IMG/VR virus record: IMGVR_UViG_3300042868_008267
Coordinates: 1-33,196 of that record
Source of the DNA: a virus
Strand: one strand, 5' to 3'
DNA length: 33,196 nt
Part shown: in pieces, positions 1 to 33,196 of the stretch
Layout: each line of letters begins with the position of its first letter
Position numbering within the stretch: position 1 is the first letter of the stretch
Notes under the pieces: model-generated
What the model was told of the DNA's origin: nothing
The model's database searches: none
What the model saw: the letters and a program-made list of their open reading frames with translations, nothing else
Translations under genes and position numbers: made by a program

Positions 1-93
1 GGCGCGACCCCGGAAAAAAGTGATGGAAAAACGCAGTTTTCTAGCGGGGAAAGGGTATTCCTGCCAAGCTGCCAAAACTAAATGATTTTTTAA
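1..93 (+). other. Left end: cos-side leader before terminase
   Basis: The leading GGCGCGACC repeats the right end of the window and is similar to the lambda left cohesive end. The region continues with an A-run (15-19), a short ATG frame at 23-85 (MEKRSFLAGKGYSCQAAKTK, no clear Shine-Dalgarno) and a T-rich stretch just before ATG 94. Terminase binding sites (cosB/cosQ equivalents) are expected near here, but no repeated R-site-like sequence could be pinned down by eye. Confidence 0.5.
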
Positions 94-774
94 ATGACGG
101 ACCGCCCAAAACTTTCAAATAAACAGATCGCCGAACATTTCGGGTTTACGACCGCGAGGGCGGCTGCGCTCATTCGCCAGGGTATGCCGGTGGAATCTTT
201 GGAGGCCGCGGAATCCTGGAGACACGCCAGATTATTGCGGGGCCAACGCGGCGGCGTCGAGCAGCGGGCGGCAATCGTCGTTAACCCGGACGACGTCTCG
301 CCCGATCTAGATTTCGAGGATACGGTCGTTAGACACCGCGAGCTTAAGGAGGCGGCCCGCCAAGCTTACATTGCGGCCCGCAACGCCGGTGATACCCAAG
401 CGCCCAAGCTGTATACGACGTACCAGTCCATCGTCCAAAGCTTGGTTAAACTGGAACGGGAATCCCTAGCCCGTAAGATCGAATCAAAGGAGCTGATTAA
501 GACGGGGGCAGCAATCGAGCGATTCGGCCGGGTTATCGCCGAGATTAAGGCCGATATGCTGGCATTTGCTAACGCGGTCGCCAACCAGGTTAACCCGGAT
601 AACCAAGGTAAGGCGTATAAGGTTATCGACGAAAAGGTTAACTCCCTCTTGGCTAAATGGGCTAATAGCGCCGAGACGGTGATCGAGGAAACCCTAGAGG
701 CCCAGGTTAGCGGGGAGCGCCCCGATTTCGATAATATGCCAATCGAGGAGGAAATGCCCCCGAATGAAAGCTAA
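94..774 (+). CDS. Terminase small subunit (Nu1-like)
   Basis: Probable DNA-recognition subunit of the packaging terminase, which would bind cos and recruit the large subunit. The 226-residue protein opens with a helix-turn-helix-like segment (residues about 8-30, around KQIAEHFGFTTARAAALIRQ), followed by charged helical sequence and an acidic C-terminus (residues about 205-226). This is the usual plan of Nu1-type small subunits. It is the first full gene after the presumed cos end and overlaps the terminase large subunit start by 11 bases, matching the lambda order. The ATG follows a T/A-rich stretch with no Shine-Dalgarno. The family call rests on the N-terminal HTH and position rather than on strong sequence recognition. 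Confidence 0.75.
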   Translation: MTDRPKLSNKQIAEHFGFTTARAAALIRQGMPVESLEAAESWRHARLLRGQRGGVEQRAAIVVNPDDVSPDLDFEDTVVRHRELKEAARQAYIAARNAGDTQAPKLYTTYQSIVQSLVKLERESLARKIESKELIKTGAAIERFGRVIAEIKADMLAFANAVANQVNPDNQGKAYKVIDEKVNSLLAKWANSAETVIEETLEAQVSGERPDFDNMPIEEEMPPNES

Positions 775-2596
775 CGGATTTGAGAGGGATTTAAGGCATA
801 TCCTGGCCCCGAACCCCTACCGGCGTCCGGTCGAATTCCTGGAGCGATTCCTTACCCGGATTCCCTATTCGGCCCGCGGTAACGGCGGGGGTTTCTCGAT
901 CTCGTCCGCGCCTTGGCTGCGGGAACCCCTGGAGGCCATATTCGACCCGGAGGTCCAGGAGATCGGGGTCCAGGCTGCGGTCCAGCTAGGCAAATCCCTT
1001 TTGATTGAGGGGGCGTCGTGCATTATCCCGGTAAACGATCCGGGGCCGACCCTTATCCTTACGGATATCGACCGTAACGCTAAAGATTACCTGGAGTCTC
1101 GTCTAACCAGGGTATGGAACGTATGCGAACCGACGCGGGCGCAGCTCCCCGCCGGTATCCCCAAGGAGGGGGTTATTAACTTTGCGTCGAACCCCTGTTG
1201 GGTCCTGGGGGCCAAAAACGATTCCAATTTGCACGGGCGCTCGATCCGATACCTATTCGGGGACGAGGTATGGCGTTGGGACGCCGGGGCTTTGGCACGG
1301 GCCGAGCGCCGCGTATCGGCGAATAAGGCCCGGAGTAAGGTCGTATTCGTTTCCCAGGCCGGACTAGACGGCGGGGAATGGGCTTTCTGGTGGTCCGGAA
1401 CCGATCAACGGGTTTGGACCTGGGTATGCCCAAGCTGCGGGACGGCGCAGGGGTACGAATGGGACCAAGTTATTTTCCCCAAGGAGGCCAAGAAATCGAC
1501 GGGTTGGGACCTTAACGCGGTAAAGAAAGGGACGACGTACCAATGCAAGGGGTGCAAGGTCCATTTCCCCGACCGGGTTTCGGTCCGTACCGATCTAAAT
1601 TTGACCGGGCGTTACGTCGCCCAAAACCCCGACGCCTCTCGCCGCGGTTACCATTGGAACGCCTTATGCGCCCAAGAGCTTGGTTTATCCTGGGGGGAGC
1701 TGGCGGTCGAATGTATCGAGAGTAAGCGCCATTATTCCGAGAATGGCGATAACAGTAAGCGCCGGGATTTCCTTATGCAGCGTTTGGCCCGGACGTATAA
1801 GGAGGAGGCCGACGAAATCCAGATCGGGGCCGCGGAGGGTAAGTATCAGCTCGGCGACGCCTGGGACGACGAGGGCGGGTTCGTTATGGGTAAGCCGCGG
1901 GTCGCCAAGGACATTACCGGCGATATGCGGGCCGCGCCGGATTTCGTCCGTATGCGGTTTATGGGTATCGATTTCCAGCAATCAGGCTTTTATTGGGTTG
2001 TACGATCTTTCTCCGGGGACGGTCGATCCCGTTTGGTAGGCTGCGGGTTTACCTTAACTCTGGGCGAGCTGGTCGATATCGCTAAAAAGAATGAGGTACA
2101 CCCCGCTAATGTGTTCCTGGATTCGGGTTATAAGCCGGACGACGCCCTTATGGCGTGCGCCGCGCACGGTTGGACGGCGACCCGCGGCGACCAACGTAAC
2201 GAATTCCCTTGGAAGATCAGGACGCCGATGGGGAATAAGGTCGAAATGCGGGCGTATTCGACGCCGGTGGTCGAGGCCGTTGGGCAAAAGCGATGCAAAC
2301 GGTTTTATTTCTCCAACCTCCGGACCAAGGATACCCTTTCGCTGCTTATCCGTAAGGGGTTGAATACCTATGCCTCGGACGCCCCGGAGGAATACCTTAA
2401 GCAAATGCAATCCGAGCGCCGCGAGGTTAAGACGGGGGGACGCCCGCTATGGGAGCAGATCGACCGGCGCCCGAACCATTTTTGGGATTGTGAGGTAATC
2501 ATTACCCTCCCCGCAATGGCCTGGCGATTGATTGGCAAGGCGGCGCAGCTGGCCGAGGAACCGACGCCGGAGGCCGAGGAGGCCCAGGAGGGTTGA
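764..2596 (+). CDS. Terminase large subunit, lambda gpA family
   Basis: ATP-driven packaging motor and cos-cutting nuclease. The 610-residue length is close to lambda gpA. Visible motifs are a Walker-A-like loop with VQLGKS (residues about 73-78), a Walker B YLFGDE (about 163-168), a zinc-binding pair CPSC and CKGC (about 222-225 and 261-264), and C-terminal RNase-H-type nuclease landmarks (a GIDF aspartate, a later LDSGYK segment and a final FWDCE). It follows the small subunit with an 11-base overlap. A GGAGG sequence lies about 12 bases before the ATG inside the upstream gene, one of the few Shine-Dalgarno-like sequences seen here. Confidence 0.95.
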   Translation: MKANGFERDLRHILAPNPYRRPVEFLERFLTRIPYSARGNGGGFSISSAPWLREPLEAIFDPEVQEIGVQAAVQLGKSLLIEGASCIIPVNDPGPTLILTDIDRNAKDYLESRLTRVWNVCEPTRAQLPAGIPKEGVINFASNPCWVLGAKNDSNLHGRSIRYLFGDEVWRWDAGALARAERRVSANKARSKVVFVSQAGLDGGEWAFWWSGTDQRVWTWVCPSCGTAQGYEWDQVIFPKEAKKSTGWDLNAVKKGTTYQCKGCKVHFPDRVSVRTDLNLTGRYVAQNPDASRRGYHWNALCAQELGLSWGELAVECIESKRHYSENGDNSKRRDFLMQRLARTYKEEADEIQIGAAEGKYQLGDAWDDEGGFVMGKPRVAKDITGDMRAAPDFVRMRFMGIDFQQSGFYWVVRSFSGDGRSRLVGCGFTLTLGELVDIAKKNEVHPANVFLDSGYKPDDALMACAAHGWTATRGDQRNEFPWKIRTPMGNKVEMRAYSTPVVEAVGQKRCKRFYFSNLRTKDTLSLLIRKGLNTYASDAPEEYLKQMQSERREVKTGGRPLWEQIDRRPNHFWDCEVIITLPAMAWRLIGKAAQLAEEPTPEAEEAQEG

Positions 2597-2718
2597 CACC
2601 GTGGACATTTCGGCCCCAGTCCGGTTGACAGATCGCAGAAACGAGGCAAATTTGGATTGCGCCTCTACCGTTCGGGCTTGTTCGCGGGGGTGGCATCGGT
2701 CCTCGTATCGCATAGGGT

Positions 2719-2738
2719 ACGGGGATCGCCCGTTTTTT
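2719..2738 (+). terminator. Short hairpin with T-run after terL
   Basis: ACGGG (2719-2723) can pair with CCCGT (2729-2733) around a five-base loop, and five more T residues follow to 2738. A second, longer imperfect stem (TCCTCGTAT at 2700-2708 with GTACGGGGA at 2717-2725, including G-T pairs) is an alternative fold. Together they could form an attenuator or terminator between packaging and head genes. The stem is short, so this is tentative. Confidence 0.4.
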
Positions 2739-2752
2739 GACTCCCGCGTTGG
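2737..2752 (+). repeat. Start-associated repeat, copy 1
   Basis: TTGACTCCCGCGTTGG. First of five copies of the exact 15-mer TTGACTCCCGCGTTG. It begins within the T-run of the preceding hairpin and ends four bases before the ATG of the gpW-like gene at 2756. No -10 box lies at sigma-70 spacing, and the motif is not complementary to the usual 16S anti-Shine-Dalgarno, so its role is unknown. Confidence 0.85.
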
Positions 2753-2755
2753 CAT

Positions 2756-3022
2756 ATGGCACGTCCGACGGGTTGTTTCCTTATTCTTTCCCAGGCCCGA
2801 ATCGAGGCCCTGGTCGATAAGGCATACGAAAACCTGGCGTCGGGCCGCGTTCTTATGAGTTATTCTGACTCCGGGACGAGCGTATCGAAAGATTGGCCCA
2901 TGACGGTTGAGCAGGTCCTGGTGGAGTGTCGCTATGCTCTACAGATTAAGGACCCCCAACAATATGGGGGTATCGACCGCGTCCGCGTCTATAACGGCCT
3001 TTGGAATTTCCGGGGCCTTTAA
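2756..3022 (+). CDS. gpW-like head-tail joining protein
   Basis: Likely neck protein that closes the filled head or joins the portal and tail. The 88-residue protein has the helix-strand-helix layout of the lambda gpW family: RIEALVDKAYENLASG, then a short strand region with VLMSYSDSGTSVS, then MTVEQVLVECRYALQ. gpW is typically about 68 residues, so this copy has extensions at both ends. Its position between terminase large subunit and portal is the lambda position. The ATG sits four bases after repeat copy 1. The only CATG found in the window lies in this gene at 2899-2902. An out-of-frame open stretch covers 2601-2858 but is treated as a shadow. Confidence 0.7.
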   Translation: MARPTGCFLILSQARIEALVDKAYENLASGRVLMSYSDSGTSVSKDWPMTVEQVLVECRYALQIKDPQQYGGIDRVRVYNGLWNFRGL

Positions 3023-3030
3023 TTTGATCT

Positions 3031-4617
3031 ATGGCCCCCCAAAAGCAGGAATCCCTAAAGAAAAAGGTCCGCAAGGCGGTCCGCGACGTTAAGGAGCTTG
3101 CCAAGCGCAAGGGCCTAAAGGCCAAGGCGTTTTCCGGCGGCGGCGGGGGATCGGGTATCTTTTCCCAGTTTGAGGGGGCCAAGTATAGCAATAAACGCCA
3201 ATGGGTTAATACTCCCTGGCCCGCCGACCAGAAACGGGTAATGACGTCGTTTGACCGCCAGGAGCTGACGCGGAAAATGCGTTGGTTGGCGGTTAATGCC
3301 GGTTTGGTCCGGCAACTTATCGCTGATATGGCGATGTATGCGATTGGGCCTGGTATCCGCGCCCAGGCCGCAACCGGGGACGCCAAGATCGACGAGCTTT
3401 ACGACGCCTATTTTTTCGATTGGGCGAACAAACCCTGCGAAATCACCGGGCGCTTTAATTTTTGGGAAGCGCAGGCGCTAATGAGCCGCCGGGTCGATAT
3501 CGACGGCGAGATATTTATCCTTAAGACGTATAGCTCGTCCGGCGCTCCCCTTCTCCAGCTTATCGAATCCCACCGCGTTGGGGCCTCCTCGACGGCCCAG
3601 GGCCAGGTTGATGGGGTTTACGACGGGATAATTTTTAATAAATTCGGGGCCGTGGTCGGGTATAATGTTATCCGATCCGACGGTACGAACCGGAATGTTT
3701 CGGCCAATTCGATCCTCCACGTTTACCACCCCGAAAGCGCCTCCGGCGCACGGGCTTACAGTCCGCTACAACATAGTATCAATAATTTGATTGATATTCT
3801 GGAGGTCCTATCCCTCGAAAAGGTTGCGATGAAAGTACAGGCCGACGTGGTCCGTACGATCACCCGCGAAAACCCGCAATTCGACGGGTCCTCCGCGGAT
3901 TTCGAGGCATTCGGTATGCGTCCCCAGGATTACCCTAACCAGGTTTACCAGAATCCGGAGGAGGTCGGCGCATTTATTGGCGGCAAAACCGTTGCCTTGG
4001 CCCCCGGCGAGGACCTGAAAATGGTCGAATCAAACCGCCCCGGTCCTAATACGGTGGCGGCCATTGAATATCTCGAAAAGGATAGCTGCGCCGGGTTCCT
4101 CCCTTGGGCATTTTCGGGCGATCCCACTAAATCGGGGGGCAGCGCAACCCGCCTGGTCGTCGCTAAAACCGAGCGCACGGTGAATTCCCGTCAGGATATG
4201 CTTGTCCATAGGGCGCTTAATCCAATTTATGGTTATGTGATCGGTACGGCCATTGCCCGCGGCGAGCTTCCGGCAAACGATAATTGGACAAAGGTTAACT
4301 GGGTAACGCCCCGCCGTATCTCGGTGGACGCGGGCCGCGAGGCCGCCGCGAACCTGGCCGACATTACGACCGGCCTTAAGACCCTCTCGGACCATTACGC
4401 CGAGCTTGGGATGGACTACCGCCAGGAGGTCCGACGCCGAGCTGCCGACGCCAAGCTTATTAACGATACCGCGGACGAATTCGGCGTACCCCCGTCGTCG
4501 ATCTTTGCCCCGGCCAATACTCCCCTTGCCGACATTAACCAGGCCGCCGCCTCCGGTGGTAAGCCCGGCCCCGGCGCAACCGATTTCCAACCCCTTTTTG
4601 AAGGGGAACCCTCCTAA
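3031..4617 (+). CDS. Portal protein, lambda gpB family
   Basis: Dodecameric portal ring at the unique head vertex, the channel for DNA packaging and exit. The 528 residues match lambda-family portals. A basic N-terminus (KKKVRKAVRDVKELAKRKG) precedes the conserved core with RKMRWLAVNAGLVRQLI and a GPGIR segment, a ring-forming middle around HVYHPESASGARAYSPL (residues about 230-245), and WVTPRR near residue 430. It lies between the gpW-like connector and the prohead protease as in lambda. The start ATG has the TATG context and no Shine-Dalgarno. Confidence 0.92.
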   Translation: MAPQKQESLKKKVRKAVRDVKELAKRKGLKAKAFSGGGGGSGIFSQFEGAKYSNKRQWVNTPWPADQKRVMTSFDRQELTRKMRWLAVNAGLVRQLIADMAMYAIGPGIRAQAATGDAKIDELYDAYFFDWANKPCEITGRFNFWEAQALMSRRVDIDGEIFILKTYSSSGAPLLQLIESHRVGASSTAQGQVDGVYDGIIFNKFGAVVGYNVIRSDGTNRNVSANSILHVYHPESASGARAYSPLQHSINNLIDILEVLSLEKVAMKVQADVVRTITRENPQFDGSSADFEAFGMRPQDYPNQVYQNPEEVGAFIGGKTVALAPGEDLKMVESNRPGPNTVAAIEYLEKDSCAGFLPWAFSGDPTKSGGSATRLVVAKTERTVNSRQDMLVHRALNPIYGYVIGTAIARGELPANDNWTKVNWVTPRRISVDAGREAAANLADITTGLKTLSDHYAELGMDYRQEVRRRAADAKLINDTADEFGVPPSSIFAPANTPLADINQAAASGGKPGPGATDFQPLFEGEPS

Positions 4618-4628
4618 TTCCTACTTTT

Positions 4629-6080
4629 ATGCGTAATCTCTCAAACGATATCCGGGCCAATCGCCCCGTCCTTATCCAACCGACCATTGCCAAGGCATTC
4701 CTTGAGCGATGCGCCGACATTAAGCTCCCCCTGGGGGCCAAGGCGTCCGATATGTCGGATATGCTGGCCGCGATCTTTGGCGCTAAATCGGCGCTCGAAA
4801 AATTCCCGCCCTTTGCGATTGTCCCCATTAAGGGGGTTATCGGTCGTAACCTTTCCGACCTGGAGGCTGCTTGCGGCGCTTGCGATCTGGAGGCCGTGGA
4901 GGAAATGCTGGAGGACGCGGAACGGGACCCCTCGATTACGACCATTATCCTGGACGTCGATTCCCCCGGCGGGTCCGCGGTCGGCGTGCCGGAGCTTGCC
5001 AAACGGGTCCGCGAATGCGGTAAGCGCACGGTTTCCTTTACCTCCGGCGATTGCTGCTCGGCGGCCTATTGGATTGCTTCCCAGGCGTCGGAATTCTACG
5101 CAACCCCCTCGTCCACCGTGGCAAACGTCGGTTGTTATATCGTGTTTAACGATATGTCGGCGGCCTATGCCCAGGAGGGCGTCGCGGTTGACGTTATCCG
5201 ATCCGGCAATCTGAAGGGCGCAGGAACGCCGGGGACCTCCCTGTCCAAGGAGCAGCGGGACGATCTCTTGGCCGGTGTCCTGGAGATTGCCGATAACTTT
5301 AAGGCCGACGTTAAGCTCGTCCGCGAATTCGTCCAGGACGCGGATATGGCGGGCCAATGCTTCTCCGGGACCAAGGCCGCCGAAAAGGGTTTCGTTACCG
5401 CCCTAACCAATGGTTTCGACGAGCTTATGCAAAGCCTGGACGCCGAGGTCGCGGCGCAGATCGAGGCCGACGAGGCAAACGACGCCCGCGCCAATGTCGG
5501 CGGCGAGGCCGAGGAATCCGACGAGGACGAGGGTATGGGCCGTATGGCTGCCGCCCGCGCCCTTAAGGGTATCCCTGGCGGTATCCGCGCCCTTATGGCA
5601 AAGGCCGAGAAATCCCCGGACGAGGAGGAAAAGGACGGTTCCGAACCGATGCCCAAGAAGGGAAAGAAGTACGGTAAGGCCAATTCCGACGAGGAGGACG
5701 ACGAGGACGAAACCCCGTCCGATCCCATTACCGACGACGACGAGGAAAAGGATAAGCCGGAATCCCAGGACGACGAGGAAAAGCCCGAATCCGAGGAGGA
5801 TAAGGACGAACCCAAGGCCGAGGACGAGGAGGAGGACGCCGATCAGCAGCCCGAATCCGAGGACGAGGAAAAGGAACCCAAGGCCGAGGATAAGGACGAG
5901 GAAAAGCCCGAATCCGAGGACGAGGACGATAAGGAACCCAAGGCCGAGGACCAGGATAAGGACGACGCCGACGCCAAGGAAAAGGCCGAGGAGGAATCCG
6001 ATACCGGGGATAAGGCCGTCGAAACCGACGAGGAGCCGGAAAAGAAGGGCGTTCGCAACCGATCCCGCGGCCTCGCTTGA
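4629..6080 (+). CDS. Prohead protease (S49/SppA family) with acidic tail
   Basis: Head maturation protease of the lambda gpC type. The SppA/ClpP fold covers residues about 60-275. It shows DVDSPGGSAVGVPELAKRV (about 109-127), the likely nucleophile Ser144 in CCSAAYWIAS and the likely catalytic Lys196 in GNLKGAGTPG. From about residue 330 to 475 the chain becomes extremely acidic and repetitive (cycles of KPESED and EPKAED), unlike most S49 prohead proteases. In lambda the C-terminal part of gpC overlaps the Nu3 scaffold; here the acidic tail may play a comparable scaffold or capsid-binding role (inference). The TGA stop lies inside repeat copy 2. Confidence 0.9.
   Translation: MRNLSNDIRANRPVLIQPTIAKAFLERCADIKLPLGAKASDMSDMLAAIFGAKSALEKFPPFAIVPIKGVIGRNLSDLEAACGACDLEAVEEMLEDAERDPSITTIILDVDSPGGSAVGVPELAKRVRECGKRTVSFTSGDCCSAAYWIASQASEFYATPSSTVANVGCYIVFNDMSAAYAQEGVAVDVIRSGNLKGAGTPGTSLSKEQRDDLLAGVLEIADNFKADVKLVREFVQDADMAGQCFSGTKAAEKGFVTALTNGFDELMQSLDAEVAAQIEADEANDARANVGGEAEESDEDEGMGRMAAARALKGIPGGIRALMAKAEKSPDEEEKDGSEPMPKKGKKYGKANSDEEDDEDETPSDPITDDDEEKDKPESQDDEEKPESEEDKDEPKAEDEEEDADQQPESEDEEKEPKAEDKDEEKPESEDEDDKEPKAEDQDKDDADAKEKAEEESDTGDKAVETDEEPEKKGVRNRSRGLA
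5680..6050 (+). repeat. Acidic low-complexity coding repeat
   Basis: GA-rich imperfect tandem repeats inside the protease gene encode Asp/Glu/Lys/Pro/Ser tracts. Units such as CCCGAATCCGAGGA and CCCAAGGCCGAGGA recur with small changes. All three forward frames, and much of the minus strand, stay open through the repeat as a composition effect, so long overlapping ORFs here are not evidence of extra genes. The region is prone to slippage and length variation. Confidence 0.8.
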
Positions 6081-6092
6081 CTCCCGCGTTGG
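6077..6092 (+). repeat. Start-associated repeat, copy 2
   Basis: TTGACTCCCGCGTTGG. The TGA within the motif is the stop codon of the protease gene, and the next start (6109) lies 17 bases beyond the 15-mer. Here the motif carries a gene stop, while copies 1, 3 and 5 are fully intergenic, which argues that the base sequence itself is being conserved. Confidence 0.85.
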
Positions 6093-6108
6093 ACTAATTC
6101 GTAACCGT

Positions 6109-6570
6109 ATGACCCTTGAACAATCCCTTAAGGCCCTAAAGGCCGCATTCGGCGCTAAATCTACCGAGGCCGAATCTGCGTCCAAGGAGCTTTCGGCGGC
6201 CAAGGCCAAGGTTAGCGCCCAGGCTGCGGAAATTTCCGATCTCTCGGAAAAGCTTGCCGCCGTCGCCGGTGTCGTCGCCGAACGGGAAACCCTGGCCGCC
6301 AAGGTCGAGGAGCTTACCAAGGCGCTTGCCGCGGCTAACGAGCTTAAGGCCCAGGCCGTCTCGCAGATCGAAACCGTCGGCAAGGTCGCTGCCAAGATTG
6401 CCTCGTCGGTCGGCGTTGCCCCCGCGGAAATCTCCCCCGCCGATAACGTCGTCGCCAAGAGTAACGACGAAATTTGGTCCGAATATTGCGGCATCGCAAA
6501 TCCGGCCGAAAAGGTCGCCTTTTACAATAAGCACCGGGCCGCCATCGTGGCGCACCTGGGCATTAAGTAA
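6109..6570 (+). CDS. Coiled-coil head protein, scaffold candidate
   Basis: A 153-residue, Ala/Glu/Lys-rich protein. Residues about 1-95 form a long predicted coiled coil (for example LEQSLKALKAAFGAKSTEAE and VEELTKALAAANELKAQAV), followed by a small C-terminal domain containing NDEIWSEYCGIANPAEKVAF. A helical coil between protease and capsid genes is the usual place and shape of a scaffolding protein, so that role is inferred. The frame is open far upstream only because of the acidic repeat; ATG 6109 is chosen because it follows the protease stop and repeat copy 2. It could instead be a head decoration or accessory protein. Confidence 0.6.
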   Translation: MTLEQSLKALKAAFGAKSTEAESASKELSAAKAKVSAQAAEISDLSEKLAAVAGVVAERETLAAKVEELTKALAAANELKAQAVSQIETVGKVAAKIASSVGVAPAEISPADNVVAKSNDEIWSEYCGIANPAEKVAFYNKHRAAIVAHLGIK

Positions 6571-6601
6571 CCCTTTCCCCCTAATCTCACCCTAAACTCA
6601 T

Positions 6602-7519
6602 ATGTCCAACTCCGTCCTTAATCAGGGTTTGGCCCCCCAGTTTGTCGCCGCCGAAACGCTGCGTACCCTGGTCCCGGTCCTCGCCCCTCTCAATAAGATC
6701 GTCACGACCGATTTCAGCGCCTACGTCGCCGAAAAAGGCCAGGTCGTCCATACCCGTTACGCCGACGCCTTTACGGCCTCGACGTACAACCGCGCTACCG
6801 GTTTCGTCGCCGAGGACGCCGTCTCTAACGACGTTGCGATCACTCTCTCGGACCATAACTACGTTATGACGTCGTTTACCGATACCGAGGTCGCCACGAT
6901 CTCCCTCGATATGCTGCGCCGCGTGTTTATCGCCCCGATGGCTAACGCCACGGTCACCAGCATTTTCGACGGCGTGATCGGCCAGACGACCGCGGCCGCC
7001 TACCCTGGTACGCCCTTCTATTCCGGTACCAAAGCCAATTTCAACCGCCTCGCGGTTGCCGGTGGCGCTACCAATATGACCAAGGCGAACCTCCCGTTTG
7101 CCGACCGTTCCCTGCTCCTTACCCCCGACGCATTCGGCCAGCTCCTCCAGGACCCTTCCGTTGCCCAGTATCTCTCCATCGGTGATACCTCGGTTATCCG
7201 CGACGGTAAGGTCGGTCGCCTCCACGGTATCGACATTTACGAGGTTAATACCTGGAGCGCCGCCCCCGTTGGTGAGCACCTTAACGGTATCGCCTCCTGC
7301 CGCGAGGGCCACGTGATCGTTACCCGCGTCCCGGCTGCCCCGACCACCGGCGGTGGCGAGCAGCTCACCGTCCAGGACCCGGATTCCGGTTTCGCCTTCT
7401 CCCTGCGTAGCTGGTACGATTGGACCAAGGGCCTGTCGAATATCTCGGCCTCCTGGATTATCGGCCAGTCCGTTGGTAACCCCAACGCCGCCCTCCGCGT
7501 CGTTATCTCGGACCTCTAA
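6602..7519 (+). CDS. Major capsid protein (HK97-fold type)
   Basis: A 305-residue protein placed directly after the protease and scaffold genes and followed by a strong terminator, as expected for the most abundant head protein. The sequence has typical coat features: an N-terminal segment with AETLRTLVPVLAPLNKIV, a hydrophobic and Gly/Ala-rich middle, LLLTPDAFGQLLQDP, GRLHGIDIYEVN near residues 203-214, and a C-terminus with DPDSGFAFSLRSWYDW. It looks closest to P22-coat-like/HK97-fold proteins that accept Dam- or protease-dependent maturation poorly resolved by eye, so the subfamily is left open. The leader is pyrimidine-rich with a TATG start. Confidence 0.85.
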   Translation: MSNSVLNQGLAPQFVAAETLRTLVPVLAPLNKIVTTDFSAYVAEKGQVVHTRYADAFTASTYNRATGFVAEDAVSNDVAITLSDHNYVMTSFTDTEVATISLDMLRRVFIAPMANATVTSIFDGVIGQTTAAAYPGTPFYSGTKANFNRLAVAGGATNMTKANLPFADRSLLLTPDAFGQLLQDPSVAQYLSIGDTSVIRDGKVGRLHGIDIYEVNTWSAAPVGEHLNGIASCREGHVIVTRVPAAPTTGGGEQLTVQDPDSGFAFSLRSWYDWTKGLSNISASWIIGQSVGNPNAALRVVISDL

Positions 7520-7547
7520 AGCTCATCTGCCAAGCGCAGAAGGAGTT

Positions 7548-7577
7548 AAGGCCCCCTTTCGAGGGGGTCTTTTTTTT
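7548..7577 (+). terminator. Strong intrinsic terminator after capsid gene
   Basis: AAGGCCCCCT (7548-7557) pairs with AGGGGGTCTT (7562-7571) around a TTCG tetraloop (7558-7561), including one G-T pair, and runs into eight T residues ending at 7577. This is the clearest rho-independent terminator in the window. It lies 28 bases after the capsid gene stop and should limit read-through from the head operon into the connector genes. Confidence 0.88.
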
Positions 7578-7604
7578 GGGTAGGGTCGTAAACCCCTCCC
7601 GGTG

Positions 7605-7621
7605 GCCCGTGGCGGGCTTTT
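7605..7621 (+). terminator. Second small hairpin with T4 before connector genes
   Basis: GCCCG (7605-7609) pairs with CGGGC (7613-7617) around TGG, followed by TTTT (7618-7621). The last two T residues are also the first two bases of repeat copy 3. It may be a back-up terminator or part of the control element itself. Confidence 0.45.
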
Positions 7622-7635
7622 GACTCCCGCGTTGC
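7620..7635 (+). repeat. Start-associated repeat, copy 3
   Basis: TTGACTCCCGCGTTGC; identical to the other copies over the first 15 bases. It follows the capsid terminator and a second hairpin and ends a few bases before ATG 7639. Since transcription should largely stop upstream, some form of new initiation or antitermination is needed here, which makes this copy the best argument for a transcriptional role. Confidence 0.85.
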
Positions 7636-7638
7636 CAT

Positions 7639-7980
7639 ATGGGCCTTTACGACGCCGAATGGGCCGCCGACGCGGCCTCAATCCTTGCGGAAATCCCCAA
7701 GGCCGTAACCGTCCGTCGCGGATCGGGCGCTGCGACCGCCTTTAACGTCCTAATGGGGCCGCCGATGGTCCAGCAAAACCTCGAAACCGGGGGTTTCCTT
7801 AATACAACCGCGTTCGACGTTAAGTTTTTAAAGGCCGACGCCGATCTCCATCCTGGGGTAATCGTATACGGTAACCTGGTGAGCTATAACGGCCTTAATT
7901 ACCGAATCGTCGCTATTAACGACCGCCCCCCGTCGGCCTGGGTTATCGTCCGCGTCGAGGGCGCAGCGGGTCCGGCATAA
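7639..7980 (+). CDS. Head-tail connector protein, putative
   Basis: A 113-residue protein with no motif I recognise with certainty. It has an N-terminal helical part (WAADAASILAEIPKAVTVRR), then a strand-rich part with VLMGPPMVQQNLETG and a C-terminal stretch around GVIVYGNLVSYNGLNYRIVAI. This small beta-barrel-like pattern is common in head-completion or stopper proteins encoded just after the capsid gene. It is the first gene after the capsid terminator and repeat copy 3, and its TAA overlaps the next ATG (TAATG). The functional name is by position and shape only. Confidence 0.5.
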   Translation: MGLYDAEWAADAASILAEIPKAVTVRRGSGAATAFNVLMGPPMVQQNLETGGFLNTTAFDVKFLKADADLHPGVIVYGNLVSYNGLNYRIVAINDRPPSAWVIVRVEGAAGPA

Positions 7981-8876
7981 TGGCGACCACGGCCCGAAAA
8001 AACGTCCAGGTAGACGCCTCGGCGCTAATCGACCATTTGCACGATTACGCCTTGGTTATGGGCAAAAGCTTGGGCGAGGTCGTCCGCGACCAGGCGGCGC
8101 TATTCTGCCAGGATATGATCGCTTACTCCCGGCCCTTTTCCGGCAAAAAGCCCGGATCGGGGGCGACCGGCCAGGCCAAGACGACGGGTAACGATAACGT
8201 CAAAAATTCAATCCGTAAGATTTTCCGGCCCGTCGATCTGGCGACCAAGGAGCAAATTGCCGCGGTCGGTAAGTACGAGGTTTTTAAAATGTGGACCAAG
8301 CGCAAGGGCGAGAGGGTCCAGGGGAAAGGTAAGGCCATTCGCTGGCAAGCTTTCCAACAGAAATACGGCGGCGGCCCTTCTATGGGGTTCGTCGATTCCG
8401 GCGACCTTTCGACCCTGGGGCGCATCCACCGATCCCTGCGTACCGATAACGGACGCGGTTCCCTCAATTCCACGGCCCGAAACTCTAAACAACCCTTTGC
8501 AATCGTCGCCAAGGATCGGGATATTGAGCGATATATCCGGCAGCAGCAAATCGACGTTGGTACGCTAAAATCGGCGTATTACTTTGCCGGTGTCCAGATT
8601 AAGGGGAAAATCAAGGCCCCGGCCTGGGCGAAACAACCGGGCGGTCGGGAAAATGCCATTGCCCAGGATAAGATCGGCCAACCAATGAAACCAGAGGTTA
8701 CCGTCGGTAACCAGATTGGCGGCAAGGCCGGTAACGATAAATTCGTTAAAATCGCCATTTCCCATCGGGCGTACGCAATGCGGGTTAAAATGGCCGCCGA
8801 GCTGAATAAGCAAAAGGTCCCCCTTTGGGTTGCATCGGCCCGCGGCCAAACGACCAGGACGGCCAAATATTTCTGA
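7980..8876 (+). CDS. Minor head/tail protein of unknown function
   Basis: A 298-residue basic protein, translationally coupled to the preceding gene by a TAATG overlap. It has many Lys and Gln residues, a segment rich in Gly/Lys (residues about 57-72), and no transmembrane segments. A C-terminal part with FVKIAISHRAYAMRVKMAAE recalls HK97-gp10-like neck proteins, though it is longer than that family (about 130-180 residues). Position between the connector and a tail-terminator candidate supports a structural neck or completion role. Function is not established. Confidence 0.5.
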   Translation: MATTARKNVQVDASALIDHLHDYALVMGKSLGEVVRDQAALFCQDMIAYSRPFSGKKPGSGATGQAKTTGNDNVKNSIRKIFRPVDLATKEQIAAVGKYEVFKMWTKRKGERVQGKGKAIRWQAFQQKYGGGPSMGFVDSGDLSTLGRIHRSLRTDNGRGSLNSTARNSKQPFAIVAKDRDIERYIRQQQIDVGTLKSAYYFAGVQIKGKIKAPAWAKQPGGRENAIAQDKIGQPMKPEVTVGNQIGGKAGNDKFVKIAISHRAYAMRVKMAAELNKQKVPLWVASARGQTTRTAKYF

Positions 8877-8880
8877 TCTT

Positions 8881-9318
8881 ATGCCTACCCTCTACGGAAT
8901 CCGTACCATTGCCGAACAATCGGCGCTTGCCTGGTTTACTCAAAACGCCGCGTACCTCCCCGGCGTCGAGCTGAATGCGGGCCAAACGGACGAAATCCGG
9001 GCCGTCCCGATTGTTATTTTGCACGCCGAAAGCGCCCGCGCTCACCCCGATCTTGGCGGCAACCCCCTAGGCAATTTCGAGATTACCCTTAAAATCTACG
9101 TCTATTCGTCCGCGGACGATTCGACCTTGGCGCAGCACCGGGAACGGGTCGAGGCCGTGCAGGGGATTATGCAGGACGCCGCGGGCCTTTCTGCAGCTTG
9201 GACCCAGGGGACCTTATATGCCTCTTGGGTCGTCTCGGACGACGAGGGGGTCGCAGATCGCCGGTACGGTAATATCGTCGAATATACCCTCGTCGCGGCC
9301 TATCCGGCCCAAACTTGA
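8881..9318 (+). CDS. Tail terminator-like protein, putative
   Basis: A 145-residue protein with the layout of tail-terminator/neck proteins (lambda gpU-like size and position): an N-terminal helix (TIAEQSALAWFTQNA), a strand-rich middle ending ITLKIYVYS, a helix with LAQHRERVEAVQGIMQDAA, and a C-terminal strand in NIVEYTLVAAYP. ATG 8881 is chosen because it follows the upstream stop directly and has the TATG context; a longer in-frame version would overlap the previous gene. Its TGA stop is part of repeat copy 4. Confidence 0.5.
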   Translation: MPTLYGIRTIAEQSALAWFTQNAAYLPGVELNAGQTDEIRAVPIVILHAESARAHPDLGGNPLGNFEITLKIYVYSSADDSTLAQHRERVEAVQGIMQDAAGLSAAWTQGTLYASWVVSDDEGVADRRYGNIVEYTLVAAYPAQT

Positions 9319-9330
9319 CTCCCGCGTTGA
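9315..9330 (+). repeat. Start-associated repeat, copy 4
   Basis: TTGACTCCCGCGTTGA. As with copy 2, the TGA inside the motif is the stop of the preceding gene (9316-9318). The following tail gene starts at 9351, the longest motif-to-start distance of the five copies (21 bases). Confidence 0.85.
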
Positions 9331-9350
9331 TTCAATAACCGACCGACCTT

Positions 9351-9689
9351 ATGGCCCTCCCTCAAACTTTTGGCGTTTCCCACGTTTTCGGCGTCCTGGA
9401 ATCTGGCATTTTCGTTACGATTCAAACGGACTCCGTCGATCAGAAACCGGCGCTCGACGTTGAGGTTATGGACGAAACCGGCGTGGTCATTACCGACCGC
9501 CTGGACGACCAGCGCCTCGAAACCACGGTTTCCGGCGTCCTTAAGACGGGTTCGTCGGTCCCGACCGCGGGCGACCAATTCAATTACGACGGGGTTAATT
9601 ACATTATCAAGGGCGTTACTAACGACGGTTCCAATAACGCCTTTCGCAAGGTTACCCTTAAGCTGGTCAAGTACCAGGAGATCGCCTAA
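9351..9689 (+). CDS. Tail protein, unknown (possible minor tube component)
   Basis: A 112-residue, strand-rich protein with alternating hydrophobic and polar residues (for example IFVTIQTDSVDQKPALDVEV and FRKVTLKLVKYQEIA at the C-terminus). It lies between the terminator candidate and the presumed tape-measure region, where tail tube or tail-completion proteins are encoded. It is short for a major tail protein (usually 150-250 residues). A second candidate for the tube protein is the 286-residue product at 11544. The function is inferred from position only. Confidence 0.45.
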   Translation: MALPQTFGVSHVFGVLESGIFVTIQTDSVDQKPALDVEVMDETGVVITDRLDDQRLETTVSGVLKTGSSVPTAGDQFNYDGVNYIIKGVTNDGSNNAFRKVTLKLVKYQEIA

Positions 9690-9707
9690 CCCGCGTAACC
9701 GACGCCC

Positions 9708-10304
9708 GTGGCCTCCCGTTGGACACAGGCCGCGACAATCCTGCGCCCCGAAATCGAGGTTTGCGGGGTTCGTCTATTGCCATTCTGCCTCCGGCATCGG
9801 GTTGCGCTGGAGGCAATCGAAAGCCCGATCTTGGATACGTCCAAGCCCCTTACCGCAAAGCATATGATCGCCGCGGTCCGTATCCTCTCGACGCACGACC
9901 TGGAACATATCCGGCGACCCCATACCCTCCGCGAATCCTGGTGGATTGGCCGGTTGACGTTTTCCAATACTGTCCTTTCCCAGGAGGCCGCAAAGCTGCT
10001 GGCATACCTAGAGGCGCAATCCCTTTGGCCGCGTTTCTGGACCAAGGAGGAGAGCGAGGGCCGATCTGGCGGGGTCCCTTGGCCCTTGGCGATTGTCGCC
10101 TCCCTTACGCGGAACGGTTGCACGCTAACCGAGGCGTGGACGATGCCAGAGGCCGAGGCCGTTTGGCTGCACGTCGCTAATACCATCGCCTCCGGGGCAA
10201 AGGTCGAAATCGTATCCGACGTCGAATGGACCGCAATGGAGCGATATAAGGCCGAGGAGGCCGCCAAAGCTGCCGCCGCGAATCCAGGAGATCGCAAAAA
10301 CTAA
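9708..10304 (+). CDS. Tail assembly chaperone-like protein, putative
   Basis: A 198-residue helical protein just upstream of the tape-measure candidate, the usual place of tail assembly chaperones (lambda gpG/GT). It starts at GTG 9708; no ATG near this point extends the same frame. Visible segments are a leucine-rich N-terminal half, a WPLAIVASLTRNG stretch, and an Ala/Lys-rich C-terminus (about residues 178-192). No slippery sequence with a frameshift extension was seen between this gene and the next, so the gpG-GT frameshift appears to be missing. The assignment is contextual. Confidence 0.45.
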   Translation: MASRWTQAATILRPEIEVCGVRLLPFCLRHRVALEAIESPILDTSKPLTAKHMIAAVRILSTHDLEHIRRPHTLRESWWIGRLTFSNTVLSQEAAKLLAYLEAQSLWPRFWTKEESEGRSGGVPWPLAIVASLTRNGCTLTEAWTMPEAEAVWLHVANTIASGAKVEIVSDVEWTAMERYKAEEAAKAAAANPGDRKN

Positions 10305-10306
10305 TT

Positions 10307-11542
10307 ATGGCCGACGACGTAAAAGTTAAATTTGGCGGGGATTTCACCGACGTTGCCAAGGGGGCGGGCGAGGCGGTCAACCGCGCCGGGTCCTCCCTAA
10401 CGGCCTGGTTTAACGATTTTAGGAAATCGACCGAGGCGTCGATCCTCTCGTCCCTGGCGCTTGCCAACATTTTTTCCAATTTCGTAAAGGGGGCCGCCGA
10501 AACCCTCCAGTATTTCCGCGAAATGGATTTGGCCCTTAAACGGTTCGGGGGATCGGGGGACGCCCAATTTCAACAGCTCGCCAAATATGGCAAGGAGGTA
10601 GGGGTATCTATGGAAACCGTCGCCCGGACGACGAATCATTTTAATAAGGTCCGCAGCGAGGCCGCCAAGGGTAACCAAACCTATATCTCCATTCTTAAGC
10701 AATTCGGGTTTACCCAAAAGGAGATCAATTCCGGCAATATCTCGTCGATTGAGGTCCTTGGGCGCTTGGCCGACGCATACGATAAAACGGGTTACGAGGG
10801 CCTGGTCGGCGAACGTGCGATGAATCTATTTGGTATCCGCGGTAAGGAGCTTTCGGCGATCTTTAAGAATGGCCGGGAATCCCTAGAGGCGTTTACCAAA
10901 TCTATGGCGACTATGTCGCGGGAATCCATTACCAAGCTGTCGGAAACCCAGGCGAAAATCGAATATATGCAGCGCAAGGCAAAGGAGACGTTTTACCAGG
11001 GGCCGTTAGAAGGATACTCTAATTACCTTGTTCGCCAGCAAGCGGTATCGGAAATTACCCGATCTAGGGATCGGGCATTTGAAACTAACTTTTTCGGATT
11101 CCGGACGGATAAAACCTCCGGCGGGGGAACCATTGCCCAACAGGCAAAATCGGACGCGGGCCTAATTGTTAGCCAATTTGAGGGGTTTATTCCTGGCATT
11201 AAAGAGGCGGCAGCAATCGCCAGTAATAAGGGAAGCTGGGCGGGCCAGGACGAGAAGATCGTTAAGTATATGGAGGAGCTAGGTAAATCCCTTAACCTTT
11301 ACGTTAAGCAGCTGGAATCCTCACCAAAGGACAAAAAGGCGGGCCTCGAAATCCCCTTGGTCAAGGAATTGCTAACCTCCTCCTCCCTCCAGGCCATCGG
11401 GGGCGGGGACATTTCCTCGGTGCTTTCCGGCACGGTCCAGGCCAGTATGCTAACCGCAATGCAGGAAACCGCGGCCAATACCGGCAAGCTCGCCGCAGAA
11501 TCCAGCCAACCCGATCCCAACCCGCCCAACGTCGCAAAATAA
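10307..11542 (+). CDS. Tape measure protein candidate, short
   Basis: A 411-residue mainly helical protein. It has a hydrophobic N-terminal region (SILSSLALANIFSNFVKGAA, residues 44-63) followed by domains resembling the start of tape-measure proteins (ALKRFGGSGDAQFQQLAKYG, GNISSIEVLGRLADAYDKTG, ERAMNLFGIRGKEL). The RLADAYDKTG...GIRGKEL pattern is typical of tape-measure N-terminal domains. No other gene here is long enough for the role. If correct, it would set a short tail, roughly 60 nm by the usual ruler of about 0.15 nm per residue. It could alternatively be a tail-needle or injection protein. Confidence 0.65.
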   Translation: MADDVKVKFGGDFTDVAKGAGEAVNRAGSSLTAWFNDFRKSTEASILSSLALANIFSNFVKGAAETLQYFREMDLALKRFGGSGDAQFQQLAKYGKEVGVSMETVARTTNHFNKVRSEAAKGNQTYISILKQFGFTQKEINSGNISSIEVLGRLADAYDKTGYEGLVGERAMNLFGIRGKELSAIFKNGRESLEAFTKSMATMSRESITKLSETQAKIEYMQRKAKETFYQGPLEGYSNYLVRQQAVSEITRSRDRAFETNFFGFRTDKTSGGGTIAQQAKSDAGLIVSQFEGFIPGIKEAAAIASNKGSWAGQDEKIVKYMEELGKSLNLYVKQLESSPKDKKAGLEIPLVKELLTSSSLQAIGGGDISSVLSGTVQASMLTAMQETAANTGKLAAESSQPDPNPPNVAK

Positions 11543-11543
11543 T

Positions 11544-12404
11544 ATGCCCGCCCCATCTAATAACCGGAAAAGCTATGGTAACGACCTCCAGGCCCCAATG
11601 CCGCAGCCGGTCGGGACCGTGTCGGTTGATGGGTTCGGCTTGGCCCAAGCGCAATTAACCTATACGGTCGATTCGTCGGACGTAAATATTGGCGGGGTAA
11701 TCGCCCAGTTTTCCGAGGGGGACAATTACCCTTATGATCTCGGCTTTACGATGAAATCGTACAAAGTTACGACCTCCTTTGGTAAGGGCGGGGTCGCTAA
11801 TATCGTCGTCGATTTTATGGGCATTCGGTCCTTTAATGGATATACGAAACCCCAGGTTACTGGGATTGCCACGTCCACGGCGCAGCCAATCGAGGCCCAT
11901 CCTAATTTTACCAAGGTAACGTCCGAGGCCGCCGGTGGCGTCGTCCTGGCGGGATACCCCCCGTCGAATCTGGTTAACGACAATAAACCTATTTTCGTCC
12001 AATCGACCGATCCGTACGCTACTTGGACGTTCCGCGGGTTCGGGCTGCGTACCGACGGCGAGGTAAACATTAAGGCCGGTATCCGGCAATATCTAGCCCC
12101 CTTGGCGACCCTCCGCGGCCAGATTTTCCTCGGCCCTGGGGCGTCTAGCTCGGCCTCTACTTTCCTCCAATCCGTCGGCAAGCGCCTAACCAATGCCGAC
12201 GTTAGCAAGCTCGTACAACCCGCCAACCTGGCCGGGGCGCTGGAATCCGAGGACGAAAATTACGCCCTCCTTTCGGCGGCTAACGCGGAATGTATCGGGG
12301 ACCCCGACAATCTGGCGGCCATTAAAGTTACTTACGATATTATGGTCGGCGGCGAGATCGGTTGGGATAAAGACATTTACGGCCAAGCGCCGTCGATTCT
12401 CTAA
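11544..12404 (+). CDS. Tail structural protein (tube or distal tail), putative
   Basis: A 286-residue beta-rich protein starting two bases after the tape-measure stop codon. Strand-like stretches include YTVDSSDVNIGGVIAQFSEG, FTMKSYKVTTSFGKGGVANI and ATWTFRGFGLRTDGEVNIKA; the C-terminus is IKVTYDIMVGGEIGWDKDIY. The size and strand content would fit either a major tail tube protein displaced downstream of the tape measure or a distal-tail/baseplate protein. No diagnostic motif is visible. Confidence 0.45.
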   Translation: MPAPSNNRKSYGNDLQAPMPQPVGTVSVDGFGLAQAQLTYTVDSSDVNIGGVIAQFSEGDNYPYDLGFTMKSYKVTTSFGKGGVANIVVDFMGIRSFNGYTKPQVTGIATSTAQPIEAHPNFTKVTSEAAGGVVLAGYPPSNLVNDNKPIFVQSTDPYATWTFRGFGLRTDGEVNIKAGIRQYLAPLATLRGQIFLGPGASSSASTFLQSVGKRLTNADVSKLVQPANLAGALESEDENYALLSAANAECIGDPDNLAAIKVTYDIMVGGEIGWDKDIYGQAPSIL

Positions 12405-12405
12405 T

Positions 12406-13125
12406 ATGAATGACGCCGGTTTTAATGGGACCGGGTCCCGGTTTAACTCTCGTTTCGAGGCCGGTTCGCCGATCTACGCAAAGCAGCTTAACGATCTGGC
12501 GACGGGCATTCAATCGGCCTTGCCCCAACCTTACGTTGGGTATGGTCCGTCGGTTTCCTTTACCCCTGGAGGCGGGATTATCGCGGGGGGTATGGAGGAT
12601 ACGCCGGTCGCCCCCGCCAAGGCATATTGCCCGTTAGCAATCTATAACCTCCGGAAATCCACCGCCGAGGGGACCGCGGGTAACTATTATATCAATATCG
12701 CCCCAGGGGCGGTTAATAACTTGGTCGTTAAATCGGACGACGGCGTCGTGCTAACGGACGACCCTCCCCCGGATATCCAAGTTTTTTCGGACGGTATTAC
12801 CGAGGCGGGCGTGGTTAATTACATCTACGTCCGTTGCGGCAACAGTCCGGCGGGCGGGGCGGGCGGGGCGCAATACCCCTCCCGATCTGGAGAAGGATAC
12901 CCGTCGATCCGCGTAAGCGCCGAACAGGATAAGGTAGACGATTCGACGTATTCTTGGATTTTGATTGGGGTCGTAACCGGCCAAAAGGTCCTTATCCCCG
13001 ATACGGAACCCCCTGAATACCAGGAAATCCTTAATATCCAGCAGCTGATCGGTTGTAACTCCCTATGGACGGAAAGGTTTGTTTGCGGGGATAACCCGGT
13101 CGAATACTGGTGGAGCGCCGTTTGA
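12406..13125 (+). CDS. Tail tip or baseplate protein, unknown
   Basis: A 239-residue protein with an N-terminus rich in Asn/Gly/Ser/Phe (MNDAGFNGTGSRFNSRFEAG) and several Pro/Gly-rich turns (SFTPGGGIIAGGMEDTP). The C-terminal part contains VNYIYVRCGNSPAGGAGGAQ and SYSWILIGVVTGQKVLIPD-like strands. It sits in an unbroken run of tail genes with an overlap-free TAATATG junction upstream. Its composition suggests an extended adaptor in the tail tip. No family recognised. Confidence 0.45.
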   Translation: MNDAGFNGTGSRFNSRFEAGSPIYAKQLNDLATGIQSALPQPYVGYGPSVSFTPGGGIIAGGMEDTPVAPAKAYCPLAIYNLRKSTAEGTAGNYYINIAPGAVNNLVVKSDDGVVLTDDPPPDIQVFSDGITEAGVVNYIYVRCGNSPAGGAGGAQYPSRSGEGYPSIRVSAEQDKVDDSTYSWILIGVVTGQKVLIPDTEPPEYQEILNIQQLIGCNSLWTERFVCGDNPVEYWWSAV

Positions 13126-13126
13126 T

Positions 13127-14110
13127 ATGGCATTGCCCAAGCGAAAGGGGGCCGTTTATGCCTGGTTGGCCGACCCGTCCGTTTACCCCCAAGGTACGCA
13201 GCGATTAGACGATACCACAATCGCGGACGAGCAGCTGGTCGTCCCGCCTTACGATCCCCAACCGCGACCACCGGCCCAAGGGACGTTTTTCTCGTATAAG
13301 GAATATTTCCCAGATTACCCGCCAGGGTTTACGGTAAAAGTAAAAGACGCAATAATGGGGGGCGAGGTCCAATCGGGAAATATCATCCAATTTCGGGCGT
13401 CGTCCGAGCTAGAAATAAAGTATCCGACCGGGGCCGTGGTAAATTACAACCCTACCCCTCCCCCGCTAGGCCCAGGAGATCAACCCCCCGACCCTAACGG
13501 TACGACCGGCATTTACGAGGAAAGCCGCGACCTTGGCGTATTCCCTGCCTTGCCGCGGTACGTTACCGACGATCCCTTTAGCTTTTCTTCCGGCGCAAAT
13601 TACGATTGGTACGCACCGCGGGATTTTGTACCGACAAAGGACGAGCGCCTCGACGCAAATTCGTTTGGTTTCGACGGGTTCGGGATTTTCGGTTCCTGGG
13701 ACGTTAGCGTTGAAAATCTAATGTCGCGGGTCCTCAACCTTGAGACAAACGAATACGAGGAATACCCATACGCCCAGGCGACGACCGACGTAAAGGTTAC
13801 GACCAAGATTAAGGCGATTAACGATTGGGATATTTGTTGCTGGAACGACGGGACAGTCGTTAGCGGGAAGATCGCAATCTGGACCCTGGACGCCACGACC
13901 AAGACGAACCCCGAAACCGGGACGGGTTGGTTTGGTATGTTTGTCGATACCGGCACGACCTTTGCGCCGCATACCGAGCTGGATTGGTCGGTTACAATCG
14001 AGGAGGGGTTCGACGGCCCGGAAATCGAAATCCCCAAGGTCGAGGGTAAAGTATCCTTTATTAACGATATTTGGATTACCTCGGTTACCCCTCCCCCCGG
14101 CCCCGCATAG
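13127..14110 (+). CDS. Tail tip or fibre-associated protein, unknown
   Basis: A 327-residue protein with many aromatic residues, Pro and Asp, and few Lys runs. Segments such as YFPDYPPGFTVKVKDAIMGG, PGDQPPDPNGTTGIYEESRD and TGTGWFGMFVDTGTTFAPHT alternate loops and strands. It looks like an exposed tail-tip protein and may bind the fibre encoded downstream. ATG 13127 is two bases after the upstream TGA and carries the TATG context; an in-frame ATG at 13079 would overlap the previous gene. No motif defines a function. Confidence 0.45.
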   Translation: MALPKRKGAVYAWLADPSVYPQGTQRLDDTTIADEQLVVPPYDPQPRPPAQGTFFSYKEYFPDYPPGFTVKVKDAIMGGEVQSGNIIQFRASSELEIKYPTGAVVNYNPTPPPLGPGDQPPDPNGTTGIYEESRDLGVFPALPRYVTDDPFSFSSGANYDWYAPRDFVPTKDERLDANSFGFDGFGIFGSWDVSVENLMSRVLNLETNEYEEYPYAQATTDVKVTTKIKAINDWDICCWNDGTVVSGKIAIWTLDATTKTNPETGTGWFGMFVDTGTTFAPHTELDWSVTIEEGFDGPEIEIPKVEGKVSFINDIWITSVTPPPGPA

Positions 14111-14115
14111 GGGGT

Positions 14116-14131
14116 TTGACTCCCGCGTTGG
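14116..14131 (+). repeat. Start-associated repeat, copy 5
   Basis: TTGACTCCCGCGTTGG, in the gap between the tail-tip gene and the fibre-adaptor gene, with ATG 14135 beginning four bases after it. CCCC (14101-14104) and GGGG (14111-14114) just upstream could form a weak hairpin. This is the last copy; none was seen in the lysis, early, recombination or replication regions. Confidence 0.85.
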
Positions 14132-14134
14132 TCT

Positions 14135-14449
14135 ATGGCGTCCCCGACGGTATCCTGGAAACGCGGCAGCACATTTGCGGCCACGGTAACCTATACCCCA
14201 GGCGCAGGGGACCCCTCCAGCTTGGACGGGGTAACCGTTGAATGTTCCGTTATGGACCATCGGGAGGTCCGATACCCCCTTATCGTCTCGATCCTGCCGG
14301 GGAATCTCTCGTTTAACATCCTTTACCCTGGCGATACGTCCGAATGGGCCGCCGGGACCGCGGCGCTGGATTACCGATGCCTGGAGAATGGGGTCGTTTT
14401 CTACTCCACGACGGCCCGGTTTACAATCGACCCGCAAATTACCCTTTAA
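14135..14449 (+). CDS. Fibre-adaptor-like beta-sandwich protein
   Basis: A 104-residue protein with a single Ig-like beta-sandwich pattern: KRGSTFAATVTYTPGAGDPS, GVTVECSVMDHREVRYPLIV, NLSFNILYPGDTSEWAAGTA, LDYRCLENGVVFYSTTARFT. The order 'RGsTF, gxtVex, T..WaaGta.lDy.., G.v..s...fti' resembles the N-terminal domain of upper-baseplate (BppU-like) proteins in siphophages that connect receptor-binding fibres. It is followed immediately by the fibre gene (TAAATG junction), which supports that role. The family link is from pattern memory. Confidence 0.6.
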   Translation: MASPTVSWKRGSTFAATVTYTPGAGDPSSLDGVTVECSVMDHREVRYPLIVSILPGNLSFNILYPGDTSEWAAGTAALDYRCLENGVVFYSTTARFTIDPQITL

Positions 14450-16531
14450 ATGGCAACCCTTACGACGACCATTCGTTATTCCGAACCCGCCGGTTCGATC
14501 ATTACGTCCTTGGGCGTCCCAGGTCCTGCGGGTCCTGGCGTGCCGGTCGGCGGGGCTGCGGGCCAGATTTTGGCGAAAATCGACGCCCAAAATTACAATA
14601 CCCATTGGGTTACCCCCCAAGACGATTCCGCGATTTGGGGCCAGATTTCCGGGGACCTTGCCAATCAGCTCGATCTCTCCTCGGCGCTATCCCTTAAACT
14701 GGACGCCTCGACGGCGGCCTCGACGTACCTTACCCAATCCGGCGCCGCCTCGACGTACCAAACCCTTTCGGGTATGTCGGCCTACCTTTCCAAGGCTGGA
14801 AACCTAGCGGGCCTTACCGATCTAGATACGGCCCGGAATAACCTCAACCTTGGGGTCCTTAATTCCCCGATTTTTGCCGCCCTTACCATCCAGGGGTCCG
14901 GCGCTAATGCCGGGCAGCTTGGGGCGACGTTCCTATCCCTAACCCATTCGGTTTACGGCCAGTTTATGATTTCGCCGTCGTCGGGCATTACGTTCCCCGA
15001 TTCGACGGTCCAAGTAACGGCCTATACCGGCGATAACGAGGTATCCTGGGGCGAAATTAACGGCCAGATCGTAAACCAGGTCGATCTCCAAAGCGCCCTC
15101 GATTCCAAATACCCCGCGTCCAACCCCTCCGGGTTTATCGACGCATCGGCCCTTGCTCCCTACCTTACCAGCGCCGACGCCGCCTCGACGTACGCGGTAA
15201 CCGCCCGCGGCCTCCCCGCCGGAGGGATTACGGCCCAGGTATTAAGCAAGGCCAGCAATTCCGATTATTCCTCGACCTGGACGACGATTATCCCTGGAGA
15301 TCGTTACCTTACCAGCTCGACGACGCCCAATACCATCAATAACCAGAATAAGACGTTTATCGTCGGTACGGGCCTATCCTATACGACGCAGCAGGACGCG
15401 GTTATTTCTTACGACACCGCAAACCATATGCACGTCCGGGTCGTATCGTACAACCCGACGACCGGCCAGCTCGACGTAAACGTCCTATCCCATACCGGAT
15501 CGGGAACGTATTCCTCTTGGGTCGTTAACGTCGGGGGTACGGTTCCCGCGACGACGGTTGCCTGGGGTTCAATCACCGGCACAATTTCGGCGCAGCTGGA
15601 CCTCCAGGCGGCCCTCGATACCAAGCTTAACATTACGACGGCGGCCTCGACGTACTTTACGATCTCGGCGGCTGCGGGTAAGGCCAACCTTTCGGGCGGC
15701 ACGTTCACCGGAAAGGTTAACTTTACGCCGGTCGGGGGGGCTGCGGGCCTTAACGTCGGTATCGGCGGGACAAGCGCCGGATCGACCAATAATGGCGACC
15801 TTTGGATTACGACCGGAGGAGCTAACCTAAATTTCCGCGATGGTACGGGGGCCTGGAAAGTACTTGCTGCTTTAAGTAACGGTAACGTATTTAGCGCCGT
15901 TCAAACCATTGACGTAAATAGCGCATCAACGGCCTTGCGGGTTACCCAACGCGGAGCCGGAAACGCAATCGTCGTCGAGGATAGTACGACCCCGGACGCA
16001 ACGGCGTTCGTCGTCGATCAGTTTGGCAAGGTCGGGGTCGGCGTTGCGCCGGATTCCACCGCGGCCATTAAAGTTGATTCTAACGGTATTATGTTCGGCG
16101 ACGGATCGACGCAAACCGTTGCGGGCATCGGTGACGCCCCTTCCGATGGATATACTTATGGCCGGGTAAACGGAAATTGGGGGGCGATAACCCCAGTAAC
16201 GAATAATAGCCAGTTGGATACGACGGTTACCACCAGCGCAGCCTCCAGCATTTTTGTCGGAGGAGCCTCTTTCCCTCGTAATAGCATTATCCGAATGACG
16301 TACGAGGGCGCTCCTACTGTTTATTTTGAAAGCCCAGGCACGTTTATTGCTGGAGATCGGGTTATAATCGTAAACGAGACGACCGAATATATTACCTTTA
16401 CGGCGGGCGGGGGCGTTACTCTTTTATCCGTTGCCGGTTATTATTCTGTTAATGCTGGCGGCGTCGTTACCGGAATCTATCTCGGTGGAGATACTTGGGT
16501 AATCTACGGTTGGTTAACCGATATTATCTAA
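14450..16531 (+). CDS. Tail fibre / receptor-binding protein
   Basis: A 693-residue Ala/Ser/Thr/Gly-rich fibre. A short collagen-like segment (LGVPGPAGPGVPVGG, residues about 21-35) is followed by a repeated module, 'WG.I.G....Q.DL..AL..K', beginning at Trp63, Trp200 and Trp372, twice followed closely by AASTYL/AASTYF. The C-terminal 180 residues form a different domain (SFPRNSIIRMTYEGAPTVYF and VTLLSVAGYYSVNAGGVV) and probably carry receptor binding. Codon choice in the last 600-700 bases shifts towards GGA, AGC and T/A-ending codons compared with the preceding part, consistent with exchange of the tip. No intramolecular chaperone or peptidase motif seen. Confidence 0.82.
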   Translation: MATLTTTIRYSEPAGSIITSLGVPGPAGPGVPVGGAAGQILAKIDAQNYNTHWVTPQDDSAIWGQISGDLANQLDLSSALSLKLDASTAASTYLTQSGAASTYQTLSGMSAYLSKAGNLAGLTDLDTARNNLNLGVLNSPIFAALTIQGSGANAGQLGATFLSLTHSVYGQFMISPSSGITFPDSTVQVTAYTGDNEVSWGEINGQIVNQVDLQSALDSKYPASNPSGFIDASALAPYLTSADAASTYAVTARGLPAGGITAQVLSKASNSDYSSTWTTIIPGDRYLTSSTTPNTINNQNKTFIVGTGLSYTTQQDAVISYDTANHMHVRVVSYNPTTGQLDVNVLSHTGSGTYSSWVVNVGGTVPATTVAWGSITGTISAQLDLQAALDTKLNITTAASTYFTISAAAGKANLSGGTFTGKVNFTPVGGAAGLNVGIGGTSAGSTNNGDLWITTGGANLNFRDGTGAWKVLAALSNGNVFSAVQTIDVNSASTALRVTQRGAGNAIVVEDSTTPDATAFVVDQFGKVGVGVAPDSTAAIKVDSNGIMFGDGSTQTVAGIGDAPSDGYTYGRVNGNWGAITPVTNNSQLDTTVTTSAASSIFVGGASFPRNSIIRMTYEGAPTVYFESPGTFIAGDRVIIVNETTEYITFTAGGGVTLLSVAGYYSVNAGGVVTGIYLGGDTWVIYGWLTDII

Positions 16532-16543
16532 CAAATCGAAAAA

Positions 16544-16681
16544 ATGATTACCCATATTCTCGCCCTCCTCGTCGGATTCCTCGCAGGATTCCTCGTACAC
16601 CGTCGCCACGCCGCAAAGGCCGCCGCCTTGGAATCCAAGGGCCGATCCCTTCTCGCGGCCCTCAAGGGTAAGGACGAATAA
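16544..16681 (+). CDS. Small single-pass membrane protein (45 aa)
   Basis: A 45-residue ORF starting at ATG 16544 and ending TAA 16679-16681, filling the gap between the fibre and lipoprotein genes. Residues about 4-18 (HILALLVGFLAGFLV) form one transmembrane helix, followed by a basic HRRHAAKAAALESKGR tail. Codon use matches its neighbours. Position at the start of the lysis cassette suggests a lysis-associated membrane peptide such as a pinholin-like or spanin partner, but a single short helix cannot define this. Confidence 0.6.
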   Translation: MITHILALLVGFLAGFLVHRRHAAKAAALESKGRSLLAALKGKDE

Positions 16682-16684
16682 GCT

Positions 16685-17467
16685 ATGCGCCTCCCCCTGG
16701 CATTGGTCGCCCTATGCCTAGCGGGTTGCGGCACGGCCAAAAAGGACCCTGCCCCGCCGGTTGTGGTCCAGCCCGCGGTATCCCAGGGGGCGCTTAAGAC
16801 GGTCGGCGAGAAGATCGACCAAGCAGATTCCCGCGTCGCTGCCGCCGTCCAGATCGCCGTCGAGAATAAGGATAAGCCCGCCGTCGTCGAGGCCGAGGGT
16901 AAGCTGGCCCTCTCATACCTCCCGGAGGCCGCCCCCGGCGATCTCGCATACGCCCGCCAAAGGGCCACGGCCCAGGATGCCAAGGCGTACGCCGATCAAA
17001 TGACATACGCCAAGGCATTCCTTGCCAAGATCGACGCGGAATGGAAAGACGCCGAGGCCCAGTCCAAGCGCAATGCCGCCGACCTGGCCGCCTCCCTTAC
17101 CAAGGTTAACCAGCTGGAGGCCCGCGTCGCCGCCGTCCAAAAGGAGGCCGACGACCGAATCCGTAAGATCGAGGCCGAGGCGTCCCGCAATGTATGGACC
17201 CTAACCGCGGCTGCCTTGGCCGTAGCAGGGGCCGCCGCGTCGGCGTTCCTAGGGTTCCGGACCGGCGGGGTCCTCCTCGTATGCGCCGCCTTTTGCGGGG
17301 CGCTCCCTCATATATACGAATCGGAATATTTCCCTTGGGCGACGGGCCTTACCCTGGCGGTCGCAGCGGGCCTCGGCCTATGGCGGTTATACGATTACGT
17401 CCGCGATCTTAACGCCGAGAGGGGTAACGTCCCCTCCCCTCCCCCCAATGTCCCTCCGGCGTCCTAA
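16685..17467 (+). CDS. Lipoprotein with coiled coil and C-terminal membrane anchor
   Basis: A 260-residue protein with a lipoprotein signal (LALVALCLAGCGT, lipobox LAGC, lipidated Cys15). The residue after Cys is Gly rather than Asp, which favours outer-membrane sorting. Residues about 30-168 form an Ala/Glu/Lys-rich periplasmic stalk with coiled coil (about 118-168). Three hydrophobic helices follow (about 170-190, 195-210, 219-236), and then a charged, Pro-rich tail. Outer-membrane lipid anchor, stalk and inner-membrane anchor is the plan of unimolecular spanins such as T1 gp11, which fuse the two membranes at lysis; those have one C-terminal helix, so three would be unusual. The gene overlaps the next by 20 bases. 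Confidence 0.7.
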   Translation: MRLPLALVALCLAGCGTAKKDPAPPVVVQPAVSQGALKTVGEKIDQADSRVAAAVQIAVENKDKPAVVEAEGKLALSYLPEAAPGDLAYARQRATAQDAKAYADQMTYAKAFLAKIDAEWKDAEAQSKRNAADLAASLTKVNQLEARVAAVQKEADDRIRKIEAEASRNVWTLTAAALAVAGAAASAFLGFRTGGVLLVCAAFCGALPHIYESEYFPWATGLTLAVAAGLGLWRLYDYVRDLNAERGNVPSPPPNVPPAS

Positions 17468-17735
17468 AGTTATCGTCCGCAAGCTAGGCCGCGAGGGGGC
17501 CTGGGGCCAATGCCATTACGACCCCGCCTCCCCGACGGTGGAGATTGATCCCCGCCTTGGGGCCAAACGTCGGTTGGAGGTCCTCGTCCACGAGGCCGTC
17601 CATCTATTTTTCGGCCCCGATCTGCCGGAGGCCAAGGTAGACGCAGCGGGTAAGTATATCCGCGACGTCCTATGGGCGCAGAATTACCGCCAGGTCCTCC
17701 TTGAGCCTAACGCCAAACCTCCCCGCATTACTTGA
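17448..17735 (+). CDS. Small HExxH putative metallopeptidase
   Basis: A 95-residue protein with a zinc-metallopeptidase signature HEAVH (His48, Glu49, His52) in LEVLVHEAVHLFF, preceded by two beta strands (KVIVRKLG and TVEIDPRL). Glu61 or Asp65 could be a third ligand. There is no signal peptide, so it should act in the cytoplasm unless released by the holin. Small HExxH proteins of this kind occur in phage genomes with unknown substrates. It lies between the lipoprotein and holin-like genes, overlapping the first by 20 bases and the second through a TTGA junction, so it is co-translated with lysis genes. Confidence 0.65.
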   Translation: MSLRRPKVIVRKLGREGAWGQCHYDPASPTVEIDPRLGAKRRLEVLVHEAVHLFFGPDLPEAKVDAAGKYIRDVLWAQNYRQVLLEPNAKPPRIT

Positions 17736-18109
17736 GCGCCTCGCCAATCAGTCCGGACGACGTCCCGCAATCGGTCAAGGACGGGCTTACCGCGTCGATC
17801 CTCGGCGGGTTGGCAATGGCGGGGCGTCTACTTTTGTCAGAAACGCCGGTGTCGGCGGGTTGGGTAATTCGCCGGATATTGGCGGCGGCGATTACCGCCC
17901 TATTCGTCGGATTCTACGCCCAGGATAATATCGAATCGGTTGCGTTGCGATATTCGGTCGTCGGGGCCGCGGGTTATAGCGCACCGGAATGTCTCGACGC
18001 CCTCTTACGGTTTATCCGCAAACGTGCTAACGCCGAGCTTGGCAAGGCCGCCGAAAAAGTAGGAATCAAAAAACCGAATGCCAAACGAGGAGCGAAAAGG
18101 AAACGGTGA
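17732..18109 (+). CDS. Holin-like membrane protein
   Basis: A 125-residue protein with three hydrophobic stretches (residues about 18-36, 45-62 and 68-85), short loops, and a strongly basic cytoplasmic tail (KKPNAKRGAKRKR). This is the class I holin layout, and the segment GYSAPECLDALLRFI recalls LydA-type phage holins. A holin would permeabilise the inner membrane at a set time to start lysis. The TTG start at 17732 overlaps the preceding stop (TTGA); no ATG is better placed. It overlaps the next membrane protein gene by 32 bases. Confidence 0.65.
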   Translation: MSASPISPDDVPQSVKDGLTASILGGLAMAGRLLLSETPVSAGWVIRRILAAAITALFVGFYAQDNIESVALRYSVVGAAGYSAPECLDALLRFIRKRANAELGKAAEKVGIKKPNAKRGAKRKR

Positions 18110-18401
18110 TCGAAACCTCTTGGTCGTCGTTTGCGTCGTCGTCGTTTCTGCTGCGGTCGTCGCCGTAACGACGTCTTGGATTTGTTCGTACGTCCTCGAC
18201 GGGTTCGCCTCGTCGGATACGATGGTCCTTCTGATAACCGATGCCGGTTTGAAATCGGACGATAAAAAATTGGAGGGCCAGCTTACGACGGCGACGATTG
18301 CATTGCGTACTTGTCGGGACCTCGCAATGGCCCTGGCGGTCGGTTGCGGTATGGTCGGGGCCGCGGCGGGTTGGCGGGTTTTCGGTCGTCGGTCGGACTA
18401 G
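18078..18401 (+). CDS. Two-helix membrane protein of lysis region
   Basis: A 107-residue protein with two predicted transmembrane helices (residues about 13-33, LLVVVCVVVVSAAVVAVTT, and about 80-99, RDLAMALAVGCGMVGAAAGW) joined by a roughly 45-residue, mildly charged loop with two Asp/Lys patches. Both termini are probably cytoplasmic. It could be a second holin or antiholin. The 32-base overlap with the preceding gene implies coupling. It is the last gene before a region with promoter-like sequence. Confidence 0.6.
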   Translation: MPNEERKGNGDRNLLVVVCVVVVSAAVVAVTTSWICSYVLDGFASSDTMVLLITDAGLKSDDKKLEGQLTTATIALRTCRDLAMALAVGCGMVGAAAGWRVFGRRSD

Positions 18402-18462
18402 TATATAAGGAGGAGGCGCAGATCGGTTGCGGGACGGCCCGCCCGGATTGTGCGTATTTACT

Positions 18463-18487
18463 GGGGTTTTCGTATGAAAATACCCCC
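18463..18487. promoter_or_regulatory. Imperfect palindrome upstream of early promoter
   Basis: GGGGTTTTC at 18463-18471 pairs with GAAAATACCCC at 18476-18486, allowing a TA bulge. It lies about 25 bases before a sigma-70-like promoter and could be an operator, or part of a terminator for the late operon. Another stem, GCGGG (18429-18433) with CCCGC (18438-18442), lies upstream without a T-run. Confidence 0.4.
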
Positions 18488-18511
18488 TCGCATTTATTTT
18501 GAAAATTACCC

Positions 18512-18540
18512 TTGAACAAATGAAAATCATTAACCATAAG
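18512..18540 (+). promoter_or_regulatory. Candidate early promoter
   Basis: TTGAAC (18512-18517) and CATAAG (18535-18540) are separated by exactly 17 bases within an AT-rich island that stands out in this GC-rich genome. The position just upstream of the first gene of the early region (ATG 18564) fits an early promoter. The -10 box matches TATAAT at four of six positions. Confidence 0.45.
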
Positions 18541-18563
18541 AGAGGCGTACCAAATAACTACCT

Positions 18564-18809
18564 ATGCGAAAGATTACCTCCGATATGCGCCGCAAGGCCG
18601 CCCACGCCTACGACCTTTGTTACGCCCAATCCGGCGAAATGGACGGCGTTAGCTGGACCGATTACAAAGTAGACGGGACCGGCGTTACCGTTAACGGTTT
18701 CGGTTACTGGGTCCATTCCCGCGAGGAGGTTATCGCAATGGAAATGGACCCCGACACCGATGAAAATTTTGAATTCGACGGCGTTACCTATTGCATTTGC
18801 CCCCTCTAA
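18564..18809 (+). CDS. Hypothetical protein (81 aa)
   Basis: An 81-residue acidic soluble protein, MRKITSDMRRKAAHAYDLCY at the N-terminus, then a strand-rich part (TDYKVDGTGVTVNGFGYWVH) and a C-terminus FEFDGVTYCICPL. No family recognised. As the first gene after the candidate early promoter it may be expressed immediately after entry. Its Cys-x-Cys C-terminal end (CIC) is notable but is not a known metal site on its own. Confidence 0.6.
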   Translation: MRKITSDMRRKAAHAYDLCYAQSGEMDGVSWTDYKVDGTGVTVNGFGYWVHSREEVIAMEMDPDTDENFEFDGVTYCICPL

Positions 18810-18838
18810 TTTCCCAACCCAAACCCAACCCAAACCAA

Positions 18839-19381
18839 ATGAGCAAGCCCGCCCTCCCCTCCCTCACCGTCGCCGGTCGAACCCTCTCCCTCAAGGGATA
18901 CAAATCCGTCGCTTGGATGAGCGAGGAAACCGTATGTTTCACCGCCACGGTCCTCCTCGACGGTAAGATCGTCGGCGAGGCATCTAACGAGGGCCACGGT
19001 GGTTCGACGTTCGTCCGATTCGTCTCGCCTCTCGCGGAATCGACCGCCCAGGAATTCGCCAAGGCCGCCAAGCCTGCCGATTACGGTTGGGGGTTCGTCG
19101 ATACGATGCGGGTCGAGGACCTCGTCGATATCCTCGTCGAAAAAATCGACGTCCAGAAGCAGGAGGAGAAGATTATTAAGAAGATTCGGACCAAGGCAGC
19201 CAAGGAAATGCATTGGGTTAAGACGACGTCGGTTAAGGCCGAATATTACTCCCTTAAGAAACCCCTCGCCTCCGGACACCCCGCCGAAAAGCTTGCCGCC
19301 TTGGTCAAGGCCAAGCCCGATTTTAAGGCGTTCGTTATCGACCTCACCGACGCCGAAATCCTCGCCCATTTCGTTTCCTAA
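18839..19381 (+). CDS. Conserved-looking hypothetical protein (180 aa)
   Basis: A 180-residue protein. The N-terminal half is strand-rich, with FTATVLLDGKIVGEASNEGH and GGSTFVRFV, a pattern I associate with phage proteins of unknown function. The middle is a lysine/glutamate-rich helix (VEKIDVQKQEEKIIKKIRTK). ATG 18839 is chosen over an in-frame ATG at 18791 because the latter overlaps the previous gene, and the leader before 18839 is a G-free, C/A-rich stretch like those of neighbouring genes. Function unknown. Confidence 0.6.
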   Translation: MSKPALPSLTVAGRTLSLKGYKSVAWMSEETVCFTATVLLDGKIVGEASNEGHGGSTFVRFVSPLAESTAQEFAKAAKPADYGWGFVDTMRVEDLVDILVEKIDVQKQEEKIIKKIRTKAAKEMHWVKTTSVKAEYYSLKKPLASGHPAEKLAALVKAKPDFKAFVIDLTDAEILAHFVS

Positions 19382-19415
19382 TCCCAACCGATCACAACCC
19401 GACCCGACCAATCCT

Positions 19416-19649
19416 ATGTCCATCCAGCCCAAAAAGCTAACCGACCAGGAAATCGCCGCAATCGCCGAGGAGGCTTTGCACGCGGCGTTTTCGCTTATCG
19501 CCGAACGTCTCGACCCCGATGCCCGCCACGACCTTGGCGGTTACTTCGGGTATCATATGGAATCCTATGTTGATCGAATCGAGGAGGACCTAAATAGGGC
19601 GGTCCGGTGGGGACAGGCCCACGTCAACGGCGAAACCCCCGAATCCTAA
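19416..19649 (+). CDS. Hypothetical protein (77 aa)
   Basis: A 77-residue acidic, helical protein (LTDQEIAAIAEEALHAAFSL, then HDLGGYFGYHMESYVDRIEE). The frame is open far upstream through the previous gene, but the ATG at 19416 follows a C/A-rich leader and has the TATG context. No family recognised; likely a small cytoplasmic early protein. Confidence 0.6.
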   Translation: MSIQPKKLTDQEIAAIAEEALHAAFSLIAERLDPDARHDLGGYFGYHMESYVDRIEEDLNRAVRWGQAHVNGETPES

Positions 19650-19653
19650 CCCT

Positions 19654-19980
19654 ATGCCCACCCCATACGAAACGACGTTCCCCTGCTATTGCTGCGGGAA
19701 GGACGTCAAACTGTCCAAGGCCCATTTTATCGTTAGCCACGACGGTAACCAATGGATGAGCCATACCGCTTTTATCGCCTATTGTGCGGAACGGAACATC
19801 CCGCATACCGATCCCAACGGCAAGGCCCTTTCGGGCTACGCCGGTTGCGGTTGGAGGCCCGAAACCTACGGCCCGTCGTGCTATGCCCGCAAAAAGAAAC
19901 TCCATAAGGGGCGCACCGTCGAGGTTAAGGGGTCGGACGGCCTCAAGTATCTCTTTATCGACGAATCCCAAACCGCCTAA
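19654..19980 (+). CDS. Cys-rich, possibly zinc-binding protein
   Basis: A 108-residue protein opening with CYCCGKDVKLSKAHFIVSHD (Cys11, Cys13, Cys14), with further Cys in FIAYCAERN, GYAGCGWRP and YGPSCYARK. Several Cys and His residues could form one or two zinc-binding knuckles, suggesting nucleic acid or protein binding. The C-terminus is basic then strand-like (HKGRTVEVKGSDGLKYLFID). No named family recognised. Confidence 0.6.
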   Translation: MPTPYETTFPCYCCGKDVKLSKAHFIVSHDGNQWMSHTAFIAYCAERNIPHTDPNGKALSGYAGCGWRPETYGPSCYARKKKLHKGRTVEVKGSDGLKYLFIDESQTA

Positions 19981-19990
19981 TTCTAGCTTT

Positions 19991-20098
19991 ATGCCTCTCG
20001 CATTTACCGACGCGGACCTCCGCAATTTCCTGGACGTCGTCCTTGGACCGATCTTGGTCCTCGGCCTTATCCTCCTCGCCCCCAAGGTATTCAAGTAA
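19991..20098 (+). CDS. Small single-pass membrane protein (35 aa)
   Basis: A 35-residue ORF, starting at ATG 19991 in the usual TTTATG context and ending TAA 20096-20098. Residues about 13-30 (FLDVVLGPILVLGLILLA) form one transmembrane helix, with PKVFK at the end. Codon use matches neighbours and it fills an otherwise empty gap before a candidate terminator. Early phage membrane peptides of this size are often host-takeover or exclusion factors, but nothing here shows which. Confidence 0.5.
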   Translation: MPLAFTDADLRNFLDVVLGPILVLGLILLAPKVFK

Positions 20099-20115
20099 AC
20101 CGACCAAGATACCGG

Positions 20116-20157
20116 CGCAGGGGGTTGATTTTCATTTCGCCCGCTGCGTCGGTTTTT
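20116..20157 (+). terminator. Candidate terminator before the first methyltransferase
   Basis: CGCAG (20116-20120) pairs with CTGCG (20144-20148); after a G-G mismatch three G-C pairs extend the stem inwards. The 3' side runs into TCGG and then TTTTT (20153-20157). An ACCGA at 20100-20104 can extend the stem with TCGGT (20149-20153) across a bulge. The loop is long, so this is moderate evidence only. Confidence 0.4.
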
Positions 20158-20178
20158 CTAAATCATTCCCCTATCCCT

Positions 20179-21813
20179 ATGCGTTATGTATCCGTATGCT
20201 CCGGAATGGAGGCCGCAACCGTCGCTTGGCATCCACTAGGCTGGACCCCGCTGGCCTTTTCCGAGATCGAACCTTTCCCCAAAGCCCTCCTCCAATACAA
20301 ATACCCAAGTATCCCTAACTATGGCGACCTTACCAAATTCGACGAATGGCCCTTACCAGTTGGAAATGTGGACCTCGTCGTCGGGGGAACCCCCTGCCAA
20401 GCTTGGTCCGTTGCGGGCAAGCGATTGGGCCTCGACGATCCTCGCGGCCGCGTCGCTCTCGCATATGCTGGCCTTATTGAAAAGCACCGACCCCGATGGA
20501 TTGTATGGGAAAACGTGCCAGGCGTCTATTCAGCAGGAAAGCCCGGAGGCGCAGATTTCGCCGCCTTTGTCGGGGCGTTGGCTAAACTCGGGTATCATAT
20601 CGCCTACCGAACGCTTAACGCTGAATACTTCGGAGTCCCGCAGCGACGCCGCCGATGCATACTTGTCGGATATCTTGGAGATTGGCGACCTGCCGCGGCG
20701 GTACTTTTTGAGCCCGAAAGCTTGTGCAGGGATATTGAGAAGGGCCGAAAGGCGAGGAAAGGAATTGCCTCCGGCCCTCAAGGCGGCGCTGGTCCAAGCG
20801 ACCCAAGAGGTTGCTGGTGGGACGGTGGACAGATCAGCCAAACCCTAGACGCAGTCCTTTCCAAGGGCCAAACGATGCCCGAAAAAAACCGTTTCCCTGC
20901 GGTCCTCCAACCCGTATGCGCCACCGGCGAAACGACCCATTGCCTTACCTCGTCCCATCGCGGGTCGGAGGACGGGACGGGGCGAGGAACCCCTATCGAT
21001 ATAGATCGGGCGGCATTTAACCAGGGGGTTAACGCCCAATATACCCCGCATATCGCCGAATCCGAGACGATGGATACCCTCGTTTCCAAGGGTCCCCACG
21101 CGGTTGGGGTTCCGTTCCGCAAAGCTAAACGGGCCTCCACCGATCAGGACGACGAGACTTGGGTCGAGGCCGATACGGCCAATACCCTAAACCTTTTCGA
21201 CCTCGGCGATACGCGGACGACGCACGCAATCGTCGAACCTCGCATTTACGAGAATCATCCTAACGATTCGCGGGTTACAGGTCCGCACGACGTTGCGCCA
21301 ACGGTAACCTCCAGGTATGGGACCGGGGGCGGTAACGTCCCTCTCGTTAATAACGAGGCCGTGCAGCCAATCGCATTCCAACCTGGCAACCTTATGCGTC
21401 GGGCGGGTTCCGATCCCTCGACCGAGGTTTTCCCGACGGTCAAATGCGATACGGGCGACCAATCCCCGCACGTTGCTATGCCTATGGCGTTCGACGCCTA
21501 TAACCAAACGATTTCCGATACGGCGGGGACAATCAATGCGGCCCGGACCGGCGTCCAACACGTCGGCGGCGTCCTTACGCCTATGGCCGTCCGTCGTCTA
21601 ACGCCGGAGGAATGCGAGGCGTTGCAAGGGTTCCCCAAGGGGTATTCTCGTATCCCTTGGAAAGGTAAACCCGCCGACCAATGCCCCGACGGCCCGCGGT
21701 ACAAAGCTTGCGGTAACTCAATGGCGGTTCCCGTTATGGCCTGGGTAGGCCAGCGCATCGCCCTCGTCGATAAACTCATTTCCCAATCCCAACCCGAACA
21801 ACCCAAACCCTAA
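20179..21813 (+). CDS. DNA C5-cytosine methyltransferase (Dcm-type), full length
   Basis: A 544-residue S-adenosylmethionine-dependent methyltransferase that would modify cytosine at C5. Motif I VCSGMEAATVAW is at the N-terminus, the catalytic loop GGTPCQAWS has Cys73, ENV is at 111-113, and FGVPQRRRRC at 151-160. A long target-recognition region follows (about residues 165-470), including CATGETTHCLTSS and DGTGRGTP, typical of phage enzymes. The C-terminal motifs are RRLTPEECEALQGFP and GNSMAVPVMAWVG. ATG 20179 is chosen because motif I begins immediately; the longer 562-residue version adds residues before the fold. It probably protects phage DNA from restriction. Confidence 0.9.
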   Translation: MRYVSVCSGMEAATVAWHPLGWTPLAFSEIEPFPKALLQYKYPSIPNYGDLTKFDEWPLPVGNVDLVVGGTPCQAWSVAGKRLGLDDPRGRVALAYAGLIEKHRPRWIVWENVPGVYSAGKPGGADFAAFVGALAKLGYHIAYRTLNAEYFGVPQRRRRCILVGYLGDWRPAAAVLFEPESLCRDIEKGRKARKGIASGPQGGAGPSDPRGCWWDGGQISQTLDAVLSKGQTMPEKNRFPAVLQPVCATGETTHCLTSSHRGSEDGTGRGTPIDIDRAAFNQGVNAQYTPHIAESETMDTLVSKGPHAVGVPFRKAKRASTDQDDETWVEADTANTLNLFDLGDTRTTHAIVEPRIYENHPNDSRVTGPHDVAPTVTSRYGTGGGNVPLVNNEAVQPIAFQPGNLMRRAGSDPSTEVFPTVKCDTGDQSPHVAMPMAFDAYNQTISDTAGTINAARTGVQHVGGVLTPMAVRRLTPEECEALQGFPKGYSRIPWKGKPADQCPDGPRYKACGNSMAVPVMAWVGQRIALVDKLISQSQPEQPKP

Positions 21814-21825
21814 TCCAATACCCAT

Positions 21826-22086
21826 ATGGGCAAACTCCCGACCATCTACCAGCTTAACGCCGGTAACCATAAGCAGATTAAGCTTATTACGCCGATCTGC
21901 GATTACCGCGCCCGCAAAATCGAGGCCGTCCTGCCGCAGCTTCTCGCCCTTAATAAGGCCGAAAAGACCCAAGTAGACGCCGCCGAGGCCGTCGGCCTTT
22001 CGGTACATACCCTCCGCAATTACCTCGACGTCGCCCGTATCGAATGGCGCAACGTCCGCAAATACACCGTTAACCGTATCCGATAA
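21826..22086 (+). CDS. Small HTH DNA-binding protein
   Basis: An 86-residue basic protein with a helix-turn-helix in its C-terminal half (residues about 47-75, KTQVDAAEAVGLSVHTLRNY), preceded by a helix RARKIEAVLPQLLALNKAEK. The fold resembles Fis/NtrC-type or resolvase-type HTHs that act as nucleoid or regulatory proteins. It follows the methyltransferase after 12 bases and is probably co-transcribed. It may regulate early genes or, less likely, be a control protein for the methyltransferase. Confidence 0.65.
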   Translation: MGKLPTIYQLNAGNHKQIKLITPICDYRARKIEAVLPQLLALNKAEKTQVDAAEAVGLSVHTLRNYLDVARIEWRNVRKYTVNRIR

Positions 22087-22109
22087 CCCAACCTCCCCCG
22101 CCTACCATT

Positions 22110-22370
22110 ATGCCCGATCCCCTCGCCCATCCTCCCGAAATGACAACCCCCCCGGCCCTCCAGATTCGACCCCTACCGCGTTTCTGGTGGTTGTGGCCTT
22201 GGCCCGTCGTCCGCGAGCTATACGAAACCCTTAAGTTTTACGGTATGATCGCTGACCTCGACGACCGGATTATCCGTCGCCAGGAGCGCCAGATTAAGGA
22301 CCTTAACGACGGTATCGAACGCCTGGCCCGTATCGTCCGGCGCAACCGAGACGTCCCTTACCGCGAATGA
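22110..22370 (+). CDS. Hypothetical amphipathic protein (86 aa)
   Basis: An 86-residue protein with a Pro-rich N-terminus, an aromatic cluster RFWWLWPWPVVRELYETLKF (residues about 25-44) that could sit in or at the membrane interface, and a highly charged C-terminal helix (DDRIIRRQERQIKDLNDGIE). ATG 22110 has the TATG context; an in-frame ATG at 22140 is an alternative. It overlaps the next gene by four bases (ATGA). Confidence 0.55.
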   Translation: MPDPLAHPPEMTTPPALQIRPLPRFWWLWPWPVVRELYETLKFYGMIADLDDRIIRRQERQIKDLNDGIERLARIVRRNRDVPYRE

Positions 22371-22672
22371 TTCAAGCCGACCTTTTTGACCGCGACGAGG
22401 GGGCCGTAACCAAGATCGTGGCAAAAGCTTGTTACGCCTTTGTTTGCGTAAATTACCGCGTCCTTACTGGGGATATCATATCCCCCAAGGCGGGCCTACC
22501 CCTGGCGAAATCCATATGCAAGGATTACGAGAAGGAGCTAAAGGCAGCGGGGGCGACCGACGTCGATCTTTCCCCCTATGTCGCCGCCGGGGGTTGGGTC
22601 GGCCTTATGTATACCTATCGGTTCAATAACCGCCTCCAATCCTTCTCGGTCGTACCGCGACCAATGGAATAA
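22367..22672 (+). CDS. Hypothetical protein (101 aa)
   Basis: A 101-residue alpha/beta protein (VAKACYAFVCVNYRVLTGDI, ICKDYEKELKAAGATDVDLS, ending YRFNNRLQSFSVVPRP), coupled to the previous gene by an ATGA overlap and followed two bases later by the endolysin gene. No family recognised. The translational coupling suggests it is made together with its neighbours. Confidence 0.55.
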   Translation: MIQADLFDRDEGAVTKIVAKACYAFVCVNYRVLTGDIISPKAGLPLAKSICKDYEKELKAAGATDVDLSPYVAAGGWVGLMYTYRFNNRLQSFSVVPRPME

Positions 22673-22674
22673 CG

Positions 22675-23106
22675 ATGCGCCGCCTCCTCCTTTCCTTGGT
22701 ATCCTTTATCCCGGCCTTTACCCTGGCCGCCGAGGAAACCCGCCTATTATCCGCAATCGCCCAGGTCGAAACCGGCGACAACCCCGCCGCCGTCGGGGAT
22801 CGGGGCCAAAGCTTGGGGCGGTTCCAAATGGGGGCCAAAGCTTGGGCCGAGGCAAACGATTGGTTAGCCCGACGCGGACGTCGCCCGGTCCCTCGATCAT
22901 CCTGGCGCAACCCGACGGCCCAAGAAATCGCCGCCAAGGCATTCCTCGGCGTATGCCGGGAACGGTTCGCCGCCTATGGTATCAAGGACCCGACCCCGGC
23001 GCAGCTTGCGACCGTATGGAACATCGGGTTTACCGCAGCCAGGTCCCGCCGGTTCCTGCCGACCGATTACGGTTACCGCGTAAGTAATTTATATTTTGCG
23101 AGGTAA
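22675..23106 (+). CDS. Secreted lytic transglycosylase / endolysin
   Basis: A 143-residue peptidoglycan hydrolase. It has a cleavable-type signal peptide (MRRLLLSLVSFIPAFTLA, residues 1-18) and an SLT/lysozyme-like core: AIAQVETGDNP with the likely catalytic Glu32, GDRGQSLGRFQMGAKAW (about 41-57), and ATVWNIGFTAARSRRFLPTD near the C-terminus. The signal peptide means export through Sec rather than passage through a holin pore. It is far from the lysis cassette at 16544-18401 and lies next to the resolvase gene, an unusual place for an endolysin. It may instead act in DNA entry or cell-wall remodelling, though only after synthesis in the infected cell. Confidence 0.75.
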   Translation: MRRLLLSLVSFIPAFTLAAEETRLLSAIAQVETGDNPAAVGDRGQSLGRFQMGAKAWAEANDWLARRGRRPVPRSSWRNPTAQEIAAKAFLGVCRERFAAYGIKDPTPAQLATVWNIGFTAARSRRFLPTDYGYRVSNLYFAR

Positions 23107-23110
23107 TCCG

Positions 23111-23599
23111 ATGCGGGGCAAAACCTTGGCCGTGGCTGCCGCCGATCCTATTCTTATCGCCGTGGACCCTGGCGTATCGGGCGCTTTCGTTTGGTCGGAA
23201 TCGGGCCGCGTCCACGTCGTTAAAATGCCCCCGACCGCAAACGATATCGCCGACCTAATCCGGTCCTTTGCCGCCAAATCGTCCTTGGTCGAATTGCATT
23301 TGGAAAACCCGTCGAAAGGCGGTTGGGGGGCGGTTTCGTCCGATACCATCGGTAAGCTTTTCGAGCAGATCGGGGGCATTCGATACTCCGGCCTCGTCGT
23401 CGGTTGGAAAGTTAACCTCGTCGCCCCGCAAACCTGGCAAGCTGCTATCGGCCTTAAGCGCAACCGAAAGGAAACGCGGACCGCCTGGAAAAACCGCCTA
23501 AAGCAAAAGGCCGAGGAATTGTTTCCCGATCATCCGGTTACCCTTTGGAACGCCGACGCCTTACTCCTTTACCATTTGGCTGCCCGCCGCCTCGTATGA
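23111..23599 (+). CDS. RuvC-like Holliday junction resolvase
   Basis: A 162-residue endonuclease of the RuvC/RNase-H fold that would resolve branched DNA before packaging. Motifs are LIAVDPGVSGAF (catalytic Asp19), VELHLENPSKGG (catalytic Glu65) and a C-terminal WNADALLLYHLAARR with an acidic residue. ATG 23111 follows the endolysin stop by four bases and is preferred over an in-frame TTG at 23096. Its ATGA overlap with the next gene indicates coupling. It belongs with the ERF, exonuclease and SSB-like genes downstream as a recombination set. Confidence 0.8.
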   Translation: MRGKTLAVAAADPILIAVDPGVSGAFVWSESGRVHVVKMPPTANDIADLIRSFAAKSSLVELHLENPSKGGWGAVSSDTIGKLFEQIGGIRYSGLVVGWKVNLVAPQTWQAAIGLKRNRKETRTAWKNRLKQKAEELFPDHPVTLWNADALLLYHLAARRLV

Positions 23600-23898
23600 T
23601 CGACGACGAACCCGACAGTTACCTCGACCAGCTTTACCAGCAAAACGAGATTTTAGAAATGGAAATCCAAATCCAATGCGACGAAAAGGAGAAGCTTCTC
23701 CAGGAAATCGAGCGCCTTAAATCCGCGGCGAAACATCGCATTAAGGAGCTGCGGGCCGTTAAGGCAGCCGGTCGCCGTATGTACGATTTTATCGAGGAGG
23801 GTATTAACGCCGATCTTTTCCACGACGAGGTCCTCGACGCCGCCAACCTGGCCCAAGAAAAATGGTACGATATCGATACCAACCGTTTTAAAAAATGA
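23596..23898 (+). CDS. Coiled-coil hypothetical protein (100 aa)
   Basis: A 100-residue protein that is one long charged coiled coil (residues about 8-55, DQLYQQNEILEMEIQIQCDE then KEKLLQEIERLKSAAKHRIK), followed by a helical region with FIEEGINADLFHDEVLDAAN. The ATGA overlaps on both sides (23596-23599 and 23895-23898) put it firmly in an operon with the resolvase and the second methyltransferase. Likely a dimeric accessory or regulatory protein; function unknown. Confidence 0.55.
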   Translation: MIDDEPDSYLDQLYQQNEILEMEIQIQCDEKEKLLQEIERLKSAAKHRIKELRAVKAAGRRMYDFIEEGINADLFHDEVLDAANLAQEKWYDIDTNRFKK

Positions 23899-24572
23899 AC
23901 GTCCTCGACCTATTCGCCGGACTGGAGGGTTGGTCCACGCCTTTCCGGGAACGCGGACACCGCGTATTTTCTACCGATTTCGACCCCCAGTTTAAGGTCG
24001 ATCTCGTTAAGGATATCCTGGAGGTTACCCCCGACGATATTCCCTTTCGGCCCGATATCATCCTGGCGTCCCCGCCTTGCGAGGCGTTTTCCGTAATGAA
24101 TATCGGGAAAAACTGGACCGGCCCCGACGCCGACCCGCCCCATCAACCCAAGACAGATCGGGCCAAGCTCGGCCTCCAAATATTGGAACGGACCATTTGG
24201 TTGGTCCAATGGCTGCGCCCGTCGTACTTCATTATCGAAAACCCGCGGGCGAAAATGCGGAAAATGCCCATAATGCAACAGTTTGAACGCCGGACGGTAA
24301 CCTATTGCCAGTATGGTATGCGCTGGCAAAAACCGACCGATCTATGGGGCGGGTTCCCTCCCTCCCTGGTCCTCCGGGATATGTGCCAACGCGGCGCCCC
24401 CTGCCACGAGGCAGCCCCCCGCGGTTCCTCGACGGGTATCCAGGGTAAGCATAGCGCCGAGCAGCGGGCCGTCGTCCCTCACCAGCTTTCCGAGCAAATC
24501 TGCATTGCCGCCGAGGCCGACCTGGCCGCCGGTCGTCCTTACCGCCCCATTTACCTTTTCCCTACCGAATGA
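23895..24572 (+). CDS. Compact cytosine-specific methyltransferase
   Basis: A 225-residue C5-methyltransferase-like protein. Motif I is VLDLFAGLEGWS, SAM-binding FSTDFDPQF follows, the catalytic loop is ASPPCEAFSV (Cys62) and ENPR replaces the more usual ENV (115-118). After about residue 130 the chain has PTDLWGGF and a Cys/His segment (MCQRGAPCHEAAPRGS). It lacks the large recognition domain and the GNSxA end of the enzyme at 20179, so it is not a duplicate. Short phage enzymes of this kind exist, but their specificity is often unknown; it could modify a different site or act on another base position. Confidence 0.8.
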   Translation: MNVLDLFAGLEGWSTPFRERGHRVFSTDFDPQFKVDLVKDILEVTPDDIPFRPDIILASPPCEAFSVMNIGKNWTGPDADPPHQPKTDRAKLGLQILERTIWLVQWLRPSYFIIENPRAKMRKMPIMQQFERRTVTYCQYGMRWQKPTDLWGGFPPSLVLRDMCQRGAPCHEAAPRGSSTGIQGKHSAEQRAVVPHQLSEQICIAAEADLAAGRPYRPIYLFPTE

Positions 24573-25180
24573 AATCCAAACCTATGCCCACCGATCCCAA
24601 CCCTCCCCCCGCGTCGAGCGCCGCAACCTCCCTGGTTAACGCCCTCGCCGATCTCGAAAACGTCGCCGCCAATAAGACGGTTAAGGCAAATTTCGTCGCC
24701 CGCTACGTTTCCCTCGACGTCCTTTTGGACGCAATCAAACCAATCCTCCACCGGCACGGGTTCGCCTTGCGCCAAGTCCTGGTATCCGAGGAGGGCCGCG
24801 TCGGGGTCCATACCTCTTTCCTCCATACCTCCGGGGAGGCGTTCGACGCCGGTAAGCTTATGTTTAAGGCCGACGGCCTTACCCCGCAGCAGATCGGTAG
24901 CGGGCTAACTTATGTGCGTCGCCAAAGTATTAGCACGGCGTGCCTTATCAGTACGGACCAGGACGACGATGGGGCCTCCGCGTCGAAACCGGCCAAGCCC
25001 GCCGCCCCGCCCGCCCCCTGGTATTCTTTCCTTACCGCGGTCGAGGCCGAACGGGCGCACGCCTACCTCGTCGCCAAGAAATGGCTGCCGGAATCCGCGG
25101 ACGATCTCGCCGAGCTAGCAAAGGATAAGATCGATATGATTCTGGCGAATAAGGACCAATTCCTTAAGGCAATCAAATGA
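24569..25180 (+). CDS. ERF-family single-strand annealing protein
   Basis: A 203-residue recombinase that would anneal complementary single strands during phage recombination. The ERF pattern is clear: AIKPILHRHGFALRQVLVSE, a HTSGEAFDAG segment, GLTPQQIGSGLTYVRRQSIS and the acidic TDQDDDGASASKP. After a Pro/Ala linker (about residues 138-152) comes a small C-terminal helical domain. ATG 24569 gives an ATGA overlap with the methyltransferase gene, but ATG 24584 (TATG context) is an equally plausible start. It would work with the exonuclease at 27073. Confidence 0.8.
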   Translation: MKSKPMPTDPNPPPASSAATSLVNALADLENVAANKTVKANFVARYVSLDVLLDAIKPILHRHGFALRQVLVSEEGRVGVHTSFLHTSGEAFDAGKLMFKADGLTPQQIGSGLTYVRRQSISTACLISTDQDDDGASASKPAKPAAPPAPWYSFLTAVEAERAHAYLVAKKWLPESADDLAELAKDKIDMILANKDQFLKAIK

Positions 25181-25377
25181 GCAATCGAGCGCCGCACGGG
25201 GCCGCCAAGGCCGCCGCCTATATGGCATACGAGCAAAACATTATCGCCCGCAAGGCCGCCCAGGCAATGGGGGTCCGGACGAATTCGGTATACCACGCCG
25301 CCCGACGTTGCGGCCTCCCCCTTAAGCCCGCGACGAACAAACCGACCAACGCCTGGCGAAATGGGGGCCGCGTATGA
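25177..25377 (+). CDS. Small HTH protein (66 aa)
   Basis: A 66-residue basic protein with a helix-turn-helix-like segment (residues about 20-50, NIIARKAAQAMGVRTNSVYH then AARRCGLPLK), of the kind found in homeodomain-like DNA-binding proteins. It overlaps ERF by four bases (ATGA) and the following gene by four. A regulatory or DNA-architectural role is inferred. Confidence 0.6.
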   Translation: MSNRAPHGAAKAAAYMAYEQNIIARKAAQAMGVRTNSVYHAARRCGLPLKPATNKPTNAWRNGGRV

Positions 25378-25688
25378 GCGATAACCTATGGGACGCCGCC
25401 GGTTACTTGGACGACAAAATCGCCAAGCTGCGGGCCGAAAACGCCGATCTTAAGGCCGAGGTTAATCGCCTCCGGGCGGCCTCGTTTGTTACCGCGGTCC
25501 CGTCCGAGGATTACGAAAAACTTAAATCCCAGGTCGAGGCCCTCCGGAAATCCGTTGAGGCCCTTTCCGAGGCCGGGGACGAGCTTTGGTTTTCCATTCG
25601 CCATTACGCCCGCCAGGACAAATCCGAGCGCCTCGACGCAATCGAGGATTGGCTTTACGCCAAGGAAAAGGCAAACCGTATCCGTTAA
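25374..25688 (+). CDS. Coiled-coil protein (104 aa)
   Basis: A 104-residue protein dominated by a heptad-repeat coiled coil (DKIAKLRAENADLKAEVNRL, then LKSQVEALRKSVEALSEAGD), ending in a helical part with RLDAIEDWLYAKEKANRI. It resembles in style the coiled-coil products at 23596 and 25931, so this block encodes several short coil proteins, though no sequence identity indicates duplication. Function unknown. Confidence 0.55.
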   Translation: MSDNLWDAAGYLDDKIAKLRAENADLKAEVNRLRAASFVTAVPSEDYEKLKSQVEALRKSVEALSEAGDELWFSIRHYARQDKSERLDAIEDWLYAKEKANRIR

Positions 25689-25691
25689 CCT

Positions 25692-25934
25692 ATGCACGAC
25701 CAAAACAATATCCAACGCCTTGGGTTTACCGCCTGGGCCGACAACCTAATCGTTAACGCTATCGAGGACCTAGGGGTTAAACGCCCTTACCATTACGACG
25801 TCGAAAACGAGGACGTAACGATTGTCCTGCGCCAGATCGGCGACGAGGTTACCGCCACCGTCCGGGCCTATATCCCCGGTAGCGGTTGGTATTACCACGA
25901 CCGCGTAATTAAAATGAAAGGCGGCAGCTTGTGA
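25692..25934 (+). CDS. Hypothetical protein (80 aa)
   Basis: An 80-residue alpha/beta protein (GFTAWADNLIVNAIEDLGVK, DVTIVLRQIGDEVTATVRAY), starting three bases after the previous stop in the CTATG context and overlapping the next GTG start by four bases. No family recognised. Confidence 0.55.
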   Translation: MHDQNNIQRLGFTAWADNLIVNAIEDLGVKRPYHYDVENEDVTIVLRQIGDEVTATVRAYIPGSGWYYHDRVIKMKGGSL

Positions 25935-26134
25935 GCGAACCTATTGAATACGGGAGGCCCTGGTGGGAAGTAATGAAGGAGTTAAAGGCCGATAACGACC
26001 GCCTTAAGGCCGAGGTCGAGAGGCTCCGCAAGGCAGGAGATTCGATGGCTAAAGTTATAGATGATGACTATTTAGACACGCTCCAAGTTTGGATTGATTG
26101 GAACGCCGCCAAGGAGGGGAAACCCAATGCCTGA
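25931..26134 (+). CDS. Short coiled-coil protein (67 aa), GTG start
   Basis: A 67-residue protein with GTG start at 25931 overlapping the previous TGA. The N-terminal half is a coil (VMKELKADNDRLKAEVERLR). The stretch from about 26045 to 26095 (residues about 39-55, MAKVIDDDYLDTLQVWIDWN) uses codons GAT, TTA, ATA and AAA that are rare in this genome and looks AT-rich against its neighbours. This could be a recently acquired or recombined end. Function unknown. Confidence 0.55.
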   Translation: MSEPIEYGRPWWEVMKELKADNDRLKAEVERLRKAGDSMAKVIDDDYLDTLQVWIDWNAAKEGKPNA

Positions 26135-26381
26135 TCGAGAAGCTAACCCGCCGGGTATGATGGCGCATATGGCCGCCAAAATGCCCCGCGAATCATTCGC
26201 CCTTTTCTTGGTGATCGACGGGCGGGTCGAAAACCCCGAATTCGTCGTTTGGGACCGAGACTCATACGCCTCCGAGCTTTGGAAATGGAAACGCAAGGAG
26301 GTCCGCGTAGACGGTCGGAACGTGGAGTTTTGGGCCAAAAAGGGCCGCCGGTTTTTCCGCATAAACCCGAACGCCGTATGA
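26127..26381 (+). CDS. Hypothetical protein (84 aa)
   Basis: An 84-residue basic protein. After a Pro/Met-rich start (PPGMMAHMAAKMPRESFALF) comes a strand-rich part (VIDGRVENPEFVVWDRDSYA) and a basic end (KKGRRFFRINP). ATG 26127 overlaps the preceding gene by eight bases; an ATG at 26094 in the same frame would overlap more. It is linked to the next gene through ATGA. Confidence 0.5.
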   Translation: MPDREANPPGMMAHMAAKMPRESFALFLVIDGRVENPEFVVWDRDSYASELWKWKRKEVRVDGRNVEFWAKKGRRFFRINPNAV

Positions 26382-26629
26382 AACCAGTCCGGCCCCAACC
26401 CCCAATCCCTGGGGCCATTATCAAACGGGCTGCCCAGGTCCCCCAACCCTGCGCCCTTTTCATCCTCCTCGACGCAATCCCTTATTGCGAGATTGCGGAA
26501 CGCAACCCCAAGGATTACGAGCTGGCGTTTACCGATTGGAGGCGCTCGATACTTAATACCCTAACCCGGTCGAACGTCCGTTATTTCGTCCGTAATTTAG
26601 ATTTTGGAATCGTGGAGGTAAGGCCCTAA
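26378..26629 (+). CDS. Hypothetical protein (83 aa)
   Basis: An 83-residue protein with a Pro/Gln-rich N-terminus (MKPVRPQPPIPGAIIKRAAQ) then an alpha/beta body (ALFILLDAIPYCEIAERNPK, SILNTLTRSNVRYFVRNLDF). It is coupled to the previous gene by ATGA. No family recognised; belongs to the small accessory block between ERF and the exonuclease. Confidence 0.5.
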   Translation: MKPVRPQPPIPGAIIKRAAQVPQPCALFILLDAIPYCEIAERNPKDYELAFTDWRRSILNTLTRSNVRYFVRNLDFGIVEVRP

Positions 26630-26638
26630 CCCTCTCGT

Positions 26639-26989
26639 ATGACCAATAAGGATTCAATCCGGAGGCATTTATCCGGCCTAAAGGAGGACCTGGATTCTAT
26701 GGAGTACGAATGCGATACCGAGATCGTCGGCGACGATACGCGGCATTTGCTTACCGATATCCGGGCGGCGCAGCGGGATCTTGCCGCCCTCGACCCGGAT
26801 ACCATTAAATCGGATTACGATATCGAACCCCTGGCCTCCCGCGCCCGTCGTATTTACGCCTCGATCCGCGTCCTCCGGGGAACCCTCAACCGAATTGAGG
26901 GCCTTATGGAAAACCTAACCTCCCGCCTGGATTCCATCGCATCGGCGACCGAGGAATCCCGCCCCGATACCGACGACGAATCGATCTAA
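26639..26989 (+). CDS. Acidic helical protein (116 aa)
   Basis: A 116-residue, strongly acidic, all-helical protein (RHLSGLKEDLDSMEYECDTE, LLTDIRAAQRDLAALDPDTI, RIEGLMENLTSRLDSIASAT, ending TDDESI). Small acidic phage proteins can mimic DNA or bind host enzymes, but there is no direct evidence here. It is followed by an 83-base gap (26990-27072) containing two TATTGTC repeats (27026-27032, 27038-27044) before the exonuclease gene. Confidence 0.55.
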   Translation: MTNKDSIRRHLSGLKEDLDSMEYECDTEIVGDDTRHLLTDIRAAQRDLAALDPDTIKSDYDIEPLASRARRIYASIRVLRGTLNRIEGLMENLTSRLDSIASATEESRPDTDDESI

Positions 26990-27025
26990 CCTTTGGGGTC
27001 GGGACCAACCGTAAGGCGTCCAAGG

Positions 27026-27044
27026 TATTGTCCTACCTATTGTC
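27026..27044 (+). promoter_or_regulatory. Direct repeat upstream of exonuclease gene
   Basis: TATTGTC occurs twice with 12-base spacing (27026-27032 and 27038-27044) in the only gap over 50 bases in the recombination region, about 30 bases before ATG 27073. It may be a promoter or regulator site. Evidence is weak. Confidence 0.25.
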
Positions 27045-27072
27045 GGCCCCTCTTTTTCCTAACCTAATACCT

Positions 27073-27882
27073 ATGCCAAAAATCCAAACCCGCCAGGATT
27101 ACGACGCCGTTCCGGCCCTTAATTACAGTCTAGCGAAACAGCTATTAATTTCGCCTTTGCACGCCCGCCAATACCTCGACGCCCCCCGCGAGGAAACCAA
27201 GGCCCTCCGGATCGGTTCCGCAATCCATAGCGCCGCCTTGGAACCCGAAACCTTTTCCAATAAGTACGTTTGCGGTATCGACGTGGATAAGAGGACCAAG
27301 GCCGGCAAAGAGGCATACGAGGCGTTTATCGCTGCCGCCGGTGATAAGGTCGTCCTTACGCCCGACGAATTCGGCCTGGTCGCCAACGTCGCCCTTGCCG
27401 CCAATAAGGCGCTCCAAAAGATCGGCGTTACGTTCGTCGAAACCGAAACGATGTATACCGTCGATTATTGCGGCGTCCCCCTTAAATCCGCAATCGACGC
27501 GGTCGGGTCGGACGATTATCTATACGATCTCAAAAGCTGCGAATCCGCGGCCCCGACGTTTACCGGTGCTTTGGGGGCGATTAAATCGTATAAATATAAC
27601 CTCCAGGCCCATTTTTACCGGACCGTTTACGAGCTGGCGACCGGCAAACGCCCTAGGGGTTTCCGGTTTCTGTTTATCGAGAAGGAGGCCCCCTGGGCGA
27701 CGGCCATATACGAGGTCGGCCCTAACCTTATGTCTTACGCGGTCGCCGATTTTGAGAAGGCCGTTAAGCTTTACGAGGCCGGTATCGCTTTCGATTCCTG
27801 GCCCGGTTACCCGTCCGATCCCCAGGTTATCGATATCGGCCCCGAAACGACCAAGGCCGCAACCCCTATTAATTTCGCCTAA
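27073..27882 (+). CDS. RecE-like PD-(D/E)XK exonuclease
   Basis: A 269-residue 5'-3' exonuclease that would generate single strands for the ERF annealase. It shows RIGSAIHSAALEP (His52), the catalytic core SAIDAVG...YLYDLKS (Asp142, then Asp152 and Lys154) and QAHFYRTVYELATG (Gln178 motif), the order expected for RecE/lambda-exonuclease-type nucleases (VRR/YqaJ-like). An N-terminal Tyr-Ser-Leu segment (LNYSLAKQLLISPLHARQY) matches the usual start of this family. ATG 27073 is chosen for its CTATG context; 27028 would add 15 residues. Confidence 0.82.
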   Translation: MPKIQTRQDYDAVPALNYSLAKQLLISPLHARQYLDAPREETKALRIGSAIHSAALEPETFSNKYVCGIDVDKRTKAGKEAYEAFIAAAGDKVVLTPDEFGLVANVALAANKALQKIGVTFVETETMYTVDYCGVPLKSAIDAVGSDDYLYDLKSCESAAPTFTGALGAIKSYKYNLQAHFYRTVYELATGKRPRGFRFLFIEKEAPWATAIYEVGPNLMSYAVADFEKAVKLYEAGIAFDSWPGYPSDPQVIDIGPETTKAATPINFA

Positions 27883-27891
27883 TCTACCCAT

Positions 27892-28323
27892 ATGGAACCC
27901 CAAAACGATCAGCCTCCCCTCCGCGACATTACCGAATCCGGCGTTTACCGCCTCAAGTTGTCGCTGCCCAAATTCGAGAAAATCCGTTTTAACGACGACG
28001 GAACCCTTTGGGCCAAGCTTTTCTTTAAGGCCGCCGACGGCGCTTGCCTCTCCACGATCTACGGGACCAAGTATCCCAAATCCCTGGCAATCCTCGTCGG
28101 TAAGCTTTCGGGCAAGTTTATGGAGGAAAAGGATTTCCTCCCGACCAATGCCTCCGCGGCCGATTTTATCGAATACCTTAAGCCCGCGACCGGCAAGTAC
28201 GCCGAGATCGGCGTCGAGGTTACCCCGAACGGCCAATACCATAAGTATAAGCTTACTTTTTCCCGCGGTTCGCAGAAACCGACAATCCCGCCCGCCCCGT
28301 CCCAGGAGGCCCCGCCCTTCTAA
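27892..28323 (+). CDS. Single-stranded DNA-binding-like protein, putative
   Basis: A 143-residue protein with strand-rich sequence (GVYRLKLSLPKFEKIRFNDD, GTLWAKLFFKAADGACLSTI, EIGVEVTPNGQYHKYKLTFS), consistent with an OB fold. A Pro-rich tail ends in APPF, reminiscent of the hydrophobic Pro-Phe end of SSB tails. It sits directly after the exonuclease and its stop overlaps the next start (TAATG). The SSB assignment is inferred from context, fold pattern and tail. Confidence 0.55.
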   Translation: MEPQNDQPPLRDITESGVYRLKLSLPKFEKIRFNDDGTLWAKLFFKAADGACLSTIYGTKYPKSLAILVGKLSGKFMEEKDFLPTNASAADFIEYLKPATGKYAEIGVEVTPNGQYHKYKLTFSRGSQKPTIPPAPSQEAPPF

Positions 28324-28913
28324 TGGCGCAGCCAACCCTTATCCTAATCACCGGGTACGCTAGGTCCGGCAAGGATACCTTGGCCGAGGGCCTCGTCCGC
28401 GGGGCCTCCGGCGCTTACCCGATCCTCCGGCGCAATTACGCCGATTCCCTTAAAGCTGCCGCCAATACGTTCCTCCAGGAGGTCGGTATCCTTAACGAAT
28501 TCGTTAATTTCAATAACGAGGCGTTCAAAACGAAACATCGGGATATCCTCGTCGCCCTTGGGGCCGGGGCCAGATCGGTAAACGCCTCGGTATTCGCCGA
28601 TATCCTGGTCGAGGATTGCCTAGCTTTCGAGGCCGACCAAAGGGACGGACGGCCTCCGGTCGTAATTGCCTCGGACTGGCGCTACGCAAACGAGCTATAC
28701 GTCGCCCGCGGTCGCCTGGAGGAATTGGGTTGGCGCATCGTTACCGTAATGGTCCAAACCCCCAGTATCGAGGCCGCCAACCAGGAGGAGGGCCTTTCCA
28801 TTGGCGAAATCGTCCGTAATATCGCCCCGGACCATACTTATGTCTTTCGACCCCAATCCGCGTACCAAATCCACGTCGAGGGAAAGCAGCTCGCAGCCAA
28901 GATCGGCATTTGA
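28323..28913 (+). CDS. Deoxynucleoside monophosphate kinase-like P-loop protein
   Basis: A 196-residue P-loop NTPase. The Walker A is ITGYARSGKDTLA (residues about 9-21), followed by RNYADSLKAAANTFLQEVG, HRDILVALGAGARSVNASVF and VIASDWRYANELYV (the dNMP-kinase-type DxRxxNE segment). This combination is typical of phage dNMP kinases that phosphorylate deoxynucleotides for DNA synthesis or for modified bases. The TAATG start overlaps the SSB-like gene. Confidence 0.78.
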   Translation: MAQPTLILITGYARSGKDTLAEGLVRGASGAYPILRRNYADSLKAAANTFLQEVGILNEFVNFNNEAFKTKHRDILVALGAGARSVNASVFADILVEDCLAFEADQRDGRPPVVIASDWRYANELYVARGRLEELGWRIVTVMVQTPSIEAANQEEGLSIGEIVRNIAPDHTYVFRPQSAYQIHVEGKQLAAKIGI

Positions 28914-28920
28914 CGAGGCA

Positions 28921-29268
28921 ATGGTTTGCCTACTCCAGGAGATCAAAAGGACCGATTTCGAGGAGCGCCGACGTCTATTGGGCCTTTCCGTCGAACGGGC
29001 CAGGTTCCTCGGCGCTTGTTCACATAACGACGACGGGACCGGAAAAGCCCGATTCCAATGCAATACCGACCAAACAATCCCTTACGACGATCTGCCTTTG
29101 CTCCAGGAGGCGCATCGCCTAGGCATCGGCCTAAAGGATACCGCGGATATGTTTGGATGGTCCGTCGCCAAGGTCGCCAGCTATGGCATACCTTTTAGGC
29201 AAAAAACGATTATTCCGCGTACGACCGGGACCCGTCCGTATAACCTTTTCCAACCCGAAAATGCCTAA
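28921..29268 (+). CDS. HTH-containing hypothetical protein
   Basis: A 115-residue protein with a charged N-terminal helix (VCLLQEIKRTDFEERRRLLG) and a C-terminal HTH-like part (LLQEAHRLGIGLKDTADMFG followed by SVAKVASYGIPFR). ATG 28921 follows the kinase stop by seven bases; an in-frame ATG at 28840 (TATG context) would overlap the kinase by 74 bases. The downstream phosphoesterase start (29261) overlaps this gene's end by eight bases. Probably DNA-binding; role unknown. Confidence 0.6.
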   Translation: MVCLLQEIKRTDFEERRRLLGLSVERARFLGACSHNDDGTGKARFQCNTDQTIPYDDLPLLQEAHRLGIGLKDTADMFGWSVAKVASYGIPFRQKTIIPRTTGTRPYNLFQPENA

Positions 29269-30061
29269 ATCTCAAATCGTCCGGTTTGTCGCTGCCGGGG
29301 ACGTCCACGGCGATATGGCCGACCCGGAGGCCCTGGAGGCCCTTTACGCCTATTGCGCCGAATACCTCGGCCCTAACGATCTGCGGATTTGCCTAGGCGA
29401 CGCATTCGATTTCCGATCCCTGCGCCGAGGCGTCGGAGCTGCGGACGCCGAATCCGCAGAATCCCTTAAGGCCGATATCGAGGCCGGTATGGATTTCCTG
29501 CGCCGGTTCCTGCGTCCTGGGTCGGTTTACCTTTGGGGTAACCACGAACACCGGCTCGACCATATGATCGCAACCTCCGGGTCGGCAATCTACCGCGATT
29601 ATTGCCAGGACATTAAGGACGCAATTAACGCAACGGCCCGGAAAGCTGGCGCTAGGGTAATCCTCCCTTACCACGCGGAAAAAGGGGTTTACCGCCTCGG
29701 ACCTATCGCAATGGTACACGGGTACGCCCACGGCGTACAAGCTGTCCACGACCAAGCGAAACATTACAGCGACCGCGGAGGCGCTTTGATCTGCGGCCAT
29801 ATCCACCGTTTGGAGCAAATTAATACCCAACGCCACGGCGGCGGGGCCGGGTTTTCGGCTGGCTGCCTATGCATAAAGGAGGCGATGGGATATGCGTCGG
29901 GGCGCTTGGGGACAAGCCGGTGGGGTACGGGATTTTCGGCCGGTTGGGTCGATCTTAAGACGAATCAATGGAAAGTATGGTTAGTCCACCGTATCTCGTC
30001 GAACCCCTCGAAATGGATTTGGCAAACCGATCTCAAAACCTGGACCCCGCGTAAGAAATGA
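29261..30061 (+). CDS. Calcineurin-like metallophosphoesterase
   Basis: A 266-residue two-metal phosphoesterase with the full motif set: GDVHGD (Asp14, His16), CLGDAFD (Asp47), WGNHEHR (Asn94, His95), VHGYAHG and CGHIHR. Such phage enzymes act on nucleotides, cyclic nucleotides or nucleic acid ends; the substrate cannot be read from the sequence. A link to countering nucleotide-signal defences is possible but unproven. ATG 29261 is chosen because motif I starts within 14 residues; it overlaps the previous gene by eight bases and the next by four. Confidence 0.85.
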   Translation: MPKSQIVRFVAAGDVHGDMADPEALEALYAYCAEYLGPNDLRICLGDAFDFRSLRRGVGAADAESAESLKADIEAGMDFLRRFLRPGSVYLWGNHEHRLDHMIATSGSAIYRDYCQDIKDAINATARKAGARVILPYHAEKGVYRLGPIAMVHGYAHGVQAVHDQAKHYSDRGGALICGHIHRLEQINTQRHGGGAGFSAGCLCIKEAMGYASGRLGTSRWGTGFSAGWVDLKTNQWKVWLVHRISSNPSKWIWQTDLKTWTPRKK

Positions 30062-30558
30062 GCCGGTTAACCAAGGCAATCGACGCCATAACCAACGCCG
30101 TCCTTAAGCCCGACGGCCAGAAAGCTATGCCGGTCCCAAAGGGTTGGCTAACAATCCAGGAAATGCAAAGGCATTACGGCCACCGTTGGCGGCATACCAC
30201 CAGCTACCGCGCCTCATCTATGGCCCGCCGTGGCCTTTTAGATCGTAAGCTTATCCTCCGGCAAAGCGCCGCAATGCATTACCGGGAATATATCTACCGC
30301 GTCCTCCCCCCGTGCAAATCCCTCGCCGACGCCGATCTTAAATACCTGGCGGTCGGCCAGGATAAGGTCCCCAAGGGTTGGGCGACCGCAAAGCAGCTGG
30401 CCGAAAGGTTTAAAATCTCGCAGCAAGCAATCTGGCAAATGGCCCAACGCCACGCCGTACCCTCCCGATTCTACCGAACCCAACGCGGCCTTTCCGGCGT
30501 CGTCTCGACGAGACATTTTCAAATTGGCCCAATGCTGCGCCTACACGATAAGCGATAA
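30058..30558 (+). CDS. Protein with two tandem HTH-like modules
   Basis: A 166-residue basic protein in which two similar modules start with PKGWLTIQEMQRHYGHRW (residues about 27-44) and PKGWATAKQLAERFKISQQA (about 105-124). The second is a clear helix-turn-helix (RFKISQQAIWQMAQRHAVPS). A middle segment is aromatic and basic (YREYIYRVLPP). Two DNA-binding modules just before the helicase suggest an origin-binding or replication-initiator role (inference). Coupled to the phosphoesterase by ATGA. Confidence 0.6.
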   Translation: MSRLTKAIDAITNAVLKPDGQKAMPVPKGWLTIQEMQRHYGHRWRHTTSYRASSMARRGLLDRKLILRQSAAMHYREYIYRVLPPCKSLADADLKYLAVGQDKVPKGWATAKQLAERFKISQQAIWQMAQRHAVPSRFYRTQRGLSGVVSTRHFQIGPMLRLHDKR

Positions 30559-30562
30559 CCAA

Positions 30563-30580
30563 GGCCGCCGCCCGACGGCC
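30563..30580 (+). promoter_or_regulatory. Small hairpin before helicase gene
   Basis: GGCCG (30563-30567) and CGGCC (30576-30580) can pair across eight bases in the 38-base gap before ATG 30597. No T-run follows, so termination is unlikely. It could affect translation of the helicase gene. Confidence 0.25.
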
Positions 30581-30596
30581 TCCAATCAATAAACCT

Positions 30597-31922
30597 ATGC
30601 ACAAACTTACCGCCTCGACCGATGCGGAACGGTTCCTAATCGGTTCCGTACTCCGCGACGGCCTACCATTCCCCAAGGACCTAATCCCATCGGATTTCGT
30701 CGAACCAAAGCACCAGGAAATCGTCGCCAGTATTCTCTCCCTTGAGGGCGAATCGATCACCGCGGACGAGCTAACGGTATCTATGCGCCTCCGGGATATG
30801 AAGGCGACAACCGAGGCCCATTACGTCTCGGATACGACGTCCTGCGTCGGCGCTACCCCCTTTAATCCCGCCTGGGCCGACGAGGTCCGACGCCTCTCGG
30901 TCCTCCGGCATATCCGTACGACCGCGACAAAGGCCGCCGAGATTGCCGCCGACCCTGCCGCCGACCCCCAGGCAATCCTCGCCTTTACCGAGGGCCAGTT
31001 TAAAGCAGCCAACCGCCAGGACGCGGCCAAATCGCCGTCGGTCGCAATGGGCCTCGACGATCTCCTCGCATTCGACCGCAAAAACGACCCCAATTCCGTA
31101 ATCGGTAACCGTTGGTTATGTAAAGGCGGGTCCCTCCTCCTCGTATCCCAGTCCGGCGTCGGTAAATCCAGTTTCTCCCTCCAGTTTATGGTAACCCTAG
31201 CGACCAAGCGCCTAGGCGGGTTTTTCGGGATCGAGGCCAAACGCCCTTTAAGGGTCGTTTTTTGTCAAAACGAGAATGATTTTGGGGACGTTGGGGAGGC
31301 CCTCCAGGACATAACCGACGGCCTTATGCTCCATCCTCCCGAAATGGAGGCCCTCCGCGAGAATCTACATATTTACCGCCTTAAGGGGGCGACCGGCCAG
31401 GATTTCCTCGACGAAATGCGCCGCCTCATAAAGCTCCACGCCGCCGACGTATTCGTTTGCGACCCTCTTATGGCATTTGCCGCAATAAATGTGACAGATC
31501 AACAAGAGGTAACCAATTTCTTCCGAAACGGTATCGACGCCGTCCTTTCCGAATCCGGGGCCGTCCTCGTCGCCGTCCATCATACGACCAAACCCAGGTC
31601 GTCCAAGGATACGGCGGGCCAAACCTCCGCGGACCTGGCATATAGCGGGGGAGGCCATAGCGAAATAACCAATTATATGCGGGAGGTCGCCGTACTTACC
31701 CGCTGCCAGGGGGACGACCCGATATTTAAGTTTTCCCTAACCAAGCGCCGAGGCCGATCTGGAATGAAGGACGACGCGGGCTTTTTCGCCGGGGATATCT
31801 ACGTCCGACATTGCCCGACCCGCGGCGTTATCCGTTGGGAACGGTCAACCCCTCCCGACGATCCCAACGCCAAGGGCGATTCCCGCCCCGCCAAGGGGTC
31901 GCCACGGGCTTTCGAGAGGTAA
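30597..31922 (+). CDS. Replicative helicase: DnaB N-domain plus RepA-type ATPase
   Basis: A 441-residue helicase. The N-terminus (residues about 5-105, DAERFLIGSVLRDGLPFPKD, FVEPKHQEIVASILSL) matches the DnaB N-terminal domain. After a linker comes a RecA-like motor with Walker A VSQSGVGKSSF (184-193) and Walker B ADVFVCDPLMAF (Asp289), then AVHHTTKPRS (His328/329) and SADLAYSGGGHSEI, the signature of RepA/AAA_25-type hexameric helicases. It should unwind the phage origin with host primase and polymerase. The C-terminus is disordered and basic. The non-coding gap that follows carries origin-like repeats. Confidence 0.85.
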   Translation: MHKLTASTDAERFLIGSVLRDGLPFPKDLIPSDFVEPKHQEIVASILSLEGESITADELTVSMRLRDMKATTEAHYVSDTTSCVGATPFNPAWADEVRRLSVLRHIRTTATKAAEIAADPAADPQAILAFTEGQFKAANRQDAAKSPSVAMGLDDLLAFDRKNDPNSVIGNRWLCKGGSLLLVSQSGVGKSSFSLQFMVTLATKRLGGFFGIEAKRPLRVVFCQNENDFGDVGEALQDITDGLMLHPPEMEALRENLHIYRLKGATGQDFLDEMRRLIKLHAADVFVCDPLMAFAAINVTDQQEVTNFFRNGIDAVLSESGAVLVAVHHTTKPRSSKDTAGQTSADLAYSGGGHSEITNYMREVAVLTRCQGDDPIFKFSLTKRRGRSGMKDDAGFFAGDIYVRHCPTRGVIRWERSTPPDDPNAKGDSRPAKGSPRAFER

Positions 31923-31969
31923 TCCCTACCCTCGCCCCCATAACCCTCCCAAGCGCCCTTTTCCCGTGC

Positions 31970-32003
31970 GGTATATTTCCAGGCATATTTCCGTAATATC
32001 CCC
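31970..32003 (+). repeat. Tandem iteron-like repeats
   Basis: GGTATATTTCC (31970-31980) and GGCATATTTCC (31982-31992) are near-identical with 12-base spacing; a third degenerate unit GTAATATCCCC (31993-32003, seven of eleven matches to the consensus) follows directly. Tandem AT-containing 11-mers next to a helicase gene suggest initiator binding sites, though operator use is possible. Confidence 0.55.
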
Positions 32004-32015
32004 TAAAGGGGATAT
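31996..32015. promoter_or_regulatory. Perfect 8-bp palindrome
   Basis: ATATCCCC (31996-32003) is the exact reverse complement of GGGGATAT (32008-32015) with a TAAA spacer. A related half, AAAGGGGTATAT, recurs at 32441-32452 before the last gene, so this may be an operator as well as part of an origin. Confidence 0.55.
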
Positions 32016-32055
32016 GCAATCTTCCCCCCTCCCTAGGGGGTCGGGGGTCGATTGC
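32016..32055. promoter_or_regulatory. Nested stem-loop downstream of helicase
   Basis: GCAATC (32016-32021) pairs with GATTGC (32050-32055), and inside it CCCCC (32024-32028) pairs with GGGGG (32043-32047), with the palindrome CCCTAGGG (32031-32038) at the centre. This makes a 40-base hairpin with a 2-by-2 mismatch. No T-run follows. It could be an origin structure, a regulatory RNA hairpin or a strong pause site. Confidence 0.5.
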
Positions 32056-32087
32056 CTCACACCCCCCATTTACCGGGTCGAACCCTA

Positions 32088-32441
32088 ATGGGAAAACAAT
32101 TCCGACCGCGTAAGCTTAACGTCGCCCAGGTCCGGCGTATGCGTACCCTAATCCGCTGGAAACAGCTATGGGACGAACAACCCGACCGAATGGAGCAAAT
32201 CCGCAAGGCCGCGACCAAGATCGCCGCCGATAAGCGCCACCGGCGAAACCTGGCCCTTAAGGATATCCTCTCCAGCTGGCCCAAAACCCTATCCCCCGAC
32301 GAATTCCGGCAGCAGATCGATATCCTTGCGCCCAACCTTAACCCCAAATCGGTCGTTAACCGCGTCCGACGCCTGGGATACCTTACGTTCGACCCGGCGC
32401 AATTAGCGTGGATAAATCATACCCGCCAAGCTGTTGATTAA
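32088..32441 (+). CDS. Basic helical protein, possible regulator (117 aa)
   Basis: A 117-residue very basic protein (RPRKLNVAQVRRMRTLIRWK, KAATKIAADKRHRRNLALKD) with a C-terminal part NPKSVVNRVRRLGYLTFDPA that could be an HTH (SVVNRVRRLGYL). Its position right after the repeat-rich gap suggests it may bind there. ATG 32088 is preferred over an in-frame TTG at 32052, which falls inside the stem-loop. No family recognised. Confidence 0.55.
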   Translation: MGKQFRPRKLNVAQVRRMRTLIRWKQLWDEQPDRMEQIRKAATKIAADKRHRRNLALKDILSSWPKTLSPDEFRQQIDILAPNLNPKSVVNRVRRLGYLTFDPAQLAWINHTRQAVD

Positions 32442-32468
32442 AAGGGGTATATAGGGATTATAACCCTA
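32434..32468 (+). promoter_or_regulatory. AT-rich promoter-like region before last gene
   Basis: TTGATT (32434-32439) is followed by AAAAGGGGTATATAGGG and then TTATAA (32458-32463), an approximate sigma-70 arrangement with an 18-base spacer. TAGGG (32452-32456) and CCCTA (32464-32468) form a palindrome around it. The half-site AAAGGGG-TATAT also occurs at 32005-32015. Candidate regulated promoter for the gene at 32470. Confidence 0.35.
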
Positions 32469-32469
32469 C

Positions 32470-33165
32470 TTGACCAAATCGCCGTCCATTCCGGCCCAAT
32501 ATGCCTCTTGGTGGAGATCACTAACGGCCCAGGATAGGCGTCTATTAATCGCTAAAAAGCTATTCGACCCGTCCGACCTATCCGGCGACAAGCGCCAAGA
32601 TCGGTCCCGCGTTAACGACGGGCATTTCGATTTCAGCAGATCGGAGGAGCAAAATACCTATAACCGTCCAGGTCGCCAGGGTAACCTAACGACCATATCC
32701 ACGTCCGCGGCCGAGGATGTATGCCAGTCCGAGGAGGTAACCCTGGCCTCCCTCGACCCGCGTATCGAGCAGCTGGACCTTGCCTCCTTCCGGTTGCGGG
32801 CAATGCTGGAGTTTCTCCTGGACGGGTTGGACGCCTCGACCGATCCCGCAATGCGCCTAAAGGCCGACGTTATCCGTATCGTCGTCGGGGAGGGCCGCCC
32901 TCCTCGTATGTCGGAGCTGGCAAAGGTCCACAGCCTTACCCGGTCCGCGGTATCGCTCCAATGTCGCAAGCTTTTGCGCCGTATGGGGCTGCCTCCCTCG
33001 CGGTATATGCGTCCGGAGGATGAGGTAACGACGATGCGGGTTGCGTACCTGGTGCGCCAGGCGGCCTCCGATCATATGGATGGGGGTAAGGTTGAGAAAA
33101 ACGGCAAAAAAGGGCGTTTTTCTGCGGTACGGACCCCCCATACCCCCGGTAAGGAATCTATTTAA
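32470..33165 (+). CDS. Sigma-like / HTH transcription regulator
   Basis: A 231-residue protein with a C-terminal helix-turn-helix (residues about 147-171, MSELAKVHSLTRSAVSLQCR KLLRRMG) resembling sigma factor region 4 or related regulators. It is preceded by a helical region LASFRLRAMLEFLLDGLDAS (about 104-123). The N-terminal 90 residues are polar and probably disordered. The start is TTG at 32470; no ATG lies near. As the last gene before cos and the terminase, this is where late-gene activators are often encoded, so it is a candidate for driving the head/tail operon, perhaps through the 15-mer repeats (hypothesis). Confidence 0.6.
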   Translation: MTKSPSIPAQYASWWRSLTAQDRRLLIAKKLFDPSDLSGDKRQDRSRVNDGHFDFSRSEEQNTYNRPGRQGNLTTISTSAAEDVCQSEEVTLASLDPRIEQLDLASFRLRAMLEFLLDGLDASTDPAMRLKADVIRIVVGEGRPPRMSELAKVHSLTRSAVSLQCRKLLRRMGLPPSRYMRPEDEVTTMRVAYLVRQAASDHMDGGKVEKNGKKGRFSAVRTPHTPGKESI

Positions 33166-33196
33166 ATGACTGGAAATGACGCCACGCGGGCGCGAC
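33166..33196 (+). other. Right end: partial short ORF and cos-side sequence
   Basis: An ATG at 33166 immediately follows the previous TAA. If the right end is joined to the left end with the shared eight bases counted once, this frame continues through the junction to a TGA at 83-85, giving a 35-residue basic peptide ending in FLAGKGYSCQAAKTK. Within the window only 31 bases are visible. The last bases, GCGGGCGCGAC, are cos-like. Confidence 0.35.
33189..33196 (+). repeat. Terminal direct repeat GGCGCGAC (right copy)
   Basis: The last eight bases are identical to bases 1-8. Together they suggest a cohesive-end overlap or the join of a circular sequence. The lambda cohesive end begins GGGCGGCGACC, and the joined sequence here reads GGGCGCGACCCCGG. 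Confidence 0.6.

Follow-up and report, generated by a model that had tools for sequence, protein, structure and literature searches.

A five-fold sequence element before head and tail genes in a phage group from metagenomes and its probable role as a compact late promoter

Introduction

The 15-mer TTGACTCCCGCGTTG recurs on one strand of a viral DNA of 33.2 kb, the whole of which was analysed here and is called the window, and each copy is followed by a head or tail gene. What does such a sequence do, and what reads it? A first, sequence-only reading had offered a late promoter, a repressor site, an antitermination site and an RNA-processing site as its possible roles. After comparison with relatives we favour the late promoter, while the repressor and RNA-processing sites rank as rivals.

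Results

Five copies at five gene junctions

An exact search of both strands gave exactly five copies of TTGACTCCCGCGTTG, all on the + strand and confined to the structural-gene (head/tail) half of the window, as the sequence-only reading had claimed; a sixth exact copy is absent from either strand. The extent assigned to the set, 2737–14131, is correct at its start, but the last copy ends at 14130. With up to three mismatches the sole extra match lies within a gene (17545), and six matches of this quality occurred in none of 100 shuffles. The copies do lie shortly upstream of start codons, the distances from the 15-mer to the next ATG being 4, 17, 4, 21 and 4 nt in the order J1 to J5 (Table 1). 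Likewise, it is true that two copies provide the stop codon of the upstream gene, namely the TGA in copies 2 (S49 protease gene) and 4 (gene 8881). The names TerL, gpW, S49 and tail fibre were read from the translations and are not database matches. The protease gene (window 5500–6080) ends in a long acidic, D/E/K-rich low-complexity tail that differs between relatives. No known RNA family was found in the window. The 15-mer is the visible core of an element of ~21 nt, and all five elements are also kept at the corresponding junctions in relatives.

Table 1. Features of the window that are relevant to the element.
Feature	Position	Strand	Description
Element J1	2736–2757, 15-mer 2737–2751	+	Exact copy; junction TerL / gpW-like gene 2756; predicted +1 A2756 = A of ATG
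Element J2	6076–6097, 15-mer 6077–6091	+	Exact copy; S49 protease / gene 6109, then MCP; predicted +1 A6096; ATG 6109
Element J3	7619–7640, 15-mer 7620–7634	+	Exact copy; MCP / gene 7639; predicted +1 A7639 = A of ATG
Element J4	9314–9335, 15-mer 9315–9329	+	Exact copy; gene 8881 / gene 9351; predicted +1 A9334; ATG 9351
Element J5	14115–14136, 15-mer 14116–14130	+	Exact copy; gene 13079 / gene 14135, then tail-fibre-like gene; predicted +1 A14135 = A of ATG
Major capsid protein (MCP) gene	6602–7519	+	Second gene of the J2 block; ~25% identity to annotated Streptomyces phage major capsid proteins
Terminator-like hairpin and U-tract running into J1	2697–2736	+	13-pair stem at 2697–2728, tail CCCGTTTTTT
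Terminator-like hairpin after MCP gene, upstream of J3	7548–7579	+	10-pair stem, tail TTTTTTGGGT
p32052, winged-helix protein, candidate reader	32085–32441	+	Model pLDDT 88, C-terminal winged helix
p32470, sigma-region-4-like HTH, candidate reader	32470–33165	+	Structure comparison; model pLDDT 61 (low confidence)

The element in relatives

No near match to the window was found among 50,697 phage records. A scan of viral contigs for the exact 15-mer yielded 38 stretches, including 19 loci on 14 contigs with homologous genes, and in these 14 contigs the 15-mer occupies the same five junctions even at roughly 55–65% protein identity. By our own estimate, the exact matches in contigs lacking homologous genes are probably due to chance, given the size of the collection. 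Independently of the motif, relatives were gathered by their MCP (77 loci), and a scan with an MCP alignment added more distant ones; their MCP identity is 52–100%. The junctions covered in these relatives carry a recognisable form of the element, five per near-complete genome and always in sense. The sequence-only reading had pointed to relatives with the same gene order as the place to look for a missing motif; these were checked and the element is present.

In a pattern scan of 14 long records, a few of which end within the region, the junction sites are all in gene sense and are accompanied by scattered chance matches. The pattern TTGACTNNNNCGNNG missed genome G008, as CC replaces CG at positions 11–12 in its class, and the junctions of this genome were read separately. 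The first bases vary in some distant genomes (TGGAC in L146 and L148, GTGAC at J3 of L142–L144), and in L145 a short ORF lies between the J4 element and the homologue of gene 9351. In 13 relatives with 0.5–2.4 kb inserted after MCP, the distance from the J3 element to the homologue of gene 7639 downstream is still exactly 19 nt. Since it stays with gene 7639 across these insertions, the element belongs to the downstream gene. One record (G012, comprising L111, L112, L133 and L134) is a contig of 32,359 bases with both ends within the MCP gene, so that this genome looks complete and circular as assembled. A published description of the motif was not found in the literature searched.

Anatomy and concerted variation

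The element has the form Y-TTGACW-NNN-K-CG, five class-specific bases and NN-YA-W; the core common to all classes is TTGACW-NNN-K-CG, again followed by the class-specific bases and YA. Over 225 unique junction sequences the consensus from position 0 is Y0 T T G A C T S C C G C G T W G N N T Y A W. In this set TTGAC and C11 never vary, W21 is likewise always present, and A20 occurs in ~95%. Upstream of position 0 there is no conservation across junctions. The window belongs to class CCCGCGTTG; further classes are CCCGCGTAG, GCCGCGTTG, GCCGCCTAG, GTGGCGGAG, CCCGCGGAGG and GCCGCGTCT/TCA as well as CCCGCGCTATTT, CCTGCGTAG, NNNTCGCATAG, ACATCGCATNATAT, NNNTCGCCAGA and TGGACTGCCGCCCA.

At positions 7–17, different junctions of one genome share 0.878 identity, compared with 0.650 for junction sets reassembled from different genomes (200 permutations, maximum 0.676). 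The same junction in different genomes (0.657) is barely more alike than different junctions (0.646). On these comparisons, the element copies follow their genome, not their locus. Because the flanks are unrelated, this concerted change points to a common trans-acting reader as the simplest cause. Shared whole-genome ancestry is a part of the concerted signal, but alone it does not make different loci alike. A chance or repeat artefact is ruled out by the shuffles, the shared junctions in relatives and the concerted change. No conserved RNA fold or hairpin was found at the element across relatives. The data support the earlier suggestion that DNA or RNA, and not protein, is the level under selection.

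A trans-acting reader would also suit a repressor operator, a stoperator-like roadblock keeping the late genes silent, or a site for a different regulatory protein in an operon whose transcription begins elsewhere, and the short, asymmetric sites in one orientation at gene boundaries are in keeping with it. However, the early region and early promoters lack copies, and the exact register to the start codon described below, together with the YA-W kept at J2 and J4, would be left without explanation. We regard such a regulatory site as unlikely.

Register to the start codon

An ATG begins at position 20 in 36/39 sequences of J1, 47/50 of J3 and 25/29 of J5 (108/118 together), and several of the others have it at position 21. 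From codon 2 on, variation concentrates at third codon positions, clearly at J1 and J5 and less so at J3. Hence, translation does begin at the ATG at position 20, and the sequence behind it conceals no -10 box. At J2 and J4 the ATG lies at 30–41 in nearly all sequences, i.e. 10–21 nt past A20 and 15–26 nt from the 15-mer. Position 20 is nevertheless an A between a pyrimidine and an A or T, so YA-W is kept without an ATG there. A transcription start at A20 with a pyrimidine at -1 would be one rule that covers both types of junction.

TTGACT could be taken for a standard sigma-70 -35 box that is followed ~17 nt downstream by a -10 box, since TTGACW matches the -35 consensus at five or more of six positions, and the resulting start would be close to the ATG at J2 and J4. 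At J1, J3 and J5, however, both the -10 box and +1 would be placed within the coding sequence, and the transcript would lack the start codon. The codons there vary at their third positions, as is typical of protein-level conservation, a -10-like sequence is not among the conserved features, and positions 11–17 would be left unaccounted for. In the window, no -10 hexamer was found 16–18 nt past the -35-like box and no promoter-like site at any of the five copies, which agrees with the earlier remark that TTGAC lacks a -10 at the usual spacing. In view of the missing hexamer and the coding constraint at J1, J3 and J5, the classical promoter was rejected as very improbable.

Shine-Dalgarno cores precede 4 of 41 gene starts in the window and are rarer there than at random ATGs (17.6%), and this scarcity makes leaderless translation credible. 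Hosts that seemingly do without Shine-Dalgarno pairing would also fit a translation-initiation element comparable to the start-associated sequences (SAS) of mycobacteriophages, in which the mRNA just ahead of the AUG would attract the ribosome or a translation factor of the phage. The fixed distance of 4 nt to the AUG at J1, J3 and J5 and a GGAG in some classes are consistent with this function. Against it, the element is equally conserved, including YA-W, at J2 and J4 with the AUG 15–26 nt from the 15-mer, the classes are too variable for pairing with rRNA, and MCP, the product needed most, has no element directly before it. The probability of a translation element is consequently low in our view.

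Terminators upstream of the element

The sequence-only reading had two copies starting inside the T-runs of terminator-like hairpins. This holds fully for copy 1; for copy 3 it holds in part, as a weaker hairpin adjoins the 15-mer, but the strong terminator (7548–7571) ends ~50 nt upstream. A terminator-like site after MCP and before J3 is present in 41/52 relatives, compared with 0–1 of ~50 at control gene starts. Strict terminators were found upstream of J1 in 5/39 and of J5 in 2/29 sequences, and none upstream of J2 or J4. At J1 of the window and J3 of L088 and L093 the U-tract continues into TTGAC and ~19 nt are left before the ATG, so there is little besides the element between terminator and start codon. 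Terminators of this kind may be leaky, so we infer, rather than observe, initiation behind them.

The site between MCP and J3 also bears on a different explanation, in which long late mRNAs are cut between Y and A by a sequence-specific endoribonuclease to give leaderless mRNAs at J1, J3 and J5. A cut between a pyrimidine and A would account equally well for the YA register and the invariant A, and concerted change would then reflect the specificity of the nuclease. Yet this model needs read-through of the terminator before J3, and a cut would not require that TTGAC and a 2-bp CG be read in an RNA without any fold. No nuclease candidate was recognised, though many small genes have no assignment. 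Processing of this type seems improbable to us.

Candidate readers

p32052 and p32470 are encoded by adjacent genes before TerS. Both are present in the element-bearing genomes that cover their region, including the distant L147 and L148, and both are absent from the cultured phage P8625 (see below). In structure comparison the 41 best VIA-align rows for the C-terminal HTH of p32470 are all sigma-70 region 4 with Z up to 6.4 over ~70 aa, which is below the level taken as safe; values below 8 can mean a common arrangement only. Foldseek gave no significant match for p32470, Pfam Sigma70_r4 did not match, and no relative of solved structure was found by sequence. Region 4 of sigma-70 reads TTGAC, and this makes the likeness of p32470 attractive. 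p32052 is, according to its model, a confident but generic winged helix. As a working hypothesis, we propose p32470, which the sequence-only reading had already named, and its neighbour p32052 as candidate readers of the element.

Picking the reader by distance correlation (up to 18 genomes) was abandoned as not specific, since the values for the helicase (partial r 0.43), p26094 (0.45) and the exonuclease (0.38) equal or exceed that for p32052 (0.26). p26094 (window 26094–26381) is a small protein encoded by one of the best conserved non-structural genes, with 51–80% identity in 10 genomes; none of the Pfam and PHROG profiles tried gave it a name. Across 11 genomes, the ORFs of at least 450 aa correspond to window genes by homology, are chance frames on the reverse strand or, in one case, encode a collagen-like tail protein, and by this inventory none is a candidate RNA polymerase. 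A Pfam RNA_pol search gave no match, but its control also matched nowhere, and the search is uninformative.

The cultured outgroup P8625

The closest cultured phage by MCP (28%) and TerL (24%) is Verrucomicrobia phage P8625 (L137), which has a similar gene order. The element is absent from P8625. Its comparable junctions (5412, 9620, 10736, 15558 and 17499) have promoter-like sites of the form TTG[AC]C-N17/18-TA...., the -10 box of which ends 7 nt before the ATG in 4/5. An inverted repeat, GTATY...RATAC, overlaps these sites and occurs 8 times in the genome compared with 0.27 expected in shuffles. Before the late genes it is located at 5412–5450, 9620–9656, 10736–10774, 15558–15596 and 17499–17543 and appears to be an operator. 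For AWI59_gp13 the annotated TTG start (9620) falls on the -35 box; the true start is therefore probably the ATG ~36 nt downstream.

Judged from their sequence, the P8625 sites look like leaderless late promoters of another build. Such sites at comparable junctions support the view of the junctions as transcription starts. The relationship to P8625 further suggests that the hosts are Verrucomicrobiota. Scans of 84,980 cellular genomes with the MCP and p32470 alignments, each using just two short peptide patterns, gave no provirus or relative.

Discussion

We consider it probable that the 15-mer forms the central part of a late promoter that is compact and sequence-specific, is used by a phage factor together with the host RNA polymerase and has its +1 at A20. 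One such promoter would head each of the five structural-gene blocks. The phage-encoded factor and the host polymerase would recognise ~20 bp, with contacts to TTGACW (-19 to -14), to CG (-9 and -8) and to the class-specific bases after CG, and transcription would start at the conserved A of YA. At J1, J3 and J5 this A would be the first base of the AUG, resulting in a leaderless mRNA, and at J2 and J4 a leader of 10–21 nt would precede the AUG (in the window, 13 nt at J2 and 17 nt at J4). A compact late promoter starting at A20 would explain the location and orientation of the element, its concerted evolution, its register and the terminators. A point against it is the geometry: we know of no host holoenzyme that fits a -35-like box ~19 bp upstream of +1.

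A more specific version is a new promoter architecture built on a two-protein, sigma-like switch. p32470 would read the invariant TTGAC and p32052 the class-specific bases, the host RNA polymerase would start ~19 bp past the -35-like box to give leaderless late mRNAs, and promoter and reader would have co-evolved into at least 10 specificity classes. This version as a whole is rather unlikely.

If the element is a late promoter, it would represent the late-gene control system of a phage group that is known here only from metagenomes and whose closest cultured relative infects Verrucomicrobiota. The promoter would be unusually compact, several head and tail proteins would be made from leaderless mRNAs, and the promoter would have been re-coded at five places at once many times. 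Owing to this repeated re-coding in concert, promoter–reader co-evolution would be directly testable with natural variants.

Comparison with known systems

Stoperators of cluster A mycobacteriophages are short, asymmetric sites of 13 bp that lie at gene boundaries in a single orientation; they are bound by the phage immunity repressor and also occur outside late genes. The element resembles them in its shortness, asymmetry, orientation and placement and in having a presumed protein reader, but it keeps a fixed register to start codons and is confined to the late region. Late activators of the RinA/ArpU type are encoded before terS and act at one promoter of the packaging module. p32470 is similar in being a small HTH protein with a putative sigma-4-like fold encoded just upstream of the small terminase gene; in contrast, no sequence match was found for p32470 and five dispersed sites stand in place of one promoter. 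The predicted late promoters of P8625 lie at comparable gene junctions with a predicted start at or near the ATG, but they are of the type TTGACA-N17-TATTGG, overlap GTATY...RATAC and occur in a genome without the element, p32052 and p32470.

The SAS of cluster K mycobacteriophages, GGGATAGGAGCCC, occurs in 11–19 copies in the non-structural half, contains AGGAG and is of unknown function (PMC3203893). Like the element, it is short, asymmetric and in one orientation, lies 3–7 bp before start codons with a preference for ATG, and sometimes includes the upstream stop codon. The element differs in being restricted to the structural half, in having five copies and in being kept where the ATG is 15–26 nt away; its consensus is also different from GGGATAGGAGCCC, without the AGGAG core or any general Shine-Dalgarno core. 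SAS is the nearest look-alike by position, in the opposite half of the genome. The likeness to SAS and stoperators that had been drawn from the sequence is disfavoured by this opposite location, the lack of a general Shine-Dalgarno core and the precision with which the element is spaced from the start codon.

Late promoters of phage AR9 have the form AACA-6N-TA/G, with the last base as the start (PMC5312081). Here the likeness is that of a compact late promoter family with a pyrimidine-purine start at its end, present in many copies in sense before late genes. AR9, however, encodes its own multisubunit RNA polymerase, and no polymerase gene was seen here; moreover, the element is of other sequence, longer and present in five copies only. 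A late promoter family is a known kind, whereas the architecture of the element and its repeated re-coding in the present phage group seem to be new.

Follow-up and report, generated by a model that had tools for sequence, protein, structure and literature searches.

Tandem repeats and two adjacent hairpins between a DnaB-like helicase gene and a small winged-helix gene: a probable replication origin of a tailed phage

The locus considered here lies near the right end of the window, as the whole stretch of DNA analysed is called (33,196 nucleotides; positions 1 to 33,196 of IMG/VR virus record IMGVR_UViG_3300042868_008267), and comprises a non-coding gap of 165 bp (31923–32087) that extends from the stop of a helicase gene at 31922 to the ATG of a small gene at 32088, in agreement with the initial annotation, which had placed a structured block directly after the helicase gene. 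The first of these genes (30597–31922, + strand) encodes a DnaB-like replicative helicase, recognized in Pfam and PHROGs by a DnaB N-terminal domain and AAA_25 and in the PDB profile search by a match to the DnaB N-terminal domain; the protein had no match in a plasmid collection, and its only matches in a phage collection were three records of Wolbachia WO, with 28% along 39% of its length. The second (32088–32441, + strand) encodes a basic protein of 117 aa with a predicted C-terminal winged helix, the iteron-binding initiator proposed below. An alternative initiator candidate is the 166-aa product of 30058–30558 (+ strand), with weak MarR_2/HTH matches below the cut-off; by profile, an ORF of its family lies just upstream of only 103 of 257 helicases, and it is less favoured as the common initiator. 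The same early region encodes an ERF recombinase (24569–25180) and a DUF3799 PDDEXK protein (27028–27882), near which two C5-cytosine DNA methyltransferase-like genes are found (20125–21813 and 23895–24572), and a Pfam scan of 26 window proteins detected no primase family.

Some other features of the window are recorded here as separate observations. Beyond the small gene, a protein with an HTH-like C-terminal region, as judged by eye, is encoded at 32470–33165 and adjoins the genome end; among the 90 loci with enough sequence, the small gene is followed by an ORF of this family in 89, and the protein may act as a late regulator or have a part in packaging. GGCGCGAC stands at both ends of the window (1–8 and 33189–33196) and looks like a cohesive packaging end, so that the window possibly represents a complete genome. 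In several other contigs (L001, L004, L013) the sequence also stops, at the equivalent position, with a GCGAC or GTGAC motif, in a count of 10 sequences, some of them from the same contig, while L010 reads across the GCGAC site. The 15-mer TTGACTCCCGCGTTG occurs five times on the + strand (2737, 6077, 7620, 9315 and 14116), on or close to the borders between genes of the structural module, and is shared by two further related contigs (L002/L017/L099 and L009/L101), possibly as a late promoter or another control element. The protein encoded at 4629–6080 ends in a long acidic repeat tract of Asp, Glu and Lys (5695–5988).

Within the gap, two tandem iteron-like 11-mers are found on the + strand at 31970–31992, GGTATATTTCC (31970–31980) and GGCATATTTCC (31982–31992), with a start-to-start pitch of 12 bp and an AT content of 61%, compared with 42% for the window. 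A third copy on the same strand, GTAATATCCCC (31993–32003), read by eye, is weak and degenerate (7/11 identity to GGCATATTTCC) and overlaps the left arm of the palindrome that follows, so that the "two to three" tandem copies first described are a reasonable count. Hairpin 1 (31996–32015) is the perfect palindrome ATATCCCC-TAAA-GGGGATAT, which may be read as 8+4+8 or as 9+2+9, and corresponds to the 8+8 palindrome of the annotation. Hairpin 2 (32016–32055), the nested 40-base stem-loop also described there, runs from GCAATC to GATTGC and has stems of 6, 5 and 3 bp separated by two 2×2 pyrimidine internal loops, with CCCTAGGG at its tip (32031–32038).

Taken by itself, the window gives a modest signal. 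The palindrome has the greatest length among its perfect small-loop hairpins, but other perfect hairpins with arms of 8 are present, and the 60-base core formed by both hairpins (31996–32055) folds with a z-score of −4.73, a value matched by none of 200 shuffles; the last 150 nt of the gap reach only −1.47, and the site is not among the top 15 z-scores of a window-wide folding scan in 64-nt windows. Fixed-pitch tandem direct repeats are present, though weak in this phage alone, with a lag-12 score of only 8, which 8 of 100 gap shuffles also reached. The density of repeats had been regarded as unique in the window, a view that the window itself confirms only in part. GGYATATTTCC with up to two mismatches occurs 25 times in the window against 22.2 expected, indicating no enrichment and leaving the idea of a wider regulatory hub without support, and the suggested skew analysis, on both GC skew and third-position skew, gave no clear origin signal. 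It is the comparison with relatives that lifts the element above chance.

The relatives were collected mainly with a helicase profile against IMG/VR (at least 579 confirmed of at least 600 matched stretches, 80 kept) and with two subfamily helicase profiles (306 of 325 confirmed, and at least 567 of at least 599 confirmed, 80 kept from each), the three sets overlapping one another, to which a first scan (15 loci), a palindrome scan (10 stretches) and bacterial genome contigs (40 loci) were added. In total 292 sequences were examined, including the window, and their 276 gaps were reduced to 98 non-redundant ones, 45 of which have a small ORF directly after. A recurring order is found in these relatives, namely tandem direct repeats of about 12 bp, hairpin 1, and a hairpin 2 that is long and contains internal loops. 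A period of 12 gives the best repeat in 27 of the 45 non-redundant relatives versus 110 of 822 windows drawn as controls from other parts of these loci, and lag-12 scores of at least 10 are found in 25 of the 45 versus 7 of the 822. The letters of the repeats vary by subfamily, as in GGAGAATGCTTC, AAATCCTTAGTG, ACTCAAGGTCCG and AACTCAACTTCC, and 16 of the 45 relatives have no lag-12 or lag-13 repeat at a score of at least 8, one of them, L010, carrying a 23-bp repeat instead. The iteron arrays are more AT-rich than their own locus in 28 of 29 cases, and no separate AT-rich unwinding tract was clearly identified. Lack of conservation in relatives had been named beforehand as a refuting condition; conservation was found in the layout and not in the letters, and the reading first proposed was not refuted by this comparison.

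The exact 20-mer palindrome is present in 10 IMG/VR contigs, all with a DnaB-like helicase gene nearby, of which eight belong to this helicase family and two (L096 and L102) fall outside it by profiles. In L102 (1841–1927) the palindrome lies inside an ORF just upstream of the DnaB helicase gene and is preceded by three 15-mer repeats, and in L096 (1663–1682) the gene downstream of it has primase- and DnaB-like matches. More distant helicase relatives (28–45% identity) occur in MAGs of Verrucomicrobia, Planctomycetes and others, where no small ORF is detected by profile; in many of these a GC hairpin, with both direct and inverted repeats about it, comes immediately after the helicase stop. 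In the MAG-borne relatives L118, L120, L121, L126, L130, L131, L134 and L137 the ~10–15-mers, both direct and inverted, form arrays flanking a GC hairpin after the helicase stop, apparently a two-sided version of the element. The host of the phage is probably a Verrucomicrobiota bacterium, as judged only from these weak MAG helicase relatives.

The hairpins also recur beyond the controls, folding z-scores of −3 or lower being obtained for the 150 nt that immediately precede the small ORF in 20 of 45 relatives versus 2 of 125 control windows, and for 29 of the 49 viral and bacterial gaps that no small ORF follows directly. Of the 460 cells of the two-hairpin structure in the L059 subfamily (23 rows, 20 distinct), 98.7% pair, and both sides have changed in 6 of the 23 pairs. 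Sliding the partners by 1–3 columns left no double-change pairs in any of the six controls, and only 3 of 500 shuffles reached six double-change pairs and none of 500 reached the covariation score. The window's own clade (six rows) is too uniform for covariation, its score being reached by 87 of 500 shuffles.

As regards the protein encoded next to the element, its AlphaFold2 model (pLDDT 87.5) consists of two long helices followed by a C-terminal helix-helix-strand-strand, a predicted winged-helix arrangement that speaks for the fold and not for the function. Its structural neighbours are winged-helix domains of many functions and are generic (best Z 6.8, MCM8), and the searches were largely negative: Foldseek of the model against the PDB gave no match at E ≤ 0.001, the PDB profile search gave nothing credible (best E 0.02, calmodulin), none of the 54 family members matched Pfam at better than E 0.001, and PHROGs yielded only two weak families, of three members and one member (best E 0.0021). 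The family has an ORF after 209 of the 255 helicases for which 500 nt or more of downstream sequence are available; of the other 46, 36 belong to the bacterial genome contigs and 10 to viral contigs. In eight viral loci, 733–1489 nt with apparent genes separate the helicase from the small gene (L269, with a gap of 257 nt, was not counted among them), and the element is found just before the small gene. The 110 nt 5′ of the small ORF outfold three post-helicase stretches in seven of the eight, with the exception of L024 (−1.6 vs −1.8), and L045 keeps a repeat close to that of the window, GGTATAATTCC, twice at a pitch of 12 bp. The element stays with the small gene in these displaced loci and is therefore tied to the winged-helix gene, a linkage that supports this protein as the ligand and that equally suits an operator or a leader.

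The architecture and its recurrence, the covariation in one subfamily, the helicase neighbour, the linkage to the winged-helix gene and the predicted fold together point to the block at 31966–32060 as probably the replication origin of this tailed phage. Between the two options of the annotation, an origin with iterons and a melting region or an operator cluster, they favour the origin, which may double as the operator of the winged-helix gene; if it is an origin, both functions are likely to go together. That the element is an autoregulatory operator or control region and not an origin, the winged-helix protein binding both the repeats and the palindrome, appears rather unlikely, although its place immediately 5′ of that gene, retained even where the gene has been split from the helicase, speaks for this explanation. 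No sigma-70-like promoter was found at the site in a promoter scan, though other kinds of promoters exist; the distant relatives, in which such a gene was not detected, have the repeats and the hairpin after the helicase; and a repeat array together with two covarying hairpins exceeds what a simple operator needs. A structured RNA leader or terminator, acting in the transcript of the helicase and the small gene, would account for the stable folding of the 60-base core and for the pairing conserved in the L059 subfamily, but it is improbable in the light of several results. No match in the window was obtained with the covariance models of Rfam 15 at the gathering score, no intrinsic terminator (a GC stem followed by a T run) was found at 31923–32087 in a scan of 29900–33196, and tandem repeats at a fixed pitch of 12 bp are a pattern of DNA binding. 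A functional RNA should favour G.T over A.C mismatches on the sense strand, whereas the 65 hairpins of 45 sequences contain 955 Watson–Crick pairs, 13 G.T and 18 A.C mismatches, the stems of 36 distant sequences contain 31 G.T and 26 A.C, and wobble cells in the covarying L059 subfamily are only 2 of 460; given that the sequences share ancestry, this lack of an RNA bias is to be taken only as a hint. On the + strand C.T mismatches (32) exceed A.G (12), and therefore the minus strand carries mainly G.A mismatches, while loops such as CTTCG, CTAAAG and CTTACG read as CGAAG, CTTTAG and CGTAAG on the minus strand; in DNA, GNA loops are stable, as are tandem G.A mismatches.

Palindromes and direct repeats also occur at recombination and packaging sites, but such a role is highly improbable here, considering that a packaging end is better placed at the GCGAC-like motif that lies some 1.1 kb further right, where several contigs end, and that the Pfam scan of 26 window proteins revealed no integrase. 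A chance cluster of repeats, which the modest signal of the window alone might suggest, is just as improbable, because the layout recurs in relatives well beyond the controls and both members of stem pairs have changed together.

If the block is an origin, initiation may proceed as follows. The 117-aa winged-helix protein would bind the tandem ~12-bp repeats, and this binding would bend and open the locally AT-rich repeats, allowing hairpins 1 and 2 to extrude or to form on the single strand so exposed. At the opened site the DnaB-like helicase of the phage itself would load, the host primase and polymerase would then take over, and hairpin 2 could serve as a priming or strand-orienting site. 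As happens in iteron plasmids, the element would probably also exert feedback on winged-helix gene expression.

Iteron origins and hairpin origins are already known; in phage lambda the O protein is an initiator that binds direct repeats, and in SaPIs the origin lies 3′ of rep. The nearest models for the present element are RSF1010 and pRN1. The oriV of RSF1010 (IncQ) is described as combining RepC iterons, the RepA helicase, and the ssiA and ssiB hairpins with the RepB′ primase (PMC4234260, PMC4434180), and the phage element resembles it in its iterons, its dedicated replicative helicase and its hairpins, which adjoin the iterons as in RSF1010-type oriV. It differs in that the phage helicase has a DnaB N-terminal domain, that the two phage hairpins lie side by side, and that no RepB′-like primase emerged from the Pfam scan of 26 window proteins, because of which the element is not assigned to the RSF1010 type; the small winged-helix protein has no established sequence link to RepC. 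In the crenarchaeal plasmid pRN1, a stem-loop 3′ of the replication gene is needed for replication and is conserved in structure and not in sequence (PMC4234260), which parallels the position and the manner of conservation observed here, although pRN1 has no iterons. The origins of the lactococcal phages TP901-1 and Tuc2009 contain direct repeats bound by the phage initiator (PMC8965321). The repeats of lambdoid and lactococcal origins lie inside the initiator gene, whereas here they are intergenic and followed by two hairpins. The PLE phage satellite has a RepA initiator with cognate iterons (PMC7145576), and the phage would resemble PLE and SaPIs in pairing a mobile-element initiator with its iterons; the PLE initiator is of the RepA_N type, and a comparable hairpin pair does not figure in the part of its description consulted (PMC7145576). 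A search of the open-access literature found no title or abstract start describing the element.

It is possible, and we propose it tentatively, that the element represents a new class of phage origin, in which a small winged-helix initiator family outside Pfam and PHROGs would act with subfamily-specific ~12-bp iterons and a covarying hairpin pair, the latter working as minus-strand single-stranded DNA (with G.A mismatches as internal loops and loops that are often GNA or GNNA) for helicase loading or priming in a large group of uncultured phages. If the interpretation as an origin is true, it would provide a recognizable origin signature and an initiator candidate for perhaps several hundred uncultured phage contigs, the diverged pairs of iterons and proteins would constitute a natural set for the co-evolution of initiators and origins, and the system would offer a test of whether the hairpins of phage origins work as DNA.
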